From the IMG/VR virus record IMGVR_UViG_3300020442_001396, positions 1 to 63,594 of that record: DNA of 63,594 nucleotides; one strand, written 5' to 3'. The translations under genes and the position numbers were made by a program. Positions 1-63,594 of the stretch are shown here, one piece after another; position 1 is the first letter of the stretch; every line of letters begins with the position of its first letter. This DNA comes from a virus. The notes below the pieces were generated by a model. That model saw only the letters and a program-made list of their open reading frames with translations. It made no database searches and was not told the DNA's origin.

Positions 1-2
1 AT

Positions 3-8
3 TATAAT
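3..8 (+). promoter_or_regulatory. Possible -10 box at the window edge
   Basis: TATAAT lies 25 nt before the ATG at 33. The upstream half of any promoter is outside the window, so the class of promoter cannot be judged. Confidence 0.35.
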
Positions 9-32
9 ACGAGGGTTCACTTGGTAAAACCA

Positions 33-272
33 ATGCCCTCTTTTATTTTGACCGCTACTGACGAAGACGGAACTGTCACTACGAAGGAGTTTGAAGGTAC
101 ACTCATCCAAGATGTAGTGGAAAAGACCTCAGATTTCTTGCATGGTGTCGGTTATGTTTTTGATGATTTGATTGTTGATGAAGGCGAAGTCGAAACTGAA
201 AGTACAGACTGGACGCTGACTGATTACGTCAAAGAATATCAAGAAAGCGTAGCAACCGAAACCGAGGTGTAA
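33..272 (+). CDS. Small acidic protein of unknown function
   Basis: A 79-residue acidic protein beginning MPSFILTATDEDG, with no Cys, signal peptide or membrane segment. I chose the ATG at 33. The in-frame TTG at 21 has a GAGG 6 nt upstream, but that GAGG would lie ahead of the transcription start expected from the TATAAT at 3-8. The N-terminus looks like a short beta strand pair and the rest is helix-prone. Many cyanophages carry proteins starting in this style, but I know of no assigned role. Confidence 0.7.
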   Translation: MPSFILTATDEDGTVTTKEFEGTLIQDVVEKTSDFLHGVGYVFDDLIVDEGEVETESTDWTLTDYVKEYQESVATETEV

Positions 273-326
273 TCACACATCTCATATATAAAATGTAGTT
301 TACTTTAGACTGAAATCTAAGTATCA

Positions 327-512
327 ATGGGTAAGACATTTAGGCGGGGTGGTAGCGAAAAAGGTTACTACTCCTATGGCAAATCTATCCGAGATAAAAG
401 GACTCGGAACTCGAAATCAAACTTCCTCGAAGACACAAATGGCAACTACAAGTCAAAAACAAATAGAAACAAAAGATTCAATGCAAACGTCCAAGAAGAC
501 GATTGGGGATGA
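327..512 (+). CDS. Small basic protein of unknown function
   Basis: 61 residues, strongly basic and rich in Arg, Lys, Asn and Ser, starting MGKTFRRGGSEKGYY and ending in an acidic EDDWG tail. The composition (basic, low complexity, probably disordered) suggests nucleic-acid contact, but that is inference. The start, basic body and DDW-type end resemble small basic proteins of cyanophages from memory. A second open frame overlaps it (see 481-591), and this frame is the more convincing of the two. Confidence 0.6.
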   Translation: MGKTFRRGGSEKGYYSYGKSIRDKRTRNSKSNFLEDTNGNYKSKTNRNKRFNANVQEDDWG

Positions 513-591
513 TATTGACTTCTATGAAGAGATCGAGATTGATGACAGTTCTGAAGTAGACACCGACTTAGATTACACAACTCAATACTAA
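481..591 (+). CDS. Possible very small acidic protein overlapping the previous gene
   Basis: 36 residues from the ATG at 481, acidic (DDIDFYEEIEIDD). The frame is open further upstream to a GTG at 349 and an ATG at 376, so a longer form would overlap most of 327-512 in another frame. Its TAA overlaps the ATG of the next gene (TAATG at 589-593), the usual coupling in this region and the main argument that it is real. Confidence 0.35.
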   Translation: MQTSKKTIGDDIDFYEEIEIDDSSEVDTDLDYTTQY

Positions 592-767
592 TGCTATCAG
601 AACAAGATGAAACCTATAATCGTGGTTTGACTCTGTTTGAAGAGTCTTTGCATAAACCCGATCATGCCCTCAGAGCATGTGCGAGAAACCAAACATGTCT
701 TGATGAACTCTTGCAAATCCGAGATCATGTATTAGAATACACGAAGTCATTACGGAGAAAGGATTGA
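591..767 (+). CDS. Small helical protein of unknown function
   Basis: 58 residues, beginning MLSEQDETYNRGLTLFEESL. It is mostly amphipathic helix with two Cys (positions 30 and 36). The ATG overlaps the preceding stop codon in a TAATG arrangement, and the stop overlaps the TTG start of the next gene, so the cluster is probably translationally coupled. No function is recognised. Confidence 0.55.
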   Translation: MLSEQDETYNRGLTLFEESLHKPDHALRACARNQTCLDELLQIRDHVLEYTKSLRRKD

Positions 768-964
768 GTTACCTCTATCACAGTGCATTATTTGACGTTG
801 ACGAGAAGACTCTACTCAAAGAGTCTCTCGTTAAATACGTTTCATACTTGCAGAAACGATACTTCAAAGAGAAGAATATCTCTGAAGAATTTTATCATCA
901 ACAAATGAAACACATTGAATCTATTGTAGGCAAACTGCACTTGAATGATCTCTATAAACTATGA
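764..964 (+). CDS. Small helical protein of unknown function (TTG start)
   Basis: 66 residues, mostly helical (MSYLYHSALFDVDEKTLLKES). The start is a TTG at 764 overlapping the previous stop codon, with a purine-rich GGAG about 6 nt upstream. No earlier or later ATG gives a comparable fit. The stop overlaps the ATG of the oxygenase-like gene. Function unknown. Confidence 0.55.
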   Translation: MSYLYHSALFDVDEKTLLKESLVKYVSYLQKRYFKEKNISEEFYHQQMKHIESIVGKLHLNDLYKL

Positions 965-1587
965 CTATCGAAATGTTTTGTCCTCAATGGTATTACGTTG
1001 AGACAGTTCCAGTTGAATATCAACAGCAGATCGAAAAATTATTTGAACCTCATATCAGAGACGAGAGTATCTACAAAGAATCCCCTTGGGATTGTAACTG
1101 CCTGACTACATTTCAATCAGAGGGTAATCTTACTCTACCTTGGAATGACTGGTTAGAATGTTGTAGGTCAACACTTGATAAGATGATAGATGAAATGCAA
1201 CCTAAGATCGACATCGAAGTTGTACCTCAGGAAGCGTGGGCAAATCTATATAATAAAGGTATGCATCAAGAATACCATACTCATGAACTACCATTTTGTA
1301 ATTTGAGCATGTGTTATTTTTATGATGTGCCTGACGGAGACCCCCTGTTTCGTTTCGTATATAATGGACATGACCACTATAAAAAGTCTGGTCTAAGTGA
1401 AGCATTTGATATGCCGATTCAAACTAGAATCATCCCTAAGGCATCTAAAGGCGATCTTATTATATTTCCCTCGCATTATCCTCATTTCGTTGCTCCTAAC
1501 GTCTCTGAGACCCCTCGTATCACATTCTCAGGTAACCTGTATGTTGTGCCAAACGACAAAGCGTCACAGGTAACCCCCAAACCATAA
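961..1587 (+). CDS. 2-oxoglutarate/Fe(II) oxygenase-like protein
   Basis: 208 residues resembling the 2OG-Fe(II) oxygenases often carried by cyanophages (TIGR02466-type). Visible landmarks are His106-Thr-His108-Glu109, candidates for the proximal iron ligands; a hydrophobic strand followed by DVPDGDPLFRF; then GDLIIFPSHYPHFVAPN with His175 as the distal iron ligand; and Pro-Arg186-Ile-Thr-Phe-Ser, where the Arg would bind the 2-oxoglutarate carboxylate. Family members hydroxylate proteins, nucleobases or small metabolites; the substrate here cannot be read from sequence. The start ATG overlaps the stop of the preceding gene by 4 nt. The length fits a minimal single-domain enzyme. Confidence 0.8.
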   Translation: MTIEMFCPQWYYVETVPVEYQQQIEKLFEPHIRDESIYKESPWDCNCLTTFQSEGNLTLPWNDWLECCRSTLDKMIDEMQPKIDIEVVPQEAWANLYNKGMHQEYHTHELPFCNLSMCYFYDVPDGDPLFRFVYNGHDHYKKSGLSEAFDMPIQTRIIPKASKGDLIIFPSHYPHFVAPNVSETPRITFSGNLYVVPNDKASQVTPKP

Positions 1588-1597
1588 TATTCATGCT

Positions 1598-1798
1598 ATG
1601 ATTACTCCTGTAAACAAACCTACAACGAGTGTTGGGATTATTAAATCCATCAAAAAGGCACTCAAAGAGGCAGACAAAAACCCATTCCTTTATTCCAATG
1701 AAGAAATCAGGACGCTCAAACGCAAAAAACGTGAGTGGCAAGACCTTGAACGCAGGGCAAACATCGAAGAACGCAATGGGTTCGGTCAGTACCTATAA
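1598..1798 (+). CDS. Small Lys/Arg-rich helical protein
   Basis: 66 residues with a basic helical core (IKKALKEADK, then EIRTLKRKKREWQDLERR). It is probably a single long helix or helical hairpin. It begins 10 nt after the oxygenase-like gene and overlaps the next gene by 23 nt. No family is recognised. Confidence 0.55.
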   Translation: MITPVNKPTTSVGIIKSIKKALKEADKNPFLYSNEEIRTLKRKKREWQDLERRANIEERNGFGQYL

Positions 1799-1916
1799 AC
1801 TGGACAACGTACACATCGAGTACAACAGTTCATTTGATTGTGTTCAAGAGAACGAAGATGACTGGATTTCTAGTTGCTTGGGTTCTGAATATGATGTAGT
1901 AAACTCACTCTATTAA
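1776..1916 (+). CDS. Very small protein of unknown function
   Basis: 46 residues from the ATG at 1776, acidic (SSFDCVQENEDDWIS). The frame is open further upstream, but that part is the alternative frame of the preceding gene, so the short form is preferred. The ATG of the next gene follows after 2 nt. Confidence 0.5.
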   Translation: MGSVSTYKLDNVHIEYNSSFDCVQENEDDWISSCLGSEYDVVNSLY

Positions 1917-1918
1917 AT

Positions 1919-2095
1919 ATGACACAGACTACTTCTTATCACATCTACTACGATGACAAAGTTTTATTCAAGAACTTAGATCTCGAAGAGTTCAGTATGA
2001 TATGGAGTAAGATCTATCGGTCTTATCATACAGACAGTCTTACATACGCTATCTGTAGGGATGAAGATCTATCCGCACTCGAACAAAGTTACTAA
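1919..2095 (+). CDS. Small protein of unknown function
   Basis: 58 residues, beginning MTQTTSYHIYYDDKVLFKNL, with a predicted beta-beta-alpha look. The stop codon shares its last base with the ATG of the next gene (TAATG). Confidence 0.6.
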   Translation: MTQTTSYHIYYDDKVLFKNLDLEEFSMIWSKIYRSYHTDSLTYAICRDEDLSALEQSY

Positions 2096-2283
2096 TGAGA
2101 GTCAGACTTGAACCCCGAAAAGGTAATCGGGAAGCAGAAGAAATGTTCCGTTATCATTTACATCGTGACGGATATGTTCATGTGACTGAACGTCTCGATA
2201 GGTGGTATGTTTTTCATCCAAATGCCAATACAGGTTTTTGGGTACACCCAACAAAAGACCCTAATTGGATTATGCACAAATGA
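2095..2283 (+). CDS. Small aromatic-rich protein of unknown function
   Basis: 62 residues, rich in His, Arg, Tyr and Trp (RYHLHRDGYVHVTERLDRW). It is likely a small beta-rich fold. The ATG overlaps the preceding TAA, and the stop overlaps the next ATG (ATGA). No function is recognised. Confidence 0.6.
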   Translation: MRVRLEPRKGNREAEEMFRYHLHRDGYVHVTERLDRWYVFHPNANTGFWVHPTKDPNWIMHK

Positions 2284-2444
2284 ATGCTTACAAGATTATC
2301 TACCATAATAAGAACACACCTTGGGACAAAACAGAGATCATTACTATGGGAGAGGAATCAACGTATCATGTCATGGAACTATTCAATGAGGATGTTAATT
2401 ATGATGTACATTGTGTTAGATCGGAGACATTGCTGAATAAATAA
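2280..2444 (+). CDS. Small protein of unknown function
   Basis: 54 residues (MNAYKIIYHNKNTPWDKTEI), probably beta-rich. It is the last gene of the overlapping run that starts at 1919. Its end overlaps the sequence AATAAATA (2436-2443), which resembles a T4-type late promoter box. Confidence 0.6.
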   Translation: MNAYKIIYHNKNTPWDKTEIITMGEESTYHVMELFNEDVNYDVHCVRSETLLNK

Positions 2445-2536
2445 TATCAGTCAGCAGATGCTACACACACGAGGACAACAAGATGCACTAAACCCCATAA
2501 CTTCGTTATGGAAATTATGTTCTTAAGTGAGGTACA
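2445..2536 (+). other. Non-coding spacer with a short hairpin
   Basis: It holds a 7-bp inverted repeat, CCATAAC-TTC-GTTATGG (2495-2511), with no U-run after it, so it is not a standard terminator. The AATAAATA at 2436-2443 upstream could be a late promoter for the gene at 2537. The spacer carries no copy of the palindrome found before the later gene clusters. Confidence 0.35.
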
Positions 2537-2719
2537 ATGCATAACATTTTTACACACAAACAGACTCCAGAGTTCAATCACTTCCACGCTGATACATACG
2601 AAAATGAGTTATGGAACGACTATTTCGATTGTTTAGTTGATTCCGCAAACTTAAAACACAACCAATCAGCAAAACGTATCTGTCGTTACTTAGTCCCAGA
2701 TGAGGACTGGGCAGACTAG
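2537..2719 (+). CDS. Small protein of unknown function
   Basis: 60 residues (MHNIFTHKQTPEFNHFHADTY), His- and Asp-rich, ending in DEDWAD. It stands alone between a non-coding spacer and a terminator. Its stop codon lies inside the left arm of the repeated palindrome. Confidence 0.6.
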   Translation: MHNIFTHKQTPEFNHFHADTYENELWNDYFDCLVDSANLKHNQSAKRICRYLVPDEDWAD

Positions 2720-2776
2720 ACCAATCGAAGAACTGTCACATGACCCCTTGTATGGGGTCTTTTTTTATGGCATACT
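2716..2776 (+). promoter_or_regulatory. Palindrome plus promoter, copy 1
   Basis: Left half CTAGACCA (2716-2723), 10-nt spacer ending AAC, right half TGTCACAT (2734-2741). After 29 nt comes CATACT (2771-2776), with TTGTAT (2748-2753) 17 nt before it as a possible -35. The left arm is weak; the right arm fits the consensus. The gene at 2798 follows. Confidence 0.45.
2742..2766 (+). terminator. Rho-independent terminator
   Basis: Stem GACCCC/GGGGTC with a 6-nt loop followed by seven T. It ends the transcript of the gene at 2537 and sits between the palindrome and the -10 box of the next promoter. Confidence 0.85.
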
Positions 2777-2797
2777 ATTAATAGTTAAGAAAAACGC

Positions 2798-3223
2798 ATG
2801 TCAACCAACGCACGAATCGGACTTAAACTAGCAGATGGTTCAATCCTCTCAGCATATCATCATTGGGATGGTTATCCTGAGTGGTTGGGTGTTACTCTCA
2901 ATGAGCAGTATAATACAAAAGAGAAAATTGCTGAACTTATTGATGGTGGTAACATGAGTTCATGTTGGTCAGATAATGTGTATGATTATGATAAGCAAGA
3001 GTTCGTAAAGAGAGATCCCCAACCAGAATATTACGGTGGAGATAGTGAAGCACCAAAACTAAGTAAAGATTTCGTAGAGTTTACAGAGATCTCTAACTCA
3101 GGCGAAGAGTTCTTGTATGTCTTTGATAATGGTTGGAAAGCATACTCTATTGATGAGAAGTATGATGAAAACTATAGTGTAATTGATCGCAGCATCAATC
3201 CAGTCTCAATCCCAGAGGCATAG
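2798..3223 (+). CDS. Conserved phage protein of unknown function
   Basis: 141 residues starting MSTNARIGLKLADGSILSAY with the HHWDGYPEWLG motif. This N-terminus recurs in proteins of many phages, as recalled from family knowledge, with no established role. The body is acidic and ends with a region rich in Tyr and Asp. It lies between two terminators and is therefore a single-gene transcription unit driven by the promoter at 2716-2776. Confidence 0.8.
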   Translation: MSTNARIGLKLADGSILSAYHHWDGYPEWLGVTLNEQYNTKEKIAELIDGGNMSSCWSDNVYDYDKQEFVKRDPQPEYYGGDSEAPKLSKDFVEFTEISNSGEEFLYVFDNGWKAYSIDEKYDENYSVIDRSINPVSIPEA

Positions 3224-3279
3224 GACAGTTCCCAAACTGTACCAAACCCCTTGACACGAGGGGTTTTTTCCTGTATATT
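3220..3279 (+). promoter_or_regulatory. Palindrome plus promoter, copy 2
   Basis: ATAGGACAGTT (from 3220) and AACTGT (3236-3241) form the palindrome, ending TGTACCAA at 3245. After 28 nt comes TATATT (3274-3279). TTGACA (3251-3256) lies exactly 17 nt before it and falls in the loop region of the terminator hairpin at 3244-3269. It drives the helicase gene. Confidence 0.65.
3244..3269 (+). terminator. Rho-independent terminator overlapping a -35 box
   Basis: Stem AAACCCCT/AGGGGTTT with a 7-nt loop and a T-run (TTTTTT overlapping the stem end). The hairpin contains the TTGACA of the next promoter. Confidence 0.85.
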
Positions 3280-3300
3280 ATTAGTATTGAAACATTCGTT

Positions 3301-4527
3301 ATGAAACTTCGACCACATCAGCAGCGAGCATTTGATAGAATGCAGCAGTATGATATTGGTAAGGTCATCGTCCCTACAGGCGGTGGCAAAACTTACATCA
3401 TGATCGCTGATCTAGTCGAACAGCATCGCACTCGATACGATTCAATGACAGTTGTTGTTGCACCTCGTATCCTATTGGCAAACCAACTTTGTGCAGAGTT
3501 CACAGAGTTTATTACAGGTGCAGAGATTATGCACGTCCACTCAGGTGAGACACATTATCTCTCTAGCACTAAAGTTGATGAGATTCAGCAGTTCGCATGT
3601 CGTGATAAGCATAAGATCATCTTCACTACATATCATTCTTTGCATCGTGTAGTAGATGCAGGTATCAAAGTTGATACTGTTTACTATGATGAAGCACATA
3701 ATGGTACTGGTAAGCACTTCTTTATTGGTGTTGAGGGTATGGTAAGGCGAGCAACTCGTAGGTTCGCATTTACAGCAACCCCTAAGGTTGGACGTGGTGC
3801 CACTAAGAATCGTGGTATGAACAACTCACAAGTATGGGGACAGACTCTTGAGAATGTACCCGCAAAAGAGTTGATCGCAGCAGGTGCTATTCTTCCCCCT
3901 AAGGTTGTTCCCTTTAAGACTGATCGAGTCAGGGACAAGTCTAACAACTATCAAGTCGATGCAGACAACTTGATGGACATTCTTGATTCTTTGGACAGTC
4001 AGCAGTCAGCAAAAGTTTTGGTGGCAGCACCCAGTTCAAAGATTCTTGGCAACATGCTTGGTCATACTCTCATCCTTGATTATCTCAAGGAAAATGGTTA
4101 TGACGTACTACACATTACATCTAAATTTGGTGCAGTCATCAATGGCAAAAAAGTGGGACGTGAAGAGTTTTTCGATACTCTCACTAAGTGGGGCAACGAT
4201 AACGATCGCAGGTTCGTTGTTTTTCACTACAGCATCCTCTCTGAAGGTATTAATGTTAATGGTCTCACTCATACTGTTTTGTTGAGGAACTTGCCGATCA
4301 TCGAAATGGCACAGACTATTGGTCGAGTCATTCGAGTTCATAAAGATGACCGCAAATCAGTAGAGGAAGGACTTATTCCAGTTGGTGCATTCAACCTCTA
4401 CAAAAAACAGTTCGGACAAGTAACTGTTCCTACTGGTTACAAGTATGGCGATCGTATTGCACAGAGGTTGCAGAATGTCATCGACTATATCTTTGTAGAG
4501 GGAATTCCACCTCTTGCATACTGTTGA
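3301..4527 (+). CDS. Superfamily 2 DEAH-type helicase (UvsW/ResIII-like)
   Basis: 408 residues with the full set of superfamily 2 motifs. The N-terminal Q-like segment is RPHQQRAF. Walker A is PTGGGKT (25-31). Motif Ia is VAPRILLANQ, motif II is YDEAH (Asp130-His133), motif III is FTATP (157-161) and motif VI is QTIGRVIR (338-345), which carries the arginine finger. It should be an ATP-driven DNA or branched-DNA translocase. T4 UvsW does this in recombination and in resolving replication intermediates, but UvsW has an extra N-terminal domain of about 100 residues that is absent here, where the helicase core begins at residue 1. It could be a shortened UvsW or a separate ResIII-like helicase. 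It is a single-gene unit after a terminator. Confidence 0.88.
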   Translation: MKLRPHQQRAFDRMQQYDIGKVIVPTGGGKTYIMIADLVEQHRTRYDSMTVVVAPRILLANQLCAEFTEFITGAEIMHVHSGETHYLSSTKVDEIQQFACRDKHKIIFTTYHSLHRVVDAGIKVDTVYYDEAHNGTGKHFFIGVEGMVRRATRRFAFTATPKVGRGATKNRGMNNSQVWGQTLENVPAKELIAAGAILPPKVVPFKTDRVRDKSNNYQVDADNLMDILDSLDSQQSAKVLVAAPSSKILGNMLGHTLILDYLKENGYDVLHITSKFGAVINGKKVGREEFFDTLTKWGNDNDRRFVVFHYSILSEGINVNGLTHTVLLRNLPIIEMAQTIGRVIRVHKDDRKSVEEGLIPVGAFNLYKKQFGQVTVPTGYKYGDRIAQRLQNVIDYIFVEGIPPLAYC

Positions 4528-4586
4528 TGTGACAGTTGTATAAGTGTCTACTACTGGTTGCAATCTGGTAGTAGATCATTTATATT
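4527..4586 (+). promoter_or_regulatory. Palindrome plus sigma70-like promoter, copy 3
   Basis: ATGTGACA (4527-4534), spacer GTTGTATAAG, TGTCTACT (4545-4552). After 28 nt comes TATATT (4581-4586). TTGCAA (4558-4563) is exactly 17 nt before it and lies in the loop of a hairpin (CTACTAC 4548-4554, GTAGTAG 4568-4574). The expected start is about 4593. Confidence 0.65.
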
Positions 4587-4592
4587 AATAAT

Positions 4593-4714
4593 GTCGAAAC
4601 AAACAAGGCATGGGTGATCTCACGCTGACTCTCGCTTACATTATCAAGTGCTAAGGGATACCTTGAGTCAGATGGAAAAGGTCTTTAAGTCGAACCTCTT
4701 AGTTTTGTTTCGAC
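4593..4714 (+). ncRNA. Candidate structured RNA (small RNA or leader)
   Basis: This segment has no convincing reading frame and is closed by an 11-bp perfect stem, GTCGAAACAAA (4593-4603) with TTTGTTTCGAC (4704-4714). Inside, CTGACTC (4625-4631) pairs with GAGTCAG (4665-4671), enclosing AAGG-GATA-CCTT (4653-4664), a GNRA-type loop. A further hairpin pairs AGGT (4679-4682) with ACCT (4694-4697), and a small one pairs GTG with CAC (4614-4623). The upstream TTGCAA-17-TATATT promoter would start transcription at about 4593, the first base of the closing stem. The 3' side is followed by a U-rich stretch (4722-4735). It matches no RNA family I can name. The alternative is a regulatory leader of the gene at 4736. 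Confidence 0.5.
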
Positions 4715-4735
4715 CCACCTATATTTTTCTTTATT

Positions 4736-4891
4736 ATGATTGACGTTGAACTCACTTTTGATGAAGCATATCAGTTTATTAAACTGTATGATATTCTCAG
4801 GGATATGGATATGCCCCTAACAGAAAAGCAAATGACTGTATTTGAAAAAGTACAATATGCTCAAAGCGGTTCACGTTATCAGGGAGCATAA
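4736..4891 (+). CDS. Tiny protein, helix-rich, paralogue of the next gene
   Basis: 51 residues beginning MIDVELTFDEAYQFIKLYDIL. The pattern of a short strand ending in LT, then an amphipathic helix with LYD, is shared with the next gene and with those at 6169, 7017, 8044 and 9386. There is no Shine-Dalgarno sequence, and the start lies 22 nt after the closing stem of the candidate RNA. Function unknown. Confidence 0.6.
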   Translation: MIDVELTFDEAYQFIKLYDILRDMDMPLTEKQMTVFEKVQYAQSGSRYQGA

Positions 4892-4893
4892 TA

Positions 4894-5109
4894 ATGGTCA
4901 AAATTGAATTAACGTTAGATCAATTTATGGAACTGTATGATGCAGTCAAAGATCTACCTGACATCTATAAATCTGAAGCAGCAGCAGGAGAGTATGAATT
5001 GGACATAGGTCATCGAGATCTATTTGAAGCAGTTGAAGTACTGGAAAAAATTGCATCAAAAACTAATGTTGAAGTTATTGAATTTAAAGAGGTAGATGTT
5101 GATGAATAA
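4894..5109 (+). CDS. Small helix-rich protein of the same family
   Basis: 71 residues, MVKIELTLDQFMELYDAVKDL then an acidic tail. It lines up with the preceding gene (MIDVELTFDEAYQFIKLYDIL), so the two look like a tandem duplication. It starts 2 nt after the preceding stop. Confidence 0.65.
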   Translation: MVKIELTLDQFMELYDAVKDLPDIYKSEAAAGEYELDIGHRDLFEAVEVLEKIASKTNVEVIEFKEVDVDE

Positions 5110-5248
5110 ATACTACAACTTGGTAGATCTACCTGATGAACTTTATAACCCAATAGTAAAACAACTATGGGCAGCATTTGAAAAGCAGTATGGAGAACTA
5201 CCAGATAATGCAGAACTTTCAGTAAGGGTTTACTACGATGAAAATTGA
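5102..5248 (+). CDS. Tiny protein of unknown function
   Basis: 48 residues (MNKYYNLVDLPDELYNPIVK). It overlaps the preceding gene by 8 nt and the following one by 11 nt. The frame is closed on both sides by other genes, and the coupling pattern supports it. Confidence 0.55.
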   Translation: MNKYYNLVDLPDELYNPIVKQLWAAFEKQYGELPDNAELSVRVYYDEN

Positions 5249-5456
5249 AGATGTTACCGATAGTCCAAAAGACTGGTATGATTTTTGGTACAACTCTACA
5301 GACTATTTGAAAGAGTTGGAAGAAGATGGATTTTACTTTGATGATAATCTAGGGTTATCATATCAAATTGAAGGGTGGACTGGTCAGGATAATGATTCTG
5401 TTTCAGAGTATCAGAAAAAGATTTATGACGAAGCAGCAGATGTGACAGTTGAATAA
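5238..5456 (+). CDS. Small acidic, aromatic-rich protein
   Basis: 72 residues (MKIEDVTDSPKDWYDFWYNS), acidic with many Trp and Tyr. Its last codons (VTVE) are encoded by the left arm of the palindrome of the next promoter, so the control element has invaded the 3' end of the gene. Function unknown. Confidence 0.65.
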   Translation: MKIEDVTDSPKDWYDFWYNSTDYLKELEEDGFYFDDNLGLSYQIEGWTGQDNDSVSEYQKKIYDEAADVTVE

Positions 5457-5502
5457 GTGACCACTAAACCCCCCATTGGGGGTTTTTTTATGGCATTATA
5501 AT
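5440..5502 (+). promoter_or_regulatory. Palindrome plus promoter, copy 4
   Basis: ATGTGACA (5440-5447), spacer GTTGAATAAG, TGACCACT (5458-5465). CATTAT (5494-5499) follows at 28 nt, or TATAAT (5497-5502) at 31 nt. The position expected for a -35 reads CCCCAT, inside the terminator. The gene at 5525 follows. Confidence 0.6.
5466..5489 (+). terminator. Rho-independent terminator
   Basis: Stem AAACCCCC/GGGGGTTT around a 4-nt loop with a run of seven T. It ends the cluster 4736-5456 and sits between the palindrome and the -10 box. Confidence 0.88.
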
Positions 5503-5524
5503 AGAGTAAACACACAGAGGTCTT

Positions 5525-5725
5525 ATGGATTTGCAACTCGAACGTGAGTATGCTATTGACAACATGGCAGATTCACTCTTTGATCAAATGAAATCCCTTA
5601 TCAAAGTTGATCAGCAACTTGATGCTCTCGCAATTTGTGAAGAGTGGTTGGTAGATGGTAAAGACCCGCAAGATGGCGATTATAAGTTTATCTTCCTTAA
5701 AAACTTCACATTGGAGGACAACTAA
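5525..5725 (+). CDS. Small helical acidic protein
   Basis: 66 residues (MDLQLEREYAIDNMADSLFDQ), predicted all-helical with two amphipathic helices. It is the first gene of a four-gene cluster ending at 6399. Function unknown. Confidence 0.65.
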   Translation: MDLQLEREYAIDNMADSLFDQMKSLIKVDQQLDALAICEEWLVDGKDPQDGDYKFIFLKNFTLEDN

Positions 5726-5726
5726 A

Positions 5727-5930
5727 ATGAGAATGATTCATTCACTTTATTTTGGTAGAGCATTCTGGTTAGACGAGGACAATGAACTCATGTCTTGCCC
5801 TTGGTTAAAGGATGGTACTCTACTTGATGATCAAGCAGACTATGTTTCAGAGTGGACTGAACTAGAGGGAATCAGTTTAAGTGCATTACTTCCTATTCAC
5901 AGAGATCTATTAACAGAGGTAAAATCATGA
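5727..5930 (+). CDS. Small protein of unknown function
   Basis: 67 residues from the ATG at 5727, which is preceded by a GGAGGA-type ribosome binding site (5712-5717). An in-frame GTG and ATG further upstream lie inside the preceding gene and lack such a site. MRMIHSLYFGRAFWLDEDNE suggests a small beta-alpha fold. Confidence 0.65.
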   Translation: MRMIHSLYFGRAFWLDEDNELMSCPWLKDGTLLDDQADYVSEWTELEGISLSALLPIHRDLLTEVKS

Positions 5931-6172
5931 CTAGAGCAGATCAAGAATTTCAAGACTGGATAGATCAATGCCCTGACATGCTCAAGTTTAGACTTGAGTA
6001 CATTGACGTCAGAGCAGATATTGAAAACGTCATCCAAACCTATGAATATGAATTCAGCGATGATGAAACAAAAGAAGAAGTGATCGAGTCAGTACTTGAT
6101 GAGTTTTACAATCAAGACTGGGCAGACCACAACAATTTTATTTCCTACCTTATTGACGAGCAAATCAAATGA
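5927..6172 (+). CDS. Small acidic helical protein
   Basis: 81 residues (MTRADQEFQDWIDQCPDMLK), strongly acidic and all-helical by pattern. It overlaps both neighbours by 4 nt (ATGA). Function unknown. Confidence 0.65.
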   Translation: MTRADQEFQDWIDQCPDMLKFRLEYIDVRADIENVIQTYEYEFSDDETKEEVIESVLDEFYNQDWADHNNFISYLIDEQIK

Positions 6173-6399
6173 AAACTATCAATGTTCCCCTAACCTATGA
6201 TCAACTAAGTGATATGATCTATTATCTTGAGTGGAAGATCTCAGAGATAAATGAAGCAGGATGTGATCTGGAATACCCAGACATTGAGAACACACTAGAA
6301 CAATTAGTTGAGACTCAAGATAGACTCAGAGTGAGAACTAATGAAGAGTATGAACTCATGATGAAGAATAGAGCAGAAAAACCAGAAGAAATGTGGTAG
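6169..6399 (+). CDS. Small helix-rich protein, LT-helix family
   Basis: 76 residues, MKTINVPLTYDQLSDMIYYLEWKI and then a second helix. It shares the strand-LT-helix start with the genes at 4736, 4894, 7017, 8044 and 9386. Last gene of its cluster; the stop codon abuts the next palindrome. Confidence 0.65.
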   Translation: MKTINVPLTYDQLSDMIYYLEWKISEINEAGCDLEYPDIENTLEQLVETQDRLRVRTNEEYELMMKNRAEKPEEMW

Positions 6400-6461
6400 T
6401 GTGCCAGTTGTATTAGTGGCACACAGTTTCCCCATTCAGAGTTATTTTACTCTATTATAAT
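6399..6461 (+). promoter_or_regulatory. Palindrome plus promoter, copy 5
   Basis: GTGTGCCA (6399-6406), spacer GTTGTATTAG, TGGCACAC (6417-6424): a perfect 8-bp arm match. TATTAT (6453-6458) follows at 28 nt or TATAAT (6456-6461) at 31 nt. CCCCAT sits in the -35 position. There is no U-run, so it is not a terminator by itself. The gene at 6482 follows. Confidence 0.7.
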
Positions 6462-6481
6462 AGTAGTTAAGCAAAGCACTT

Positions 6482-6745
6482 ATGAACTCATCATTCAACG
6501 ATTTTATTGAATACGTCAAGTCATTCTATGGTTATGGCGGTATCTATGATCAGGGTAGAACTAGAGAGCAAATTGCTTATTGCACATGCCTCTATCTTGA
6601 TGCTATTGCTCATTATGATAGCGATGTTTATTCATGGGGTGATGGTGATAGTTTAGACAGAGAGCGTGTAAGAGACATCATGAACAACATTTATGATGGT
6701 GGTTACAATCCATTCGCACACTTAGCAGAAGAGGTGACAGCATGA
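6482..6745 (+). CDS. Small protein of unknown function
   Basis: 87 residues (MNSSFNDFIEYVKSFYGYGG), aromatic- and Asp-rich, mostly helical. First gene of a three-gene cluster. It overlaps the zinc-protein gene by 4 nt. Confidence 0.65.
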   Translation: MNSSFNDFIEYVKSFYGYGGIYDQGRTREQIAYCTCLYLDAIAHYDSDVYSWGDGDSLDRERVRDIMNNIYDGGYNPFAHLAEEVTA

Positions 6746-7020
6746 GTTGTTGCACAGAGTGTGGAAGATCTGTAGATTTTGGGTCAGGATGGTACGTTAA
6801 CAGAGTACCGTCCGATGGTGGTTACATGTGTGCAGAATGTGCATCCTTAGAATGTGATCGATGTGACCAGAAAATACCACTTGATGAAGATATTACACCT
6901 AACGATGTTTACGGATGGGATGATGATGCCCCTGTTATGTTTTATGACTTCGCACACAGAATTTGTGAATGTTGCTTAACAACAGAAGAGAGAAAACTTT
7001 ACACCTTACAATGCTCATGA
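6742..7020 (+). CDS. Cys-rich probable zinc-binding protein
   Basis: 92 residues with four Cys pairs: Cys4-x2-Cys7, Cys30-x2-Cys33, Cys38-x2-Cys41 and Cys75-x-Cys77-Cys78, with His72 nearby. The spacing suggests two zinc knuckles, one from the first two pairs and one from the last two. Such small phage zinc proteins often bind nucleic acid or host RNA polymerase, but nothing in the sequence decides this. The region between the knuckles is acidic (DEDITPNDVYGWDDDAP). Confidence 0.75.
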   Translation: MSCCTECGRSVDFGSGWYVNRVPSDGGYMCAECASLECDRCDQKIPLDEDITPNDVYGWDDDAPVMFYDFAHRICECCLTTEERKLYTLQCS

Positions 7021-7304
7021 CATACGACAATCAAAAAGAAATCACAATCAAATTATCCAAACGTGAGTTAGGATTATTGAACCATATAACCAGAGGATTA
7101 TATCGTAGAATTGACAGCGATGTAACAGAGTGGGGTTCAAGTTGTACTGGTCACGATGTGATCGAACATGACTATTTTGGTAAAGATGCAATCGTGGGTG
7201 CTTATAAAGAAATTAAGAATGCAGTAGACTCATTCTATACTGATGAGAATGAATTAGAACTTCCTAAGGATAGCAGAGGGAACCGCAACCCAAGTTGGGT
7301 TTAG
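7017..7304 (+). CDS. Small helix-rich protein, LT-helix-like
   Basis: 95 residues from the ATG at 7017, which overlaps the preceding stop (ATGA). Earlier in-frame starts lie within the zinc-protein gene. MTYDNQKEITIKLSKRELGLLNHI shows the strand-then-helix start seen in several neighbours. Function unknown. Confidence 0.65.
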   Translation: MTYDNQKEITIKLSKRELGLLNHITRGLYRRIDSDVTEWGSSCTGHDVIEHDYFGKDAIVGAYKEIKNAVDSFYTDENELELPKDSRGNRNPSWV

Positions 7305-7361
7305 ACCACTTGACAAAGTGGCACAAGACCCCTTGATTTTTGCCCAAAAACGTGTCATACT
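7301..7361 (+). promoter_or_regulatory. Palindrome plus promoter, copy 6
   Basis: TTAGACCA (7301-7308), spacer CTTGACAAAG, TGGCACAA (7319-7326). CATACT (7356-7361) follows at 29 nt, with TTGATT (7333-7338) exactly 17 nt before it. The left arm resembles copy 1 (2716). The gene at 7389 follows. Confidence 0.55.
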
Positions 7362-7388
7362 ATTAGTATAAAATTCATTCAGTTTAAA

Positions 7389-7550
7389 ATGCGATATTCA
7401 GTTCACGTCCCATCCGCCCCATTTGAAAATACAAGTTTTGTTGACTTGGATGACTGTTGGGGTCTTTGCTATGATCTTGCCCAAGAATATGGATATGCCG
7501 AAGTGCGTTATGGTGCATGTTTGATGGGTTCCTATACAGACAAAGATTAA
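7389..7550 (+). CDS. Tiny protein, paralogue of the gene at 7601
   Basis: 53 residues (MRYSVHVPSAPFENTSFVDL), containing AQEYGYAEVRYG. The gene at 7601 has ASDYGYSCVRNN at the matching place, so the two are likely diverged duplicates, each with its own promoter. Beta-alpha-beta pattern; no function recognised. Confidence 0.6.
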   Translation: MRYSVHVPSAPFENTSFVDLDDCWGLCYDLAQEYGYAEVRYGACLMGSYTDKD

Positions 7551-7594
7551 ACTGGCACACAGTTCCCCCATATTTCAAATCAATCCTTTATAAT
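7535..7594 (+). promoter_or_regulatory. Palindrome plus promoter, copy 7
   Basis: The right half TGGCACAC (7553-7560) is perfect; the left half TACAGACA (7535-7542) keeps only GACA. TATAAT (7589-7594) follows at 28 nt, with CCCCAT in the -35 position. The gene at 7601 starts 6 nt after the -10 box, at or very near the transcription start, which implies a leaderless or nearly leaderless transcript. Confidence 0.5.
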
Positions 7595-7600
7595 AGAATC

Positions 7601-7804
7601 ATGAATCAATTCCTCTACACAATCGAAACACCCGCCAAAACAATCGGTGGTGATGTTTATACAAATGACCTTGAGACCGCTGAAAACGGATGCATCGAAT
7701 GGGCATCCGATTATGGTTACTCATGTGTTCGCAATAATGTCACAGGCGAAATTGTCTTTGACTATGGTGACATTTTTGAAATGGTCGAGCAAGGCATTGT
7801 GTGA
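7601..7804 (+). CDS. Small protein, paralogue of the gene at 7389
   Basis: 67 residues from the ATG at 7601. The frame is open upstream, but that part runs through the preceding gene and the promoter, so this start is preferred. MNQFLYTIETPAKTIGGDVY is followed by a helix and a beta hairpin. Its stop codon is within the left arm of the next palindrome. Confidence 0.6.
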   Translation: MNQFLYTIETPAKTIGGDVYTNDLETAENGCIEWASDYGYSCVRNNVTGEIVFDYGDIFEMVEQGIV

Positions 7805-7858
7805 CAGTTGAATATGTGTCACACACTTCCTCGCATTGGGTATCAAATGCCCTATAAT
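7799..7858 (+). promoter_or_regulatory. Palindrome plus promoter, copy 8 (best arms)
   Basis: GTGTGACA (7799-7806), spacer GTTGAATATG, TGTCACAC (7817-7824): perfect 8-bp arms. TATAAT (7853-7858) follows at 28 nt. No -35 match is seen at the right distance. It drives the cluster 7883-8664. Confidence 0.72.
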
Positions 7859-7882
7859 AAGAATAACAAACAAAGGAGACAA

Positions 7883-8047
7883 ATGTCACACGCAGTCAAC
7901 ACCGAAATCCTTGAAAATCTTTATGAAGAAATTCTTGATGATCTCTCAGCAAAAAACATTCAATGGGGCATCATGGCACCAATGTCAAGACTCGAAGAGA
8001 TCGCAGCAAAGGAAGCAGAAAAAAGATTCGAGGAGTTAGCACAATGA
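7883..8047 (+). CDS. Tiny helical protein
   Basis: 54 residues from the ATG at 7883, which has a strong AAAGGAG ribosome binding site (7872-7878). The upstream open frame crosses the promoter and is rejected. Two helices are likely, with a charged C-terminus. First of five overlapping genes. Confidence 0.65.
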   Translation: MSHAVNTEILENLYEEILDDLSAKNIQWGIMAPMSRLEEIAAKEAEKRFEELAQ

Positions 8048-8205
8048 AGGGTTTAAACATCGATCTCACAAATGGACAGTACTCAATGTTATATGACATT
8101 GTAGTAAAGGCAAATCCAGTTGATGCAGATCCCAACTTTGACGTCCAAACATATGACAATCTATTGGACGCTATTTGTAAAGCAACAGTTACTTATCTCA
8201 AATGA
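8044..8205 (+). CDS. Tiny protein, LT-helix family
   Basis: 53 residues, MKGLNIDLTNGQYSMLYDIV: the same strand-LT-helix-LYD pattern as the genes at 4736 and 4894. It overlaps both neighbours by 4 nt. Confidence 0.62.
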   Translation: MKGLNIDLTNGQYSMLYDIVVKANPVDADPNFDVQTYDNLLDAICKATVTYLK

Positions 8206-8357
8206 TCTCAGAAATTCCAAACGTCCCATTTTATGATTTTCCCCAGAGTCCGATTTTAATTCTCGGATTCTTTGGAATTCTAGTCGCTATGTTCACAGTT
8301 TACACAGTCAACAAAGCATACTTTAACAGTCCTTACAATCCTGATAACCAAAAATGA
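8202..8357 (+). CDS. Tiny single-span membrane protein
   Basis: 51 residues with one clear transmembrane segment (about residues 16-36, ILILGFFGILVAMFTVY). A short acidic N-terminus precedes it, and a Lys/Asn/Tyr-rich C-terminus follows. By the positive-inside tendency the C-terminus would be cytoplasmic. Small phage membrane proteins can act in lysis control, superinfection exclusion or host takeover; none is assignable. It overlaps both neighbours by 4 nt. Confidence 0.68.
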   Translation: MISEIPNVPFYDFPQSPILILGFFGILVAMFTVYTVNKAYFNSPYNPDNQK

Positions 8358-8524
8358 AAAATCTTTGCATCCCATCATTCAACGATACTGAAGCAAAATG
8401 GCGAGAGTATCACGAAGAATACGAAGAGAAGTTTACAACAGAAACTTATCAGGCACATATTGCCATTGCTCAAAAATACCCATTCATTTATAATGAGTAT
8501 GGTTTACCTAGGGAGTTCGATTAA
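8354..8524 (+). CDS. Tiny acidic/aromatic protein
   Basis: 56 residues (MKNLCIPSFNDTEAKWREYH), helix-rich with a run of Glu and Tyr. It is coupled to both neighbours by overlapping start and stop codons. Function unknown. Confidence 0.6.
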   Translation: MKNLCIPSFNDTEAKWREYHEEYEEKFTTETYQAHIAIAQKYPFIYNEYGLPREFD

Positions 8525-8664
8525 TGAAGTTTAGTAAAGCAGAAATCGATTATCTTTTAGATGCAGTACGTTATCACTATTACATGAACGATGACATCAA
8601 AAAAGATATAATTGATATTAACGCAGAAATCCAAAGAAAATTACATGAGTGTGCCAATGAATAA
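8524..8664 (+). CDS. Tiny helical protein
   Basis: 46 residues (MKFSKAEIDYLLDAVRYHYY), two amphipathic helices, related in style to the gene at 9386. Its last codons are part of the next palindrome. Confidence 0.58.
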   Translation: MKFSKAEIDYLLDAVRYHYYMNDDIKKDIIDINAEIQRKLHECANE

Positions 8665-8709
8665 ACTGGCACAACATGGATTGATTTTAATCTCATTACT
8701 CTTTATAAT
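8649..8709 (+). promoter_or_regulatory. Palindrome plus sigma70-like promoter, copy 9
   Basis: GTGTGCCA (8649-8656), spacer ATGAATAAAC, TGGCACAA (8667-8674). TATAAT (8704-8709) follows at 29 nt, with TTGATT (8681-8686) exactly 17 nt before it. It drives the genes at 8737 and 8983. Confidence 0.68.
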
Positions 8710-8736
8710 AAGTACATAACAAACATTCAAACAAAA

Positions 8737-8979
8737 ATGAATCTATCAGCAACTTACACAGAACCAACAAACAGAATCAAGCAGAGAATCTTGAAAGATG
8801 GCAACTTGTCAAATATGGCATGTTGTTGTTCAAACTGGTCAGAGTTCGTTGTTGAAATCAACGAATGGGGTATTGATACTCTAGGCGGTGTGGAATTTGA
8901 TTCACTTGATGAGTATCAGATTCAGACTCTTGATTTATTCATTCAAGCAGAAAACGGTTACTTAAGAGAGGAGGGTTAA
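8737..8979 (+). CDS. Small protein of unknown function
   Basis: 80 residues (MNLSATYTEPTNRIKQRILK) with CysCysCys at 29-31 and an acidic helical second half. It is followed after 3 nt by the next gene. Confidence 0.65.
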   Translation: MNLSATYTEPTNRIKQRILKDGNLSNMACCCSNWSEFVVEINEWGIDTLGGVEFDSLDEYQIQTLDLFIQAENGYLREEG

Positions 8980-8982
8980 GTC

Positions 8983-9159
8983 ATGAATGATACAGGACAC
9001 GATTATTCTTATGTAACAACTAAAGAGCAATTTATCGAAGCAGCATTTGAAATTGCCTTTGGAGAGAATGCAATAAATCGAGATTTCGATTTTAATAGTG
9101 TATTATGCGAACTTCATAAGTTTAGCGATGAGGCACTAGAGTTAAGCGAAGGTATGTGA
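8983..9159 (+). CDS. Tiny acidic helical protein
   Basis: 58 residues (MNDTGHDYSYVTTKEQFIEA), acidic. Its stop codon is inside the left arm of the next palindrome. Function unknown. Confidence 0.58.
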   Translation: MNDTGHDYSYVTTKEQFIEAAFEIAFGENAINRDFDFNSVLCELHKFSDEALELSEGM

Positions 9160-9213
9160 CAATTATATTACCGTCCACTTCATGTAGTCATGGGGTGGAT
9201 TTTTCTTTATAAT
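9154..9213 (+). promoter_or_regulatory. Palindrome plus promoter, copy 10
   Basis: ATGTGACA (9154-9161), spacer ATTATATTAC, degenerate right half CGTCCACT (9172-9179). TATAAT (9208-9213) follows at 28 nt. The right half resembles those of copies 3 and 4. It drives the cluster 9236-10167. Confidence 0.5.
9174..9204 (+). terminator. Rho-independent terminator
   Basis: TCCAC/GTGGA and CATG/CATG stems separated by a small internal loop, followed by TTTTT. It lies between the palindrome and the -10 box, as in copies 1, 2 and 4. Confidence 0.75.
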
Positions 9214-9235
9214 AAACTTAATTAAACAAACTAAC

Positions 9236-9385
9236 ATGACCATCGAAGAATACAAACAACTCATGAAAAGAGACATTCTTAAAATTGGGTTAGACGTGGA
9301 TGAAGCAACTGAAGTAGTCGAGGACGATGACTATAAGGTTACAATCGACTACGACAAAATGACAACAACATTCGAGGTTAAGTAA
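9236..9385 (+). CDS. Tiny acidic protein
   Basis: 49 residues (MTIEEYKQLMKRDILKIGLD). A helix, then a beta hairpin with an acidic turn (EDDDYKVTIDYD). The next gene starts immediately after its TAA. Confidence 0.58.
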   Translation: MTIEEYKQLMKRDILKIGLDVDEATEVVEDDDYKVTIDYDKMTTTFEVK

Positions 9386-9592
9386 ATGAAAATGACCAGA
9401 AAAGAGTACGAATTGCTTTATAACGCATTCAAAAACTATCGTGTGTATATGAGTGACGATGACATGGTTATGAGTGAAAATATTTTAGATAGGTTATTTT
9501 ATTTTAATTTTGATCAGTTACCCGCATTTAATGAGGAGGACACGGAAGAGGATCCGCAACCCCATTTAACCCTTATAACTAATGATGAATAG
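9386..9592 (+). CDS. Small protein, LT-helix-like
   Basis: 68 residues, MKMTRKEYELLYNAFKNYRV, with an acidic C-terminal tail. The start resembles the helix part of the genes at 8524 and 8044. Confidence 0.62.
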   Translation: MKMTRKEYELLYNAFKNYRVYMSDDDMVMSENILDRLFYFNFDQLPAFNEEDTEEDPQPHLTLITNDE

Positions 9593-9600
9593 AAAGCAAA

Positions 9601-9813
9601 ATGAGTTGGAATCTAATCCCTTGGTCAGAGCAAACAACTAACATAATGGCAACTATGACCTATGCCGATTTAATCGAAAAGTTACAACAATTAGATGAAA
9701 AGCAACTTAAAAAAAATGTTGCTATCTATGATGAACACCTTAATGAAAAGTGTTTGGTACATAACGAATTAATCTTTTTTGATAACAATCAATTTCCCTA
9801 TTTAAAGATCTAA
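9601..9813 (+). CDS. Small protein of unknown function
   Basis: 70 residues if it starts at 9601. The core MTYADLIEKLQQLDEKQLKKNVAIYD, starting at 9655, resembles a small cyanophage protein family, so the true start could be the ATG at 9646 or 9655. Helix then beta strands; function unknown. The stop overlaps the next ATG. Confidence 0.6.
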   Translation: MSWNLIPWSEQTTNIMATMTYADLIEKLQQLDEKQLKKNVAIYDEHLNEKCLVHNELIFFDNNQFPYLKI

Positions 9814-10064
9814 TGAAATTCAAGAAAGGCGATTATTACTCACTTTTTAGCATGGTAGAGCATGAAGGGTTTATTAACTTTCAATGCTCAGATTATGTAA
9901 CCTTAGTGTTAAGAGAGTGGGAGAAACCCGAAGCATTACAACATGGTGCTAGGAATAAATTCCAACAAGTGCAATTAGTTGTTTTTCCTTGGCAGTATAA
10001 AGATTTAAAGTTTTTAGGACGCAATCATTATGAGAAAGAAGAGCAATCCGCAGACATTAAATAA
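9813..10064 (+). CDS. Small beta-rich protein of unknown function
   Basis: 83 residues. MKFKKGDYYSL followed by alternating strands suggests a small barrel of the SH3/KOW style, which is inference from pattern only. It overlaps the next gene by 35 nt. Confidence 0.6.
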   Translation: MKFKKGDYYSLFSMVEHEGFINFQCSDYVTLVLREWEKPEALQHGARNKFQQVQLVVFPWQYKDLKFLGRNHYEKEEQSADIK

Positions 10065-10167
10065 CATTCATTATAGTGCATTTTGGGAACTATGTAAAGA
10101 GTTAACCGCAGAGACTTGGGAGGTCTTAAGAGAGATCAAAAAGAGACAGTTTAGACAGTTCCGCTAA
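10030..10167 (+). CDS. Tiny basic helical protein
   Basis: 45 residues (MRKKSNPQTLNNIHYSAFWE), ending in a basic helix (REIKKRQFRQFR). The 35-nt overlap with its neighbour is longer than usual here, so confidence is moderate. Confidence 0.5.
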   Translation: MRKKSNPQTLNNIHYSAFWELCKELTAETWEVLREIKKRQFRQFR

Positions 10168-10299
10168 TAAATTGTAAAAACTGTTAAATATTAAAATAAA
10201 TGTAGTTATGTGTTTAATCTTTGAATATGTTGGGGAGTTATTGGAGTCTTAGCACGCAATCACAGAACCGTCAAGTATTCTCAGAGAACCAACACAAAT

Positions 10300-10328
10300 T
10301 TGACAGAAAACCATTTTTCGAGTATAAT
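10300..10328 (+). promoter_or_regulatory. Perfect sigma70 consensus promoter
   Basis: TTGACA (10300-10305), 17 nt, TATAAT (10323-10328). The palindrome of the other promoters is absent. It looks like a strong host-polymerase promoter, so probably early. Confidence 0.8.
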
Positions 10329-10364
10329 AACTCTGTAAGGGTTCAGAAAACAACTCTAAGAAAC

Positions 10365-10565
10365 ATGCTTCCAAACCTAGTTGCACCTAACCAGTATAAG
10401 GAGTTGCTGAAACTCTACGAGTCTGGACAGTTACCCATAGAAGAGGGTATTTCATTGTTTCAGTTTTTAATCGATACCGAACAATGTTGGGATGATTTGG
10501 AGTTATCTAGAGTTGCTAATTATCTCATCTCAGAAGGTTTTTGTTATTATGTGTACACGCCTTAA
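10365..10565 (+). CDS. Small helical protein of unknown function
   Basis: 66 residues (MLPNLVAPNQYKELLKLYES), helical. The frame is open back to a TTG at 10221, but that would place the strong promoter at 10300-10328 inside the gene. The ATG at 10365 lies about 30 nt after the expected transcription start and is preferred. Confidence 0.6.
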   Translation: MLPNLVAPNQYKELLKLYESGQLPIEEGISLFQFLIDTEQCWDDLELSRVANYLISEGFCYYVYTP

Positions 10566-10574
10566 TGTAACCCT

Positions 10575-10814
10575 ATGATTTACAAAGTTTACTCAGAGCA
10601 ATGCGAACTAGTTGGAGAGTTTAGTTCAATTTATGACATGGAACATTTTATGGACGATGTTAGAAACCAGAGGGGAGAACGCTATAAGAATACCCCACGG
10701 TTATCGGTCTTTGATTATATAAAATCAATCGGTTACTATATGGAAATTGTAGAGGGTGTGACAGTTGACAAAGTGGCACAAGGGGACTACACAGGGGTTG
10801 CTAAGGGGTTATAA
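10575..10814 (+). CDS. Small protein of unknown function
   Basis: 79 residues (MIYKVYSEQCELVGEFSSIY), beta strands then helix. Its last 20 codons (from EGVTVDKVAQ on) are encoded by the palindrome-promoter element of the next gene, and its TAA lies inside the TATAAT box. Confidence 0.6.
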   Translation: MIYKVYSEQCELVGEFSSIYDMEHFMDDVRNQRGERYKNTPRLSVFDYIKSIGYYMEIVEGVTVDKVAQGDYTGVAKGL

Positions 10815-10815
10815 T
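10756..10815 (+). promoter_or_regulatory. Palindrome plus promoter, copy 11
   Basis: GTGTGACA (10756-10763), spacer GTTGACAAAG, TGGCACAA (10774-10781). TATAAT (10810-10815) follows at 28 nt. The whole element lies inside the 3' end of the preceding gene. It drives the gene at 10844. Confidence 0.68.
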
Positions 10816-10843
10816 AAGTACATAACAAACAAAGGTAAAACAC

Positions 10844-11161
10844 ATGAGAAAAATTGAAGCACAAATGAACAAAGCAATCCGCAACGGTTCAAACTTCAGT
10901 TCATCTAATACTTCAGTCTCTCACGATAGCGAAGGCGCAAACGTTTACCTACATGGCAATCACATCGCAACAGTAAAGGATAACAGCATTCTTTTATTCG
11001 ATGGCGGTTGGCAGTCAAACACCACTAAATCACGCCTTAATGCTTTACTCGATGAATTTTCATACGGTGCTAGAGTATTTCAAAAGCAATTTGAGTGGTT
11101 CGTAGGTTACAAGAATTTAACAGAGGATTTTGTTAACGGTTTTGAACTTGCTATCGACTAG
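10844..11161 (+). CDS. Conserved phage protein of unknown function
   Basis: 105 residues. MRKIEAQMNKAIRNGSNFSS, the VYLHGNHIA strand, then GGWQSNTTKSRLNALL are recognisable from many phages and a few plasmids, without a known role. It is the last gene of the early/middle region and is followed at once by a consensus promoter and a terminator. Confidence 0.78.
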   Translation: MRKIEAQMNKAIRNGSNFSSSNTSVSHDSEGANVYLHGNHIATVKDNSILLFDGGWQSNTTKSRLNALLDEFSYGARVFQKQFEWFVGYKNLTEDFVNGFELAID

Positions 11162-11190
11162 TTGACAGACTACTCAAAAGGGTGTATAAT
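11162..11190 (+). promoter_or_regulatory. Perfect sigma70 consensus promoter
   Basis: TTGACA (11162-11167), 17 nt, TATAAT (11185-11190). The expected start (about 11197) falls at the end of the first arm of the following terminator hairpin. Transcripts from this promoter would therefore lack that arm and escape termination. Confidence 0.75.
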
Positions 11191-11217
11191 AGAGGGGTAA
11201 TCAATCCCCTCTTTTTT
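11191..11217 (+). terminator. Rho-independent terminator
   Basis: Stem AGAGGGG/CCCCTCT with an 8-nt loop and a T-run. It ends transcription of the gene at 10844 and overlaps the start of the promoter at 11162-11190. Confidence 0.85.
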
Positions 11218-11220
11218 ATT

Positions 11221-11414
11221 ATGTAATAATAGCAGTTTCTTATATATTATAATAAACAGTCGAGATCGCAGTCATAGCGCGGGTTCTCGCCCTAAAATCG
11301 CGCCCTAAACTAAAAAAGGTCTACTACCCTAACCTACAAAGGTTCCCCAGGGCACTCGATATATTATTCCAAAATCTAAATACATCCAGATTCAAAAATT
11401 TTTCGGAGAAAAAA
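11221..11414 (+). other. Non-coding boundary between early and late regions
   Basis: No gene is seen. It holds a TATAAT (11248-11253), a GC-rich hairpin whose outer stem is GCGCG (11277-11281) with CGCGC (11299-11303), and a 13-nt-spaced direct repeat of CGCCCTAAA (11288-11296 and 11301-11309). A small AACCT/AGGTT hairpin lies near 11331-11345, and a late promoter box is at 11375. The GC-rich stretch stands out against the AT-rich surroundings. Confidence 0.5.
11375..11382 (+). promoter_or_regulatory. T4-like late promoter box
   Basis: TCTAAATA, 33 nt before the first late gene (11415). It resembles TATAAATA of T4 late promoters, which are read with the phage sigma factor gp55. Confidence 0.5.
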
Positions 11415-11630
11415 ATGGATCCCCAGACCCGTGTAGAAAGACAAGATGCCCGTCTATGGGCAATCGAGCAACTCATTAGACATGAAGGTATGCTAGATCC
11501 TCGAATGTATGAATGTGCCGACTATGCAACATCTTTAGGTTCTGTGCAACATTGGAAAGATCTATATACACTATGGGTTGAGTGGAAAGCAAACAATCCC
11601 TCTAACAACCCCCAGATAAACCGATTATAG
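11415..11630 (+). CDS. Small helical protein at the head of the late region
   Basis: 71 residues (MDPQTRVERQDARLWAIEQL), Trp- and Arg-rich helices. It has a clear GGAG ribosome binding site (11404-11407) and a late promoter box upstream. Function unknown. Confidence 0.68.
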   Translation: MDPQTRVERQDARLWAIEQLIRHEGMLDPRMYECADYATSLGSVQHWKDLYTLWVEWKANNPSNNPQINRL

Positions 11631-11637
11631 ATGAAAC

Positions 11638-11802
11638 ATGTCACACAGATTCTACACAACACTCGAAGAAGACGACTTTGGTGACCTCATCCTTACGATT
11701 CCCTACGAAGTGTGTGAAGAACTTGGATGGACGGTCAACACAGAACTAGACTATACTATAGAGGATAACTCTTTTACCTTGAAGAAACGTGATGAACAAT
11801 GA
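11638..11802 (+). CDS. SpoVT/AbrB-like small protein
   Basis: 54 residues. The segment GDLILTIPYEVCEELGW followed by TELDYTIEDNSFTLKK (about 15-50) has the swapped-hairpin pattern of AbrB/MazE-type DNA-binding domains: strand, IP, short helix ending in LGW, strand, strand. Such domains bind DNA as dimers in regulators and antitoxins. Its place at the head of the late region would suit a regulator, which is inference. It overlaps the next gene by 11 nt. Confidence 0.6.
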   Translation: MSHRFYTTLEEDDFGDLILTIPYEVCEELGWTVNTELDYTIEDNSFTLKKRDEQ

Positions 11803-12025
11803 AACTGACGTAGCACAAGCACTAAATGCTGTTAACGAGTGTCTTATTGCACTTGGTAAACGTGTAGCAGATTTAGAAGAGTATGTTACTACAATGAATA
11901 TTGCTGAGAAGGTGTTATATAAACCAAGTGGGACTGATAAGTACTTAAATATAAAGGAGAACTACGATCATATCTACAAACGTTTGGATAAGATTGAGAA
12001 CGAGGGACCATGGGATGTAAAATAG
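11792..12025 (+). CDS. Small coiled-coil protein
   Basis: 77 residues from the ATG at 11792 (a GTG one codon earlier is also possible). Residues about 8-35 (VAQALNAVNECLIALGKRVADLEEYV) and the C-terminal YDHIYKRLDKIE look like coiled coil. It overlaps the next gene by 16 nt. Possibly an assembly factor or small tail component; unproven. Confidence 0.62.
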   Translation: MNNETDVAQALNAVNECLIALGKRVADLEEYVTTMNIAEKVLYKPSGTDKYLNIKENYDHIYKRLDKIENEGPWDVK

Positions 12026-14601
12026 TAGACGGACGTGCCAAACAAATCACTGATGTATGTCAGGATGAGAATGGATGCCCTAGATTTGAACCGATTCCTG
12101 CTGATAGGACTATCGGTATCACTTATAGAGAGTATCCGAAGAGCACTATCCGTACAAATCTGAATAATTTAAACAGTTACTCTGTCAATGTAACTGGTAA
12201 CGAAGGACAAGCTGTAATGTATCCTTCCGTTTTAGTCAGTGCAACTGCAGGGCAAAGCACCTTTGGACAGAACCCTGGACAGTATGTACAACCTTCTTCT
12301 GCTGCGAACTGTGGTAAGTTAGTTCGATCATCAGATATATGTGTTGGTAGAAGTAATGGTGCCTTTGCAATATACGATTACTTCCCCAGAGAACTTTCTT
12401 TTGGGTTTCAATCGAGTGATACTTGGTTTGCTTATATCTACACGATGAATCAGAATGCAGGGCAGATTGGTATTGCTTCTTATATCATTGAGGATGAGGA
12501 ACGAGGATCCACTGGAGGTACTTCAGACGGGACCCCGACGGGCGATCCACTACCTAGTAGTTTCATTGCAAATACTATTTGTCACCCATGTGCTAATTTT
12601 ACCTGCACCCCCGCTTCCACACAGTGCTCATATACGATTGAAAGTGATATAGATTACACTGGAGACCCCGACTGCCCCCACCCGACGCTTTTTGGCATTG
12701 GTACAGACTCTTTTAAAGTGGTGTTTACCTATGATTCTCTATCCACTACCATTCCAAACGGTGTGACGGACCTCTCAGTGTCCTATGATGGGACAAATTA
12801 CTCCGATGCATGGAACGAAGGTGAGAATGTAGGTATTCAATTTGACTCTCCACAGAATACTTGGCAAGCAGGAGACGAAGCATCAGATACTTTTACTGTA
12901 TATTCTCTTGAACAGACAGGTAAAACTGGTCTTCAAGTGAATGTTCGTATCGAACCGATCATCGATGAGTCAGGATCCACTGTAGCATTCACTGGAACAC
13001 GATGGACTATCCTAGATATCGTCTCTCCAGGCACAGGATACGCTGTAAATGACACGTTTAACATCAGTCATAGTCATACTCACCCCGATAACACTGTTAC
13101 AAACTTTACATTAACGTTAAAAGTCACTGCAGTTGGACCCATTGAGTCTCAATCTGGGTCAATTTCTGATCTTTTACGGACTGGAGACACTTTAAATGGT
13201 CATACAATCACTCGTGTTCTTCATGGACCGTCTGTTGACAGTGATTATGACACCAATGAAGGACTTTTCCCCTATCATTTTGCATATTTGAATGGAGGAG
13301 GCAACAATTTTACCAAAAATACCTCTTATACAAGTAACCGCAACCATCAAGTTACTGCAGTTGCAGGTTACGGAATCACAGATGTAGGATTTTTTGGTGG
13401 ACTTTACGAGTTTACGGAAAAATCTGTTCAGTATACTACTGGTTTTGTCGATAGAAACGCTCCTGACGTCTATAATACTCTTGTTCAACCCGAAACCACC
13501 GTCCATTTAAGGAACGGAAGAGTCGATCGCGTTGAAATTAACCCAAATGGAGGAGGATCAGGGTGGAATACACTCGGAAGAATCCCAGAATTGAGTATTA
13601 CTGCTCCTACCGTGGCGTCTGGAGAGCAAGCGGAGGTAGAAGGAGAGTTTGTTAACGGTGTTTTGACCAATGTTATCGTCACAAATCAAGGAAGCGGATA
13701 CATTGAGACCAATCTTCCGCAAGTTTCCGTAGTAAATGTGCATAAACAGTCATCTTTTACTGTTGAAGACGCTGCTGTGCGCGAATATGGGTTCGATAAC
13801 CTCACTCATTTCTACAAAACCTTCCCAGAAGCAGCGGATGCGTTCCCAGAACTCGATCAAACAGCGATTCAATCGATTTTATCGCAACATGAGACCTTAA
13901 AAGCGAATGTTGAACCCGTAAAGTCGTATAATATTGTCGAACCGAACGTAGAAATCAAAAAAGACCCCAATTATAAGCGCAGAGACCCGATGGTACAACG
14001 TCATTTTGCCAGAAGCGACGTAACACCGCTAAAAGAAGGTCTTGTTCCGAAGCAAGAGTACAATCAAGTTGACTTTGTTGACTTTGGACCAACAAAAGAA
14101 GCGCAAGATCTCAAAAAATCTACTAAAGAACTGTTTGAAACACTCAAAAATGAGATTCCTAATGATATGGAGGCGTTGATTCAAGATCAAATCCCAGAAT
14201 TTAGCGTTCATGATGAATCTTACGTCGAAACCGTGCGTGGACCGTTCTCTGAACTGCCATATGCCTCAGATCTAACTAAATACTTCATGAGACAGTTTAT
14301 ACCTGACGGAAGACAGAACGTTAACATTAGTGTTACACTTGGAGTTAAGCAACTAAACAAAGGACACGCGCATTTTAACTGTAGTGCCTTAGCATCTTCA
14401 AGAGCAGATTCAACAGACCCTACTACTGGTCAAGTTACATCATCTACATTCTCATTTCCGTTTGGTCAAGTGCCTCAAGGACCTGGTTGTCAAGATTGGA
14501 GTGCAACTGGTGCAATGAGCATCCGTAATGACTTTACTAATGCAACACAGACGATGGCAAAGGCAACTAGATTATACGGTAACCCTTATAACGTAACGTA
14601 A
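12010..14601 (+). CDS. Baseplate hub/spike-region structural protein (gp5 position)
   Basis: 863 residues. The N-terminus is Cys-containing (MGCKIVDGRAKQITDVCQ), followed by a long beta-rich body with a Cys-rich patch near residues 195-220. Glycine-rich GY units lie near 334 (SPGTGYAVNDT) and 511-577, a Pro/Glu/Lys-rich linker at about 595-740, and a compact C-terminal domain ends in RLYGNPYNVT. It directly precedes the PAAR protein, as gene 5 precedes 5.4 in T4. I see no lysozyme motif, so it is not a plain T4-type gp5. It could be the central spike carrier or another baseplate protein. Its stop overlaps the PAAR start. Confidence 0.55.
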   Translation: MGCKIVDGRAKQITDVCQDENGCPRFEPIPADRTIGITYREYPKSTIRTNLNNLNSYSVNVTGNEGQAVMYPSVLVSATAGQSTFGQNPGQYVQPSSAANCGKLVRSSDICVGRSNGAFAIYDYFPRELSFGFQSSDTWFAYIYTMNQNAGQIGIASYIIEDEERGSTGGTSDGTPTGDPLPSSFIANTICHPCANFTCTPASTQCSYTIESDIDYTGDPDCPHPTLFGIGTDSFKVVFTYDSLSTTIPNGVTDLSVSYDGTNYSDAWNEGENVGIQFDSPQNTWQAGDEASDTFTVYSLEQTGKTGLQVNVRIEPIIDESGSTVAFTGTRWTILDIVSPGTGYAVNDTFNISHSHTHPDNTVTNFTLTLKVTAVGPIESQSGSISDLLRTGDTLNGHTITRVLHGPSVDSDYDTNEGLFPYHFAYLNGGGNNFTKNTSYTSNRNHQVTAVAGYGITDVGFFGGLYEFTEKSVQYTTGFVDRNAPDVYNTLVQPETTVHLRNGRVDRVEINPNGGGSGWNTLGRIPELSITAPTVASGEQAEVEGEFVNGVLTNVIVTNQGSGYIETNLPQVSVVNVHKQSSFTVEDAAVREYGFDNLTHFYKTFPEAADAFPELDQTAIQSILSQHETLKANVEPVKSYNIVEPNVEIKKDPNYKRRDPMVQRHFARSDVTPLKEGLVPKQEYNQVDFVDFGPTKEAQDLKKSTKELFETLKNEIPNDMEALIQDQIPEFSVHDESYVETVRGPFSELPYASDLTKYFMRQFIPDGRQNVNISVTLGVKQLNKGHAHFNCSALASSRADSTDPTTGQVTSSTFSFPFGQVPQGPGCQDWSATGAMSIRNDFTNATQTMAKATRLYGNPYNVT

Positions 14602-15158
14602 TGGCAGGACATCAGGCAGCAGCACTCTTTATGGGCACATGTAGTGGTCATGGTAAGGCAAATGGTGTAAACTGGCACGCAGGACCTGGTGGAGGTATTC
14701 TATCTCCTTGTCCTCACCCCTCTCTTGCGTCATATATCACACCAAAGGGTATGGCGATTGCTGATAACTTCGCAACATGGTTACCTACAGCGCAAAAACC
14801 TCTTGTAGAGGCAGCAGTCGCGAAAAGAAATGTAATTATCAATAAAAAGATCCCGATCATTGATCAAGATGACTTGATTCCGCATCCTACGAAGACAAAA
14901 CACGTCACTATGTCGAAAGGATACAAATGTTTCACGGTAAGGAGCACTCCTGCGTGGCATTGTACTATTGGAACAGGCGGAGGCGGACGAGAACCTGCTA
15001 AAGGTCACAATCGAAGACTTTTTGCAACTACAAAGACGGTATTCATAAACGATAAACGCGCAGGTCGAATGGCAGATCCATTTGGCGATAAGAGTGTTAC
15101 ATATCCATGTTTGAGTGTTGTTGCAGGAGCAAGTAAAGACGTTTTCATCGGAACCTGA
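14601..15158 (+). CDS. gp5.4: PAAR-like baseplate spike tip protein
   Basis: 185 residues, longer than T4 gp5.4 (97). The N-terminal GTCSGHGKANG (12-22) and the C-terminal KTVFINDKRAGRMAD and SKDVFIGT are the recurring PAAR elements: small strands with G-x-VF-I-N/G turns and conserved His and Cys residues that hold a metal at the sharp tip. It would cap the central tail spike that pierces the host envelope. An insertion at about residues 50-110 (IADNFATWLPTAQKPLVEAA) separates the two PAAR halves. Its stop falls just before a late promoter box. Confidence 0.8.
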   Translation: MAGHQAAALFMGTCSGHGKANGVNWHAGPGGGILSPCPHPSLASYITPKGMAIADNFATWLPTAQKPLVEAAVAKRNVIINKKIPIIDQDDLIPHPTKTKHVTMSKGYKCFTVRSTPAWHCTIGTGGGGREPAKGHNRRLFATTKTVFINDKRAGRMADPFGDKSVTYPCLSVVAGASKDVFIGT

Positions 15159-15164
15159 TAAATA
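15157..15164 (+). promoter_or_regulatory. T4-like late promoter box
   Basis: GATAAATA, overlapping the stop of the PAAR gene and 54 nt before the small gene at 15218. It would drive gp25 and gp6. Confidence 0.5.
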
Positions 15165-15217
15165 AAGTGGGATAGCAACCCCAATAAAAGTTCTATTGCC
15201 CCTTGCAAGCGACTTTT

Positions 15218-15358
15218 ATGGTAAATCCCGATCGCGATCCAAAGTACATGAAGGAAACTCATGGAACTGTAGGTTTAGTCACAGATTATGGTTCGACTGC
15301 CTACATAGAGAAAGCAAAAAAAGAAAAAGAAGTTAAACCACTCACTAAATGGCGTTAA
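15218..15358 (+). CDS. Tiny basic protein upstream of gp25
   Basis: 46 residues (MVNPDRDPKYMKETHGTVGL), with a Lys/Glu-rich C-terminus. It overlaps gp25 by 10 nt. The 7-nt inverted repeat ATAAAAG (15184-15190) and CTTTTAT (15213-15219) could pair across the leader and cover the start codon. Function unknown. Confidence 0.6.
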   Translation: MVNPDRDPKYMKETHGTVGLVTDYGSTAYIEKAKKEKEVKPLTKWR

Positions 15359-15768
15359 AGGATATTAAAGGTCAAAACTTCAAGAGGTCTCGAAGATTCG
15401 ATGACCTCAACATTGCTTTGACTAAAAATCCCTTTACAAATGACGTTTACAGCGTGAAAAACGACAACGCTATTAAGCAAGCAGTTAAAAACTTGGTTCT
15501 CACTATTCCTGGTGAGAAACCATTTCAACCTCTTGTAGGTTCAAGAGTAATGGAGTTACTTTTTGAACCATTAGATGCATTTACCGCAGATGCAATTAAG
15601 CAAGAGATCATAAATACCATTACACAGTATGAACCAAGAGTAAATCTTACTAAGGTAGATGTTACACCGATCTATGCTAACAACAAGCTCAATATAACGG
15701 TTGAATATCAAATTGTTGGATTGCCTATTGTTGAATCGATATCCTTTGTCTTACAGAGACCCGAATAA
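15349..15768 (+). CDS. gp25: Baseplate wedge protein gp25
   Basis: 139 residues (T4 gp25 is 132), of the GPW/gp25 family. The pattern DLNIALTKNPFTNDVYSVKNDNAIKQAVKNLVLT, then IPGEKPFQPLVGSRV and MELLFEPLD, is typical, with the conserved Glu of the family. It nucleates sheath polymerisation on the baseplate and joins the gp6/gp7 wedge core. It shares one base with the start of gp6. Confidence 0.92.
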   Translation: MALKDIKGQNFKRSRRFDDLNIALTKNPFTNDVYSVKNDNAIKQAVKNLVLTIPGEKPFQPLVGSRVMELLFEPLDAFTADAIKQEIINTITQYEPRVNLTKVDVTPIYANNKLNITVEYQIVGLPIVESISFVLQRPE

Positions 15769-17801
15769 TGCAACCGAATAATCTAACAGCACTAGACTTT
15801 GAAGATGTCAAAGCAAGTATTAAGTCATACTTAAGAACTCGCTCCGAGTTCACGGATTATGACTTCGATGGTTCTGCGTTATCCTATATGGTAGACGCTC
15901 TTGCCTATAATACCTATTATTCTGCATTCAATGCTAACATGGCGTTGAATGAAGCGTTCTTACCGTCTTCTACTGTTAGAGACAACGTAGTTAATATTGC
16001 CAAGTTGATGAACTACACTCCTAGGAGTCGTATTTCATCTAGAGCGTCTGTAAAAATTGATATCCAGACAGATCAAGCAAATGGAGTGTACCCAAGTAGT
16101 GTTACCCTTAAAAAAGGTCCTATTGCAACTGGTGGTAACTTCGTTTGGAACATTTTAAGAGATACTACTGCTGAAGTTAGTCCTACTACTGGTCTTGCTA
16201 CATTTCCTGAGATTTGCATCTATGAAGGACAGATCGTAAACTTCCAATACGTTGTTAATACCTTTGCTAGACAAAATTATACTATTCCTTCTGCAGAAGC
16301 AGACCTTGCAACACTCAGAGTTAGTGTAAAGGCAAACGAGACTGCCACTGCAGCAGATATTTACAACCAAGTAGACACTGTTACTGGTTTGACCGCAACG
16401 ACCCGCGCATACTTCCTTAATGAAGGTGAGGATATGCGTTTTGAGGTTAGGTTTGGTGATGATAGTGTTGGTAGAGCATTAAAAGACGGAGAAGTTGTAC
16501 AATTAGAGTATTTGGTAACCTCTGGTAAGGATGCAAATGAAGTTCAAGCATTTAACTACATTGGAACTGCTGTAGACTCCTTAGGAAACAATATTCCTCC
16601 CTCTCAGGTAACACTTACCGTATTACATCGTTCTCAAATGGGAACTGATGCGGAAAGTATCGAATCTATCAAATATAACGCGCCTAGGTTCTACGCTTCT
16701 CAATATAGAGCAGTAACAGCACAAGATTATGCGTTGATCACTCAAAGAATCTATGATAACGCAGATTCTGTTGTTGCATACGGTGGAGACAGTTTAAATC
16801 CTCCGATTTACGGAAAAGTCTTTATTGCAATCAAAACAAAGACTGGATCCCTTCTAAATGACGCTACAAAGAAGGAAATTGCTGCTGACCTTAGGAAGTA
16901 TGCTATGGCATCGATTGACCCTGTTGTAGTCGATCCTGATAACGTATACATCTATACAAAAGTCTTTGCTCTATACGATACTGGAGCAGGAAGTAGTTCT
17001 TCACAAATTAAGACCGATATTCAGAACGGAATCAATGATTGGGCAACTCAAACTCAAATCAATAACTTCAACTCAACGTTTAGGGGTTCCGCATATGAAA
17101 AAGCAATTTCTCTTTCTAATAATGCTATCACTGACGTTTCACTTCAAACAACTACTCTAAAATACATTTTACCTAATAGTAATCAGACTAATACTTACTG
17201 TATCAGCACTGGTAGCGGACTTTACAACTCTGCACCTTCTAAAGACGGTGATGATGGTACATGTAAGAAAGAACCCGTATTACTATCAGGAACATTCAGA
17301 ACTGCAGACCGCCCTGGTGTAGATCAGCAGTTTGAAGACGATGGATATGGAAATCTACGCATATTCTACAATACAGGTACTAAAAAGGTATATACGAACA
17401 ACGCAATCGGTACAGTCAACTATGACACTGGTGAAATCTGTTTTGGACCAGTAAATGTGATTAGTACAGGAACAAACGTGCCATCTAACTCTGCAGTTAA
17501 TATTACAGACTCTGTAACTGGTGCAGGTAGTGTTACGGATCCGTCACTTCTTCCTGGAGATCTTAAAATTCCTGTTGTGACGATTCCTGCTAACAGTGGT
17601 ACTATTCCTGCTTCCACACCTGGAACAATCATCAATATTATTGCTCCTGAGGTTACAGTCGCTCCGATTGGTACGACGCCACCTGCCTCTGTCCCTCTAA
17701 ATAGTTTGACACCAACGATATTTGACGACACACCGACGACGGTGGAAGTTGCACCTATTGATAACAGTGGTGGTCTAAACACATCAACCTGTTTTAGTTA
17801 A
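15768..17801 (+). CDS. gp6: Baseplate wedge protein gp6
   Basis: 677 residues (T4 gp6 is 660), of the baseplate J-like family. The N-terminal domain, DFEDVKASIKSYLRTRSEFTDYDFDGSALSYMVDALAYNTYYSAF, and the middle segment, FYASQYRAVTAQDYALITQRIYDNADSVVAYGGDS, are the clearest family marks. The C-terminus becomes Pro/Thr/Ile-rich and low complexity (from about 560). gp6 forms the dimeric ring that holds the wedges together. It is directly downstream of gp25. Confidence 0.92.
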   Translation: MQPNNLTALDFEDVKASIKSYLRTRSEFTDYDFDGSALSYMVDALAYNTYYSAFNANMALNEAFLPSSTVRDNVVNIAKLMNYTPRSRISSRASVKIDIQTDQANGVYPSSVTLKKGPIATGGNFVWNILRDTTAEVSPTTGLATFPEICIYEGQIVNFQYVVNTFARQNYTIPSAEADLATLRVSVKANETATAADIYNQVDTVTGLTATTRAYFLNEGEDMRFEVRFGDDSVGRALKDGEVVQLEYLVTSGKDANEVQAFNYIGTAVDSLGNNIPPSQVTLTVLHRSQMGTDAESIESIKYNAPRFYASQYRAVTAQDYALITQRIYDNADSVVAYGGDSLNPPIYGKVFIAIKTKTGSLLNDATKKEIAADLRKYAMASIDPVVVDPDNVYIYTKVFALYDTGAGSSSSQIKTDIQNGINDWATQTQINNFNSTFRGSAYEKAISLSNNAITDVSLQTTTLKYILPNSNQTNTYCISTGSGLYNSAPSKDGDDGTCKKEPVLLSGTFRTADRPGVDQQFEDDGYGNLRIFYNTGTKKVYTNNAIGTVNYDTGEICFGPVNVISTGTNVPSNSAVNITDSVTGAGSVTDPSLLPGDLKIPVVTIPANSGTIPASTPGTIINIIAPEVTVAPIGTTPPASVPLNSLTPTIFDDTPTTVEVAPIDNSGGLNTSTCFS

Positions 17802-17808
17802 AGCGTAG

Positions 17809-20800
17809 ATGAACAACATTAATAAGGTTTCCCAGTCGATTGAGTCCCAATCACCCGACTTTATCGGGCAGGAATACCCCCTGTTCAATAAGTTTCTTGA
17901 GTACTACTATAAGTCACAAGAGAAGACTGGTTTAGGACAAAATATTCTTAATAACTTTCTTGGATATCTTGATATCGATAAACTCGATATTGGAATCTTG
18001 GATGGTTCGACTACGCTTGTAGAACCTATTACAAACAGTTCAGATAAGATTGTTGTTGAAAGTATTAACCCTTTCTTAGAATCTAATGGTTCTATTCTGA
18101 TTGGTGATGAAGTCATATATTATGAAGGTGTTGATAAGTCTCCAGAAATTGCACTTTCTCCTGGTATTTCCTACGAACAGGTAAAACTCAAGTGGACCAC
18201 TCTTGCTAGTCTAATCAATACTTTTGACGGTACTACTACTTTATTTCCCCTAAAATCACAAGACAGTCCGATTGCTCCCCCTTCAGCACAGCATCTGATT
18301 GTTTCTTTGTATGGTAAGATTTTAATTCCGAATATCGATTATACGATCAGCGGATCAAACATCAACTTCACTACTGCTCCTAGAACCAAGATTCCTGCTG
18401 ACGATGCAGGTTCAACTTATATCTACTATCTCAGCGGTTTTATTGAGAACACCATTTATGGATTAGATAATCTTTCTGGTGCTTTTGGAGATGGTAAAAA
18501 GCAATTTAGTCTAACTCGTAACGGTGCTAGGTATGAACCCGAAGTTGAAGAATATTTAAACGTAATTTACGATAATCGCCTTTTAGTTCCAAAAGTTGAT
18601 TACTTCTTAGACAAGGATCAATTTATTTTCAAAGAAGCACCTCTGAATGGTCGTTTCTTATCAGTTCATTCGATTGAGGCACCTATTCCTTCTTTTGGTG
18701 CAGGTGCAGTTGGTTTTGCTCGTATTAGTGACACTGGACTTTTAACAAGCGTCTCTTCTAGTGCTATTGGTACTGGATATCGTTTTGAGTATCCTCCTCA
18801 AGTCAGAATCAACTCTGATGAGGGTTCTGGTGGTGCTGCAACTGCCCTTGTCAATGGTTTGAAGACAATCACCCTACTTGAGGGTGGAAGAGGTTACAGC
18901 ACGACTAACCCTCCTGTTGTACAAGTACAATCACCCACTAAAACTGGTTCTAGTCAAGCAACTATTACAGCAACTGTTACTGGTGGTGCAGTTACTGAAT
19001 TGAATATCACTAATTCTGGTTCTGGATATACTTTTACTCCTAGAATTACTTTTGTTCAACCAGGTGGTGCAAAATTAGGTGCACCTGTAATTACTAATGG
19101 TCAAGTTACTTCTATTCCTGTTACTGACGGAGGTTTTGGGTATACTACTGCTCCTACGGTTTATATTGATGAACCAACTGGTGATAACGCAATCAAGGCA
19201 GCATTAAGAGCAAATATCACTGATGGTAAGGTCATCAGTATCACAGTTTTGAATGCAGGACAAGGATATCATGATGGTGCTCATCAAGGACATGGTGGCG
19301 GTGCTGCACCTAGGGTTGCTATTATTGATCCTGTAGGTGCACAGGTATTAGAAACTGTAGTTGATGGTGATGGGCGTGTTATCAGAATTGACTTACTTAA
19401 TGGTGGTAGCGGATTTGATGATGTTCCCTCTGTTTACATTGTAGATAATAGAACTAACGGTGGTACTGGCGCAACTGCTGTTGCTTCTATTTTCAATGGT
19501 CAGATCACTGATATTAATATTACAAACTTTGGTAGCGGATATTCTGCTGCTAATCCTCCTGAGATTGTAATTCAAGCACCTCCTCAAGCAAAAGCATCTG
19601 CAGAGATTGGTCTGAATGAGGTTACTGGTTTCGTAGTCACTGAATCAGGTAAAGGGTACAGTAAAGCAGCATTTACTGGATGTGCAAGAGCAGCATCTGG
19701 TATTGTCAAGTATACTGAAACTGGTAATGCAGTATTCAGTAATAACACTACTGCTGCAGCAGCACCTATTGGTTCTTCAGTTAAATGTTTGGATGCACTC
19801 TTTGTTAAGAGACTTTTAGACAAATATACTGAGCAGTTCTTACCAGACGTTCCAGAACTTGACTATTCAAAGATCGATGTTCGTACAGCGATCAAAACTA
19901 TTAAAGATTTTTACTCTTCAAAGGGTACTTCGTTTAGTATCGCATATCTGTTCAAGTTACTTTACGGTGAAACTGTTACAGTTACATATCCTAAAGACCA
20001 AATCATCAAACCCTCTGCAGCAACTTGGTCTATTGATACTATTCTTCGTGCAACTTTAGTAAGTGGTAATCCTGAGAACATTAGAGATGGTCTGTTAACT
20101 CAAGAAGCATCTATTGCTGATCCTAATGTAACTAATGCAAGTGCACTAGTTGAAAACTATATTTCAATTAAAACTTCTGATGTAGAGATTTTTGAACTTG
20201 TTCTCTCTGAAGAAACTATTGTTGGGACGTTTACCGTACCATATAAGACAAAACTTGCCGAACCTCTTAATACAACCGATTCAATCATTACGGTTGACTC
20301 TACTATTGGTTGGCCAGAAAGAAACGGTGAGTTTGTTATTGGTGCAGGTGCTACTACTGAAGTTGTTCAATATAAAGAGAAATCACTCAACCAGTTTATT
20401 GAATGTACTCGTTCAGTAAATGGTATTGTAGAGGATTGGGATTCTGCTACTCAAGTTGCTTCTAACTTCACTGTATTTGTTAATAAGGGAACACCACAAG
20501 AAGTGGTGCTGAATGTTGTTGGTATCGTTGATGCACAACAGACTGTGCTTACTGACACTGGATCTTACTACCTACCTGGTGATAAACTCACTGTGTCGAA
20601 ACTAGGTGGTACTAGCACCGATCCTCATTTAACTACATGGTTGTATAACGTAAAAAAACTTATTAATGTTTCTAGCGTAACGTTTGGAGGTGTTAACAAT
20701 AGGTTTGCAACTATTACTTGCTCAAACAATCACGGTTTGTTGGTTGGTGATCAGGTTACTGTTTATGGTGCAAACCCAATCATCTACAATGGCACATTCC

Positions 20801-23800
20801 TTGTAACATCTAGAGATAGTGCAACTGTATTCCAATATCAGTTACCACAACCTGCAACTGTAACACCTCAAGGTAATATTCTAGTATCTGTTGACTTAAA
20901 CAAAGGTAAGTCTGATAGTACTGCAGTTTTAAATGCTATTGGTCCTTATACCACTAACGTTCAGAACTCTTTCTTCAACACACAGTATGCATACCTAGCA
21001 TCTACAGGTATTCCTAACTACAAGATCGGTCCTTTCCCAGGATCTGCTCTTCTTCCAGGAAACCAACGTAAGTTAAATCGTTTCCCGATTGTTTCTCAAA
21101 CAATCTCTACAAAGAACGAGGTTTCTCCAGGTCCTATCGGAACTTGGGTCAACGGTGTTTCTATTTGGTCTTATAAGTCAACTAGAAAGAAAACTTTTGG
21201 TGCTGTAACTAGTGTTGGTATTACTAATGCAGGTAAAGACTATGATGCTGCATCTCCACCAGTTTTAACGATTAGTGGTGGTGGGGGAACTGGAGCAACT
21301 GCAAGTGTTACTGTTAATGGTTCTGTTTCTGAAATCACTGTTACTGCAGGAGGTTCTGGGTTTACTTCTTCTCCTCTAGTCTCTATCGTTGGTGGAGGCG
21401 GTTCTGGAGCGTCTGCAACTGCTATTATTACAAAAGGCGTTGTATCTAGAATTCTAATCAACTCAGGCGGTACTGGATATACCTCACAACCTTCTATCAC
21501 TATTGTTGGTGGCGGTGGTACTGGTGCACAAGCAACTGCATCTGTTCGTGGTCCTATTCAAGCAGTTACTGTTGGATCAGGCGGTCAATCCTATACCTCT
21601 ACTCCTAGTGTCACATTGAGTTCTGGTAGTGGTGCTGTTGCTCAAGCAATCGTACAGAATGGTCGTATTATTTCTATCGCTATCATCTCTGCAGGTTCTG
21701 GGTATACAACTGCTCCTGAGATTACTATTCAAGGTCAAGGTTTTGGTGCTGTTGCTAGAGCATCTATTGATACTGATGGCGAAAACGCAGGTAGAGTGAC
21801 TAGTATCTCTATTATTAATAGAGGTATTGGATATTCTCAAGGAACTACTATTATTAATTTAAACTCTGTTGGTTCTGAAGCAACCTTCAGTGCTAACGTA
21901 TTTGAGTGGACTTATAACTTACAAGCAACTACTACATTTGATGATGCCAAGGGTTCTGTATTTGAAGGTTACAATAATCAGTATGGTGGTGAATATGCTC
22001 ACTTATCAAACCCTCAAACTTTAAGATATATCCTTGGTGATAACTTATTCGAGAATACTGCCTTCCAAATTAAAGAAAGAGAGGAAGGACTACTACACTC
22101 TCCTATTATCGGTTGGGCATTTGATGGTAACCCTATCTACGGTCCTTACGGTTACTCTGATCCTACTGATCAGTCTTCTGCAATTCAAAAACTGAATACT
22201 TCTTATAGACTTAAGACAAATCTTGTTTATAATATTGATTCTAACCCAAATCCTGTTAGAGTGGCAGGACCTTTATTATCTGCAGAGGCAGCAGGTAACT
22301 TTATCGAAGACTATGAATATGTTTTTGGTCTTGGTGCATTAGATCAGTACAATGGTAGATTCTGTAAGACTCCTGAGTATCCAGAGGGTAGATATTGTTA
22401 CTTCGTTACCATTGATGCTACTGAAGATGGTAATCCACTGTTCCCATATGTGATGGGTCCTAGTTTCAACTCTGTTGTTGATTCTTGGAACTTAAATGCT
22501 AATGCTGTACAGCAAAATATTCCAGAAGGTGTTGTAAGATATCGTGATCCTTATGAGAATGTTGATATTGACGTTGAGAGAGCACCAAATGCCTCTACAA
22601 ACGCTTTAACACTAGAGAATGGTGATGTATTACTATTTGATGTAGAAGACGAAGATAGAAGTGGTGTTATTGAGCAAGATGAACTTGATGATCCTGATCA
22701 GGTCTTTGAAGAGTCTCCATTACAGTTATTTGACTACTTCCCCAAAGTTAAATTTGACTCTAAGGTTGATATTGAAGTTGAGACCACTACTAAGTTTGAA
22801 GATGCATCTGTAACTGGATTTACTGTTGAAAACCCAGGTATATCTTATCAGGTTAATGATAGACTAATCTTTGATAATACTGACACTGATGGTAGTGGTG
22901 TTTCTGCTCGTGTTTCTAGAATTGCAGGTGAATCGGTAGAGGCATATACATTTGAAAATATTAGTGGTAATAACTTCGGTGTATTAACTACTGTCAATCC
23001 TCATAACTTACAACCAGGTGATAGTGTCTTTATTGACTATACTCCTGTCATGGACAGCACTAATAAGACATTTGTTGTTCGTCAGTTCAAAGGTATTGAA
23101 CAGATTGTAGTTAATCAAACTGGATCTGGATATAACACTGATATTCCTCCCACCATTATTATTGATGGTGATGGAGTTGGTGGTAGTCTTGAAGCAGTTG
23201 TAAGTCCTGTTGGATCTATCGACACTGTTAATATTATCAACTCTGGTTTTGGTTATACTTCTAATCCTAGAGTTATTCTTTCACACCCTCAGGTGTTTAA
23301 GAAAGCAGATTACTATGTCTCTAAGTTCTCCAATAGAAATTATGTAAGAGTTAGTGATGTTTATATTAATGATGCCAAAGAAGTTTATATTTGTGGTAAA
23401 ACATATGATGCTGCATCTAATGATGTTGCATTCATTGCAAAACTTTCTGCTACTGGTGTTAAAGAGTGGGAAGCATCTTTAGAACTTGCAGGTGGTCAAC
23501 AAGACTCTGAGTTCCTTAAGTTATATGTTGACGGTAAGAGTATCTGGGTTGTTGGTCAAAATAGTCCTAATAGTTCAATTCTTGCTGCATATAATCCTGA
23601 TATCATTCTTTGTAAGTATACTGAAGCAGCAAACGGACTAAGTGCAGTATTGACCTTCCAAAGAGGTTATGCAGGTATCTCTGGTTCTACTCGTGGCGAC
23701 TTTATTACTTCGATTAAGAAATACTCTGATACTAGATTTATTATTGGAGGATATACCAATACTAACTCTGGTGCACCTTATGATGCTTTCATTGCATCTA

Positions 23801-26800
23801 TTGATACTAGTGGTAACTTTGCAATTAAGAGAAAGATTGCTTCTTCTAATAAGTCAGAGAAAATTACCGATATTGTCATCGATGGAACTGATGTTTATGC
23901 ATCCTTAGAACTTGCTTCTACTCAATCTGAAGCAGATATTGATACTGGTGTTGCTAAGATTGCTTTTGGTACTAATACTATTGTTGTAACTTGGATTAAA
24001 CAGTTTGCCAATAGTCTGTATTCAATCATGGATACTAGTCTTGCTATTGACGAGTTCAAAGAACTTTATGTCACTGGTGGTCTAAGACTCAAGTCCGATG
24101 ATACTACTAGAGATAGTTTCTGGGTTGGTAAGATTAATACTGATGGTGCATTTATTTGGAACTATCGTTATCTTGCTCCATCTGGAGGATCTATCAGTGT
24201 TACTCCTTCAAGTGCAATCGATATCTTTGGTGATTTAAACATTGCATTTACTAGCACTAATAACACTAATAGTTTAACTACTGTTGATACTGTTAAGATT
24301 GGTTATGATGGAAAAATCAAGAACCATACAACTAATCAGTTTACTCAAAACAACATTGAAGGTATTACTGCTTATAGTATTGACGTTGATAACTCTGGTG
24401 ATGCTCATGTCGTTGGTCAAACTCAGTGGAATAGAAACGAGTTTATCTTCCCCTTCACTGGAGGATCTCAAGTTGATACAACCAGTCACTACACATTAAC
24501 TTCTACATCAACCAACAACTCCATCACATATGCTGATGACGTTGCTAAGATTAATGGTTATGCAACTGGTCAATCTACTTGGACACAAAGTAATTTACAG
24601 ATTACTTCTGCTCAATTAGGTGCAAGACTTAATAGTGATTTCACTGTTGAGATGATGGTCTTCAAGAATTCTGCTACAACTGCAGTTTCTGGTATCACTC
24701 AACATACTCTTATTGCTATCGGTGATGCTGAAGAAGCAACTGGTGGTCTTTGGTTATACTATGATGTAAGCAGCGGATACTTAGAACTTGTTATCACTAA
24801 CGGATCTACTAAGATCAACCAAGCAGGTGGTGCAGGACAGTCCTCCCTCAACAATATGTTTGCCGACAACACTTGGCAGTTCATTGGATTGAAGAGAGAA
24901 GGTAATATCTTTACTGTTTATGTGAATGGAATTCAAGCGATTCAATCTACAGTTCCTTCTACTGCTCTTGGTAGCAAGCATCTTTATGTTGGTCAGATCC
25001 CTGGTAGATCTGGTACTGCAGGTAACTTTAGAGTTAATGAGCAAGGTCAGTTCCATGTCGATAACTTCAGATTAAGAAACAGAGCAGTCACTCCTACAGT
25101 TCCTTCTGACGTTACTGTATTCCCGACTACAGGTGCATTTGGTTTATCTTACACTTGGACTGATACTGCATGGTTTACCACTAACCTTAACAGATATGAC
25201 TTCATTGATTATGATGGATTTGCACTTAAGGCAGATAAGAATGCTGATTCAGTAAGACTCGGTACAATTTCTACACAAACAAATACTCAACTAGGATTTA
25301 CTAGAACTGCTGTTTCTCCTGTTGTAGGAAGCACTCTTACCATGTCAAATACTGGTTATGGATTATCAGAGGCAGGTTTCCAATCTCTTGACTTTGATGA
25401 TGCTTCACTTAGCATGACTCAAGGAACTGAGAATCTTACTTATACTCAGGATGTTTGGAGTTCTAGAACTGCAACTGTTCCCTCTCCTGGATCTCAAAAA
25501 CTTAATGTTTCTGCTGTTGTTAAGGATAGATACTTCTTCAAAGTTACTCCTACAGTTAAGATCGATAACATTCAAGAGTTAACGATTAATCAATCATTTA
25601 GGTTTACTGTTGGTAGTAAGTTACGTCTTAACAATGATTCTGGACAGTTTGTCAATAGCGGTTATATTGTCAAAGTTGATGAAGCAACTAACAAGGTATA
25701 TCTTGCTGTAAACATTAATACATGGACAGATGATACTAACACTGGAAACTTAGTAACTGAACAGTTTAATGAGCAATCAACTTTTGGTATTGTTGGACCT
25801 ATTCCTAATGATATTAATGTCATTGAAGGTTTCTCATTCCCCTTAGTTGATAATACAACTCCAGGAACTTTTGATATTGATCTTGATAAGTACAACTTAG
25901 ATGGCACTTATAATGCTGCAGGTGGTCAAAATCTTGATTCGTTTGCTAAGTTCAAACCATTTGCAACTCTTGATTACTCTGTAAGAATCGATGAAGTAGC
26001 AGGAGGATCCCCATTTATTGTTGGTTCTGTTGTACAACTAAGTTCTAGTGATGTTTCATTCAACGCAGCATATAGCACTGTACAGATTACCAATCTAACT
26101 GCTGTAACTAAAATTACGTTAGTTGCTAATCTTGATAAGATCTTACAAGTTTCTTCTGTTGCTAATAGTGATGAAGTTTATGTAATTACTGATACTAGTC
26201 ACTATCTTTCTAAGGGAGATGTTATTTACGTTGATGGCAACCCATCTCAAGAAGTTGGTGGTGTGACCTATGATGAATATGATGGTGCGTTCCCTGTTGA
26301 TCGTGTTATTAGTCCTCTTGAGTTTACTTACAAGTTAAATCAAGCAGCAGTGAGTTCACCTGCCACATCTGCAGGTAATGTAAACATCTTCATGAAGTCT
26401 CCAACTTTGAAGATGTACTATGGTCACCAATACATCTTTGATTTAAGTCACTCTTCACTTGTTGGTGGTAACCTATCATTTGCTAAAGATAGTCTATACA
26501 AACTTGAATACTCCTTCAACTCTATTGAAAGAGTAGGAACTCCTGGTGTTACTGGTGCAGGTGCACCAAATCCTTCTGTCAAATTAAAAGTTGACGGAGA
26601 TATCGTTACTAATATTTCTTACTACTTTGACCCTTCTAGAACTGGTGCTGATTCTCCTGTTGTGCCTGGTAGTTACCTCGATGTTGTAGATTCTCCTTAC
26701 AAAGGTAATTTTGAGATCTCCTCTATTGCAGGTGCTACTATTACTCGTGGTGCTGATATTATCAAGTTCCCTCTTCTCAATGAACCAGAGGGTGCTGCAG

Positions 26801-29800
26801 ATATTAACCAAGCAAGTTATGCAACTTCATCCTTAAGAGCAGTTGGATCTATCAATGCTGTTCGTATTGTGAACCCAGGTGGTTTCTACACAAGATTACC
26901 TATTGTTTCTTCTATTCAGTCAACTAGACAGATTGAAAGAGTTCAGATTAATGATCCTGGAACTGAATATGCTGTTGGAACTTACACTGGTGTTCCTATT
27001 GCAGGTGATGGTGAAGGTGGATTTGTTACTATTAATGTTGCTGATGGAACGGATTCTGAAGGTGTAACTATTCCTGGTCAGATTCAATCTATTATTGTTA
27101 CCTCTCCTGGTAAAGGATACACTACTGCATCTATCGATATCGAATCAGTGTCTGGCATCTTAGGATCTGGTTTGACTGGATCTGGTGCTGAGGTTGTCGT
27201 TGTTATTCCTCCATTCGGTTCTGGTGCATCTATCTTCACTCAAGGTTCTAGTGTTGGTAAGATTAAGAAACTTAAGAACAACAACTTTGGTTATGATTAT
27301 CCTCATGACTACACTTTACGTCCTGAGATTACATTCCCAATCAATGCTCAGTTAACATCTACAAGTATTCTTGATAGTATTACAGTTACCGATCCTGGTA
27401 CTGGTTATTCTCAAGCACCTGCTGTTGTCATCACTGGTGGTGGCGGTTCTGGTGCTATTGCAGAAGCAACCATTAAGAACGGTCGTCTTGATACTATTAT
27501 CGTTAAGGATCCTGGTGCAGGTTATTCTTCAACTCCTACTGTATCACTGAGATCTTCATTCAACTATGTTATTAACCTTGACTTGGGACTCTTACAGTTT
27601 GCTTTCCCACATGGTATTACAAATGGTGCTCCTGTCACATTGAACGTTGTTGATACTGGTGAAGGTGCTGACTATCCTCTATCTGCAGGTGCTGTTGGTA
27701 GATTGAATGGAACTACTACTTACTACGCCATTGCAGGTGCTGCTAACTCTCTTGAACCAGATCAATTAAAACTTGCTATTACTTCTGCAAACGCTGCATT
27801 AGGTGACGCATTATCATTCGTTAACGCAGGTAATGGTCGTCAACAAGTTCTTACTGAATCTTTCGGTGGTTCTGCAACTGCAAACGTTATTACTTCTACT
27901 TTCCTTGAAGGTGAACTTGTTTATCAGGGTGAATCTCTTGCTGCTGCAACTGCTACTGGATATGTTTCGACTAACGCAGGTTGGCAGATTGGACCTAGAG
28001 TTCTTAAGATTGTTGACTATAGTGGAGAGTTCTCTACTGGTCAAAGAATCACTGGTGTGATTTCTAAGTCTTCTGGTATCATGAGTGATATCAAGGTTGC
28101 TAAAGGTGTTCTTGAGATTGGTTCTGTTACTAAAACTACTGGTCAGTTTATCGATGATGTTGGTAAACCATCTGAGATCATTCAGAAGATTCAAGACTCT
28201 TACTATTATCAAGACTTCTCTTATGCTGTTAAGTCTGCTGTTTCTATCGGTGAATGGAAAGAGATTCTTATCAAGAACGTTCACCCTGCATCGTTCAAAG
28301 TATTTGGTGAGTTAGATCTTAATGATTACGGATTTATTCCTAACAAAGAAACTTCATTCCAGTTAACAAAATCTGTTGAACTTGCAAGAGATGCAATCGT
28401 TCCTAATATTCAGAACTTTGCTCTGGTTGAACCTGTTTACTCTGAGTTCAATAATACTGAAGTACTATTCAGACAGAAACGACTAACTTCTTCTGAGAAC
28501 ATTCTAACCTCTGTTGTACAAAGACTTGATGATATTTCTAATCAGTTTGATGGTCAGAAGATTGCTTTCCCTCTAACTGTTGACGGTAACAACGTTGTTG
28601 CCAACGCTAACCAGTTAATGATTGTTCTTAACGGTGTTGTACAAACTCCAGAGTCTGCATTTGAGATTCAAGGTGATTCAATCGTCTTTGCAGAACCACC
28701 ACAACCTCCTGCAAGTGTTAAGTATGTAAACGTTCAGATCTCACCGATTTCTACTGTTGCTGTAACATTCAATAACATTAGTGGTATCTTCCCAACTGCA
28801 GGTATGACTCTGGTTGGTACTTCTTCTGCTGCTAGACTAACTGTCACCACGGTTGTTGGTGATACTATCAATGGTTTTATTACTCAGGGAACATATACTA
28901 CTGGTGAACTAGCAACTGTTGGTGCAACTGGTTTTGCTGCTAACGTTGCTGCTGTTACACCTATTTCAAATATTGGTCTATTCATCTTCGGTGAGAGTGT
29001 TACTAACCTAACAGGTGATACTGCAAAAGTTGAACAGATCAACCTTGCTAGTGGTGCTGAAACTCCTCTTGCTCAGTTACGTTATACAATCGGTGCTGCA
29101 ACTACATCTATTGAGATGGTTGCATTTAAAACAGATAATACTGCTGCTGACTATGCAGTCACTGCAGGAGTATTTGTTGCAGGAACTAACTATCAGTTAG
29201 GATCTGAAATCTTTAGAGTTGACACTGTTACTACTGGTTCAGAATCTACAACTCTTACTGTAACTAGAGGACAGAATGGAACTCAAGCAGTTTCACATCA
29301 AGAAGATGCTCCTGTATATGGTACTGACATTTCAATTACTAATGATCTTACCTTAAGTAAGATTGCAGGTACTTATCAGTCCACACCTGGATTATTTGAT
29401 ATTCAGTTGAATGATGTTATTATTGGTGCACAGTCTGGTGTTGTTGCTAGTATTACTCAAACTTCAACTTATCAAGATCCTACAACTCAAGAGTTTATTG
29501 GTCAGGTTAATATTTCCGAAGGTTCTTCATTCTTTGGATTACTATTCAACAGAATCACTTCTCAAACTTATCCGAACGTCGTTCTTGACGATATCTCCAA
29601 GTCTCAGATTGGTGTTGTTGATTTCACTGACAACAGCACTGCATTCGACAGTAGTTTCCCTGCTAATGAGCAGATAAACAACTATGTCATTCCTTATGAC
29701 AATGCAGTCGGTACTTTACAACAAGATGAATATATTCGTAACTACAAAGTAGAATACGGAAACAACAGTGGCGATTTCCAAGCAGGTGAAGATGCTAGAG

Positions 29801-32800
29801 TTAGAAAACTTACTTTTACTGACAGAATCGGTTCTGGTTTCTTCCAAGCAGGACAAGTCATTAGATCTAGAGATACAAAGGCAGAAGTTGTTGGTGCAAA
29901 CTCTGCACGTTCCACTATCTTCCTTGGTAAGATTGCTAGATCACAACGTGGTGGTTTAGATTACAACATCTCTACTTTTGCAGGTAATGCACAGTTAGAT
30001 ACTGCACAGAAGAAATTTGGTACTTCATCACTACTGTTAGATGGTGCAGGTGATTACATCTCTACAGATTCATCCTCTGACTTTGCATGGGGTTCTGCAG
30101 GATTCACTATTGAATGTTATATCCGTCCTAGCGATATTACTGGTACAAGAACTATCTTTGACTTTAGAGCATCATCTGCATCTGAAGTTGCAGGTAGACT
30201 ATACCTTGAAGCAGGACAAGTAAGATACAATGTAAATGGTTCTGATCTAGTAACATCTGGAGCAACTGCTGTTACTGCTGATACTTGGACACATGTTGTT
30301 GTTCAAAGATCTAGCACTACAGTCAAGATTATTCTTGATGGCGTAGAAAGAGGAACAGGAACTGATAGCACTTCCTATGTTGCCAAACCATTTAGAGTTG
30401 GTATGGATTATGCAGATGCTAACGGTTTCATCGGTCATATAGATGAAATTAGATTATCATCTACAACTCGTTATTCTACTTTACCATTCACTCCTCAAAA
30501 TGGTATCTTCCAAGGTGATAGTAATGCTAAGTTGATCTATCACTTAGATGGTGCTGATGGACAAACTTATACTGATGACTGGTCTGGTACTCAAGACTTT
30601 ACTATTGACGAATACTTCAACAATGATGCTATTCGTGAAACACAACGTCAAACTGGTGCCACTGCAGGATTTAACCAGAAGACACACAGATATATCAATG
30701 CTGCTGATAACATTATTTTGAACAGAGACTTCATTGCTCAAGAAGCAGTGTATATCATGAAGGAACGTTATCCTTACTTCACTGTTGTTGGTGGAGAGGT
30801 TAACTGTGAAGATGATGTTAGAGACATCTTAGATGCAATGGTTGAAGATCTTAGAAATGGATCTAACAGTCATGTTTGGGATGCTGCTGCACTTTATGTT
30901 GACAGAACTACAAACCCAGTTACTCTGTTGCATGTTTCTGATGATCTTGTTGAATCTTTATTCACATATGAGATTGTCGGTAAACTAGTTAAGTATGTTG
31001 TTAACAATACTCCATGGTCTGTTCAAGGCGATCATGGATTCACTCAGAAGTTTGATACTACAATCACTGATTCTGATTACGTCTCAACATCTCTAACTCA
31101 ATTCACTGCTTCTGGAGCAACTTATAATCCTGCTACTGGTGACATGGTTGTTACTAGCAGTGGACATGGATTGGTAAGTGACTCTACTATCACTGCAACA
31201 AACGCGACATACGTTGCTACCACTGGTATTTTGACTATTACTTCTAATGGTCATAATTTACAAAATGGAGATAGGATTCAACTTGCAGACAACTCCATTA
31301 CATTTACATGTTCAATGGATGGCAATTCTACAAACCATACCTATCCAAGACCTAACGATCCTGCTGCTTTAGGTTGGTTAGAAGTTCAGAATAAGACTAC
31401 AAATACTTTTGAACTAAATGTAGGTAAGTCAACTGCAGTTAATTATCAACCAACAGGTGCAACTTACGATCCTTCAACTGGTATCGCTGTTCTAACACTT
31501 CCTAATAATAACTTGGAAGTTGGTCAGACAGTTAAGATTGCACAAGATTCATTGACCTTCTCTAGAGGAACTGGTGGAAATGGAACTCTTCCTGCTTCTG
31601 ATAAGATTGTTTCTATCACACAAAATGGTGTAACATCTACTGCTACTGGTGCAAACTACAACCCTGCAACTGGTGTTTTACAAATCACTCAGAATGCTCA
31701 TGGATTTGTTGTAGGAGATAAGATCAGAATTGCTGATAATTCACTCTCCTTCACCTGCACTAAAGATGGTAATCATGAGACTAAGACTTATCCTCGTTCC
31801 ACTGATCCTTTCTCTGGAAGATGGTTAAGAATCTCTGCTAAGACAGACAATACATTTACAGTTAATGTTGGTCCTTCTTCTGCTGCAGATCAATATGCTC
31901 ATACTTTCGTATCTGCATCTGCAAATGGAATTATTAAGAAGAACAATACTATTACAGTTGACATTGGAACTGATTCCAACACAAGCACACATACATTTGC
32001 AAGTGCAACCTCCAGTGCAGTCGTTTCTGGCGGTAACTACACTCACACCTTCGTATCTGCTACTACTAATGGTATTACAGTTGCAGGTGACTCTGTATAC
32101 CTTGCTGATGGTGCAATATCATTCACTTGTTCTAAAGATGGAAACCAAAAGATTACCGCATACCCAAGATCTACTGATCCTGCTTCTAAGCAAGTCCTCA
32201 AGATCTCTGCCCACACCACGGATACGTTTACTATCAACGTTGGCGCATCAAGTGCTGATGATCAATACACTCACACCTTCTCAAGTGCAGTAAGTAATGC
32301 TATTACTAAATCTGAATATGATCTCACTGATTGTGTAGACGTTCAATCTACTGTTGCTAACTTACTTGATATCATCACTGACACCTTAGAAAACGCTGCT
32401 GCTGCATCACCTGTTGATCACTTAGCAACTGTTACTAAAGTGCTACCTGCCTATGAGTTTGTTGGTGGTACAGTCAATGCATACACAGAGGTTCCATTCA
32501 TTGTTGATTATCATGATGCTGGCACTGATCAAATCTATACTAATCAAATTGATGTAGATGCTCGTGGCAGATTCCGTGATGCTGCTAACTTGATTCGTGC
32601 AAACAGAAAGGTTATCGTTGATAAAGCAGCATATGACATGCTTCAGCGTTATCCTGATCTTGCACTTTCTATGCCTAGAAATGCTAACGGTACATCTACT
32701 GATGGTACGTTACGTTGTAAGACTGACCTTGGATTAATCTTAGATGGATTAGCAGATGATCTTTACGATGGTGGTAACCTAGAAACTATTACTGCTGCTA

Positions 32801-35800
32801 AATTCTACATCGGTGCAAGCGGTGAACTACAACATATCAGATTACAAGTTTGGCAATCTGTTTATGCACACGAAAGACTTGGATTCTATGCCAAGCAAGC
32901 AGTTACTGGTGATTTAACTTACGATAACACTGACGGTATTATCGTTGGTGACTGGGGTATTACTAATGATGCAGGTGGATGTGCAAACGTCAAGACTGCG
33001 ATTGATAACCTCGTAACTACAATTAATGATATCATCGCTCCGACTGGTTCTGATTTTGAGATTGCTGCTGATAGACTTTACTTCAATAGAAACTTTATCG
33101 CAGAAGAAATTACTGGACTCATCACTACTGAGTTTACATATCTGCTAAACAGTATTCAATATCAAGCATTCCAGTATCCTAACGGTGCCCTTGGTGAAGC
33201 AAAATGTCAGAGAGACTTGAAACTCATTATTGAGAGTGCAATCTCCGACTTACAGACTGGTGGAAACAATTCTACTATCGATGCTATCGCTAAGTATCTA
33301 ACTGCTGCTCTAACTCTTAACATCACTGATGGTGTTGAGCAACAGTTACTTGCCACTGTATATGGTATTGAACAACTTGAAGCACTTGGTAAGAAAGCAA
33401 TCGATAACTTACTCTATGCAAATGGTGAGGACACAGGTGGTACAGCAGGTGCATACTCAGCATTACATACCGATGATGCTGCAGTTCGCGATGCCTTAAG
33501 TATTTCTGACGCAGCAAGTGTCAAGAACAGATGGTCTGAACTTATTGAGATTGCTGTTAATATTCTTGCTCCTTCTAAGAAAATCGGTAGAAGTGCTGCC
33601 AAGCATATTCTTTACAACCGTAATTACTTCTTACAAGAAATTGAAACTCAAACTGTTGCTCAGTTTGGTGCAGGATCTTGGGTCTATACTGATTTTGTTA
33701 ACACTACTGTTGATGATCTCATTCACGATCTTATTACAACTGATACTAAGAAGAAAACTTCTGCATACAATATCACTTTCACTGGTCTAACTGGTGTATT
33801 CCAAGTTGGTGAAGTTATTAGATCTAATGTTGGCGGTTATGCAACTGTCTTAGAATTTGATGCTGAGACTAACTTCTTAGTTGTTGGTCCTTTCACAGGC
33901 ACTGCATGGGTTGCTACTAACACCTTAACAGGTAAGACATCTGGTGCAACTGCTACTGTTGGTGCTGTTGGTAGTCCTTATGACTGGTACACTGAAGTTG
34001 GTAATGTTAGAACTCTTGCTAGTGCAAGACTTATTACTTCTAATATCTCTGGTCAGATTGCAGGTACAAACCTCTGGACTAATCCAGAAGCATATGGAAT
34101 CAACTGGACACCTACAACTGGTGTAACTATCACCGATGATCAAGGTGTTGCTCCAGATGATACTCAAACTGCAGAAGATGTTACTCCTAATAATGGTCAA
34201 AACGGACAGCATGAAATCAATAGAGATTACAACCTAACTGCTTTTGAAACCTTTGACTCTGGCACAGTTACTTTCGATACTTCTAACGAAACGTTTGACA
34301 CTGGTTCTCCTGGAACTTCTGCATCTCAGCAGTTTACTTTCTCTGCATTTGTTAAGGCATCTGGTTCACAAGCAATCAGATTCCAATTACAACTTGATCC
34401 AGGTGGTGCAGGTGAACAGAATGCATTCTTTGATCTCAACCTCACTAACGGTACTACTGGTACAGTCTTTACTCCTCAAGGTGGTATTACTGCAGATGCA
34501 TTTGGTGCCATTCCTCTCGGAGATGGTTGGTACAGATGTTACATCACTGCTACATTCTCCTTCGGTTTCAATACTCTAAGAAGTAAGTTTATTATTAAGA
34601 GTGGTAGTGGTGCTACTGTTTGGACTGGTGATGGTTCTACTGGTATTCTTGTTTGGGGTGCAAAACTTACTAAAGCTGGACTTGATCCTTATCAAGCACA
34701 AAGCGGTAAGACATTCTTCTCTGATACCGAGTTCAATACTAAGAACTATATTCTTGATCTGTTACAAACTTATACTGTTGCATCTCTTGACAATAGTTTG
34801 ACATCTCCTTCTCCTGCTGCAGGATTCTATTCCTTCTACAGTTCTACTGATGCTGCAAACTATACTAAGGCATCTGTATCTGCAATGCTCAGATCAAACC
34901 TCGGAATTATCAGAAATCAACTTTCTAATGATACTTCCTATATTGGACTTACAACTTACAATGGAATCAGTCTTCCCACTAAGAAGTTTGGAACTAGAAA
35001 CATTCCTGTTGGTTTCAACGGTGGACTCAATCCTGCTGATTTCGCATATGGTTTACTCAGTAGTGCATATGCTGAAGTCGAATCTGTAACTCTCAACGAA
35101 GGTTTAGTTGTACAGGTTTACTCCAGATTTAGAATCGACGGTGATATCACTGACGGTCCTTACACAATGAATGAAGTTGTTGCCAAACAGGGTGCTCCTT
35201 CTATTACTGGTGTTGTTTACGGATTCCATGAGGATGCTAACTTCAAGTATCTTGACGTCAGGATTACTGCAGGTCCTTGGGCAATCACAGATAACATTGT
35301 TGGTGCAACTAACTCTACTACTGCTCAGATTAGTGCTATTGAAACTCGTGTTCATATCATTAATCTCAAGGGTGACTTTGTTGCTGACATCCCATTCAAG
35401 GGTTACACCTCTGGTGCAACTGCACAACCTACTTCCTTCTTGAAGGCAGAGGCAGCAGTTACTGATAACACTGGTGGTAAGTTGACTGTTGACACTGAAT
35501 CTCTACTCGGAACATTTGAAAAAACTGCAGTTGTTTATCCTTCTGCTTCTAGACAGTTCATCACAGTTTCCAAGTATGCAGGACTCGATATTGGTGTTGG
35601 TGACAGAATCGCATCTGTCGGATACAAGAGATTTGGTATTAATATTATTAGTGGACTTAATAACTTCACTGTTGGTAACAGACTTTATAAGGTTGTATCT
35701 GGTGTTCAAGATTCTGCCACATACGGTATCATTACTGATGTAGACATTGCAAATAACTACGTCTACATGGTTGAGTTCCAAGGAACATTTACTCAGGGTG

Positions 35801-36966
35801 ATCAGATTGGTGATTACGGGTTAGCAGCAACATTCCCCGTGGGATATGCTTCTATCTCAACGATCGTGACTACTGCAGGTGCAGGTGCTGCTCTCGTGCA
35901 GGATGTTCGCCCAGATGGTATCAACAAGCGTCTGTATCTCAGTGATGTTACTGGAACATTTGGAACTAGAGATGCTATCAAGGGACCTGATCAGTATGGT
36001 GCTGTTATCCTTACTCAGGTTGATCTTAAGGCAAGAGTCAAGAGATCCTTCAAGGGATTCGATGGCACTCAAACTACCTTCGATCTCTCACAGAACAATG
36101 GTACTAGTTACCTCCCAGATCCCGCAGGACACCTCTTAATCTTCATTAATGGTATCTTACAACCTCCAGGTGCTACAAACGCATACACAGCGTTCTCTAA
36201 CCAGATTCAGTTCACTGAAGCACCTGACCTTGGAGCATCCTTCACTGGATTCTACATTGGTAAACTTAGACAGTTGGATGATATCTCATTCGAGTTTGAC
36301 TCCTTGAGACAGTCCTTCAACCTCAAGCGTAACGATGTGTTCTACTCCTTGACACTGACTGATGGTGTTCAGTCTAGTGTGATTAGACCTGAGAACAACA
36401 TCATCTGTTCGCTCAACGGTGTGATTCAAGAACCTGGAGTTGGTTTTGAGATTGTTGGTTCTAGAATCATCTTCTCTGAGATTCCTAGATTCGGATCTAC
36501 TTTCGTCGCATTCTCTTATGTTGGTTCTGAAGCAGACGTTGACGCTGCTGAGGTTGTACCTCCAATCGAACCTGGTGACTTTATTGACATTCAAGGTGAG
36601 ACTTCAGACAGAGAAGTCGCTGTTATTGAATCTTCTAACTCTCTGATCACATTTGATTATCTTGGATCTGTCTTCGGTCAGAATGCATCTGCAACTGCAG
36701 TTCTGACATCTGGATTCATTGATCAGGTTCAAGTCACTGGTGGAGGTTCTGGATATACTTCTAGACCTACTGTAAGAATCGACTCCATCTCTGGTTTCGA
36801 TGGAAACATCCGTGCCTTGGTTGGTGTTGCAGGTGTTGAACTTAGTGCAACTGGTTCTGGATATCAAAATCCAGGCATCAGCGTTGACACTGTTGTTCCT
36901 GATGATTATGTTGCTCCTGACCTTTCACTATACGGTGAAGAGTTAGTAGACCCAGAAACCCCATAA
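17809..36966 (+). CDS. Giant modular baseplate/tail protein in the gp7 position
   Basis: 6385 residues in one open frame, roughly 0.7 MDa; T4 gp7 is 1032. In order: a conserved N-terminal region (SPDFIGQEYPLFNKFLEYYY); 7 glycine-rich GY units (about 348-620); a conserved helical segment near 665-760 (FVKRLLDKYTEQFLPDVPEL); 6 more GY units (1130-1350); a YHYH domain (about 1415-1560); a beta-propeller-like region with GNxYVxGxT-like strands (1840-2220); a LamG-like lectin domain (2276-2430); more GY units (3010-3250); a second LamG-like domain (4050-4265); four helical modules (4293-5320) interleaved with an SFTC-KDGN cassette; a carbohydrate-binding-like domain (5485-5630); and C-terminal display modules. 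The lectin-like parts suggest sugar contact. Placement as gp7 rests on synteny between gp6 and gp8. Confidence 0.8.
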   Translation: MNNINKVSQSIESQSPDFIGQEYPLFNKFLEYYYKSQEKTGLGQNILNNFLGYLDIDKLDIGILDGSTTLVEPITNSSDKIVVESINPFLESNGSILIGDEVIYYEGVDKSPEIALSPGISYEQVKLKWTTLASLINTFDGTTTLFPLKSQDSPIAPPSAQHLIVSLYGKILIPNIDYTISGSNINFTTAPRTKIPADDAGSTYIYYLSGFIENTIYGLDNLSGAFGDGKKQFSLTRNGARYEPEVEEYLNVIYDNRLLVPKVDYFLDKDQFIFKEAPLNGRFLSVHSIEAPIPSFGAGAVGFARISDTGLLTSVSSSAIGTGYRFEYPPQVRINSDEGSGGAATALVNGLKTITLLEGGRGYSTTNPPVVQVQSPTKTGSSQATITATVTGGAVTELNITNSGSGYTFTPRITFVQPGGAKLGAPVITNGQVTSIPVTDGGFGYTTAPTVYIDEPTGDNAIKAALRANITDGKVISITVLNAGQGYHDGAHQGHGGGAAPRVAIIDPVGAQVLETVVDGDGRVIRIDLLNGGSGFDDVPSVYIVDNRTNGGTGATAVASIFNGQITDINITNFGSGYSAANPPEIVIQAPPQAKASAEIGLNEVTGFVVTESGKGYSKAAFTGCARAASGIVKYTETGNAVFSNNTTAAAAPIGSSVKCLDALFVKRLLDKYTEQFLPDVPELDYSKIDVRTAIKTIKDFYSSKGTSFSIAYLFKLLYGETVTVTYPKDQIIKPSAATWSIDTILRATLVSGNPENIRDGLLTQEASIADPNVTNASALVENYISIKTSDVEIFELVLSEETIVGTFTVPYKTKLAEPLNTTDSIITVDSTIGWPERNGEFVIGAGATTEVVQYKEKSLNQFIECTRSVNGIVEDWDSATQVASNFTVFVNKGTPQEVVLNVVGIVDAQQTVLTDTGSYYLPGDKLTVSKLGGTSTDPHLTTWLYNVKKLINVSSVTFGGVNNRFATITCSNNHGLLVGDQVTVYGANPIIYNGTFLVTSRDSATVFQYQLPQPATVTPQGNILVSVDLNKGKSDSTAVLNAIGPYTTNVQNSFFNTQYAYLASTGIPNYKIGPFPGSALLPGNQRKLNRFPIVSQTISTKNEVSPGPIGTWVNGVSIWSYKSTRKKTFGAVTSVGITNAGKDYDAASPPVLTISGGGGTGATASVTVNGSVSEITVTAGGSGFTSSPLVSIVGGGGSGASATAIITKGVVSRILINSGGTGYTSQPSITIVGGGGTGAQATASVRGPIQAVTVGSGGQSYTSTPSVTLSSGSGAVAQAIVQNGRIISIAIISAGSGYTTAPEITIQGQGFGAVARASIDTDGENAGRVTSISIINRGIGYSQGTTIINLNSVGSEATFSANVFEWTYNLQATTTFDDAKGSVFEGYNNQYGGEYAHLSNPQTLRYILGDNLFENTAFQIKEREEGLLHSPIIGWAFDGNPIYGPYGYSDPTDQSSAIQKLNTSYRLKTNLVYNIDSNPNPVRVAGPLLSAEAAGNFIEDYEYVFGLGALDQYNGRFCKTPEYPEGRYCYFVTIDATEDGNPLFPYVMGPSFNSVVDSWNLNANAVQQNIPEGVVRYRDPYENVDIDVERAPNASTNALTLENGDVLLFDVEDEDRSGVIEQDELDDPDQVFEESPLQLFDYFPKVKFDSKVDIEVETTTKFEDASVTGFTVENPGISYQVNDRLIFDNTDTDGSGVSARVSRIAGESVEAYTFENISGNNFGVLTTVNPHNLQPGDSVFIDYTPVMDSTNKTFVVRQFKGIEQIVVNQTGSGYNTDIPPTIIIDGDGVGGSLEAVVSPVGSIDTVNIINSGFGYTSNPRVILSHPQVFKKADYYVSKFSNRNYVRVSDVYINDAKEVYICGKTYDAASNDVAFIAKLSATGVKEWEASLELAGGQQDSEFLKLYVDGKSIWVVGQNSPNSSILAAYNPDIILCKYTEAANGLSAVLTFQRGYAGISGSTRGDFITSIKKYSDTRFIIGGYTNTNSGAPYDAFIASIDTSGNFAIKRKIASSNKSEKITDIVIDGTDVYASLELASTQSEADIDTGVAKIAFGTNTIVVTWIKQFANSLYSIMDTSLAIDEFKELYVTGGLRLKSDDTTRDSFWVGKINTDGAFIWNYRYLAPSGGSISVTPSSAIDIFGDLNIAFTSTNNTNSLTTVDTVKIGYDGKIKNHTTNQFTQNNIEGITAYSIDVDNSGDAHVVGQTQWNRNEFIFPFTGGSQVDTTSHYTLTSTSTNNSITYADDVAKINGYATGQSTWTQSNLQITSAQLGARLNSDFTVEMMVFKNSATTAVSGITQHTLIAIGDAEEATGGLWLYYDVSSGYLELVITNGSTKINQAGGAGQSSLNNMFADNTWQFIGLKREGNIFTVYVNGIQAIQSTVPSTALGSKHLYVGQIPGRSGTAGNFRVNEQGQFHVDNFRLRNRAVTPTVPSDVTVFPTTGAFGLSYTWTDTAWFTTNLNRYDFIDYDGFALKADKNADSVRLGTISTQTNTQLGFTRTAVSPVVGSTLTMSNTGYGLSEAGFQSLDFDDASLSMTQGTENLTYTQDVWSSRTATVPSPGSQKLNVSAVVKDRYFFKVTPTVKIDNIQELTINQSFRFTVGSKLRLNNDSGQFVNSGYIVKVDEATNKVYLAVNINTWTDDTNTGNLVTEQFNEQSTFGIVGPIPNDINVIEGFSFPLVDNTTPGTFDIDLDKYNLDGTYNAAGGQNLDSFAKFKPFATLDYSVRIDEVAGGSPFIVGSVVQLSSSDVSFNAAYSTVQITNLTAVTKITLVANLDKILQVSSVANSDEVYVITDTSHYLSKGDVIYVDGNPSQEVGGVTYDEYDGAFPVDRVISPLEFTYKLNQAAVSSPATSAGNVNIFMKSPTLKMYYGHQYIFDLSHSSLVGGNLSFAKDSLYKLEYSFNSIERVGTPGVTGAGAPNPSVKLKVDGDIVTNISYYFDPSRTGADSPVVPGSYLDVVDSPYKGNFEISSIAGATITRGADIIKFPLLNEPEGAADINQASYATSSLRAVGSINAVRIVNPGGFYTRLPIVSSIQSTRQIERVQINDPGTEYAVGTYTGVPIAGDGEGGFVTINVADGTDSEGVTIPGQIQSIIVTSPGKGYTTASIDIESVSGILGSGLTGSGAEVVVVIPPFGSGASIFTQGSSVGKIKKLKNNNFGYDYPHDYTLRPEITFPINAQLTSTSILDSITVTDPGTGYSQAPAVVITGGGGSGAIAEATIKNGRLDTIIVKDPGAGYSSTPTVSLRSSFNYVINLDLGLLQFAFPHGITNGAPVTLNVVDTGEGADYPLSAGAVGRLNGTTTYYAIAGAANSLEPDQLKLAITSANAALGDALSFVNAGNGRQQVLTESFGGSATANVITSTFLEGELVYQGESLAAATATGYVSTNAGWQIGPRVLKIVDYSGEFSTGQRITGVISKSSGIMSDIKVAKGVLEIGSVTKTTGQFIDDVGKPSEIIQKIQDSYYYQDFSYAVKSAVSIGEWKEILIKNVHPASFKVFGELDLNDYGFIPNKETSFQLTKSVELARDAIVPNIQNFALVEPVYSEFNNTEVLFRQKRLTSSENILTSVVQRLDDISNQFDGQKIAFPLTVDGNNVVANANQLMIVLNGVVQTPESAFEIQGDSIVFAEPPQPPASVKYVNVQISPISTVAVTFNNISGIFPTAGMTLVGTSSAARLTVTTVVGDTINGFITQGTYTTGELATVGATGFAANVAAVTPISNIGLFIFGESVTNLTGDTAKVEQINLASGAETPLAQLRYTIGAATTSIEMVAFKTDNTAADYAVTAGVFVAGTNYQLGSEIFRVDTVTTGSESTTLTVTRGQNGTQAVSHQEDAPVYGTDISITNDLTLSKIAGTYQSTPGLFDIQLNDVIIGAQSGVVASITQTSTYQDPTTQEFIGQVNISEGSSFFGLLFNRITSQTYPNVVLDDISKSQIGVVDFTDNSTAFDSSFPANEQINNYVIPYDNAVGTLQQDEYIRNYKVEYGNNSGDFQAGEDARVRKLTFTDRIGSGFFQAGQVIRSRDTKAEVVGANSARSTIFLGKIARSQRGGLDYNISTFAGNAQLDTAQKKFGTSSLLLDGAGDYISTDSSSDFAWGSAGFTIECYIRPSDITGTRTIFDFRASSASEVAGRLYLEAGQVRYNVNGSDLVTSGATAVTADTWTHVVVQRSSTTVKIILDGVERGTGTDSTSYVAKPFRVGMDYADANGFIGHIDEIRLSSTTRYSTLPFTPQNGIFQGDSNAKLIYHLDGADGQTYTDDWSGTQDFTIDEYFNNDAIRETQRQTGATAGFNQKTHRYINAADNIILNRDFIAQEAVYIMKERYPYFTVVGGEVNCEDDVRDILDAMVEDLRNGSNSHVWDAAALYVDRTTNPVTLLHVSDDLVESLFTYEIVGKLVKYVVNNTPWSVQGDHGFTQKFDTTITDSDYVSTSLTQFTASGATYNPATGDMVVTSSGHGLVSDSTITATNATYVATTGILTITSNGHNLQNGDRIQLADNSITFTCSMDGNSTNHTYPRPNDPAALGWLEVQNKTTNTFELNVGKSTAVNYQPTGATYDPSTGIAVLTLPNNNLEVGQTVKIAQDSLTFSRGTGGNGTLPASDKIVSITQNGVTSTATGANYNPATGVLQITQNAHGFVVGDKIRIADNSLSFTCTKDGNHETKTYPRSTDPFSGRWLRISAKTDNTFTVNVGPSSAADQYAHTFVSASANGIIKKNNTITVDIGTDSNTSTHTFASATSSAVVSGGNYTHTFVSATTNGITVAGDSVYLADGAISFTCSKDGNQKITAYPRSTDPASKQVLKISAHTTDTFTINVGASSADDQYTHTFSSAVSNAITKSEYDLTDCVDVQSTVANLLDIITDTLENAAAASPVDHLATVTKVLPAYEFVGGTVNAYTEVPFIVDYHDAGTDQIYTNQIDVDARGRFRDAANLIRANRKVIVDKAAYDMLQRYPDLALSMPRNANGTSTDGTLRCKTDLGLILDGLADDLYDGGNLETITAAKFYIGASGELQHIRLQVWQSVYAHERLGFYAKQAVTGDLTYDNTDGIIVGDWGITNDAGGCANVKTAIDNLVTTINDIIAPTGSDFEIAADRLYFNRNFIAEEITGLITTEFTYLLNSIQYQAFQYPNGALGEAKCQRDLKLIIESAISDLQTGGNNSTIDAIAKYLTAALTLNITDGVEQQLLATVYGIEQLEALGKKAIDNLLYANGEDTGGTAGAYSALHTDDAAVRDALSISDAASVKNRWSELIEIAVNILAPSKKIGRSAAKHILYNRNYFLQEIETQTVAQFGAGSWVYTDFVNTTVDDLIHDLITTDTKKKTSAYNITFTGLTGVFQVGEVIRSNVGGYATVLEFDAETNFLVVGPFTGTAWVATNTLTGKTSGATATVGAVGSPYDWYTEVGNVRTLASARLITSNISGQIAGTNLWTNPEAYGINWTPTTGVTITDDQGVAPDDTQTAEDVTPNNGQNGQHEINRDYNLTAFETFDSGTVTFDTSNETFDTGSPGTSASQQFTFSAFVKASGSQAIRFQLQLDPGGAGEQNAFFDLNLTNGTTGTVFTPQGGITADAFGAIPLGDGWYRCYITATFSFGFNTLRSKFIIKSGSGATVWTGDGSTGILVWGAKLTKAGLDPYQAQSGKTFFSDTEFNTKNYILDLLQTYTVASLDNSLTSPSPAAGFYSFYSSTDAANYTKASVSAMLRSNLGIIRNQLSNDTSYIGLTTYNGISLPTKKFGTRNIPVGFNGGLNPADFAYGLLSSAYAEVESVTLNEGLVVQVYSRFRIDGDITDGPYTMNEVVAKQGAPSITGVVYGFHEDANFKYLDVRITAGPWAITDNIVGATNSTTAQISAIETRVHIINLKGDFVADIPFKGYTSGATAQPTSFLKAEAAVTDNTGGKLTVDTESLLGTFEKTAVVYPSASRQFITVSKYAGLDIGVGDRIASVGYKRFGINIISGLNNFTVGNRLYKVVSGVQDSATYGIITDVDIANNYVYMVEFQGTFTQGDQIGDYGLAATFPVGYASISTIVTTAGAGAALVQDVRPDGINKRLYLSDVTGTFGTRDAIKGPDQYGAVILTQVDLKARVKRSFKGFDGTQTTFDLSQNNGTSYLPDPAGHLLIFINGILQPPGATNAYTAFSNQIQFTEAPDLGASFTGFYIGKLRQLDDISFEFDSLRQSFNLKRNDVFYSLTLTDGVQSSVIRPENNIICSLNGVIQEPGVGFEIVGSRIIFSEIPRFGSTFVAFSYVGSEADVDAAEVVPPIEPGDFIDIQGETSDREVAVIESSNSLITFDYLGSVFGQNASATAVLTSGFIDQVQVTGGGSGYTSRPTVRIDSISGFDGNIRALVGVAGVELSATGSGYQNPGISVDTVVPDDYVAPDLSLYGEELVDPETP
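18850..19680 (+). repeat. Protein-level GY repeats, cluster 1
   Basis: Seven tandem units of about 40 residues, each following the pattern V-x-x-I-x-V-x-N-x-G-x-G-Y-x-x-x-P-x-V-x-I. They lie in the giant gene. The DNA of the units has diverged; the protein pattern is clear. Confidence 0.85.
21200..21860 (+). repeat. Protein-level GY repeats, cluster 2
   Basis: Six units separated by GGGG(S/T)GA linkers, in the same pattern as cluster 1. This is the most regular set in the window. Confidence 0.85.
26840..27560 (+). repeat. Protein-level GY repeats, cluster 3
   Basis: Five units (NPGGFYT, DPGTEYA, SPGKGYT, DPGTGYS, DPGAGYS) in the giant gene. The units use DPG or SPG where cluster 2 uses GG. 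Confidence 0.8.
30685..33770 (+). repeat. Four helical modules and SFTC-KDGN cassettes
   Basis: Helical modules begin near 30685, 32575, 33065 and 33585. Each has an A-x-x-I-x-x-NR-x-F/V-I start; the first three also have a Cys and an ILD/IES-x-L/M/I-x-x-DL-x-x-G-x-N end, while the fourth is shorter and degenerate. Between the first two lie three full and one partial copies of a beta cassette with SFTC-x-KDGN, YPR-x-x-DP and NVG motifs (about 31260-32300). Confidence 0.7.
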
Positions 36967-36969
36967 ATA
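36962..36969 (+). promoter_or_regulatory. T4-like late promoter box
   Basis: CATAAATA, overlapping the stop codon of the giant gene and 21 nt before the ATG at 36990. Confidence 0.55.
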
Positions 36970-36989
36970 ACTAAAAATCGTAGCGAGTA

Positions 36990-38234
36990 ATGGCTAAGCA
37001 AACCATCGGTCTTGGCACGTCGGCAAATGACAATACAGGTGACACCCTGAGAGTCGGAGGCGATAAAGTCAATGACAACTTCAATGAAATATATGCAGCG
37101 TTAGGTAATGGTACGACACTCACTGTCAATACCACTAACCCTGCTGTAGGACAAGTATTAAGGTATAACGGTAGTACCTTTCTGCCATCTGATTACACCA
37201 ACCTGACTGCAGCGTTGGATGTAAATGGTAACTCTATCATTTCGTCTTCAAACGGAAATATCCCAATCGCTACGAACGGAACTGGAGATATTAGTCTTGC
37301 TGCGGGTGGTGTTACTTCAGTATTTGATGGTGCTACTGGAACGATCGACTTCCCGACTACGATTTCTTATAAGAACGAATATACTTCATTAGGTGGTGCT
37401 CCTGCTGCAGCAACATACACTGGTTATTATTTTACTGTTAACGGTGATGATAATCCATATGTAAACATCAATATCACTGCAGGTGGTGTTGGTGATACTA
37501 GAGCGAAGTTGCTTACTGAATATTCAAGTATTAACTTACTTTCAGATGTTGATACGTCTACAACTCCTCCTAGTAATGATCAAGTTTTAAAGTGGAATGC
37601 TTCTAGCAGCAAATGGTTACCTGCTAATGATTCTGCGGGTATTGGTAGTATTAACACGTTTGCTTCTGTTGCAGGTGACACTGGAACTACAACTGCTAAC
37701 AGTCAAACAGATACACTAACTATTGCGGGTGGTACTAATATTACTACTGCAGTTGTTGGAGATACTGTGACGGTCAACTTCTCTGGAAATCTAACTACTA
37801 CTCTGAGTGCCTTGACTGATACTAACATGTCAGGGTTGACCCAAGGTGACAGTCTGTTCTATAACGGAACTGACTGGGTTCCTACTCCTACTACTGGTCC
37901 TATTCTTTGGTATGAAATTGGTGCACCTGTAGAAAACGCAAGTAATGACTTCTTGATTAATGGACCTGGGCTTCCAGCAGGAGAAAATCGTGACCCAGAT
38001 CTCTATGTGCATAGAGGATTCACCTATGCTTTTGATAACACGGTTGAGGGTGGTGGACACCCATTTAGGATTCAATCCACACAGGGTTTATCTGGAACAC
38101 CATATACCACTGGTCAAAGTGGTAGTATAACTGCAGTTTTATACTGGACTGTTCCTTTTGATGCCCCTAACACTCTTTATTATCAATGTACACTCCATGC
38201 TGCAATGCAAGGAACCATTTACGTCGTATCATAA
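36990..38234 (+). CDS. Tail fibre-type protein with a C-terminal cupredoxin-like domain
   Basis: 414 residues. The N-terminus (MAKQTIGLGTSANDNTGDTLRVGGDKVNDNFNEIYAAL) is the attachment-type start of many marine phage fibres. The middle is beta-rich, with repeated SDVDTSTTPPSNDQVLKWN-type linkers. The last 90 residues look like a small cupredoxin: DLYVHRGFTYAF, His357-Pro-Phe, then PFDAPNTLYYQ, Cys400-x2-His403-x2-Met406, and a final GTIYVV strand. His, Cys, His and Met form the complete ligand set of a type-1 copper site, with Cys-x2-His-x2-Met spacing as in amicyanin. Whether copper is bound is inference. Confidence 0.7.
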   Translation: MAKQTIGLGTSANDNTGDTLRVGGDKVNDNFNEIYAALGNGTTLTVNTTNPAVGQVLRYNGSTFLPSDYTNLTAALDVNGNSIISSSNGNIPIATNGTGDISLAAGGVTSVFDGATGTIDFPTTISYKNEYTSLGGAPAAATYTGYYFTVNGDDNPYVNINITAGGVGDTRAKLLTEYSSINLLSDVDTSTTPPSNDQVLKWNASSSKWLPANDSAGIGSINTFASVAGDTGTTTANSQTDTLTIAGGTNITTAVVGDTVTVNFSGNLTTTLSALTDTNMSGLTQGDSLFYNGTDWVPTPTTGPILWYEIGAPVENASNDFLINGPGLPAGENRDPDLYVHRGFTYAFDNTVEGGGHPFRIQSTQGLSGTPYTTGQSGSITAVLYWTVPFDAPNTLYYQCTLHAAMQGTIYVVS

Positions 38235-38237
38235 TAA

Positions 38238-41200
38238 ATGACAAGGACTGTCCCAGGAACAGGTGCAAGCATCGAACCCATCTTTGATGAGGTATTCGGT
38301 GTCCGTGCAGTAAAAGTTTTAAATGGAGGATCAAATTATGATCCTGCAGATCCTCCACGTTTAACGATCACTGGTTGTGGCACACCAGATGTGGCAGCTT
38401 TATTATATCCAATTATTGATGCTGATTCTGGTAGAATCACACACGTTAGAGTTTTAAATAGAGGAAGAGGATATGATCCGTTACGTTTGCAGATCATTCC
38501 TGAGCAAGAAACACCAAACGTAGTCAACTCTTTTAATATTAATAGGGTCTGGCAGACACACCCCAACTCTCCAATAAGCGGTGCGTTTACTGGTACTACT
38601 GATAGATTAAGAATTCAATCAGATAATCATCCTAAACCTTCACAGTTATATCAAACTGAAAGAAGACCTGGAGGTTCTGGAGACATTGTAGATAGAACCT
38701 TTGATCAAACATTTGTTTACAGAGGTGGTAAAGATGTTCCAGACCCAGGAACTAGAGCATTACAACCAAATAAGGCAACAGGTATATTAGCAAACGGTGG
38801 TCTATTACATACTCCTGATTGGGGTCTTGCAGGTGGAGCACTTCCAAACTTTCCTATTGATGTAGTCAAATATGATTACGTTAAAGGTAATAATCAGTAT
38901 GATGCTTTCATCGATAATAATGTTTATTATTATCACACAAGTAAAACTATTAATGAGTTTAAACTTCCATTAGGTGTTTTTGAATGGGGAGACCTTGAAG
39001 TCTTTACTTGGAATGTAAAGGTAGAGTTTGATAATGTAATGTTGACTGTTGATCAGATCGATGAAACACTCGGTCAGATTGAAGTGGGAAGAATTGTAGA
39101 TGAAATTTCTGGATCTGGACGTGGTGAGATCGCAAAAATTGTAAGAAATAACTTAGGTGTAATTACAAGAATTTATTTAAGACAACTTACTGGTGATGCT
39201 TTTGCAAATGGTGATCTTTGTTTGGGTTCTAATGGATTTAAGTTCAGAGTAAGTGCTGATCCTATTACATTCCCATTTGGTATCTTCTATATTGATTTTG
39301 GTGCTGATGCACATGAGTTTGGTAGTTTCACTCCAGGTCAATACTACTTTGCACCACAAGATATCAAAGTACAAAAGAATTACTTAATTATTTGGAATCA
39401 ATCAGACCATACAAATCAACCTCATGGTAATAATGCAGGTCATCCCATGCAGTTCTCTACGACTGCAGATGGCACATTAAATGGTGGTACATTATATTAC
39501 AATAGCACAGGTGCTTCTGCTGCTCCCACTACAGATTACGAAAACGAATATCAAGCAATATTCATAATGAGTGCGGATGAAACTAATCGCATTTATTATT
39601 ATTGTAAGTTACACAGATATATGTCTGGTTATGCAGGTGATGAAGGTTACATGACCCTCGACACAACTGCTGAGGAAGAAGACGAAGTTAATATGAACAA
39701 CTACTATGTCGAAGATTTCTTCGGCACAGAGGCAGCAGGGACGAAAGATTTATCTAGACATGTAGACGGTCACTCAAAAATTATCGGTATGTCCTTTGAC
39801 GGATACCCGATCTACGGACCATATGGTTATAACAGTTCGGGTGCTGTTGCTAGAGAAACCTCTAGTTTCCGTTTGAGGACTACTGCAGAACTCCAAGGTG
39901 CTAGACCTATTGTAAACACTGCAAGCACTGTGACTTATACTGTCACTGTTGCAAATGGTGAGTTTGCATTTAACGGATCTTCGCCAGAGTTTCTGAACTT
40001 GTATAGAGGAAAAACTTACATTTTTAATCAAAATGACTCAACGAATGACGGCTCGAATCATATCCTCATATCTACTCAGACGGATGGTTGGCACAGCAGT
40101 AATCCTGTTGTTGTTGGTGATACTTCAGTTCTCTATTCTGGGAACGGTATCTCGTACTGGATTGATGGATCGAGTGTTAATTATCAACAATATCTTAGTG
40201 GATTCAATAGTGCTACCACTAGAGAAATAAGATTTACAGTTCCTGTAGATGCACCTGGTGTATTATATCTGTTCTCTTACATCAACTCTGGGTATGGACT
40301 CAGATTAGTTAATGATGGTTATATTTTAGGAGATCTAACTTCTGATTATATTTACGATGCTAGTGTAGGAACCCTTGATGAATACAATGGTAAGTTCGGT
40401 GTAACACCAGAGTATCCCAATGGAACTTATGCTTACTTTATGACCGAAGATGGCAGTGGGAATCCAACCTTCCCATATGCTATTGGTCCTCGTTATTATG
40501 GCGCACCATTATTTGAAGGTGATACTGTTCCTCCACAACCTGACACTTTCCCAACATTAGCAACTGGTGATGTTGTACTTGCAAGCAATGGATCTGTTGC
40601 TTATGTCAAAATGACCAAAAAAGGTGACAACTATTTTGGTCCTGCTAAAGCAAAGATTCTTGGTGGAGAAGGATCTGGTGCTGTAGGTACTCCCATCGTA
40701 CAAACTGTTACTGGTTTGTCTCTACTCAATCAAGGTAGAAGTTATGCAACTCCTCCAACACTCATCTTTGAAGGTGGTGGTGGACAGGGTGCACAAGGTG
40801 CTGCTGAGATTGATACTCTTGGTAAGGTTACATCGGTTAATATTGTAGATCCAGGTGAGTTCTATCAGGAAGCACCATTTGTTCTCATCTCTGGTGGTGG
40901 AGGTATCGGTGCTAAAGCAGAGGCAACTATATCACAAGGTGTCATTACAGGTATTAATATTACCGATCCAGGTGAAGGATATACTTCTCCACCGAACGTT
41001 ATCTTTACAAAACTTGTAAATCTTAAGCGTAAAACTAGAGCAAGACAGGCATTCAACTCTAGTGCAATTTACTTAACAGGTCTTGTTAAGGATGTGACTC
41101 CAAATGATACAAACATATATGTTGATTCTACAGATGCATATCCTGGTTCTGGTCAAATTATTGTTAATACAGAAACAATTACATATACTAGTAAGAGTCC

Positions 41201-42407
41201 AGGAAGATTTACTGGTCTAACTCGTGGTGTAAACTTTAATTATGATCAGAGAGTTGTATTAGATACAATTCAGAACCTACCTGATGGAACTTCTAACTAT
41301 AAGTTCAATGTTGGTGACAGAGTTATACGTCGTGTTGAGAATGCTAATAACAAAGTTGCTAAAGTATATGACTTCAACCCTGCTACTAGAGAACTTCTAG
41401 TTACTTTTGAAGTTGATGAACTTGCATTTATTGATGGTGGTAGACCTTCTACTGAAGATGCTATCGTTCAATTTGATGCAGGTGTTGCTGCTTCTTCTGG
41501 TGCAGGTGTCTTACCACACACAATTATTGATGCTCCAGGCACCAATATTACAACATTTACAGTTCCTATTGGAACTATACAGGATAAAGATTTCCAAGAC
41601 ATTGCTGAAAATGCAGGTGCAGGAGATGGCATTCCTGACTTGAGTAATGCAAACACAGATTATGCTAACCAGATTAGTCTTGACGGTGGTATCTTCAGTT
41701 CTCTTTATGGTATTGAAGAGACACAGGGCGGTACTAACACAACTCTATTCCAAGTTGGTGACAGTATTAAAGACGCTGATATTCCATTCAAATATGCGAC
41801 TGTTGTTGAAGCAGGTGGACTTGCAGATGGTGTCGCACACCCTGCAGTGCTAAATATCACATTAGACGTTCCAGGTGGAAACGGATTAAACTTCTCCACA
41901 AACGAAGTCGTGACTGGTTCTATTTCTGGTGTTAGAGGAACTGTTGTTTCTTGGATACCTTCGACTGGTATCTTAACAGTTAATAATATTATTCCTTACA
42001 ATACTGGAAACGTTAATATTGGTATCGGTGGATTACTCTATGAGTTTTCACAAAATAGTAGTATTATTGATTTTATCATTGCAAATCCAGGAACAAACTA
42101 TACTGGAGTGCCAACAATAGCGATTGAGAATACTGGCGATATACAGGCAACTGGTACTGTTGTAATGACAACTGCAGGAGACCAAGTTGCATCTATTACT
42201 ATTAATAATGGAGGGTATGGAATCCCTCAAACTGTAGATGGCACCTACAATCTACACCCAACTGTAACATTTACAAATGCGAGTGGAGATACAACAGGTG
42301 CAAATGCTGCTGCACAAGCAGTACTGGGTGGAGAGAACCTTACTGGAAATGGCGGTGCTTCTTATAGAATTAAGAGCATTGAGTATTCTACAGTTGTTCG
42401 CTCGTAA
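38238..42407 (+). CDS. Large tail protein with YHYH and cupredoxin-like domains
   Basis: 1389 residues. GY units occur near the N-terminus. A cupredoxin-like domain (about 360-475) has His402-Pro-Met and [10 protein letters not shown] with Cys456, His459 and Met462. A YHYH domain (about 511-755, [13 protein letters not shown] then the [11 protein letters not shown] end) is interrupted by a second cupredoxin-like fold (about 565-710) that has lost its Cys. GY units follow at 785-930 and 1275-1380, with a grafted beta domain near 950-1010. The giant gene has a shorter uninterrupted YHYH domain. Likely a baseplate or fibre component; the substrate or receptor is unknown. Confidence 0.68.
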
Positions 42408-42411
42408 CCTT

Positions 42412-42419
42412 AATAAATA
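42412..42419 (+). promoter_or_regulatory. T4-like late promoter box
   Basis: AATAAATA, 27 nt before the gp8 ATG. Confidence 0.5.
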
Positions 42420-42445
42420 AACAAGAGGACAAATAGTATCCGCAA

Positions 42446-43978
42446 ATGGCAGCCCTATTAACTGATCAGTTTAGAATATTTTCTGCGAAAAAGTTCATCA
42501 AGGCACTTGAAGGTCCTGACGCGACCCAAAGTGACGATGCAGCAGGTGCAACGAGAGATCGTTTGTATCTGTTTATTGGTAGACCGCAACCTTGGGACAA
42601 TGAAAACTCACCGCCTCAGGCAGTGGATTCATTCTCAGAGTTTTCTGGTTCTTATGACGACATGGTGTCTATGAAGAGAGTCCTTGCTTCTGACACTGTT
42701 CAAGTTTGTCGTAGAATCGATTGGGTCTCTCCCGAACAAACTACTGGTGGATTGGGTTTTACTTATGACATGTATCGTCATGACTACTCCCCAAGTAAGA
42801 CTGCTGCTTCTGGTGCTACTAAATTATATGATTCTGATTTTTACGTTGTAAACTCTCAGTATCAAGTATACAAATGTATCTACAATGGTACATCACCCTC
42901 TGATCCAAATGGCAAACCTTCTACTGTCGAGCCTACTGGGACTAGCACTAGCATCATCACTACTGGCGACGGGTATCGTTGGAAGTATATGTACACTATT
43001 CCAGTTGCAAGCGTTCTTAAGTTTTTCTCAAACGACTACATGCCCGTCTTCACTAACGCAGCGGTTCAAACCAACGCAGTTGCAGGTGAAGTCGATACTG
43101 TTGTTATTAACGCTGCAGGGTCTGGTTACAACAATGGTACTTACGACAACGTAGCGATTAACGGTGACGGAACTGGTGGTCGTGTTTCAATCGTTGTTGA
43201 CGGTGGTAAAGTTATCTCTGCCACGGTGACATCTGGTGGTACTGGATATACATTCGGTAAAATCACCATTGATAATATCACTGGTATCGGTACTGGTACT
43301 GGTGGACAGGTTGACGTTATCTTGCCTCCTCCTGGTGGGCACGGTGCAGATGCTGTTACAGAAATCGGTGCCTTTAGGGTTATGATCAACGCCAAACTCT
43401 CATACGATGAGGGTGCAGGTGACTTCCCTGTCGATAACGACTATCGTCGTATCGGTCTTGTTACTAACCCACTTAAGTTTGGTACATCGGAACTTATCTC
43501 TGACTTGACGATCTCTGCTGCTAAAGCAGTTATCTTCGCTCCTACATTCCAAGGTAACTACGTTCCTGATGAGATCATCACACAAACACGAGTCGTTGGC
43601 GGTACAAACGTTACTGCTAGAGGTCGTGTTATTTCTTGGAACCCAACAACTAAACTTCTGAAGTACTATCAGAACGCAGTTGATGGTATCTTCCCAGAAG
43701 TTACAGGTACACAGAATGAGTTTGACGGTTCTAACGTAATCAGTGGTGCAACCTCTGGTGCTGCAGGACAACCTGACGTCAACTTCCCTGCTGTTCCAAA
43801 CTCTTCTTCTAGAACTATTAACAACACAGAATATGACTTAGGTATGAAGTTCAACAACGGTTATGCAAAACCCGAAGTTGCCTCAAACACTGGTCAGGTT
43901 GTTTATATAGATAATAGAAGATCCATCAGTCGTGCTAACGACCAAGTAGAAGACATCAAAATCGTAATCGAGTTCTAA
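42446..43978 (+). CDS. gp8: Baseplate wedge protein gp8
   Basis: 510 residues; T4 gp8 is 334. Family marks shared with T4 gp8, as I recall it, are LFIGRPQPWDNE near the N-terminus, DDMVSMKRVLASDTVQVCRRIDW, the Tyr-x-Val-Tyr-Lys-Cys strand, EPTGTS..GDGYRWKYMYTIP, YRRIGLVTNPL, and the C-terminal VYIDNRRSISRANDQVEDIKI. The extra length comes from GY units (about 210-290) and a grafted beta domain (about 367-440) that T4 lacks. gp8 forms dimers on the wedge and binds gp7, gp10 and gp6. Its stop overlaps the next start. Confidence 0.85.
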   Translation: MAALLTDQFRIFSAKKFIKALEGPDATQSDDAAGATRDRLYLFIGRPQPWDNENSPPQAVDSFSEFSGSYDDMVSMKRVLASDTVQVCRRIDWVSPEQTTGGLGFTYDMYRHDYSPSKTAASGATKLYDSDFYVVNSQYQVYKCIYNGTSPSDPNGKPSTVEPTGTSTSIITTGDGYRWKYMYTIPVASVLKFFSNDYMPVFTNAAVQTNAVAGEVDTVVINAAGSGYNNGTYDNVAINGDGTGGRVSIVVDGGKVISATVTSGGTGYTFGKITIDNITGIGTGTGGQVDVILPPPGGHGADAVTEIGAFRVMINAKLSYDEGAGDFPVDNDYRRIGLVTNPLKFGTSELISDLTISAAKAVIFAPTFQGNYVPDEIITQTRVVGGTNVTARGRVISWNPTTKLLKYYQNAVDGIFPEVTGTQNEFDGSNVISGATSGAAGQPDVNFPAVPNSSSRTINNTEYDLGMKFNNGYAKPEVASNTGQVVYIDNRRSISRANDQVEDIKIVIEF

Positions 43979-46900
43979 TGGCACAAAATACCAATCTAAA
44001 CGTCACACCATACTACGACGATTTCGATAAAACGAAAAACTTTTATCGAGTGCTATTTCGTCCTGGGTTCCCAATCCAAGCAAGAGAACTCACTACCATG
44101 CAGAGTATTCTGCAGAATCAGGTAGAGAATGTAGGTTCACACCTGTTTAAAGATGGCGCAATGGTCATCCCTGGTCAGGTAGGTTACGACTTAAATGTAG
44201 ACGCTATCCAGTTACAAGAGTCATTCTTGGGTGCTGATGTTGAACAGTATCGTACTCAGTTGAATGGTAAGATTATTGAAGGTCTTACATCTGGTGTAAA
44301 AGCAAAAGTTTTATTCAGTATTTCTGCTACCGATTCGACGAAAGGATATATTACACTCTACGTTAAGTATATTGAATCTGGTGGTACACAGAATACACAA
44401 CAAACATTTTCAAATAACGAACAGTTAATCACTGATGCTGAAATTACTTTCGGCACAACTCTGATTGAAATTGGATCACCCTTCGCTCAGTTGTTACCTA
44501 CTGCTGCATTACAGCAGGGTTCTGTAGCATATATTCAAGAAGGTGTTTATTTCATCAGAGGTTTCTTTGTTGACGTACAATATCAGTACCTACTTCTCGA
44601 TCAGTATGGATCAAACCCCTCCTATCGTATCGGACTTGATATTCAAGAATCCATTATTACTCCAGAGGATGACCTTAGTCTCAATGACAACGCTGCTGGA
44701 ACAAGTAACTATGCTGCTCCTGGTTCTCATAGATTTAGAATCTCAACAAGATTAGTTAAGAAACTACTCACAGATGATGCTGATAAAGACTTCCTTGAAC
44801 TCTTAAGAATCAACAATAGTAAAGTTGAAAAACTTGTTGATAGAAGTGCATATGATGAACTAGAAAGATCCATGGCAACCAGAACTTTTGAAGAGTCTGG
44901 TGACTATGTTGTTAAAGATTTTAAAATTACTGCCAGAGAAAATCTTGATGATGGTTTCAACAATGGTGTATATGCATCTGGTTCTACTACTGCTCAGGGC
45001 AATGCCACTACAGAGAGAATGTATGCTATTGAGTTTGGACCTGGAACTGCATATGTAAGAGGATATAGAGTTTCTACTTTATCACCAACTTATGTTGACT
45101 TAGAAAAACCAAGAGATACTAAAGCATCACAGAATACTATTATTCCATTTGAGATGGGTAATAATATTATTGTAACGAATGTTTTTGGTTTCCCTAACTC
45201 AACAGGTTCTTCTCTTGCTAGTGCATATCAAACTATTGAGTTGAGAGATTCATTCACTTCAACTCCTGGAACTAACGCAGGTAATATTATTGGTTTTGCA
45301 AGACTTGCTGCGATGGAGCATACATCAGACGGTGATGATACAACCTTTGGTAACGCTGATGATACTTACAACACCAACATCTTTGATGTTCAGATGTTCA
45401 CTATTCTTGAGTTAGCATCTGCTGTAACTATTCAAGCAGGTTCTCTCTTAGTTGGTGCATCTTCTGGTGCAAGAGCATATCTTGTTGAGGGTGTTAGTTC
45501 TTCAGATCATATTGACTGCTATCAAGTTGAAGGTACTTTCGCTGTGGGCGAAATGATTCTTGTTGATGGTTTAAATGTTGACACTGTTGAAGTTGCACAC
45601 AGTTATGCATTCTCTGATACTAGACAGATTGTATCTAGAGATGAAAGCACAAATGCTACTGAGTTTACTGCTGATATTATTTTAGATGATATTCAAGTTA
45701 TTCAAGGTACTACATTCACTTATGATGCAACAGGTGGTTCTGAAAAGATTACTGGTCAATCTTCTAACTTTGCGTTAGATCTTAAACCTGGTGATAGAAT
45801 TTACTTTAATGGAACTCAGTATGTTGATGTTGATAAAGTCAACCCCAACTCTTTAACTGGTTCTCAAATCTCAACTATCTTTGACTATCAAGCACAGACA
45901 GTTAATGTAACTCCTGGACCTGGTGGTGCTGCTCCTTCTGCAGGAACTTATGCTGCCTTACTTAGACAACGTTCTAAATTGAACAACGTCCAGAATGCTG
46001 ATCTCTTAAGTGAGATGCCTAAGAAGTACATCAAGAGTATTTCTGACGAATCTATGATCGTTAGGAGAACTTTTGACGCACAGACCGTTGCTTCTAACTC
46101 TATCTCTATTACTCTTCCTGAGAATGAACAGTTCCAAGCAATCTCTGATCAAAACTATACCTTCACCGTACTTGCGGGTACAAACAGCACTCACCCTGTC
46201 GGTGATCAGATCACTATCAATACTACCAACACTGGTGCTATTGGTTATACCACGTTCACCTCTTCTGATAGAACAACTATTCAGATTGATAACTTAACTA
46301 ACATCACTTCGATCAAGGTTACTGCAACTATCTCGAAGAACGTAACCCAGAGAAAAACAAAATCTGGTCAACAGATGTTTGTTCTTAAAGTGAACAAGAC
46401 AATCGAAAATCTTGATAAGCAAAACTATAATTTAACTTATTCTAACCTTTATGGTACTAGAATTCAAGACAGAGATCTATCTCTTGGTCTTGTAGACTGC
46501 TACAGATTACACGCTGTATATGAGTCTAATGATGACAATGATCCTGTTCTTCCTTCTGTAACTCTGGTTGAACCTACTTTCTTTGCTACAGGTACTATCG
46601 TTACTGGTAGAACTTCTAAGGCAAGAGCAAAAGTTGTTGCATTCAGCTCAGGTACTCTGAAACTAAGTCTTGTTTATATTAGCGGTCAACTACAGTCAGG
46701 TGAAACTATTGATGGTTTTGATAGTAGTGGAGTTGCTCTCAGTGCTATTATTAATGATAGTGTTGGATCTGTTATTGCAGGATCTAAAGTTATTACTGAC
46801 AACTACTTCTTGGAAGTAAGTCAGACTGGTTTCATATACGATGTTTCTAGACTTACTCGTAAGAAAGGCGTAGCGACTCCTATCAGAAAACTTCTGGTAG

Positions 46901-49900
46901 TTTTAGATTACTATACACACTCTGCTACTGGTGATTACTTCGGTGGTCAATCATATCTTGATACAACTTATGGTGATATTCCATTCTTCGGTACTAAGTT
47001 CCTTGCAGATTACTTAGACTTCAGACCTGGTTGTAAGAATCTTTATAGCGGTACTGGTTCTGTAGCATCTCCTGCTTTTGTGAACTGCTCTACGTTTGAC
47101 TTTAAGTCAAGAGTATTCAATGTGTCAGGCACACCTAATGCTACTATCTTTGACGTTCCTAAAATCAATAGTGATTTCAGAGCTGACTTTGACTGGTATC
47201 TACCAAGAGTTGACAAAGCATTCTTGACACCTGCAGGTGAGTTCCAACTCATTAAAGGTAAGTCTTCTGAGTTACCTCAAGAACCTGATGATCTGAAAGA
47301 TGGTATGCTCTTAGCAACCATGTCTCACAAACCATATGGTTTTGATCCTGAGACTGATATTGTTATCACTAGATCAGATAACAGACGTTATACCATGCGT
47401 GACATCGGTGGTATTGAACGTAGATTGGATCAGGTTGAATATTATACTTCACTCAACATGCTTGAGTCCGATACCTTCGCGACCAAGATTATTGATGCTG
47501 ATGGAAAGGATAGATTGAAGAATGGATTTATTGTAGACGACTTCTCTGATCATAGTAAATCACAAACTTCTCATGAAGACTTCTCTGCTGCATTAGATTT
47601 TGCTCAGGGTCAAGCACATCCTTCTCACTATACAACTAATATTCCTTTACAATTAAACACTACTATATCTCAGAACTATCAGCAAACTGGACCGATTATC
47701 ACTCTTCCATATTCTGAGTTGACAATCATCAACCAACCATATGCTTCTAGAGTTGAGAATATCAACCCATTCAACGTATTTACTTACATTGGACGTATTG
47801 ATCTTACTCCTGCATCTGATGATTGGTTAGAGACTCAAAGACTTCCTGCTAACGTTCAGCAAGTTGAAGGTGATTTCCAATCAGTATCTTCTGAACTTAG
47901 AGTTGACCAAAATGGTTTTGCTCCTATTCAGTGGAATGCATGGAGAGATCAGTGGAGTGCAAGTAGAGTTATTGGATCTAGAGTTACTAGAAACTCTTTC
48001 TGGTTAGAGATGGACGTCGGTAGATCACCTAGTCCTGGTGTCTGGGGTGGTCGTGGTATGAGACGTGTTAACAGAGAGGAAACTTTACTTGTTACAACTA
48101 GACAAACTAGATCTGGTATTAGATCTAGAGTTATTCCTAGGATTGATAGACAATCTCTTGGTGATCAAGTTATGTCTTCTACTTCTATTCCTTGGATTAG
48201 ATCTAGAAACGTCAAGGTTAATGTTGAAAGACTGAAACCCAGAACTCGTTTCTATTCTTTCTTTGATGGAAAGCAAGTCTCTGACTACTTCACTCCTAAG
48301 TTGATTGAACTTATTAAAGATCCTTCGACTGATGCTCGTACAAACTCTACACCTTTCATTCCTGGTGAGACTGTAAGAGGACAAAATAGTGGTTGTGTAC
48401 TAAGAGTTGCAAACCCTGATGATTTGTATATTAACAACCCATATGATGATACAGCGATGGCAACATCATATGCTTCTACTACTGCATTCTTAAACATTGA
48501 TACTGATGCATTAGCAGCACAAGCAGTTGGTCAGTTCTTCGGTAATGTTCAAGTTGGTGAAGTGTTAGTTGCTGACTCTGGTGCAAGAGCAGTTGTTAAA
48601 GATCGTCGTCTTGTTTCTGACCGTTTTGGTAAGATGCAAGCATCATTCTTTATTCCTCCTGCTTCTGTAGATACTAATCCTCGTTGGGCAACTGGTACTA
48701 GAACTATTAGACTTTCTACTTCTGATACTGATTCACGTCTTGCAGGTGCAGTTGCATCTTCTGCTGAAGCAGAATACGAAGCAAGTGGTACACTGAACAG
48801 AGTTCGTGAAAACGTACTTGCTGTTAGAAACGCTGAAGTTGTTCGTGACACTGTAAACCAGACTAGAAACTTCAATACAATCAGAACTGAGACCAGACAG
48901 ATTGGTTGGTATGACCCTCTTGCTCAGTCCTTCATTTCTGATGAAGAAGGTGGTGTGTTTATTACGTCCGTTGAAGTTTTCTTCTTCAAGAAAGATGCAA
49001 ACATTCCTGTCTCCATGCAGGTTAGAACCATGGAAAATGGATATCCTACTACTGCGATTCTTCCCTTCTCTGATGTTACTTTAGAACCATCACAGGTTCA
49101 GTTATCTGAAACTGCTGCTGTTGCAACTAAATTTACATTCAAAGCACCTGTTTACATTCCACAGTCGATTGAACATTGTTTCGTTCTTCTTTCTGACTCT
49201 AACGAGTATCAGATCTGGATCTCTAGAATGGGTGAGATTGATATTACTGGTGACAGAACTATTTCTGAACAACCATACGCAGGTGTGCTCTTCAAATCAC
49301 AGAACGCATCTACTTGGACTGCTGACCAGTATGAAGATTTGAAGTTCAAAGTTAACAGAGCAGAGTTTGATACTACTTCACTATCTACTGTTAGTCTTAA
49401 TAACGCCCCTCTTGACATCGGTAACGGTGGTAAGTTGAGATTACAAAGAGATCCTATTCAAACATTTGTTCCTGAGATCGATCTCCTTCTTAACTCTACT
49501 ACTCTTCCATATACTATTGGTGCTAGAATCTATCAGAAGACTACACTTGCTCAAGGTACTATTGCCAAGAGAACTGTAACTTCTAGTGGAGTTATCTTAA
49601 CAATTAAAGATATTACTGGTACGTTTGCAGCAGGTTCTAACACTGGTGGTGTTATTTCAAACAGAATCGTATCTTCTAAAACAACTGCAACTCTTGTAGT
49701 TACTGGTGCATCTGGTGACTTTACAGTTGGTGAAACTATCACAGGTAACTCTGCGGGTGCTCCTACTGCTGAAGTTGTAACTTGGAATGCAGGTACGAAC
49801 ACTCTTGAACTTAAGTTTGTTTCTACAGACTTTATCACTTCACCTGCTGAAACTGTAACTGGAGGATCATCTACTGTTACTGCAACTGTGAGTTCTATCA

Positions 49901-51207
49901 CTTATTCTGGTGACGCCATTGAAGCAAGTGCTGTTAGCGATGGTTATCCTACTGCAACTCCAACTTATTCTACTTCTCAGAGAAAGATTCGTCTTGCACA
50001 TAGTAATCACTGTATGCACTCTTCTCAAAATAACGTTGTCATTACGGGCGTTGAATCGGAAGTATCTCCTACTTATTTGACTGCTGCTATCTCAGCATCT
50101 GACACATCTCTGAATGTGAATGATGCTTCTGCTTTCCACCAAATTATTAATGGTGGTACTATTAGTTCTACTAATAAAGGATATGCAAGAATCATTAGTG
50201 ATGCAGGAACTGAGGTTGTTTCATATACTGCTATCTCAAGTGACTTCCAAACTATCACTGTAAGTGAAAGAGGACTTGATGGTACATCTGCAGTATCTCA
50301 CGTTGATGAATCTGTAGTTGAGTGTTATAACCTTGATGGTATTCCTCTGATTGAAGTCAATAAGACTCACACAGGTATTCTCAATCCAACTCTCGATACT
50401 TACGAGATCTCTACAAGTTCTATTGCTAGACTTGGTATTAGATCTGGTGGTGTAAATGCAGTTGCAACACAGAATGTTCAGTATGATATCTTGGTGCCAC
50501 AAATCGAAAGAATGCTGTTACCTGAGACAGGTATCAGTGCTAGAATCAATGGCATTAGTGGTACTTCTATCAACGATGGAAACACCAGACTCCAAGAATC
50601 GTTTGCTAATGATGGCGTCTTCTCGGATATTATTCTGAGTGAAGATAATGCATTGAATGCACCTCAACTTATTTGTTCTGCAATCAATGAATCTAGTGAA
50701 CTTGCAGGTGCTAAGTCCTTTAGATTGGACATGACACTTACAAGTACAAAGGGAAATGTGTCTCCTTTAATTGACACAGACAGAATGTCAATGACTACTG
50801 TCATGAACAGGATTAATAATCCTTCTGATCCTAACACTGCCAAGTTAAGTGTTGGTGATTCACATGATGCAGTGTACATTACTCGTGCTGCTAACCTTGT
50901 CAATCCTTCTGGTGCAATCAAGGTTATATTCTCTGGTTATCGTCCATCTAACACCTTTATTAAGGTGCTATATAGAGTACGTCCAACTGGTTCTACCGAT
51001 TCCATTGAGACATTCGGATTCGAGTTCTTCCCTGACGCAGAGGCAAAAATCCCTCCTACTACAGAGAAGACTATCTTTAATGAGTACGAATACGAAGTGT
51101 CTGGTTTAGCATTTGATCAGTATCAAATCAAGGTAGTGTTTACATCACCGAACCAGTCTTTAACTCCTATTATTCAAGACTTCCGAGCAATCTCTCTCGC
51201 TGTATAA
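43978..51207 (+). CDS. DUF4815-type baseplate/fibre structural protein (gp9/gp10 position)
   Basis: 2409 residues. The N-terminus, NLNVTPYYDDFDKTKNFYRVLFRPGFPIQARELTTMQSILQNQ, is the start of DUF4815 proteins of T4-like marine phages, and the region to about residue 800 fits that family. The middle (about 1640-1800) has QIGWYDPLAQSF then VFFFKKDANIPVSMQVRTMENGYP. Grafted beta domains lie at about 1910-1970 and 2035-2120. The C-terminus is a beta domain ending in QDFRAISLAV. By position it corresponds to the T4 gp9-gp10 connector that carries long and short fibres. Synteny, not sequence, supports this. Confidence 0.75.
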   Translation: MAQNTNLNVTPYYDDFDKTKNFYRVLFRPGFPIQARELTTMQSILQNQVENVGSHLFKDGAMVIPGQVGYDLNVDAIQLQESFLGADVEQYRTQLNGKIIEGLTSGVKAKVLFSISATDSTKGYITLYVKYIESGGTQNTQQTFSNNEQLITDAEITFGTTLIEIGSPFAQLLPTAALQQGSVAYIQEGVYFIRGFFVDVQYQYLLLDQYGSNPSYRIGLDIQESIITPEDDLSLNDNAAGTSNYAAPGSHRFRISTRLVKKLLTDDADKDFLELLRINNSKVEKLVDRSAYDELERSMATRTFEESGDYVVKDFKITARENLDDGFNNGVYASGSTTAQGNATTERMYAIEFGPGTAYVRGYRVSTLSPTYVDLEKPRDTKASQNTIIPFEMGNNIIVTNVFGFPNSTGSSLASAYQTIELRDSFTSTPGTNAGNIIGFARLAAMEHTSDGDDTTFGNADDTYNTNIFDVQMFTILELASAVTIQAGSLLVGASSGARAYLVEGVSSSDHIDCYQVEGTFAVGEMILVDGLNVDTVEVAHSYAFSDTRQIVSRDESTNATEFTADIILDDIQVIQGTTFTYDATGGSEKITGQSSNFALDLKPGDRIYFNGTQYVDVDKVNPNSLTGSQISTIFDYQAQTVNVTPGPGGAAPSAGTYAALLRQRSKLNNVQNADLLSEMPKKYIKSISDESMIVRRTFDAQTVASNSISITLPENEQFQAISDQNYTFTVLAGTNSTHPVGDQITINTTNTGAIGYTTFTSSDRTTIQIDNLTNITSIKVTATISKNVTQRKTKSGQQMFVLKVNKTIENLDKQNYNLTYSNLYGTRIQDRDLSLGLVDCYRLHAVYESNDDNDPVLPSVTLVEPTFFATGTIVTGRTSKARAKVVAFSSGTLKLSLVYISGQLQSGETIDGFDSSGVALSAIINDSVGSVIAGSKVITDNYFLEVSQTGFIYDVSRLTRKKGVATPIRKLLVVLDYYTHSATGDYFGGQSYLDTTYGDIPFFGTKFLADYLDFRPGCKNLYSGTGSVASPAFVNCSTFDFKSRVFNVSGTPNATIFDVPKINSDFRADFDWYLPRVDKAFLTPAGEFQLIKGKSSELPQEPDDLKDGMLLATMSHKPYGFDPETDIVITRSDNRRYTMRDIGGIERRLDQVEYYTSLNMLESDTFATKIIDADGKDRLKNGFIVDDFSDHSKSQTSHEDFSAALDFAQGQAHPSHYTTNIPLQLNTTISQNYQQTGPIITLPYSELTIINQPYASRVENINPFNVFTYIGRIDLTPASDDWLETQRLPANVQQVEGDFQSVSSELRVDQNGFAPIQWNAWRDQWSASRVIGSRVTRNSFWLEMDVGRSPSPGVWGGRGMRRVNREETLLVTTRQTRSGIRSRVIPRIDRQSLGDQVMSSTSIPWIRSRNVKVNVERLKPRTRFYSFFDGKQVSDYFTPKLIELIKDPSTDARTNSTPFIPGETVRGQNSGCVLRVANPDDLYINNPYDDTAMATSYASTTAFLNIDTDALAAQAVGQFFGNVQVGEVLVADSGARAVVKDRRLVSDRFGKMQASFFIPPASVDTNPRWATGTRTIRLSTSDTDSRLAGAVASSAEAEYEASGTLNRVRENVLAVRNAEVVRDTVNQTRNFNTIRTETRQIGWYDPLAQSFISDEEGGVFITSVEVFFFKKDANIPVSMQVRTMENGYPTTAILPFSDVTLEPSQVQLSETAAVATKFTFKAPVYIPQSIEHCFVLLSDSNEYQIWISRMGEIDITGDRTISEQPYAGVLFKSQNASTWTADQYEDLKFKVNRAEFDTTSLSTVSLNNAPLDIGNGGKLRLQRDPIQTFVPEIDLLLNSTTLPYTIGARIYQKTTLAQGTIAKRTVTSSGVILTIKDITGTFAAGSNTGGVISNRIVSSKTTATLVVTGASGDFTVGETITGNSAGAPTAEVVTWNAGTNTLELKFVSTDFITSPAETVTGGSSTVTATVSSITYSGDAIEASAVSDGYPTATPTYSTSQRKIRLAHSNHCMHSSQNNVVITGVESEVSPTYLTAAISASDTSLNVNDASAFHQIINGGTISSTNKGYARIISDAGTEVVSYTAISSDFQTITVSERGLDGTSAVSHVDESVVECYNLDGIPLIEVNKTHTGILNPTLDTYEISTSSIARLGIRSGGVNAVATQNVQYDILVPQIERMLLPETGISARINGISGTSINDGNTRLQESFANDGVFSDIILSEDNALNAPQLICSAINESSELAGAKSFRLDMTLTSTKGNVSPLIDTDRMSMTTVMNRINNPSDPNTAKLSVGDSHDAVYITRAANLVNPSGAIKVIFSGYRPSNTFIKVLYRVRPTGSTDSIETFGFEFFPDAEAKIPPTTEKTIFNEYEYEVSGLAFDQYQIKVVFTSPNQSLTPIIQDFRAISLAV

Positions 51208-51431
51208 TGTATCAACCTGTAAAAGGACATGAGAATTGGTTTAGGGACTCCCAGTCGGGGTCCTTTAACTGTGCTGATGAGGATACTTATACAAAGTATA
51301 TGAAAGCACATGCAGCAGAGAAAAGAGCAAAGGATGATTTTAACACTTTACAAAATGAAGTTTCTGAGTTAAAATCGGATATGAGTGAGATCAAATCACT
51401 TTTACTAACGTTAGTCCAAAAATCTGATTAA
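51207..51431 (+). CDS. Small coiled-coil tail-module protein
   Basis: 74 residues. The N-terminus MYQPVKGHENWFRDSQSGSFN (a short beta motif seen in T4-like marine phages) is followed by coiled coil from about 30 on (EKRAKDDFNTLQNEVSELKSDM). It starts at the last base of the preceding stop. Possible adaptor or assembly protein. Confidence 0.7.
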   Translation: MYQPVKGHENWFRDSQSGSFNCADEDTYTKYMKAHAAEKRAKDDFNTLQNEVSELKSDMSEIKSLLLTLVQKSD

Positions 51432-51434
51432 ATT

Positions 51435-51674
51435 ATGACTGGTACACCTAGTTCCGTTCCTGTTGAAAAAGTCTCTCAGGATGAGATGCTTCGTCAATTC
51501 AAGGAGCAATATGCAGGATACATCAAAGAGAATCAAGAACTCTCCGCTAAAATTAAACAAAATGAAGTCCAAGCACTGAAACTTCAAGGGGCGATTGAGA
51601 CCCTAGAATACTACGGTGCAGGGGGCGAATCTGAAACAATGTCACATCCTCCTGACGAAGAAACGGAAGAATAA
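51435..51674 (+). CDS. Small coiled-coil protein
   Basis: 79 residues with coiled coil in the middle (QFKEQYAGYIKENQELSAKI) and an acidic tail. It is followed at once by a terminator. Probably a chaperone or connector of the fibre module; no family is recognised. Confidence 0.68.
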   Translation: MTGTPSSVPVEKVSQDEMLRQFKEQYAGYIKENQELSAKIKQNEVQALKLQGAIETLEYYGAGGESETMSHPPDEETEE

Positions 51675-51679
51675 TGACA

Positions 51680-51704
51680 GGGGGTTCAACGGAACCCCTT
51701 TTTA
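51680..51704 (+). terminator. Rho-independent terminator
   Basis: Stem GGGGTTC/GAACCCC with a 4-nt loop and a T-run. It is the only clear terminator inside the late module, and separates the baseplate genes from the long fibre. Confidence 0.85.
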
Positions 51705-51708
51705 CTAG

Positions 51709-51716
51709 CATAAATA
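51709..51716 (+). promoter_or_regulatory. T4-like late promoter box
   Basis: CATAAATA, just after the terminator and 39 nt before the fibre gene at 51755. The terminator-promoter pair suggests that the fibre is transcribed separately. Confidence 0.6.
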
Positions 51717-51754
51717 ACTTGGAAGCATAAACCGTATAGAGTTGTCCTAACAAA

Positions 51755-54700
51755 ATGGCAAATAGAATTCAGTTAAGAAGAGGGGGTGCTCAGGAATGGG
51801 CAAACTCAAACCCAACCCTTGCTCAAGGTGAACTTGGCATTGAACTTGACACTGGTCGATTTAAGATTGGTGATGGTGTTACCGCGTGGAATACTCTGCG
51901 ATATGAGAGACCTGTTGAATCTACTTCAAACACTGCTAACACTCTTGTACAAAGAGATGCTGATGGTAACTTTGCTGCAGGTACGGTAACTGCAACTCTT
52001 ATTGGTAACTCTTCTACTGCTGCACGTCTTGCTTCAACTAGACAAATTCAACTCTCTGGTGACGTACAAGCATCTGGTGTATTTGATGGTTCACAAAACC
52101 TTAACTTAACTTCTTCTATTAGTCTGATTTCTACTTTACCACATTACGATGGTACTGATACTGCAAGTGGAACTTATACTAAAGTAACTGTTGATGCTAA
52201 AGGTAGAATTACAAATGCTACAAACCCAACAACTCTTGCCGAATATAACTTAAACGGAACTGTAGAAGGTCAGTCTGCACAACCATATGACTTAGACCTT
52301 GTTGCTATTGCAGGTCTTACTACTACTGGTTTGATTTCCAGAACTTCTGGTGGTGCAATGTCAACCAGAACCATTGCAGGTACTGCAGGTAGAATCTCCG
52401 TAAATGATGGTGGTGGTATCAATGGAAACCCCACGATCGACATTATTTCAACGACTGTAGTACCAGGAAATTATAATACCGAATCCTTAACATCTGTCTC
52501 AGGTGTGGGATCCAACTCAGAACCATTCGGTACTGAAACTGTAAACGCTACGAAATTTACAGTTGACGACAGGGGTCGTCTAACCAGTGCTACGAATGTA
52601 CCAATCGCTACTGCGACAGAGGGAAGTAAGTATCCTAACTATGGTGCAGGTACTACTTACGTTAGGTATGACATCATTCAAAATGCCTCTAAGGTTTACC
52701 AAGCAATCACTGGGATTGCTGCAGGTCAAGGTGCTCCTACTCATACTAGTGGCGACTCTGGCGGGTGGAGATACCTCGCTGCCGAGGCAACGGAGCAAAA
52801 GGGTCTTGCGTCCTTTGCACAAGAAGACTTTGACGTTGACAGCAATGGGCATGTCACGATCTCCGCCCAAGGTGTAGATAACAATCAATTACAAAACAAT
52901 AGAATCGGTTTTGCTGATGGCAACACCGTAGAAAACTTTGAACTCGATCAAGAACTTACAGCAACAACTGGTTACAGAGGATTCAACTATCTAAATTATG
53001 TTAAGGTTAATGATACTAGTGGCAACCTACTGTTTAGCGCGAATAATACAGGCGATGGTGGGGCTGGTGAGGTTGATATCAATGTCCGTACCGTTATATC
53101 TGATCCTGATATTATTCTTGATGGAGCAACTACTCAACAAATTGATAAGACTGGGGATGGAAACCTCAATATTGAACTAACTCAGAATACTGCAACTAAT
53201 AGAAACTTTACTGTTGCTTCTACAAACGCAGGTTCTGGCACAAGCACACTAACATTAACAGCAGAAGACGTTGTTGATATCGATGCATCTGCTGCTACTG
53301 GTAAAGTCCATGTTGAAGATGCAAGATTCCAAGACAATTATATTGCAACTTCTAATGCTACCATGCACCTTGATCCAGGTGATGATAGAGCAATCACTGG
53401 ATTAGTTCGTGTTCATGGAGACTTACAAGTAGATGGAACAACTACAACAGTTAATAGTACGGTTACGACCGTTGATGATCCCATTATCACTCTTGGTGGC
53501 GACACTGCTCCTTCTAGTGATGACAATAAAGATCGTGGAGTTGAATTCAGATATTATGACTCTCAAGCAAGAGTTGGATTCTTTGGTTACGACGATTCTT
53601 ACACAGACCTTGGAGGACATGTCGGAGGATTTACGTTTTTACACGACGCCACAAATACTTCAGAGGTCTTTAGTGGAACAGCGTCTGGTATAATCGGTGG
53701 TAACTTAAAACTTACTACAAATACAAACTCTACCTCTAATACTACTGGTGATCTGGTAGTTGCAGGTGGTGCAGGTATTGGTCAGGATGTTAATATTGGT
53801 GGTACGTTAGATGTAGATACTAACTTCCGTACTCACGGTACAAGTAGATTTGATGATAATGTTGTTTTACAAGGTGCTTCTAAGACATTACAACTAAACA
53901 ATGGATCTGGAACTACTAAGATTGAGTTCCAATCTACAACTGGTAATGGTTCTCTTGCAGGTATCTTAGATGTAACTGGTAACCTCAACGTCAATACTAA
54001 TAAGTTCAACGTTGTTGCTGCTTCTGGTAACACATCTATTGCAGGTACACTGGGTGTTACAAACATTGCAACCTTCTCTAATGATATCGATGCAAACGGT
54101 AACGTTGCAATCGCAGGAAATATTCACTCCGAAAGCACAAACGATATCACTGCTGCTAAGAACAGTAGTACTGGTGAATGGGAGATTCAATCTAATGACT
54201 ATGGTTCACTAAGAGTTGACGGTGGTGCATACGTTGCAGGTTCTGCTCTGATCGATGGTACGTTACACGTTAACGGTCCTCTTGAGATTAAGGATAGTGC
54301 AACAGAGACTGAATCTAGATTGAACTGGTTGAGAGTCAGATACAGAGGTCGTTTCGGTGACACTTATCAGGCATCTCCTTCCTATGCATCTCATAACTTC
54401 TCCACCTTAAAAGCACATGGTGGTGCAGGTATTATGAAATCCCTGTACGTTGGTGCTACAGGATCAGGAGAGAGATTCTCAGTTGGTAAAAAGAACTCTG
54501 GTGATAGTGAGAAGTTCACTGTTATTGGTGCAACTGGTGATACAACTATTGAAGGTACACTGACTGTTAATGATAACGTAAACTTCAATGGCACTCTAGA
54601 TGTTGATGAAGATTTTGCAGTTAGAAATGGTACAACAGATAAGTTCTTTGTAGAAAATTCAACAGGTAATACTAATATTGAAGGCACGCTGACTGCTGAT

Positions 54701-57700
54701 GGTCACACTGAGTTGAACTCTACACTTAACGTAGATAGCAATACAACTCTTGGTGGCACACTGACTGTTGCTAACAATACTGAGATTAACGGCACCTTAG
54801 ACGTTGACGCTAACTTTGCTGTTAGATCTGGCACAACTGATAAGATGACTGTTGCCTCTTCCACAGGTAACATTGCAACTGATGGTACTCTGGTTGTTCA
54901 AGGTCAGACAACTATTAATGATTCAATTATCCTCAACGCTGCTAACGAAGAGTTTGCAGTCCAGAATGGTTCTGGAGTAGATAAGTTTACTGTTGATAGT
55001 GATAATGGTAACACTGTCATTGCAGGTCAAACAACGATTGGTGGTGCTACACAAATCAATAATACTGTTGGTATTACTAACGTAACTACGATTACTAGAA
55101 ATACCCAACAAACCCTTACTGGAACCTACTCTGCCGATGGTGCATTCCGTCTCAGTGGTGGTGCAGGTATCGGTAAGAACCTCGCTATTGGTGAGGGATT
55201 AAGAGTTTATGGTGGTACAGAACTTAGCAGTGCATTAGATCTTAATAGCAGTGCTGATATCTCTGGATCACTGGTAACTCATGATAATGTTACTGTCACA
55301 GCAGATAATAAGTTCTTCAAAGTTCAGAACGGTTCTGGTGTAGATAAGTTTACTGTTGATACAGATAATGGTAATGTGGTCTCTCAAGGTCAATTAACTG
55401 TTGCAGGTGATGCAGCATTACAATCTGATCTTGTAGTTACTGGAAACTTAACCGTAAATGGAACAACAACTACTGTTAACAGCACTGTCACTACAATCGA
55501 TGACCCTGTTATTACTATTGGAGGTGACACTGCACCCGCGTCTAACGATGGTAAGGATAGGGGTGTTGAATTTCGTTACTATGATGGTTCTGCTAAACTT
55601 GGTTTCTTCGGTTTTGACAGATCCTCCTCAGAATTCGCACTCTTAACTAGTGCAAGCAACTCCTCCGAAGTATTCACTGGTACTGATGGTGCATTAAGAA
55701 TCGGTTCTATCCATGTCACTGGTGCAGGTACATCTGTTGACATTGATAACAACTTAAATGTTGATGGAACTGCAACTGTTGATGGACAGATCATCTCTCA
55801 AGTATCTTCTGGTCCTGCTCTTGTCATTCCAACAACTGATAAGATCAACAACCTTAACGCAGACTTACTAGATGGCATGACAACTGCGACTGCTGCAACA
55901 GTCTCTACAGTTGTAAATCGTGACTCATCTGGTGACTTTGCTGCTAATCAAATCACTGCTGCTAGTGGCACAGGATCTGGTGCAGGTTTCTTAGGTAACG
56001 CATCTACTGCTGATGCATGGAAGACTGCTAGAACATTTACCCTCAACGGTGTTGTTCAAGGTTCTGTATCTGTAGATGGTAGTTCTGCCCCAACGATCAC
56101 AACAACATTCGTTGATGCTGATAGCACTGGTCTTGCTGCTATGTCTGGAACTGGTTATGTCGTAAGGACAGGAACTGGAACTTATGCACAAAGAACATTT
56201 GCTGTTACTGCATCTTCTGGTATTACTCTGACCAACGCTGATGGTGTTGCAGGTAATACAACTATTAACGTTGCTTCTTCAAGCACTAACTCATCAAACA
56301 ACCTTGTAATCAGAGATGCATCTGGTAACTTCGCTGCAGGAACTATTACTGCTGCATTGACTGGTAATGTTACTGGTCAGGTATCTGATATCTCAAACCA
56401 TGATACTGGTGATCTTACTGAGGGATCTAACCTCTACTACACTGACGAGAGAGTTGACGATAGAGTCAATGCTCTTATCACTGCAGGAACTGGTATCACC
56501 AAAGCATATAATGACTCCGCAAACACATATACACTGACTGTAACACAGTCCGATATCGATACTGATAATGTAACTGAAGGATCTTCAAATCTCTTTACTA
56601 CTGCTGCAAGAACCAGAACTCATTTCACATATGGTAATGGTATTGCACTTGCAGGATCTGGTGAACTATCTGTAACTCAGTCACAAATCAATACTGATAA
56701 CGTAACTGAAGGATCAACTAATCTGTTCACCACTGCTGCACGAACAAGGACACACTTTACTTACGGAACAGGTATCGAGTTGTCTGGTAGTGGTGAACTT
56801 TCTGTCACACAAGCAGATATCAATACTAGCAACATCACTGAAGGTAGCAAACTCTTCTATACTGATGCACGTTTTGATACTCGTCTTGCTGCTAAGGATA
56901 CTGGCGATCTTACTGAAGGAACAAACCTTTACTATACAAATGCTCGTGCTGACGCAAGAGTCGCTGCTGCTACAGGTGCAAACCTCAGTCTTGCTGATAA
57001 GTCTACTTCAGATCTTTCTGAAGGAACTAATCAGTACTACACTGAAGCAAGAGTTCAAGCAAAACTTGATAATGCGTATGAGCAACTAAGAGCAATGTTA
57101 ACTAACCTTGCAACTAGCACTACTCTGACTTTGAACTTGTCTGGTGATCCTACTCCTGGTGCAGTTGTTACCACTGGTGTTAGCGTCGGTGGTGGTGGAG
57201 GATTCTCTGCTGCTACTGGAGTTGCAACCTCTGGTGCTGCATCTGGTGCAACTGGATTGACTGTTGACACCACAGTCGATGCTGATGGAAACATCACTGC
57301 TGCTGCAGTTAATGCAGGTGGTAGTGACTATCTGATCACAGATACAGTTACAATCACTAACGCCAACGCAGGTAAAGTATTGTCATTCAACTTGGCAACC
57401 TTAGCAGGTGGATCAAATTATGTTACAGGAACTGCTCTAGCAACGACTGGAGGTTCTGGATCTGCAAGTTTGGTGGTAAATATTACTGCATCTGCAGGTG
57501 CGATTACCAACGTTACTATCAATGACGGTGGAACTGGTTATGCTGTTGGTGAGACAATCACCATCGTTCAACCAACTGGTGCTGACGGATCAAACCCAGG
57601 ATCAGGTGGTACAGTGAACATTGCTACCGTTGCAACTAATGCAACTCTGACTCTTACTGACATCACAACGATGGAAGTTGGAGCAACCGTTACTGGTGCT

Positions 57701-57838
57701 ACCTCTGGTACTACTGGAGTTATCACTGCTCTTGGAACTAACCAAGTCACTGTTGATAATGTTGACGGATTCTTCAAGAAAGGAGAAGTCGTCAGTGCTA
57801 ATGATGTTACCGCTTTGACCATATCCTCTTTCGCATAA
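51755..57838 (+). CDS. Long tail fibre protein
   Basis: 2027 residues. The N-terminus (MANRIQLRRGGAQEWANSNPTLAQGELGIELDTGRFKIGDG) is the phage fibre start also found in tropism-determinant proteins. A long fibrous body follows with repeats: a block with DDPIITLGGDTAPSSDDN and DRGVEFRYYD at about 557-645, repeated at 1232-1315 (DDPVITIGGDTAPASNDG); many short TGNTNIEGTLTVD units between; and five SEGTNLYYTDAR units at about 1545-1770. The C-terminus (1800-2027) is a set of GY units and a grafted beta domain. It probably forms a trimer that binds the host surface, with the C-terminal part the likely tip. It occupies the place of gp11-gp12-wac in T4. Confidence 0.82.
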   Translation: MANRIQLRRGGAQEWANSNPTLAQGELGIELDTGRFKIGDGVTAWNTLRYERPVESTSNTANTLVQRDADGNFAAGTVTATLIGNSSTAARLASTRQIQLSGDVQASGVFDGSQNLNLTSSISLISTLPHYDGTDTASGTYTKVTVDAKGRITNATNPTTLAEYNLNGTVEGQSAQPYDLDLVAIAGLTTTGLISRTSGGAMSTRTIAGTAGRISVNDGGGINGNPTIDIISTTVVPGNYNTESLTSVSGVGSNSEPFGTETVNATKFTVDDRGRLTSATNVPIATATEGSKYPNYGAGTTYVRYDIIQNASKVYQAITGIAAGQGAPTHTSGDSGGWRYLAAEATEQKGLASFAQEDFDVDSNGHVTISAQGVDNNQLQNNRIGFADGNTVENFELDQELTATTGYRGFNYLNYVKVNDTSGNLLFSANNTGDGGAGEVDINVRTVISDPDIILDGATTQQIDKTGDGNLNIELTQNTATNRNFTVASTNAGSGTSTLTLTAEDVVDIDASAATGKVHVEDARFQDNYIATSNATMHLDPGDDRAITGLVRVHGDLQVDGTTTTVNSTVTTVDDPIITLGGDTAPSSDDNKDRGVEFRYYDSQARVGFFGYDDSYTDLGGHVGGFTFLHDATNTSEVFSGTASGIIGGNLKLTTNTNSTSNTTGDLVVAGGAGIGQDVNIGGTLDVDTNFRTHGTSRFDDNVVLQGASKTLQLNNGSGTTKIEFQSTTGNGSLAGILDVTGNLNVNTNKFNVVAASGNTSIAGTLGVTNIATFSNDIDANGNVAIAGNIHSESTNDITAAKNSSTGEWEIQSNDYGSLRVDGGAYVAGSALIDGTLHVNGPLEIKDSATETESRLNWLRVRYRGRFGDTYQASPSYASHNFSTLKAHGGAGIMKSLYVGATGSGERFSVGKKNSGDSEKFTVIGATGDTTIEGTLTVNDNVNFNGTLDVDEDFAVRNGTTDKFFVENSTGNTNIEGTLTADGHTELNSTLNVDSNTTLGGTLTVANNTEINGTLDVDANFAVRSGTTDKMTVASSTGNIATDGTLVVQGQTTINDSIILNAANEEFAVQNGSGVDKFTVDSDNGNTVIAGQTTIGGATQINNTVGITNVTTITRNTQQTLTGTYSADGAFRLSGGAGIGKNLAIGEGLRVYGGTELSSALDLNSSADISGSLVTHDNVTVTADNKFFKVQNGSGVDKFTVDTDNGNVVSQGQLTVAGDAALQSDLVVTGNLTVNGTTTTVNSTVTTIDDPVITIGGDTAPASNDGKDRGVEFRYYDGSAKLGFFGFDRSSSEFALLTSASNSSEVFTGTDGALRIGSIHVTGAGTSVDIDNNLNVDGTATVDGQIISQVSSGPALVIPTTDKINNLNADLLDGMTTATAATVSTVVNRDSSGDFAANQITAASGTGSGAGFLGNASTADAWKTARTFTLNGVVQGSVSVDGSSAPTITTTFVDADSTGLAAMSGTGYVVRTGTGTYAQRTFAVTASSGITLTNADGVAGNTTINVASSSTNSSNNLVIRDASGNFAAGTITAALTGNVTGQVSDISNHDTGDLTEGSNLYYTDERVDDRVNALITAGTGITKAYNDSANTYTLTVTQSDIDTDNVTEGSSNLFTTAARTRTHFTYGNGIALAGSGELSVTQSQINTDNVTEGSTNLFTTAARTRTHFTYGTGIELSGSGELSVTQADINTSNITEGSKLFYTDARFDTRLAAKDTGDLTEGTNLYYTNARADARVAAATGANLSLADKSTSDLSEGTNQYYTEARVQAKLDNAYEQLRAMLTNLATSTTLTLNLSGDPTPGAVVTTGVSVGGGGGFSAATGVATSGAASGATGLTVDTTVDADGNITAAAVNAGGSDYLITDTVTITNANAGKVLSFNLATLAGGSNYVTGTALATTGGSGSASLVVNITASAGAITNVTINDGGTGYAVGETITIVQPTGADGSNPGSGGTVNIATVATNATLTLTDITTMEVGATVTGATSGTTGVITALGTNQVTVDNVDGFFKKGEVVSANDVTALTISSFA

Positions 57839-57844
57839 TAACAA

Positions 57845-58651
57845 ATGTCTGCTACTAGACCCGCAAGTAAAACAGAACTAAAGAACTATGCTCTTCGTAG
57901 ACTAGGATATCCTACGATAGATATCAACGTTGCGACTGAGCAACTTGATGATTTGATCGAAGAAGCAATCGATTACTATCAAGAGTATCATTATAATGGC
58001 AGTTACAAAACTTTCATTAAGATTGAAGTAACTGATGCAATCAAAACTGCTGCACAAGCAGGTGCTCAGATTGGTTCTACAGCATGGTATGAGGGAACTG
58101 AGTATGTTTCATTACCACCTAATGTTCTTTCTGTAAACCATGTATATTCTCAGATCGGTGCTTCTAGTATCGTCCCTGGAAATATCTTTAACATCAAGTA
58201 TCAGATTTTCTTGAATGATATCTATGCTATGACGCATGGACATATCCTTCATTACTTCATGACTTCTCAATATCTTGAGACTTTGGATTGGGTCACCAAC
58301 TCTCAAAGAGATCGTAGAGTCAGATTTAATGAGCATCAAGGTAGATTATATCTTGATATGGATTGGGCAGACTTGCAAGCAGGAGACTTCTTATTAGTGG
58401 AAGTACAAATGCGTCAAGATCCTGAGACTTATACAGGCATGTATAATGATAACTGGTTGAAAGATTATGTTGAGGCATTATTCCAACAGCAATGGGGAAG
58501 AAACCTAAGTAAGTATGATGGCATTCAAATGCTTGGCGGTGTAACTTTGAACGGTAGACAAATCTTAGATGATGCTAGTCAGTTCAAAAAAGACTTGGAA
58601 GAGAATATCAGAACGACTTACGAAATTCCACCTCTAGATTTGGTAGGGTAA
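57845..58651 (+). CDS. gp13: Neck protein gp13
   Basis: 268 residues (T4 gp13 is 309). TRPASKTELKNYALRRLGYPTIDINVATEQLDDLIEEAIDYYQEYHYNG is the N-terminal pattern of gp13-type head completion proteins: a short helix, a RRLGxP turn, and a long acidic helix ending in YYQEYH. It closes the portal vertex together with gp14 after packaging. It starts 6 nt after the fibre gene and is followed by gp14. Confidence 0.85.
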   Translation: MSATRPASKTELKNYALRRLGYPTIDINVATEQLDDLIEEAIDYYQEYHYNGSYKTFIKIEVTDAIKTAAQAGAQIGSTAWYEGTEYVSLPPNVLSVNHVYSQIGASSIVPGNIFNIKYQIFLNDIYAMTHGHILHYFMTSQYLETLDWVTNSQRDRRVRFNEHQGRLYLDMDWADLQAGDFLLVEVQMRQDPETYTGMYNDNWLKDYVEALFQQQWGRNLSKYDGIQMLGGVTLNGRQILDDASQFKKDLEENIRTTYEIPPLDLVG

Positions 58652-58657
58652 ACCGAC

Positions 58658-59584
58658 ATGGCAATCTCCAACACTCCCGCACAGGATTATGTACAATCGG
58701 ACTATAGCAACAGTGCTAGACTTAATATTAATGGGTCTGCACAAGAGCAGAAGTTCATCGAAAACCTTATCGTAGAAACTATTGAGATTTATGGGCAAAA
58801 CATTTACTATGTTCCGAGAACGCTTGTCAACCGCGATACGGTCTTTGGAGAAGACTCGGATTCAAAATTTGAAAGCGCGAAACCTATCAGAGCATATGTC
58901 AATAATGTTGAAGGATGGGAAGGACAAGGTGAGTTACTTAGCAAATTTGGAATCCGTATCGAAGACAAGACAACTTTTATATTCTCCCGTGAGAAATTTA
59001 AAGAAAACGTGGACGATTCTACAGTCCTTAACGTCGAAGGGAGACCGAACGAAGGGGACTTAATCTGGTTTCCAGTAACAAAACATTTATTTTCAATCAA
59101 GTTTGTAGAGGCAGAAAAACCTTTCTATCAACTCGGTAAGGGTTATGTTTGGGAATGTCAATGCGAACTCTTCGAGTACAGCGACGAAGAAATCAATACT
59201 GGTATTGCAGATCTGGATGCTATCGAGACTGCTTTTGCAAATGCAATCACGGTTGGTCTCGTAGCAGGAGGATCTGGTACGTTTACTGCAGGTGAGACTG
59301 TAACTGGTGGTACATCCAATGTTACTGCTGAAGTTAAGTCCTTTGATTCGGGTACTAGAACTCTCATCGTTATCAACAGATCAGGCACCTTCCAGGTCCC
59401 TGAGACGATCACAGGTGGCACTAGCAGTGCATCTTGGACAACTGCTACATATAATACTATCAACAATACCAATTCAGAGTACGATCAAAATAACGACTTC
59501 GAGACTCTTGATAATGATATCATCGACTTCACTGAATCTAACCCATTCGGAACAGTCGGATCTATTACTGATGGAACAATCTAA
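58658..59584 (+). CDS. gp14: Neck protein gp14 with a grafted C-terminal domain
   Basis: 308 residues; T4 gp14 is 256. The conserved part (1-180) has ENLIVETIEIYGQNIYYVPR, TLVNRDTVFGED, AYVNNVEGWEGQGELLSKFG and PNEGDLIWFPVTKHLFSIKF, then ECQCELFEYSDEE. Residues about 198-265 are an added pair of beta units (GTFTAGETVTGGTSNVTAEV and a second copy) of the kind found in the fibre and giant proteins. gp14 forms the second neck ring and would carry this domain on the outside of the neck. Confidence 0.88.
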   Translation: MAISNTPAQDYVQSDYSNSARLNINGSAQEQKFIENLIVETIEIYGQNIYYVPRTLVNRDTVFGEDSDSKFESAKPIRAYVNNVEGWEGQGELLSKFGIRIEDKTTFIFSREKFKENVDDSTVLNVEGRPNEGDLIWFPVTKHLFSIKFVEAEKPFYQLGKGYVWECQCELFEYSDEEINTGIADLDAIETAFANAITVGLVAGGSGTFTAGETVTGGTSNVTAEVKSFDSGTRTLIVINRSGTFQVPETITGGTSSASWTTATYNTINNTNSEYDQNNDFETLDNDIIDFTESNPFGTVGSITDGTI

Positions 59585-60615
59585 TGTTAGGAACTTATTC
59601 ATACCACGAAATCTTTCGTAAAACTATTGTTGCGTTTGGAACTTTATTCAACAATATTGAACTTCGTCGTCAAGATGAAGTGATGAAGGTGCCTTTGGCA
59701 TACGGACCAAAAGACAAGTTCCTGGCGCGTCTAGACCAAGTACCTGACCCTACAAACAAACGGGTTCAAATTACTCTACCCCGTATCGGGTTTGAGATCA
59801 CTGGTGTTAACTACGATTCTGCTAGAAAAGTATCACCTACACAAAAAATTAAAGTAGCAAGTTCCAGTACAAAAAATAAAAATGTTTTCATGCCTGTGCC
59901 ATATAACATAGGTTTTGAACTAGCAATCATCTCTAAAAATCAGGAAGATGGTTTGCAAATCTTAGAACAAATTTTACCAGTATTCCAACCTCATTATAAT
60001 CTTGCAGTTAAGTTGCTGCCTGAGATGAGCGAGATCAGAGATATCCCTATTGTACTAAACAATATTGACTACGAAGATTCTTACGAGGGAGATTTTGCAA
60101 CAAGAAGAGCAATCATTTACACATTGACTTTTACTGCAAAGACTTACTTATACGGTCCTGTTACAGAACCAAAGGTCATCAAGAAAGCAAACGTCGAATA
60201 CTATACAAACACAGACGTCAACAAAGCACCAAGAGAAGTACGTTATCAAGCAACACCTACATCCTTACAGGATAGAGATGGAGTTGTTGTTACTACTCTT
60301 ACTTCTGCTACAGATGCAAATGATAATCTGATAGCAGTTGCTGATGCTAGTGGTATCACTAAGTTTGATAGTATCTACATTGATAGTGAACTAATCAGAG
60401 TACAGAAAATCTCTGGTAATAATCTTACAGTTCTTAGAGCATATGAAGGATCTACTGCTGCAGCACACACTAATGGTTCTAGTGTATTCTTAGTCAATCA
60501 AGCAGATGCTGATCTCCTAGATAGTGATGACGACTTCGGTTTTGGTGAAATGACTGCATCATTTAGTGATAATAAGAAGAAGAACTTTGTAAGTGGTAAT
60601 GATGAGGCAATTTAA
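59584..60615 (+). CDS. gp15: Tail completion/sheath stabiliser gp15 with a grafted C-terminal domain
   Basis: 343 residues; T4 gp15 is 272. Family marks: YSYHEIFRKTIVAFGTLFNNIELRRQ, VPLAYGPKDKFLARL, ITLPRIGFEITG, then MPVPYNIGFELAIISKNQEDGLQILEQILPVFQPHYNL, as in T4 gp15. Residues about 234-304 form an added beta domain (LTSATDANDNLIAVADASG, then SELIRVQKISG and YEGSTAAAHTNGS). The same kind of domain occurs in the giant, 1389- and 2409-residue proteins. gp15 caps the tail tube and sheath and joins the tail to the head. Confidence 0.9.
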   Translation: MLGTYSYHEIFRKTIVAFGTLFNNIELRRQDEVMKVPLAYGPKDKFLARLDQVPDPTNKRVQITLPRIGFEITGVNYDSARKVSPTQKIKVASSSTKNKNVFMPVPYNIGFELAIISKNQEDGLQILEQILPVFQPHYNLAVKLLPEMSEIRDIPIVLNNIDYEDSYEGDFATRRAIIYTLTFTAKTYLYGPVTEPKVIKKANVEYYTNTDVNKAPREVRYQATPTSLQDRDGVVVTTLTSATDANDNLIAVADASGITKFDSIYIDSELIRVQKISGNNLTVLRAYEGSTAAAHTNGSSVFLVNQADADLLDSDDDFGFGEMTASFSDNKKKNFVSGNDEAI

Positions 60616-61043
60616 TGAGCGATCCTTTTGGCGGTTTGAATGATGCATTCGGAGCAGAACCCTCCGAACTACAGAAACATGTTGAGAGTGTAAAACCAAC
60701 ACTTAAGAAATCCGACACACAAGATGTTAAGCAAGACTACGAAGTGAGTCGAGCACAACTACATAATCTTGTCATGAAAGGTCAGGAGGCAGTTGATGGG
60801 ATACTTGACGTGGCGAGATCATCGGATCATCCTCGAGCTTATGAAGTTGCAGGGCAACTTATCAAAAATGTGGGAGATGTAGCAGACAAGTTAATCGATC
60901 TTCAAAAGAAGATGAAAGAACTTGATGATGAATCTACTAAGGTCACAAACAATACTACTAACGCTTTGTTCGTTGGTAGCACTGCTGAGTTGCAAAAAAT
61001 GCTGAAGCAACAAAAGGACCTAAATAAAAAGGACACGAAATAA
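60615..61043 (+). CDS. gp16: Small terminase subunit gp16
   Basis: 142 residues (T4 gp16 is 164). The N-terminus MSDPFGGLNDAFG and a long central coiled helix (DYEVSRAQLHNLVMKGQEAV to KLIDLQKKMKEL) are followed by the C-terminal NNTTNALFVGSTAELQKMLK, matching the gp16 end motif. It recognises or regulates DNA during packaging with gp17, which would lie further on and was not found inside the window. Its stop contains a late promoter box region. Confidence 0.88.
   Translation: MSDPFGGLNDAFGAEPSELQKHVESVKPTLKKSDTQDVKQDYEVSRAQLHNLVMKGQEAVDGILDVARSSDHPRAYEVAGQLIKNVGDVADKLIDLQKKMKELDDESTKVTNNTTNALFVGSTAELQKMLKQQKDLNKKDTK
61019..61026 (+). promoter_or_regulatory. T4-like late promoter box
   Basis: CCTAAATA, inside the 3' end of gp16 and 30 nt before the gene at 61056. 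It could give separate expression of that gene. Confidence 0.4.
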
Positions 61044-61055
61044 CACGACACGACA

Positions 61056-61595
61056 ATGCCCGTATTAAAAGTATTAAGTACTAATGCTATTGCAGGATCT
61101 GGAACTGAATATCAAGTAGTACAAACTGGATACTATAGAGTGCTTGCCACTGCAGCAGCATCTACAGTATCATTTAATGGTGGACCTGCTATCACACTGG
61201 TACAAAACGAAGCACTCCTCCTTAAATCAGGAGCAAAACCTGGTCAAGCAAGAATTATTAAAGCAGTGTCTGATAGCACTGCTGATTATCAACTTGGAAC
61301 TAACATCGGTGAGATGACTAATACTCACCCATTCTCTGTTGATGATTTCATCGCTGTAGAAGATGACGGTACATCTCCTGCAATCGATTCAAACTTTCTA
61401 TCTGCAGGAACTGTAGGTAAGAAAGTTACTGCTGTAACTCCTAACTCTATTAGCACTGATGTTGATTCATCTAGTGCTTCTGCTGATTACACATATGCAT
61501 ACTCTGGTAAGCAAGCAGTGGTCAAGCGTGCAGTTAAGATTACTGCAGGTTCTGGTGCAATCATCGTTGAAGAGGTTCAAGTAGTCGGAGGTTAA
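61056..61595 (+). CDS. Late beta-rich protein of unknown function
   Basis: 179 residues, Ala/Ser/Thr/Val-rich, beta-rich by pattern (MPVLKVLSTNAIAGSGTEYQ), with no Cys and no membrane segment. Its position between gp16 and the packaging region, and its composition, suggest a virion surface or decoration protein, but nothing proves this. Preceded by a possible late promoter box. Confidence 0.7.
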   Translation: MPVLKVLSTNAIAGSGTEYQVVQTGYYRVLATAAASTVSFNGGPAITLVQNEALLLKSGAKPGQARIIKAVSDSTADYQLGTNIGEMTNTHPFSVDDFIAVEDDGTSPAIDSNFLSAGTVGKKVTAVTPNSISTDVDSSSASADYTYAYSGKQAVVKRAVKITAGSGAIIVEEVQVVGG

Positions 61596-61596
61596 G

Positions 61597-62262
61597 ATGG
61601 GAGTCGTTAACCAGAAGGCAGAAAAAATTGTAAAGGCGATGAAGCGTAAAAAGAAAAGTTTCAATCGTCTTTACGGTGATGATGCTAAGAGCGTCATGTA
61701 CGCAACAGCAAACAAACTAGCACAAAAAGAAAACCTAAAAGTTATGTACTACAAAGACTTTATTAAACTCGTAGAAGGTAACCCAACTACTAGAATGCTA
61801 ACCAAGTCTAAGACACAACAGACTGGTAATATTTCTGCTGATCGTGGAACTGACGAAAAGAAAAACAGAGAGAGTAGAAAGTCTCTTGAAAAAGATTTAA
61901 AGAAGAAAGGAATTGGATACAAAAAAGGCGTTGGTGAATATAAATATTCATCAGGCGAAGGCACAGGACGTGAGGTGTCATACCAAACAAGTCCTGGAAA
62001 AGGAATGTCTAAGAGACGTTTCGGTAAAGTCATGCGTCGTCTCGGTAGAAAGCATGGTCAGGAATCTGTAATCACAAAAGATAAGGATAAACCTGCAAGA
62101 CTGCATGATACTGAGTCTAAGCAAGGTAAAGCAAGCAAGTCTATGAACGTAGGCAAGTCAAAACCTGGCAAGAACCCATCTGGTATGGGTGAAACCTCTG
62201 GCACAAAAGTCAGAAAAGGTAAACTAGGTAAAACCAACAAACCCGCATATCACTATGGCTAG
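61597..62262 (+). CDS. Very basic protein of the packaging region
   Basis: 221 residues, extremely basic (Lys/Arg-rich throughout, with long Gly/Ser/Lys stretches). The N-terminal part (EKIVKAMKRKKKSFNRLYGDDAKSVMYATANKLAQKE) has the KSVMYATA helix seen in proteins of T4-like marine phages. The rest is probably disordered. A DNA-binding or capsid-internal role is likely by charge. It overlaps the next gene by 8 nt. Confidence 0.7.
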   Translation: MGVVNQKAEKIVKAMKRKKKSFNRLYGDDAKSVMYATANKLAQKENLKVMYYKDFIKLVEGNPTTRMLTKSKTQQTGNISADRGTDEKKNRESRKSLEKDLKKKGIGYKKGVGEYKYSSGEGTGREVSYQTSPGKGMSKRRFGKVMRRLGRKHGQESVITKDKDKPARLHDTESKQGKASKSMNVGKSKPGKNPSGMGETSGTKVRKGKLGKTNKPAYHYG

Positions 62263-63594
62263 TTCAATGAAATGTGCACCTGTAACTAAGGGTGAAAAAA
62301 GATACTGCAGACTATGTGGTAAAAAAGAAACTCGCGGTCAGTGTGCGTATGGTGGTAGAATGTGGGATAGATATGCAGTAAAGGATGCAACTGAAGGTGA
62401 AAGAAAAGATGCAGCAGAAGAATCTGGTATCACCAATGGGTCTTCTGAAGGTGGTGAAGGAGGCATGTCGGAACATTGGATCGACAAGTTCTCACAAGGG
62501 ATTCTCGAAGCGAACAAAAGCGGTGATAGTTCTCTCCGTGACTGGTTTAGCAAGAGTAAGTCTTCTGATGGCAAGCCTGGTTGGGTGCAACTCGGTGGTA
62601 AATTTGCAGGAAAACCCTGTGCCAAACAACCTGGACAAACCACCAAACCAAAATGCGGTTCCAGTAAGATGAAAAGAAACCTAAATAAGAAAGAGGAGGA
62701 TGCTGCCTTTCGTCGCAAAAATGCACAAGATCCTAATCCAGATAGAAAAGGAAAAGCAATTAACGTGAAAACAGAATCTACACAAATACACGAAGGCGAA
62801 AAAGACGCATGTTACCATAAGGTAAAGTCTCGTTATTCAGTTTGGCCAAGTGCTTATGCAAGCGGTGCACTTGTCAAATGCCGAAAAGTTGGTGCAAAGA
62901 ATTGGGGTAACAAGAGTAAGAAAGAAGAGTTTGAAGGACTCAAATCTTTCTCTGAGTTCCAAGCAGAATGTTGGAAAACACACAAAAAAGTTGGTATGAA
63001 AATGAAGGGTGGTAAGTTAGTAAACGACTGTCGCCCTAAGAATGAAGAAGCAGAAGTGTATTGGTCTAGTAAAGCATTAGATGACTTAGAAAATCTGCAG
63101 AATGAAGCAAAGGTAGATAAAGGTCGTAGCGATTACGGTAAAGCATCTATCAGAAACTATAGAAGAAGTGGACCTGGGCATGATGATCCTGGCATGTTTG
63201 ACCCTGAGGGTAAACGAGGTAAAACTATTGAGAAACGTAGGGAAGAGCACAAGGCACGTCGTGGTGTGAAAGGTGCTAAAGTTCCTGCATACAATAGAGA
63301 AGAAACCTCTTTTGAAGAAGCGAAGAAGTGTTGGAAAGGTTATGAGAAAAAAGGCACTCAAAAACTTTTTGGCAAAACGTACAACCGCTGCGTAAAAAAA
63401 GAGGAGACTACTAATGTCGAAGAAGGAGCAGCATGGACAAAAAAGTCAGGACAGAATAAAGAAGGAGGACTCAACGAAAAAGGACGTAAGTCTTACGAAA
63501 GAGAAAATCCAGGATCTGACCTTAAAGCACCTTCAAAGAAGGTTGGAAATCCCAGACGGGCATCCTTCTGTGCAAGAATGAAAGGTATGAGAAA
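62255..63594 (+). CDS. Large Cys/Lys-rich modular protein, cut by the window end
   Basis: At least 446 residues in one open frame that runs off the end. It starts MASSMKCAPVTKGEKRYCRLCGKKETRGQC, a likely zinc knuckle (Cys18-x2-Cys21). Next comes SEHWIDKFSQGILEA, then SLRDWFSKSKSSDGKPGWVQLGGKFAGKPC, the pattern I know as DUF6321. A DUF5872-type module follows (DACYHKVKSRYSVWPSAYASGALVKCRK). Then come two related Cys units (AECWKTHKKVGMKMKGGKLVNDC and KKCWKGYEKKGTQKLFGKTYNRC) and a block ending NPRRASFCARMKGM. The function of such modular proteins is not known; the basic, Cys-paired composition suggests nucleic-acid or metal binding. The family names come from memory. Confidence 0.7.
   Translation, partial: MASSMKCAPVTKGEKRYCRLCGKKETRGQCAYGGRMWDRYAVKDATEGERKDAAEESGITNGSSEGGEGGMSEHWIDKFSQGILEANKSGDSSLRDWFSKSKSSDGKPGWVQLGGKFAGKPCAKQPGQTTKPKCGSSKMKRNLNKKEEDAAFRRKNAQDPNPDRKGKAINVKTESTQIHEGEKDACYHKVKSRYSVWPSAYASGALVKCRKVGAKNWGNKSKKEEFEGLKSFSEFQAECWKTHKKVGMKMKGGKLVNDCRPKNEEAEVYWSSKALDDLENLQNEAKVDKGRSDYGKASIRNYRRSGPGHDDPGMFDPEGKRGKTIEKRREEHKARRGVKGAKVPAYNREETSFEEAKKCWKGYEKKGTQKLFGKTYNRCVKKEETTNVEEGAAWTKKSGQNKEGGLNEKGRKSYERENPGSDLKAPSKKVGNPRRASFCARMKGMR

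Follow-up and report, generated by a model that had tools for sequence, protein, structure and literature searches.

A conserved palindrome lies at a fixed distance upstream of -10 boxes in T4-like cyanophages

A palindrome array in a cyanophage genome

The window analysed here, the whole 63,594-nt stretch of DNA, comes from the genome of a T4-like cyanophage and shows 94% identity to P-RSM1 across this region. Its first 11 kb carry copies of a palindrome, each followed by a -10 box, and a perfect sigma70 promoter and a gene for a small AbrB/MazE-like protein follow. The initial annotation reported eleven copies, every one of which lies where it was placed. The features are as follows, with scores and ranks from the blind matrix described below.

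1544-1569, plus strand: palindrome absent from the initial annotation; TATGAT box at 1597-1602; identical in P-RSM1 (16.7 bits, rank 9)
2716-2741, plus strand: palindrome; CATACT/TACTAT box at 2771-2778; terminator-like hairpin in the spacer; precedes ORF 2798 (16.3 bits, rank 10)
3220-3245, plus strand: palindrome; TATATT box at 3274-3279; terminator-like hairpin in the spacer; precedes helicase ORF 3301; equivalent helicase sites in 7 phages (17.7 bits, rank 8)
4527-4552, plus strand: palindrome; TATATT box at 4581-4586; precedes a conserved non-coding stretch; P-RSM4 is arranged alike (22.7 bits, rank 5)
5440-5465, plus strand: palindrome; CATTAT at 5494-5499 or TATAAT at 5497-5502; terminator-like hairpin in the spacer; precedes ORF 5525 (20.3 bits, rank 7)
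6399-6424, plus strand: palindrome; TATTAT at 6453-6458 or TATAAT at 6456-6461; precedes ORF 6482 (30.8 bits, rank 2)
7301-7326, plus strand: palindrome; CATACT/TACTAT box at 7356-7363; precedes ORF 7389 (21.6 bits, rank 6)
7535-7560, plus strand: weak copy, essentially the right half-site; TATAAT at 7589-7594; destroyed by a deletion in P-RSM1 (8.6 bits, rank 19)
7799-7824, plus strand: palindrome; TATAAT at 7853-7858 (27.8 bits, rank 3)
8649-8674, plus strand: palindrome; TATAAT at 8704-8709; precedes ORF 8737 (26.0 bits, rank 4)
9154-9179, plus strand: palindrome; TATAAT at 9208-9213 (13.9 bits, rank 11)
10756-10781, plus strand: palindrome; TATAAT at 10810-10815; precedes ORF 10844 (Kyano_Gp96, Pfam) (32.2 bits, rank 1)
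11162-11190, plus strand: perfect sigma70 promoter TTGACA-N17-TATAAT lacking a palindrome; precedes ORFs 11415 and 11638
11638-11802, plus strand: 54-aa AbrB/MazE-like protein (phrog_661), a candidate regulator only; absent from some site-bearing phages

The blind matrix was trained on 90 sites of other phages, with the window and its close relative P-RSM1 left out. It places ten of the eleven reported copies within the top 11 of 63,569 positions (ranks 1-8, 10 and 11), and the additional copy at 1544 takes rank 9. The remaining reported copy, at 7535, is weak by this measure. Leave-one-out scans agree: each copy is outscored by at most 15 of the approximately 63,600 plus-strand positions, except for 7535, for which 21-28 plus-strand positions score better. 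At a threshold of at least 12 bits the blind matrix finds 13 positions in the window, compared with a mean of 0.91 in 100 shuffles, and 11 of these lie below 11 kb and two beyond. A chance origin is ruled out by shuffles, by reversed-pattern controls, by the blind matrix and by genomes outside matrix building, and the reported multi-copy array is confirmed as real. Real copies within the window nevertheless end at 10.8 kb, and the blind matrix finds only chance-level matches in the structural genes beyond, so the proposed phage-wide operator is not phage-wide in this sense. It is instead common to T4-like cyanophages, as shown by the matrix scans below.

Form of the palindrome and geometry of its promoters

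The consensus is TGTGACAGTT-N4-AASTGKCACA. Originally described as a 26-nt palindrome, the element is a mirror-image site, but its informative length is 24 bp because the terminal base at either end is nearly uninformative. Nor are its halves identical, with TGTGACAG favoured upstream and C at the sixth position favoured downstream. This asymmetry predicts the side of the promoter: among 66 environmental matches to one asymmetric version, 41 have the -10 box on the predicted side and 3 on the opposite side. A search for base-pair covariation between the palindrome arms found none, and compensatory changes are absent. Pairs 5/20 and 8/17 are matched less often than independence predicts, and a stem would therefore carry frequent A-G and G-G mismatches.

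A TATAAT-like box follows every copy in the window at 28-31 nt, as first annotated. Across phages the most common spacing is 28 nt, then 29 and 27 (161 sites), and the distance from palindrome edge to box is 27-29 nt in 147 of the 161, showing that the operator is fixed upstream of the core promoter. Because of this distance the palindrome centre falls near -53.5 in the other genomes, in line with the original estimate of about -53. P-SSM2 and S-SSM7, which were outside every matrix, show the same -10 spacing. Copies are not equally common away from -10 boxes: in six other genomes, a -10 box matching at 5 or more of 6 positions lies 26-32 nt from 90 of 109 sites. Exact TATAAT turns up 32 times at 27-29 nt around these 109 sites, against an expectation of about 0.19 per position over both sides. 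The promoters combine this sigma70-type -10 box at a fixed distance with frequent extended -10 elements. A -35 match had been noted in only about five window copies, and -35 boxes are indeed weak, although not absent, as the best TTGACA matches beat those of shuffled spacers. The conserved palindrome sits upstream of the -35 position and does not replace the -35 element.

Distribution among phages and linked genes

Matrix scans of related phages find the element again in T4-like cyanophages, both marine and freshwater, with 8-37 copies each in 11 of the 12 scanned (19 in P-SSM2 and 20 in S-PM2) and reversed-pattern and shuffle controls near zero. S-SM2, although a T4-like cyanophage, has at most two sites. 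In T4, KVP40, P-SSP7 and the SAR11-infecting relative HTVC008M, the scans gave no copies or no more than chance would produce.

In most phages, cobS, a peptidase gene and a helicase gene each have a copy at the corresponding position upstream. ORF starts are most frequent 20-29 nt past the -10 box, and site and gene agree in strand in 152 cases and disagree in 25, figures that are approximate because the gene set comes from ORF calling. In P-HM2 the sites are inverted along with an inverted gene block. Copies sit within the end of the preceding ORF in 88 of 193 cases. Under a strict criterion of a hairpin plus a T-run, 25 of the 193 spacers contain a terminator, and by eye one is clear in the window copies at 2716, 3220 and 5440.

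Comparison with known systems

One close parallel is the T4 middle promoter, at which MotA acts with AsiA: many operons there share a phage-specific activator box, set a fixed distance from a -10 box of sigma70 type, and a poor -35. The MotA box of T4, however, is short and takes the place of the -35 element, whereas the cyanophage element is a 24-bp palindrome centred near -53.5. Cyanomyoviruses have been reported to lack motA and asiA, and pre-late gene control in T4-like cyanophages, described as lacking MotA, AsiA, Alt and ModA, has been called unclear (PMC2984593). In Syn9 and P-SSM4 a putative middle promoter (Weigele et al., cited in PMC2984593) likewise lies before T4-like cyanophage genes and was proposed to mark a temporal class. 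According to the citing description, P-SSM2 and S-PM2 lack that promoter, whereas both carry the palindrome; the two elements are probably distinct.

The promoter early stem loops (PeSLs) of T4-like phages place a terminator stem loop immediately ahead of a promoter, in shuffled small-gene regions, but, as described, have no conserved palindromic operator (PMC4503421). Of the spacers at the present sites, the strict search finds a terminator in a minority only. Cyanophage NtcA and Pho boxes are operators of dimeric or tandem-binding regulators near phage promoters (PMC3037559), although neither GTA-N8-TAC (NtcA) nor CTTA-N7-CTTA (Pho) matches the present consensus. Our literature search found no description of this motif.

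Search for the regulator

The 54-aa phrog_661 protein has MazE and AbrB as its best PDB matches and has the fold of these swapped-hairpin DNA-binding proteins. In most phages that carry the sites its gene adjoins the cluster, and in the window it is preceded by the consensus sigma70 promoter. It was not detected in P-HM2, P-HM1, S-SSM7 or S-CRM01, as an unfiltered HMM search confirmed for three of the four. The protein fits only partly as a candidate binder, and we reject it as the sole regulator, attractive as its fold, position and promoter are, because it is missing in these four site-bearing phages.

Further candidates were discarded. The N terminus of CobS looks HTH-like by eye, but its Pfam matches are confined to AAA and related domains and include no HTH; searches of GC66 and other conserved small proteins likewise gave no DNA-binding domain. 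Presence/absence profiling of 129 families yielded no evident transcription factor. Among the families confined to phages with the sites were hli, psbA, MazG, a ThyX-like protein, DUF3110, DUF6561 and small unknown proteins.

A proposed activator and its alternatives

We favour the view, with a probability of roughly 0.6, that the palindrome is the operator from which a dimeric, sequence-specific activator, probably a phage product, acts on SigA-type promoters whose -35 boxes are weak. The candidate dimer would occupy about -66 to -42, just upstream of the -35 region, and would help the host SigA-type RNA polymerase to start at promoters with a good, often extended, -10 and a weak -35. One such protein could switch on dispersed short operons of small unknown-function genes together with the peptidase and cobS genes, which may be middle genes as initially suggested. 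There is about an even chance that this is a promoter class belonging to cyanobacterium-infecting T4-like phages, whose phage-encoded dimeric activator, of an unrecognised family, functionally replaces MotA/AsiA. T4-like cyanophages are among the commonest marine viruses, and a shared operator of fixed geometry is a concrete handle on them: start sites can be predicted from it across many genomes, numerous orphan small genes fall with the peptidase gene and cobS into a single putative regulon, and the site can serve as bait for fishing out the regulator.

Dimer operators are often repressor sites, and the genes might be transcribed initially and then shut off by a later phage protein. The -35 boxes are better than those of shuffled spacers, so the promoters may not need help, and together with the frequent extended -10 elements this suggests that unaided firing is possible. 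Repression would not, however, require a fixed distance to the -10 box, and the core promoter lies downstream of the site and is not covered by it; we consider this reading quite improbable. That the palindrome works in RNA, as a hairpin or as a signal for processing or termination, or serves as a PeSL-like recombination cassette, is scarcely credible. The overlaps with ORF ends and the spacer terminators point that way, as do the PeSLs and an S-PM2 stem loop at 11369-11391 (PMC4503421), which adjoins a site at 11346. Neither role explains the fixed distance to the -10 box, and an RNA hairpin is unlikely because the base pairs show no covariation, with pairs 5/20 and 8/17 falling below independence.

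The proposed activator need not be a single phage protein. Different small phage proteins, phrog_661 among them, might have taken over the same operator in each lineage, as the fold of phrog_661, its place beside most site clusters and its consensus promoter in the window would allow. The consensus is nevertheless alike in phages without detectable phrog_661, contrary to what a change of binder would lead one to expect, and this makes such turnover very improbable. A host cyanobacterial transcription factor might alternatively bind the palindrome, in which case the phage would borrow a host activator and the genes could be on from the first minutes. This would suit an element that is confined to cyanobacterium-infecting members and at chance level in HTVC008M, and the families tested hold no phage transcription factor common to all site-bearing phages. 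Host genomes speak against it, and we think it unlikely: eight host-type genomes give 0-1 matches at three or fewer mismatches, the reversed control outnumbers the core motif in the majority of 61 Cyanobiaceae genomes, and a two-mismatch match occurs in only 10 of 201 genomes (16 sites, compared with 2 for the control). The motif is thus not enriched in host genomes, apart from a few in which near matches are slightly overrepresented. One of the few host-genome matches that remain adjoins, by eye, an integrase-like ORF.

A palindromic element is part of cyanophage promoters

The initial annotation described eleven palindromes (2716, 3220, 4527, 5440, 6399, 7301, 7535, 7799, 8649, 9154 and 10756), and direct sequence checking finds all eleven there. 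In a scan of the window with a matrix built from these copies each left-out copy is recovered, 7535 poorly. Of 63,569 window positions, the 11 best under a blind matrix from other phages only (90 sites from Syn9, P-SSM4, P-HM2, S-PM2, P-RSM4 and ACG-2014f) comprise 10 of the 11 copies and an additional one at 1544; beyond 11 kb, among the structural genes, its palindrome matches are at chance level only. Because the window's matrix had been used to find these training sites, which were retained if a −10 box was nearby, the fully independent evidence comes from the −10 spacing and from further genomes.

The palindrome matrix contains no −10 box information. The proposed fixed distance to a −10 box nevertheless holds at matrix sites in the six other genomes, where exact TATAAT boxes cluster at 27, 28 and 29 nt (9, 15 and 8 cases, measured from the palindrome edge), against mostly 0–3 at other distances. 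The spacing is repeated at 28 nt in P-SSM2 and S-SSM7, which are in no matrix (15 and 14 boxes matching at 5/6 positions or more), and in S-CRM01 (7 such boxes), and weakly in Syn1. A box matching at 5/6 positions or more lies within 25–32 nt at 161 sites, and at 147 of these it is 27–29 nt away. Environmental contigs chosen by palindrome sequence alone keep this spacing: of 66 occurrences, 41 have the box where it is expected and 3 have it on the opposite side. In the alignment, 63 of 161 sites have TGn, a tendency towards an extended −10; the aligned sites also have an A where transcription is predicted to begin, and their −35 is weak. Taking the −10 box start as −12, the palindrome centre would lie near −53.5. 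We put the probability that the element is real and part of promoters at about 0.95.

Two perfect sigma70 promoters (TTGACA-N17-TATAAT) at 10300 and 11162 lie in the same gene cluster and have no palindrome, which suggests a second promoter class.

Link to genes and distribution

Window positions 2400–11400 match P-RSM1, a T4-like cyanophage with a Prochlorococcus host, at 94.4% identity over 94% of the length; the corresponding region in other cyanophages holds short genes of unknown function clustered before gp25 and gp6. With an approximate ORF set, an ORF starts 20–29 nt past the −10 box at 88 of the 140 sites that have an ORF start within 150 nt, and the downstream ORF strand agrees with promoter direction in 152 cases and disagrees in 25. 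The promoters of an inverted gene block in P-HM2 are inverted along with the genes. Sites lie upstream of a large peptidase gene in 7 of 9 phages, of cobS in 7 of 9 (two of the seven weak) and of a helicase gene in 7 phages, and at these orthologous sites in distant phages the start codon mostly lies about 70 nt downstream of the centre.

The element is widespread among related phages, as the scan of T4-like genomes proposed with the initial annotation shows. At 14 bits the matrix finds 8–37 sites per genome in 11 T4-like cyanophages (P-RSM1, Syn9, P-SSM4, P-HM2, S-PM2, P-RSM4, ACG-2014f, P-SSM2, S-SSM7, S-CRM01 and Syn1) and two in S-SM2. The two in HTVC008M lack a good −10 box, T4 has none, and shuffled genomes have 0–3. 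The pattern TGTGMCASTTNNNNAASTGKCACA with up to three mismatches has 4–34 matches per genome in nine T4-like cyanophages and 8–16 in each of five large environmental contigs. In further genomes it has 19 in the freshwater phage S-CRM01, 9 in P-SSM7, 3–4 in Syn1, S-ShM2 and P-HM1, one each in S-SM2 and HTVC008M at three mismatches, and none in T4, KVP40 or P-SSP7; the reversed pattern gives 0–1 per genome. ACG-2014f KJ019059 is the densest in the operator, with 37 sites scoring 14 bits or more genome-wide, most at 27–58 kb.

A candidate binding protein

At the two most freely varying arm pair positions, Watson–Crick combinations are rarer than expected under independence, so the arms give no indication that base pairing is under selection; on this pattern of variation, we take the palindrome to be a DNA site rather than an RNA. 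The upstream half favours TGTGACAG, and the downstream half, read inward, favours C at the sixth position. The palindrome is very probably an operator for a protein, which probably acts by activation; we also lean, a little less firmly, towards a phage-encoded regulator. In most of 61 Cyanobiaceae genomes core-motif matches are no more numerous than those of the reversed control, and a two-mismatch match occurs in only 10 of 201 genomes. This lack of enrichment favours a phage protein, with a host factor as a possible alternative. The most suggestive candidate lies beside the site array:

11638–11802: 54-aa AbrB/MazE-like protein (phrog_661, T4-LIKE GC 390), near the small-gene cluster in many T4-like cyanophages

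Its Pfam MazE match is weak and below the cut-off. AlphaFold predicts a strand-strand-helix-strand-strand topology (pLDDT 87) for which MazE and AbrB are the best Foldseek matches (E 0.07–0.24), and a consensus sigma70 promoter lies upstream of the gene. phrog_661 is found in most site-bearing phages and was not detected in P-HM2, P-HM1, S-SSM7 or S-CRM01; the binder could also be a fast-evolving phage protein, or different proteins in different lineages. Presence profiling of 129 families yielded no evident alternative regulator to phrog_661.

One Cyanobiaceae genome (G042:C1:114041-129868; L239) carries three near-consensus palindromes in 16 kb; an integrase-like ORF lies next to the first of them, and this region is perhaps a phage-derived island. 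Near-identical palindromes such as TGTGCCACTAATCAAACTGACACA are common to two others, G020 and G143 (L241, L242).

Relation to described promoters and a possible small RNA

Cyanomyoviruses are reported to lack Alt, ModA, MotA and AsiA, and their early/middle control has been described as unclear (PMC2984593). The same review cites a putative middle promoter in Syn9 and P-SSM4 that is absent from P-SSM2 and S-PM2, whereas the present element is abundant in those two phages as well, so by the review's description the two are probably different motifs. A comparative study looked in cyanophage genomes for promoters of the sigma70, T4 late, Pho and NtcA types (PMC3037559); the element is none of these, and an earlier account in Syn9 transcriptome work is possible. 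A stem loop reported in S-PM2 at 11369–11391 (PMC4503421) adjoins a palindrome site at 11346.

The copy at 4527 and a site at 41449 in P-RSM4 have in common the palindrome, spacer length, TATATT box and following sequence:

4588–4725: conserved non-coding stretch immediately downstream of the 4527 promoter; also in P-RSM4 at 41497–41622 (L340) and in P-RSM6 (L338)

In the window and P-RSM4 the following sequence is flanked by identical GTCGAAACAAAC and GTTTTGTTTCGAC blocks, which are able to pair and could close a long-range helix around the stretch. The stretch at 4588–4725 has a folding energy of −35.8 kcal/mol (z −1.94) and no Rfam match, and may be a phage small RNA.

Elsewhere in the window, one uninterrupted ORF of 6385 aa spans about 19 kb (17809–36966) after gp6, at the place where a long gp7 is annotated in P-HM2.
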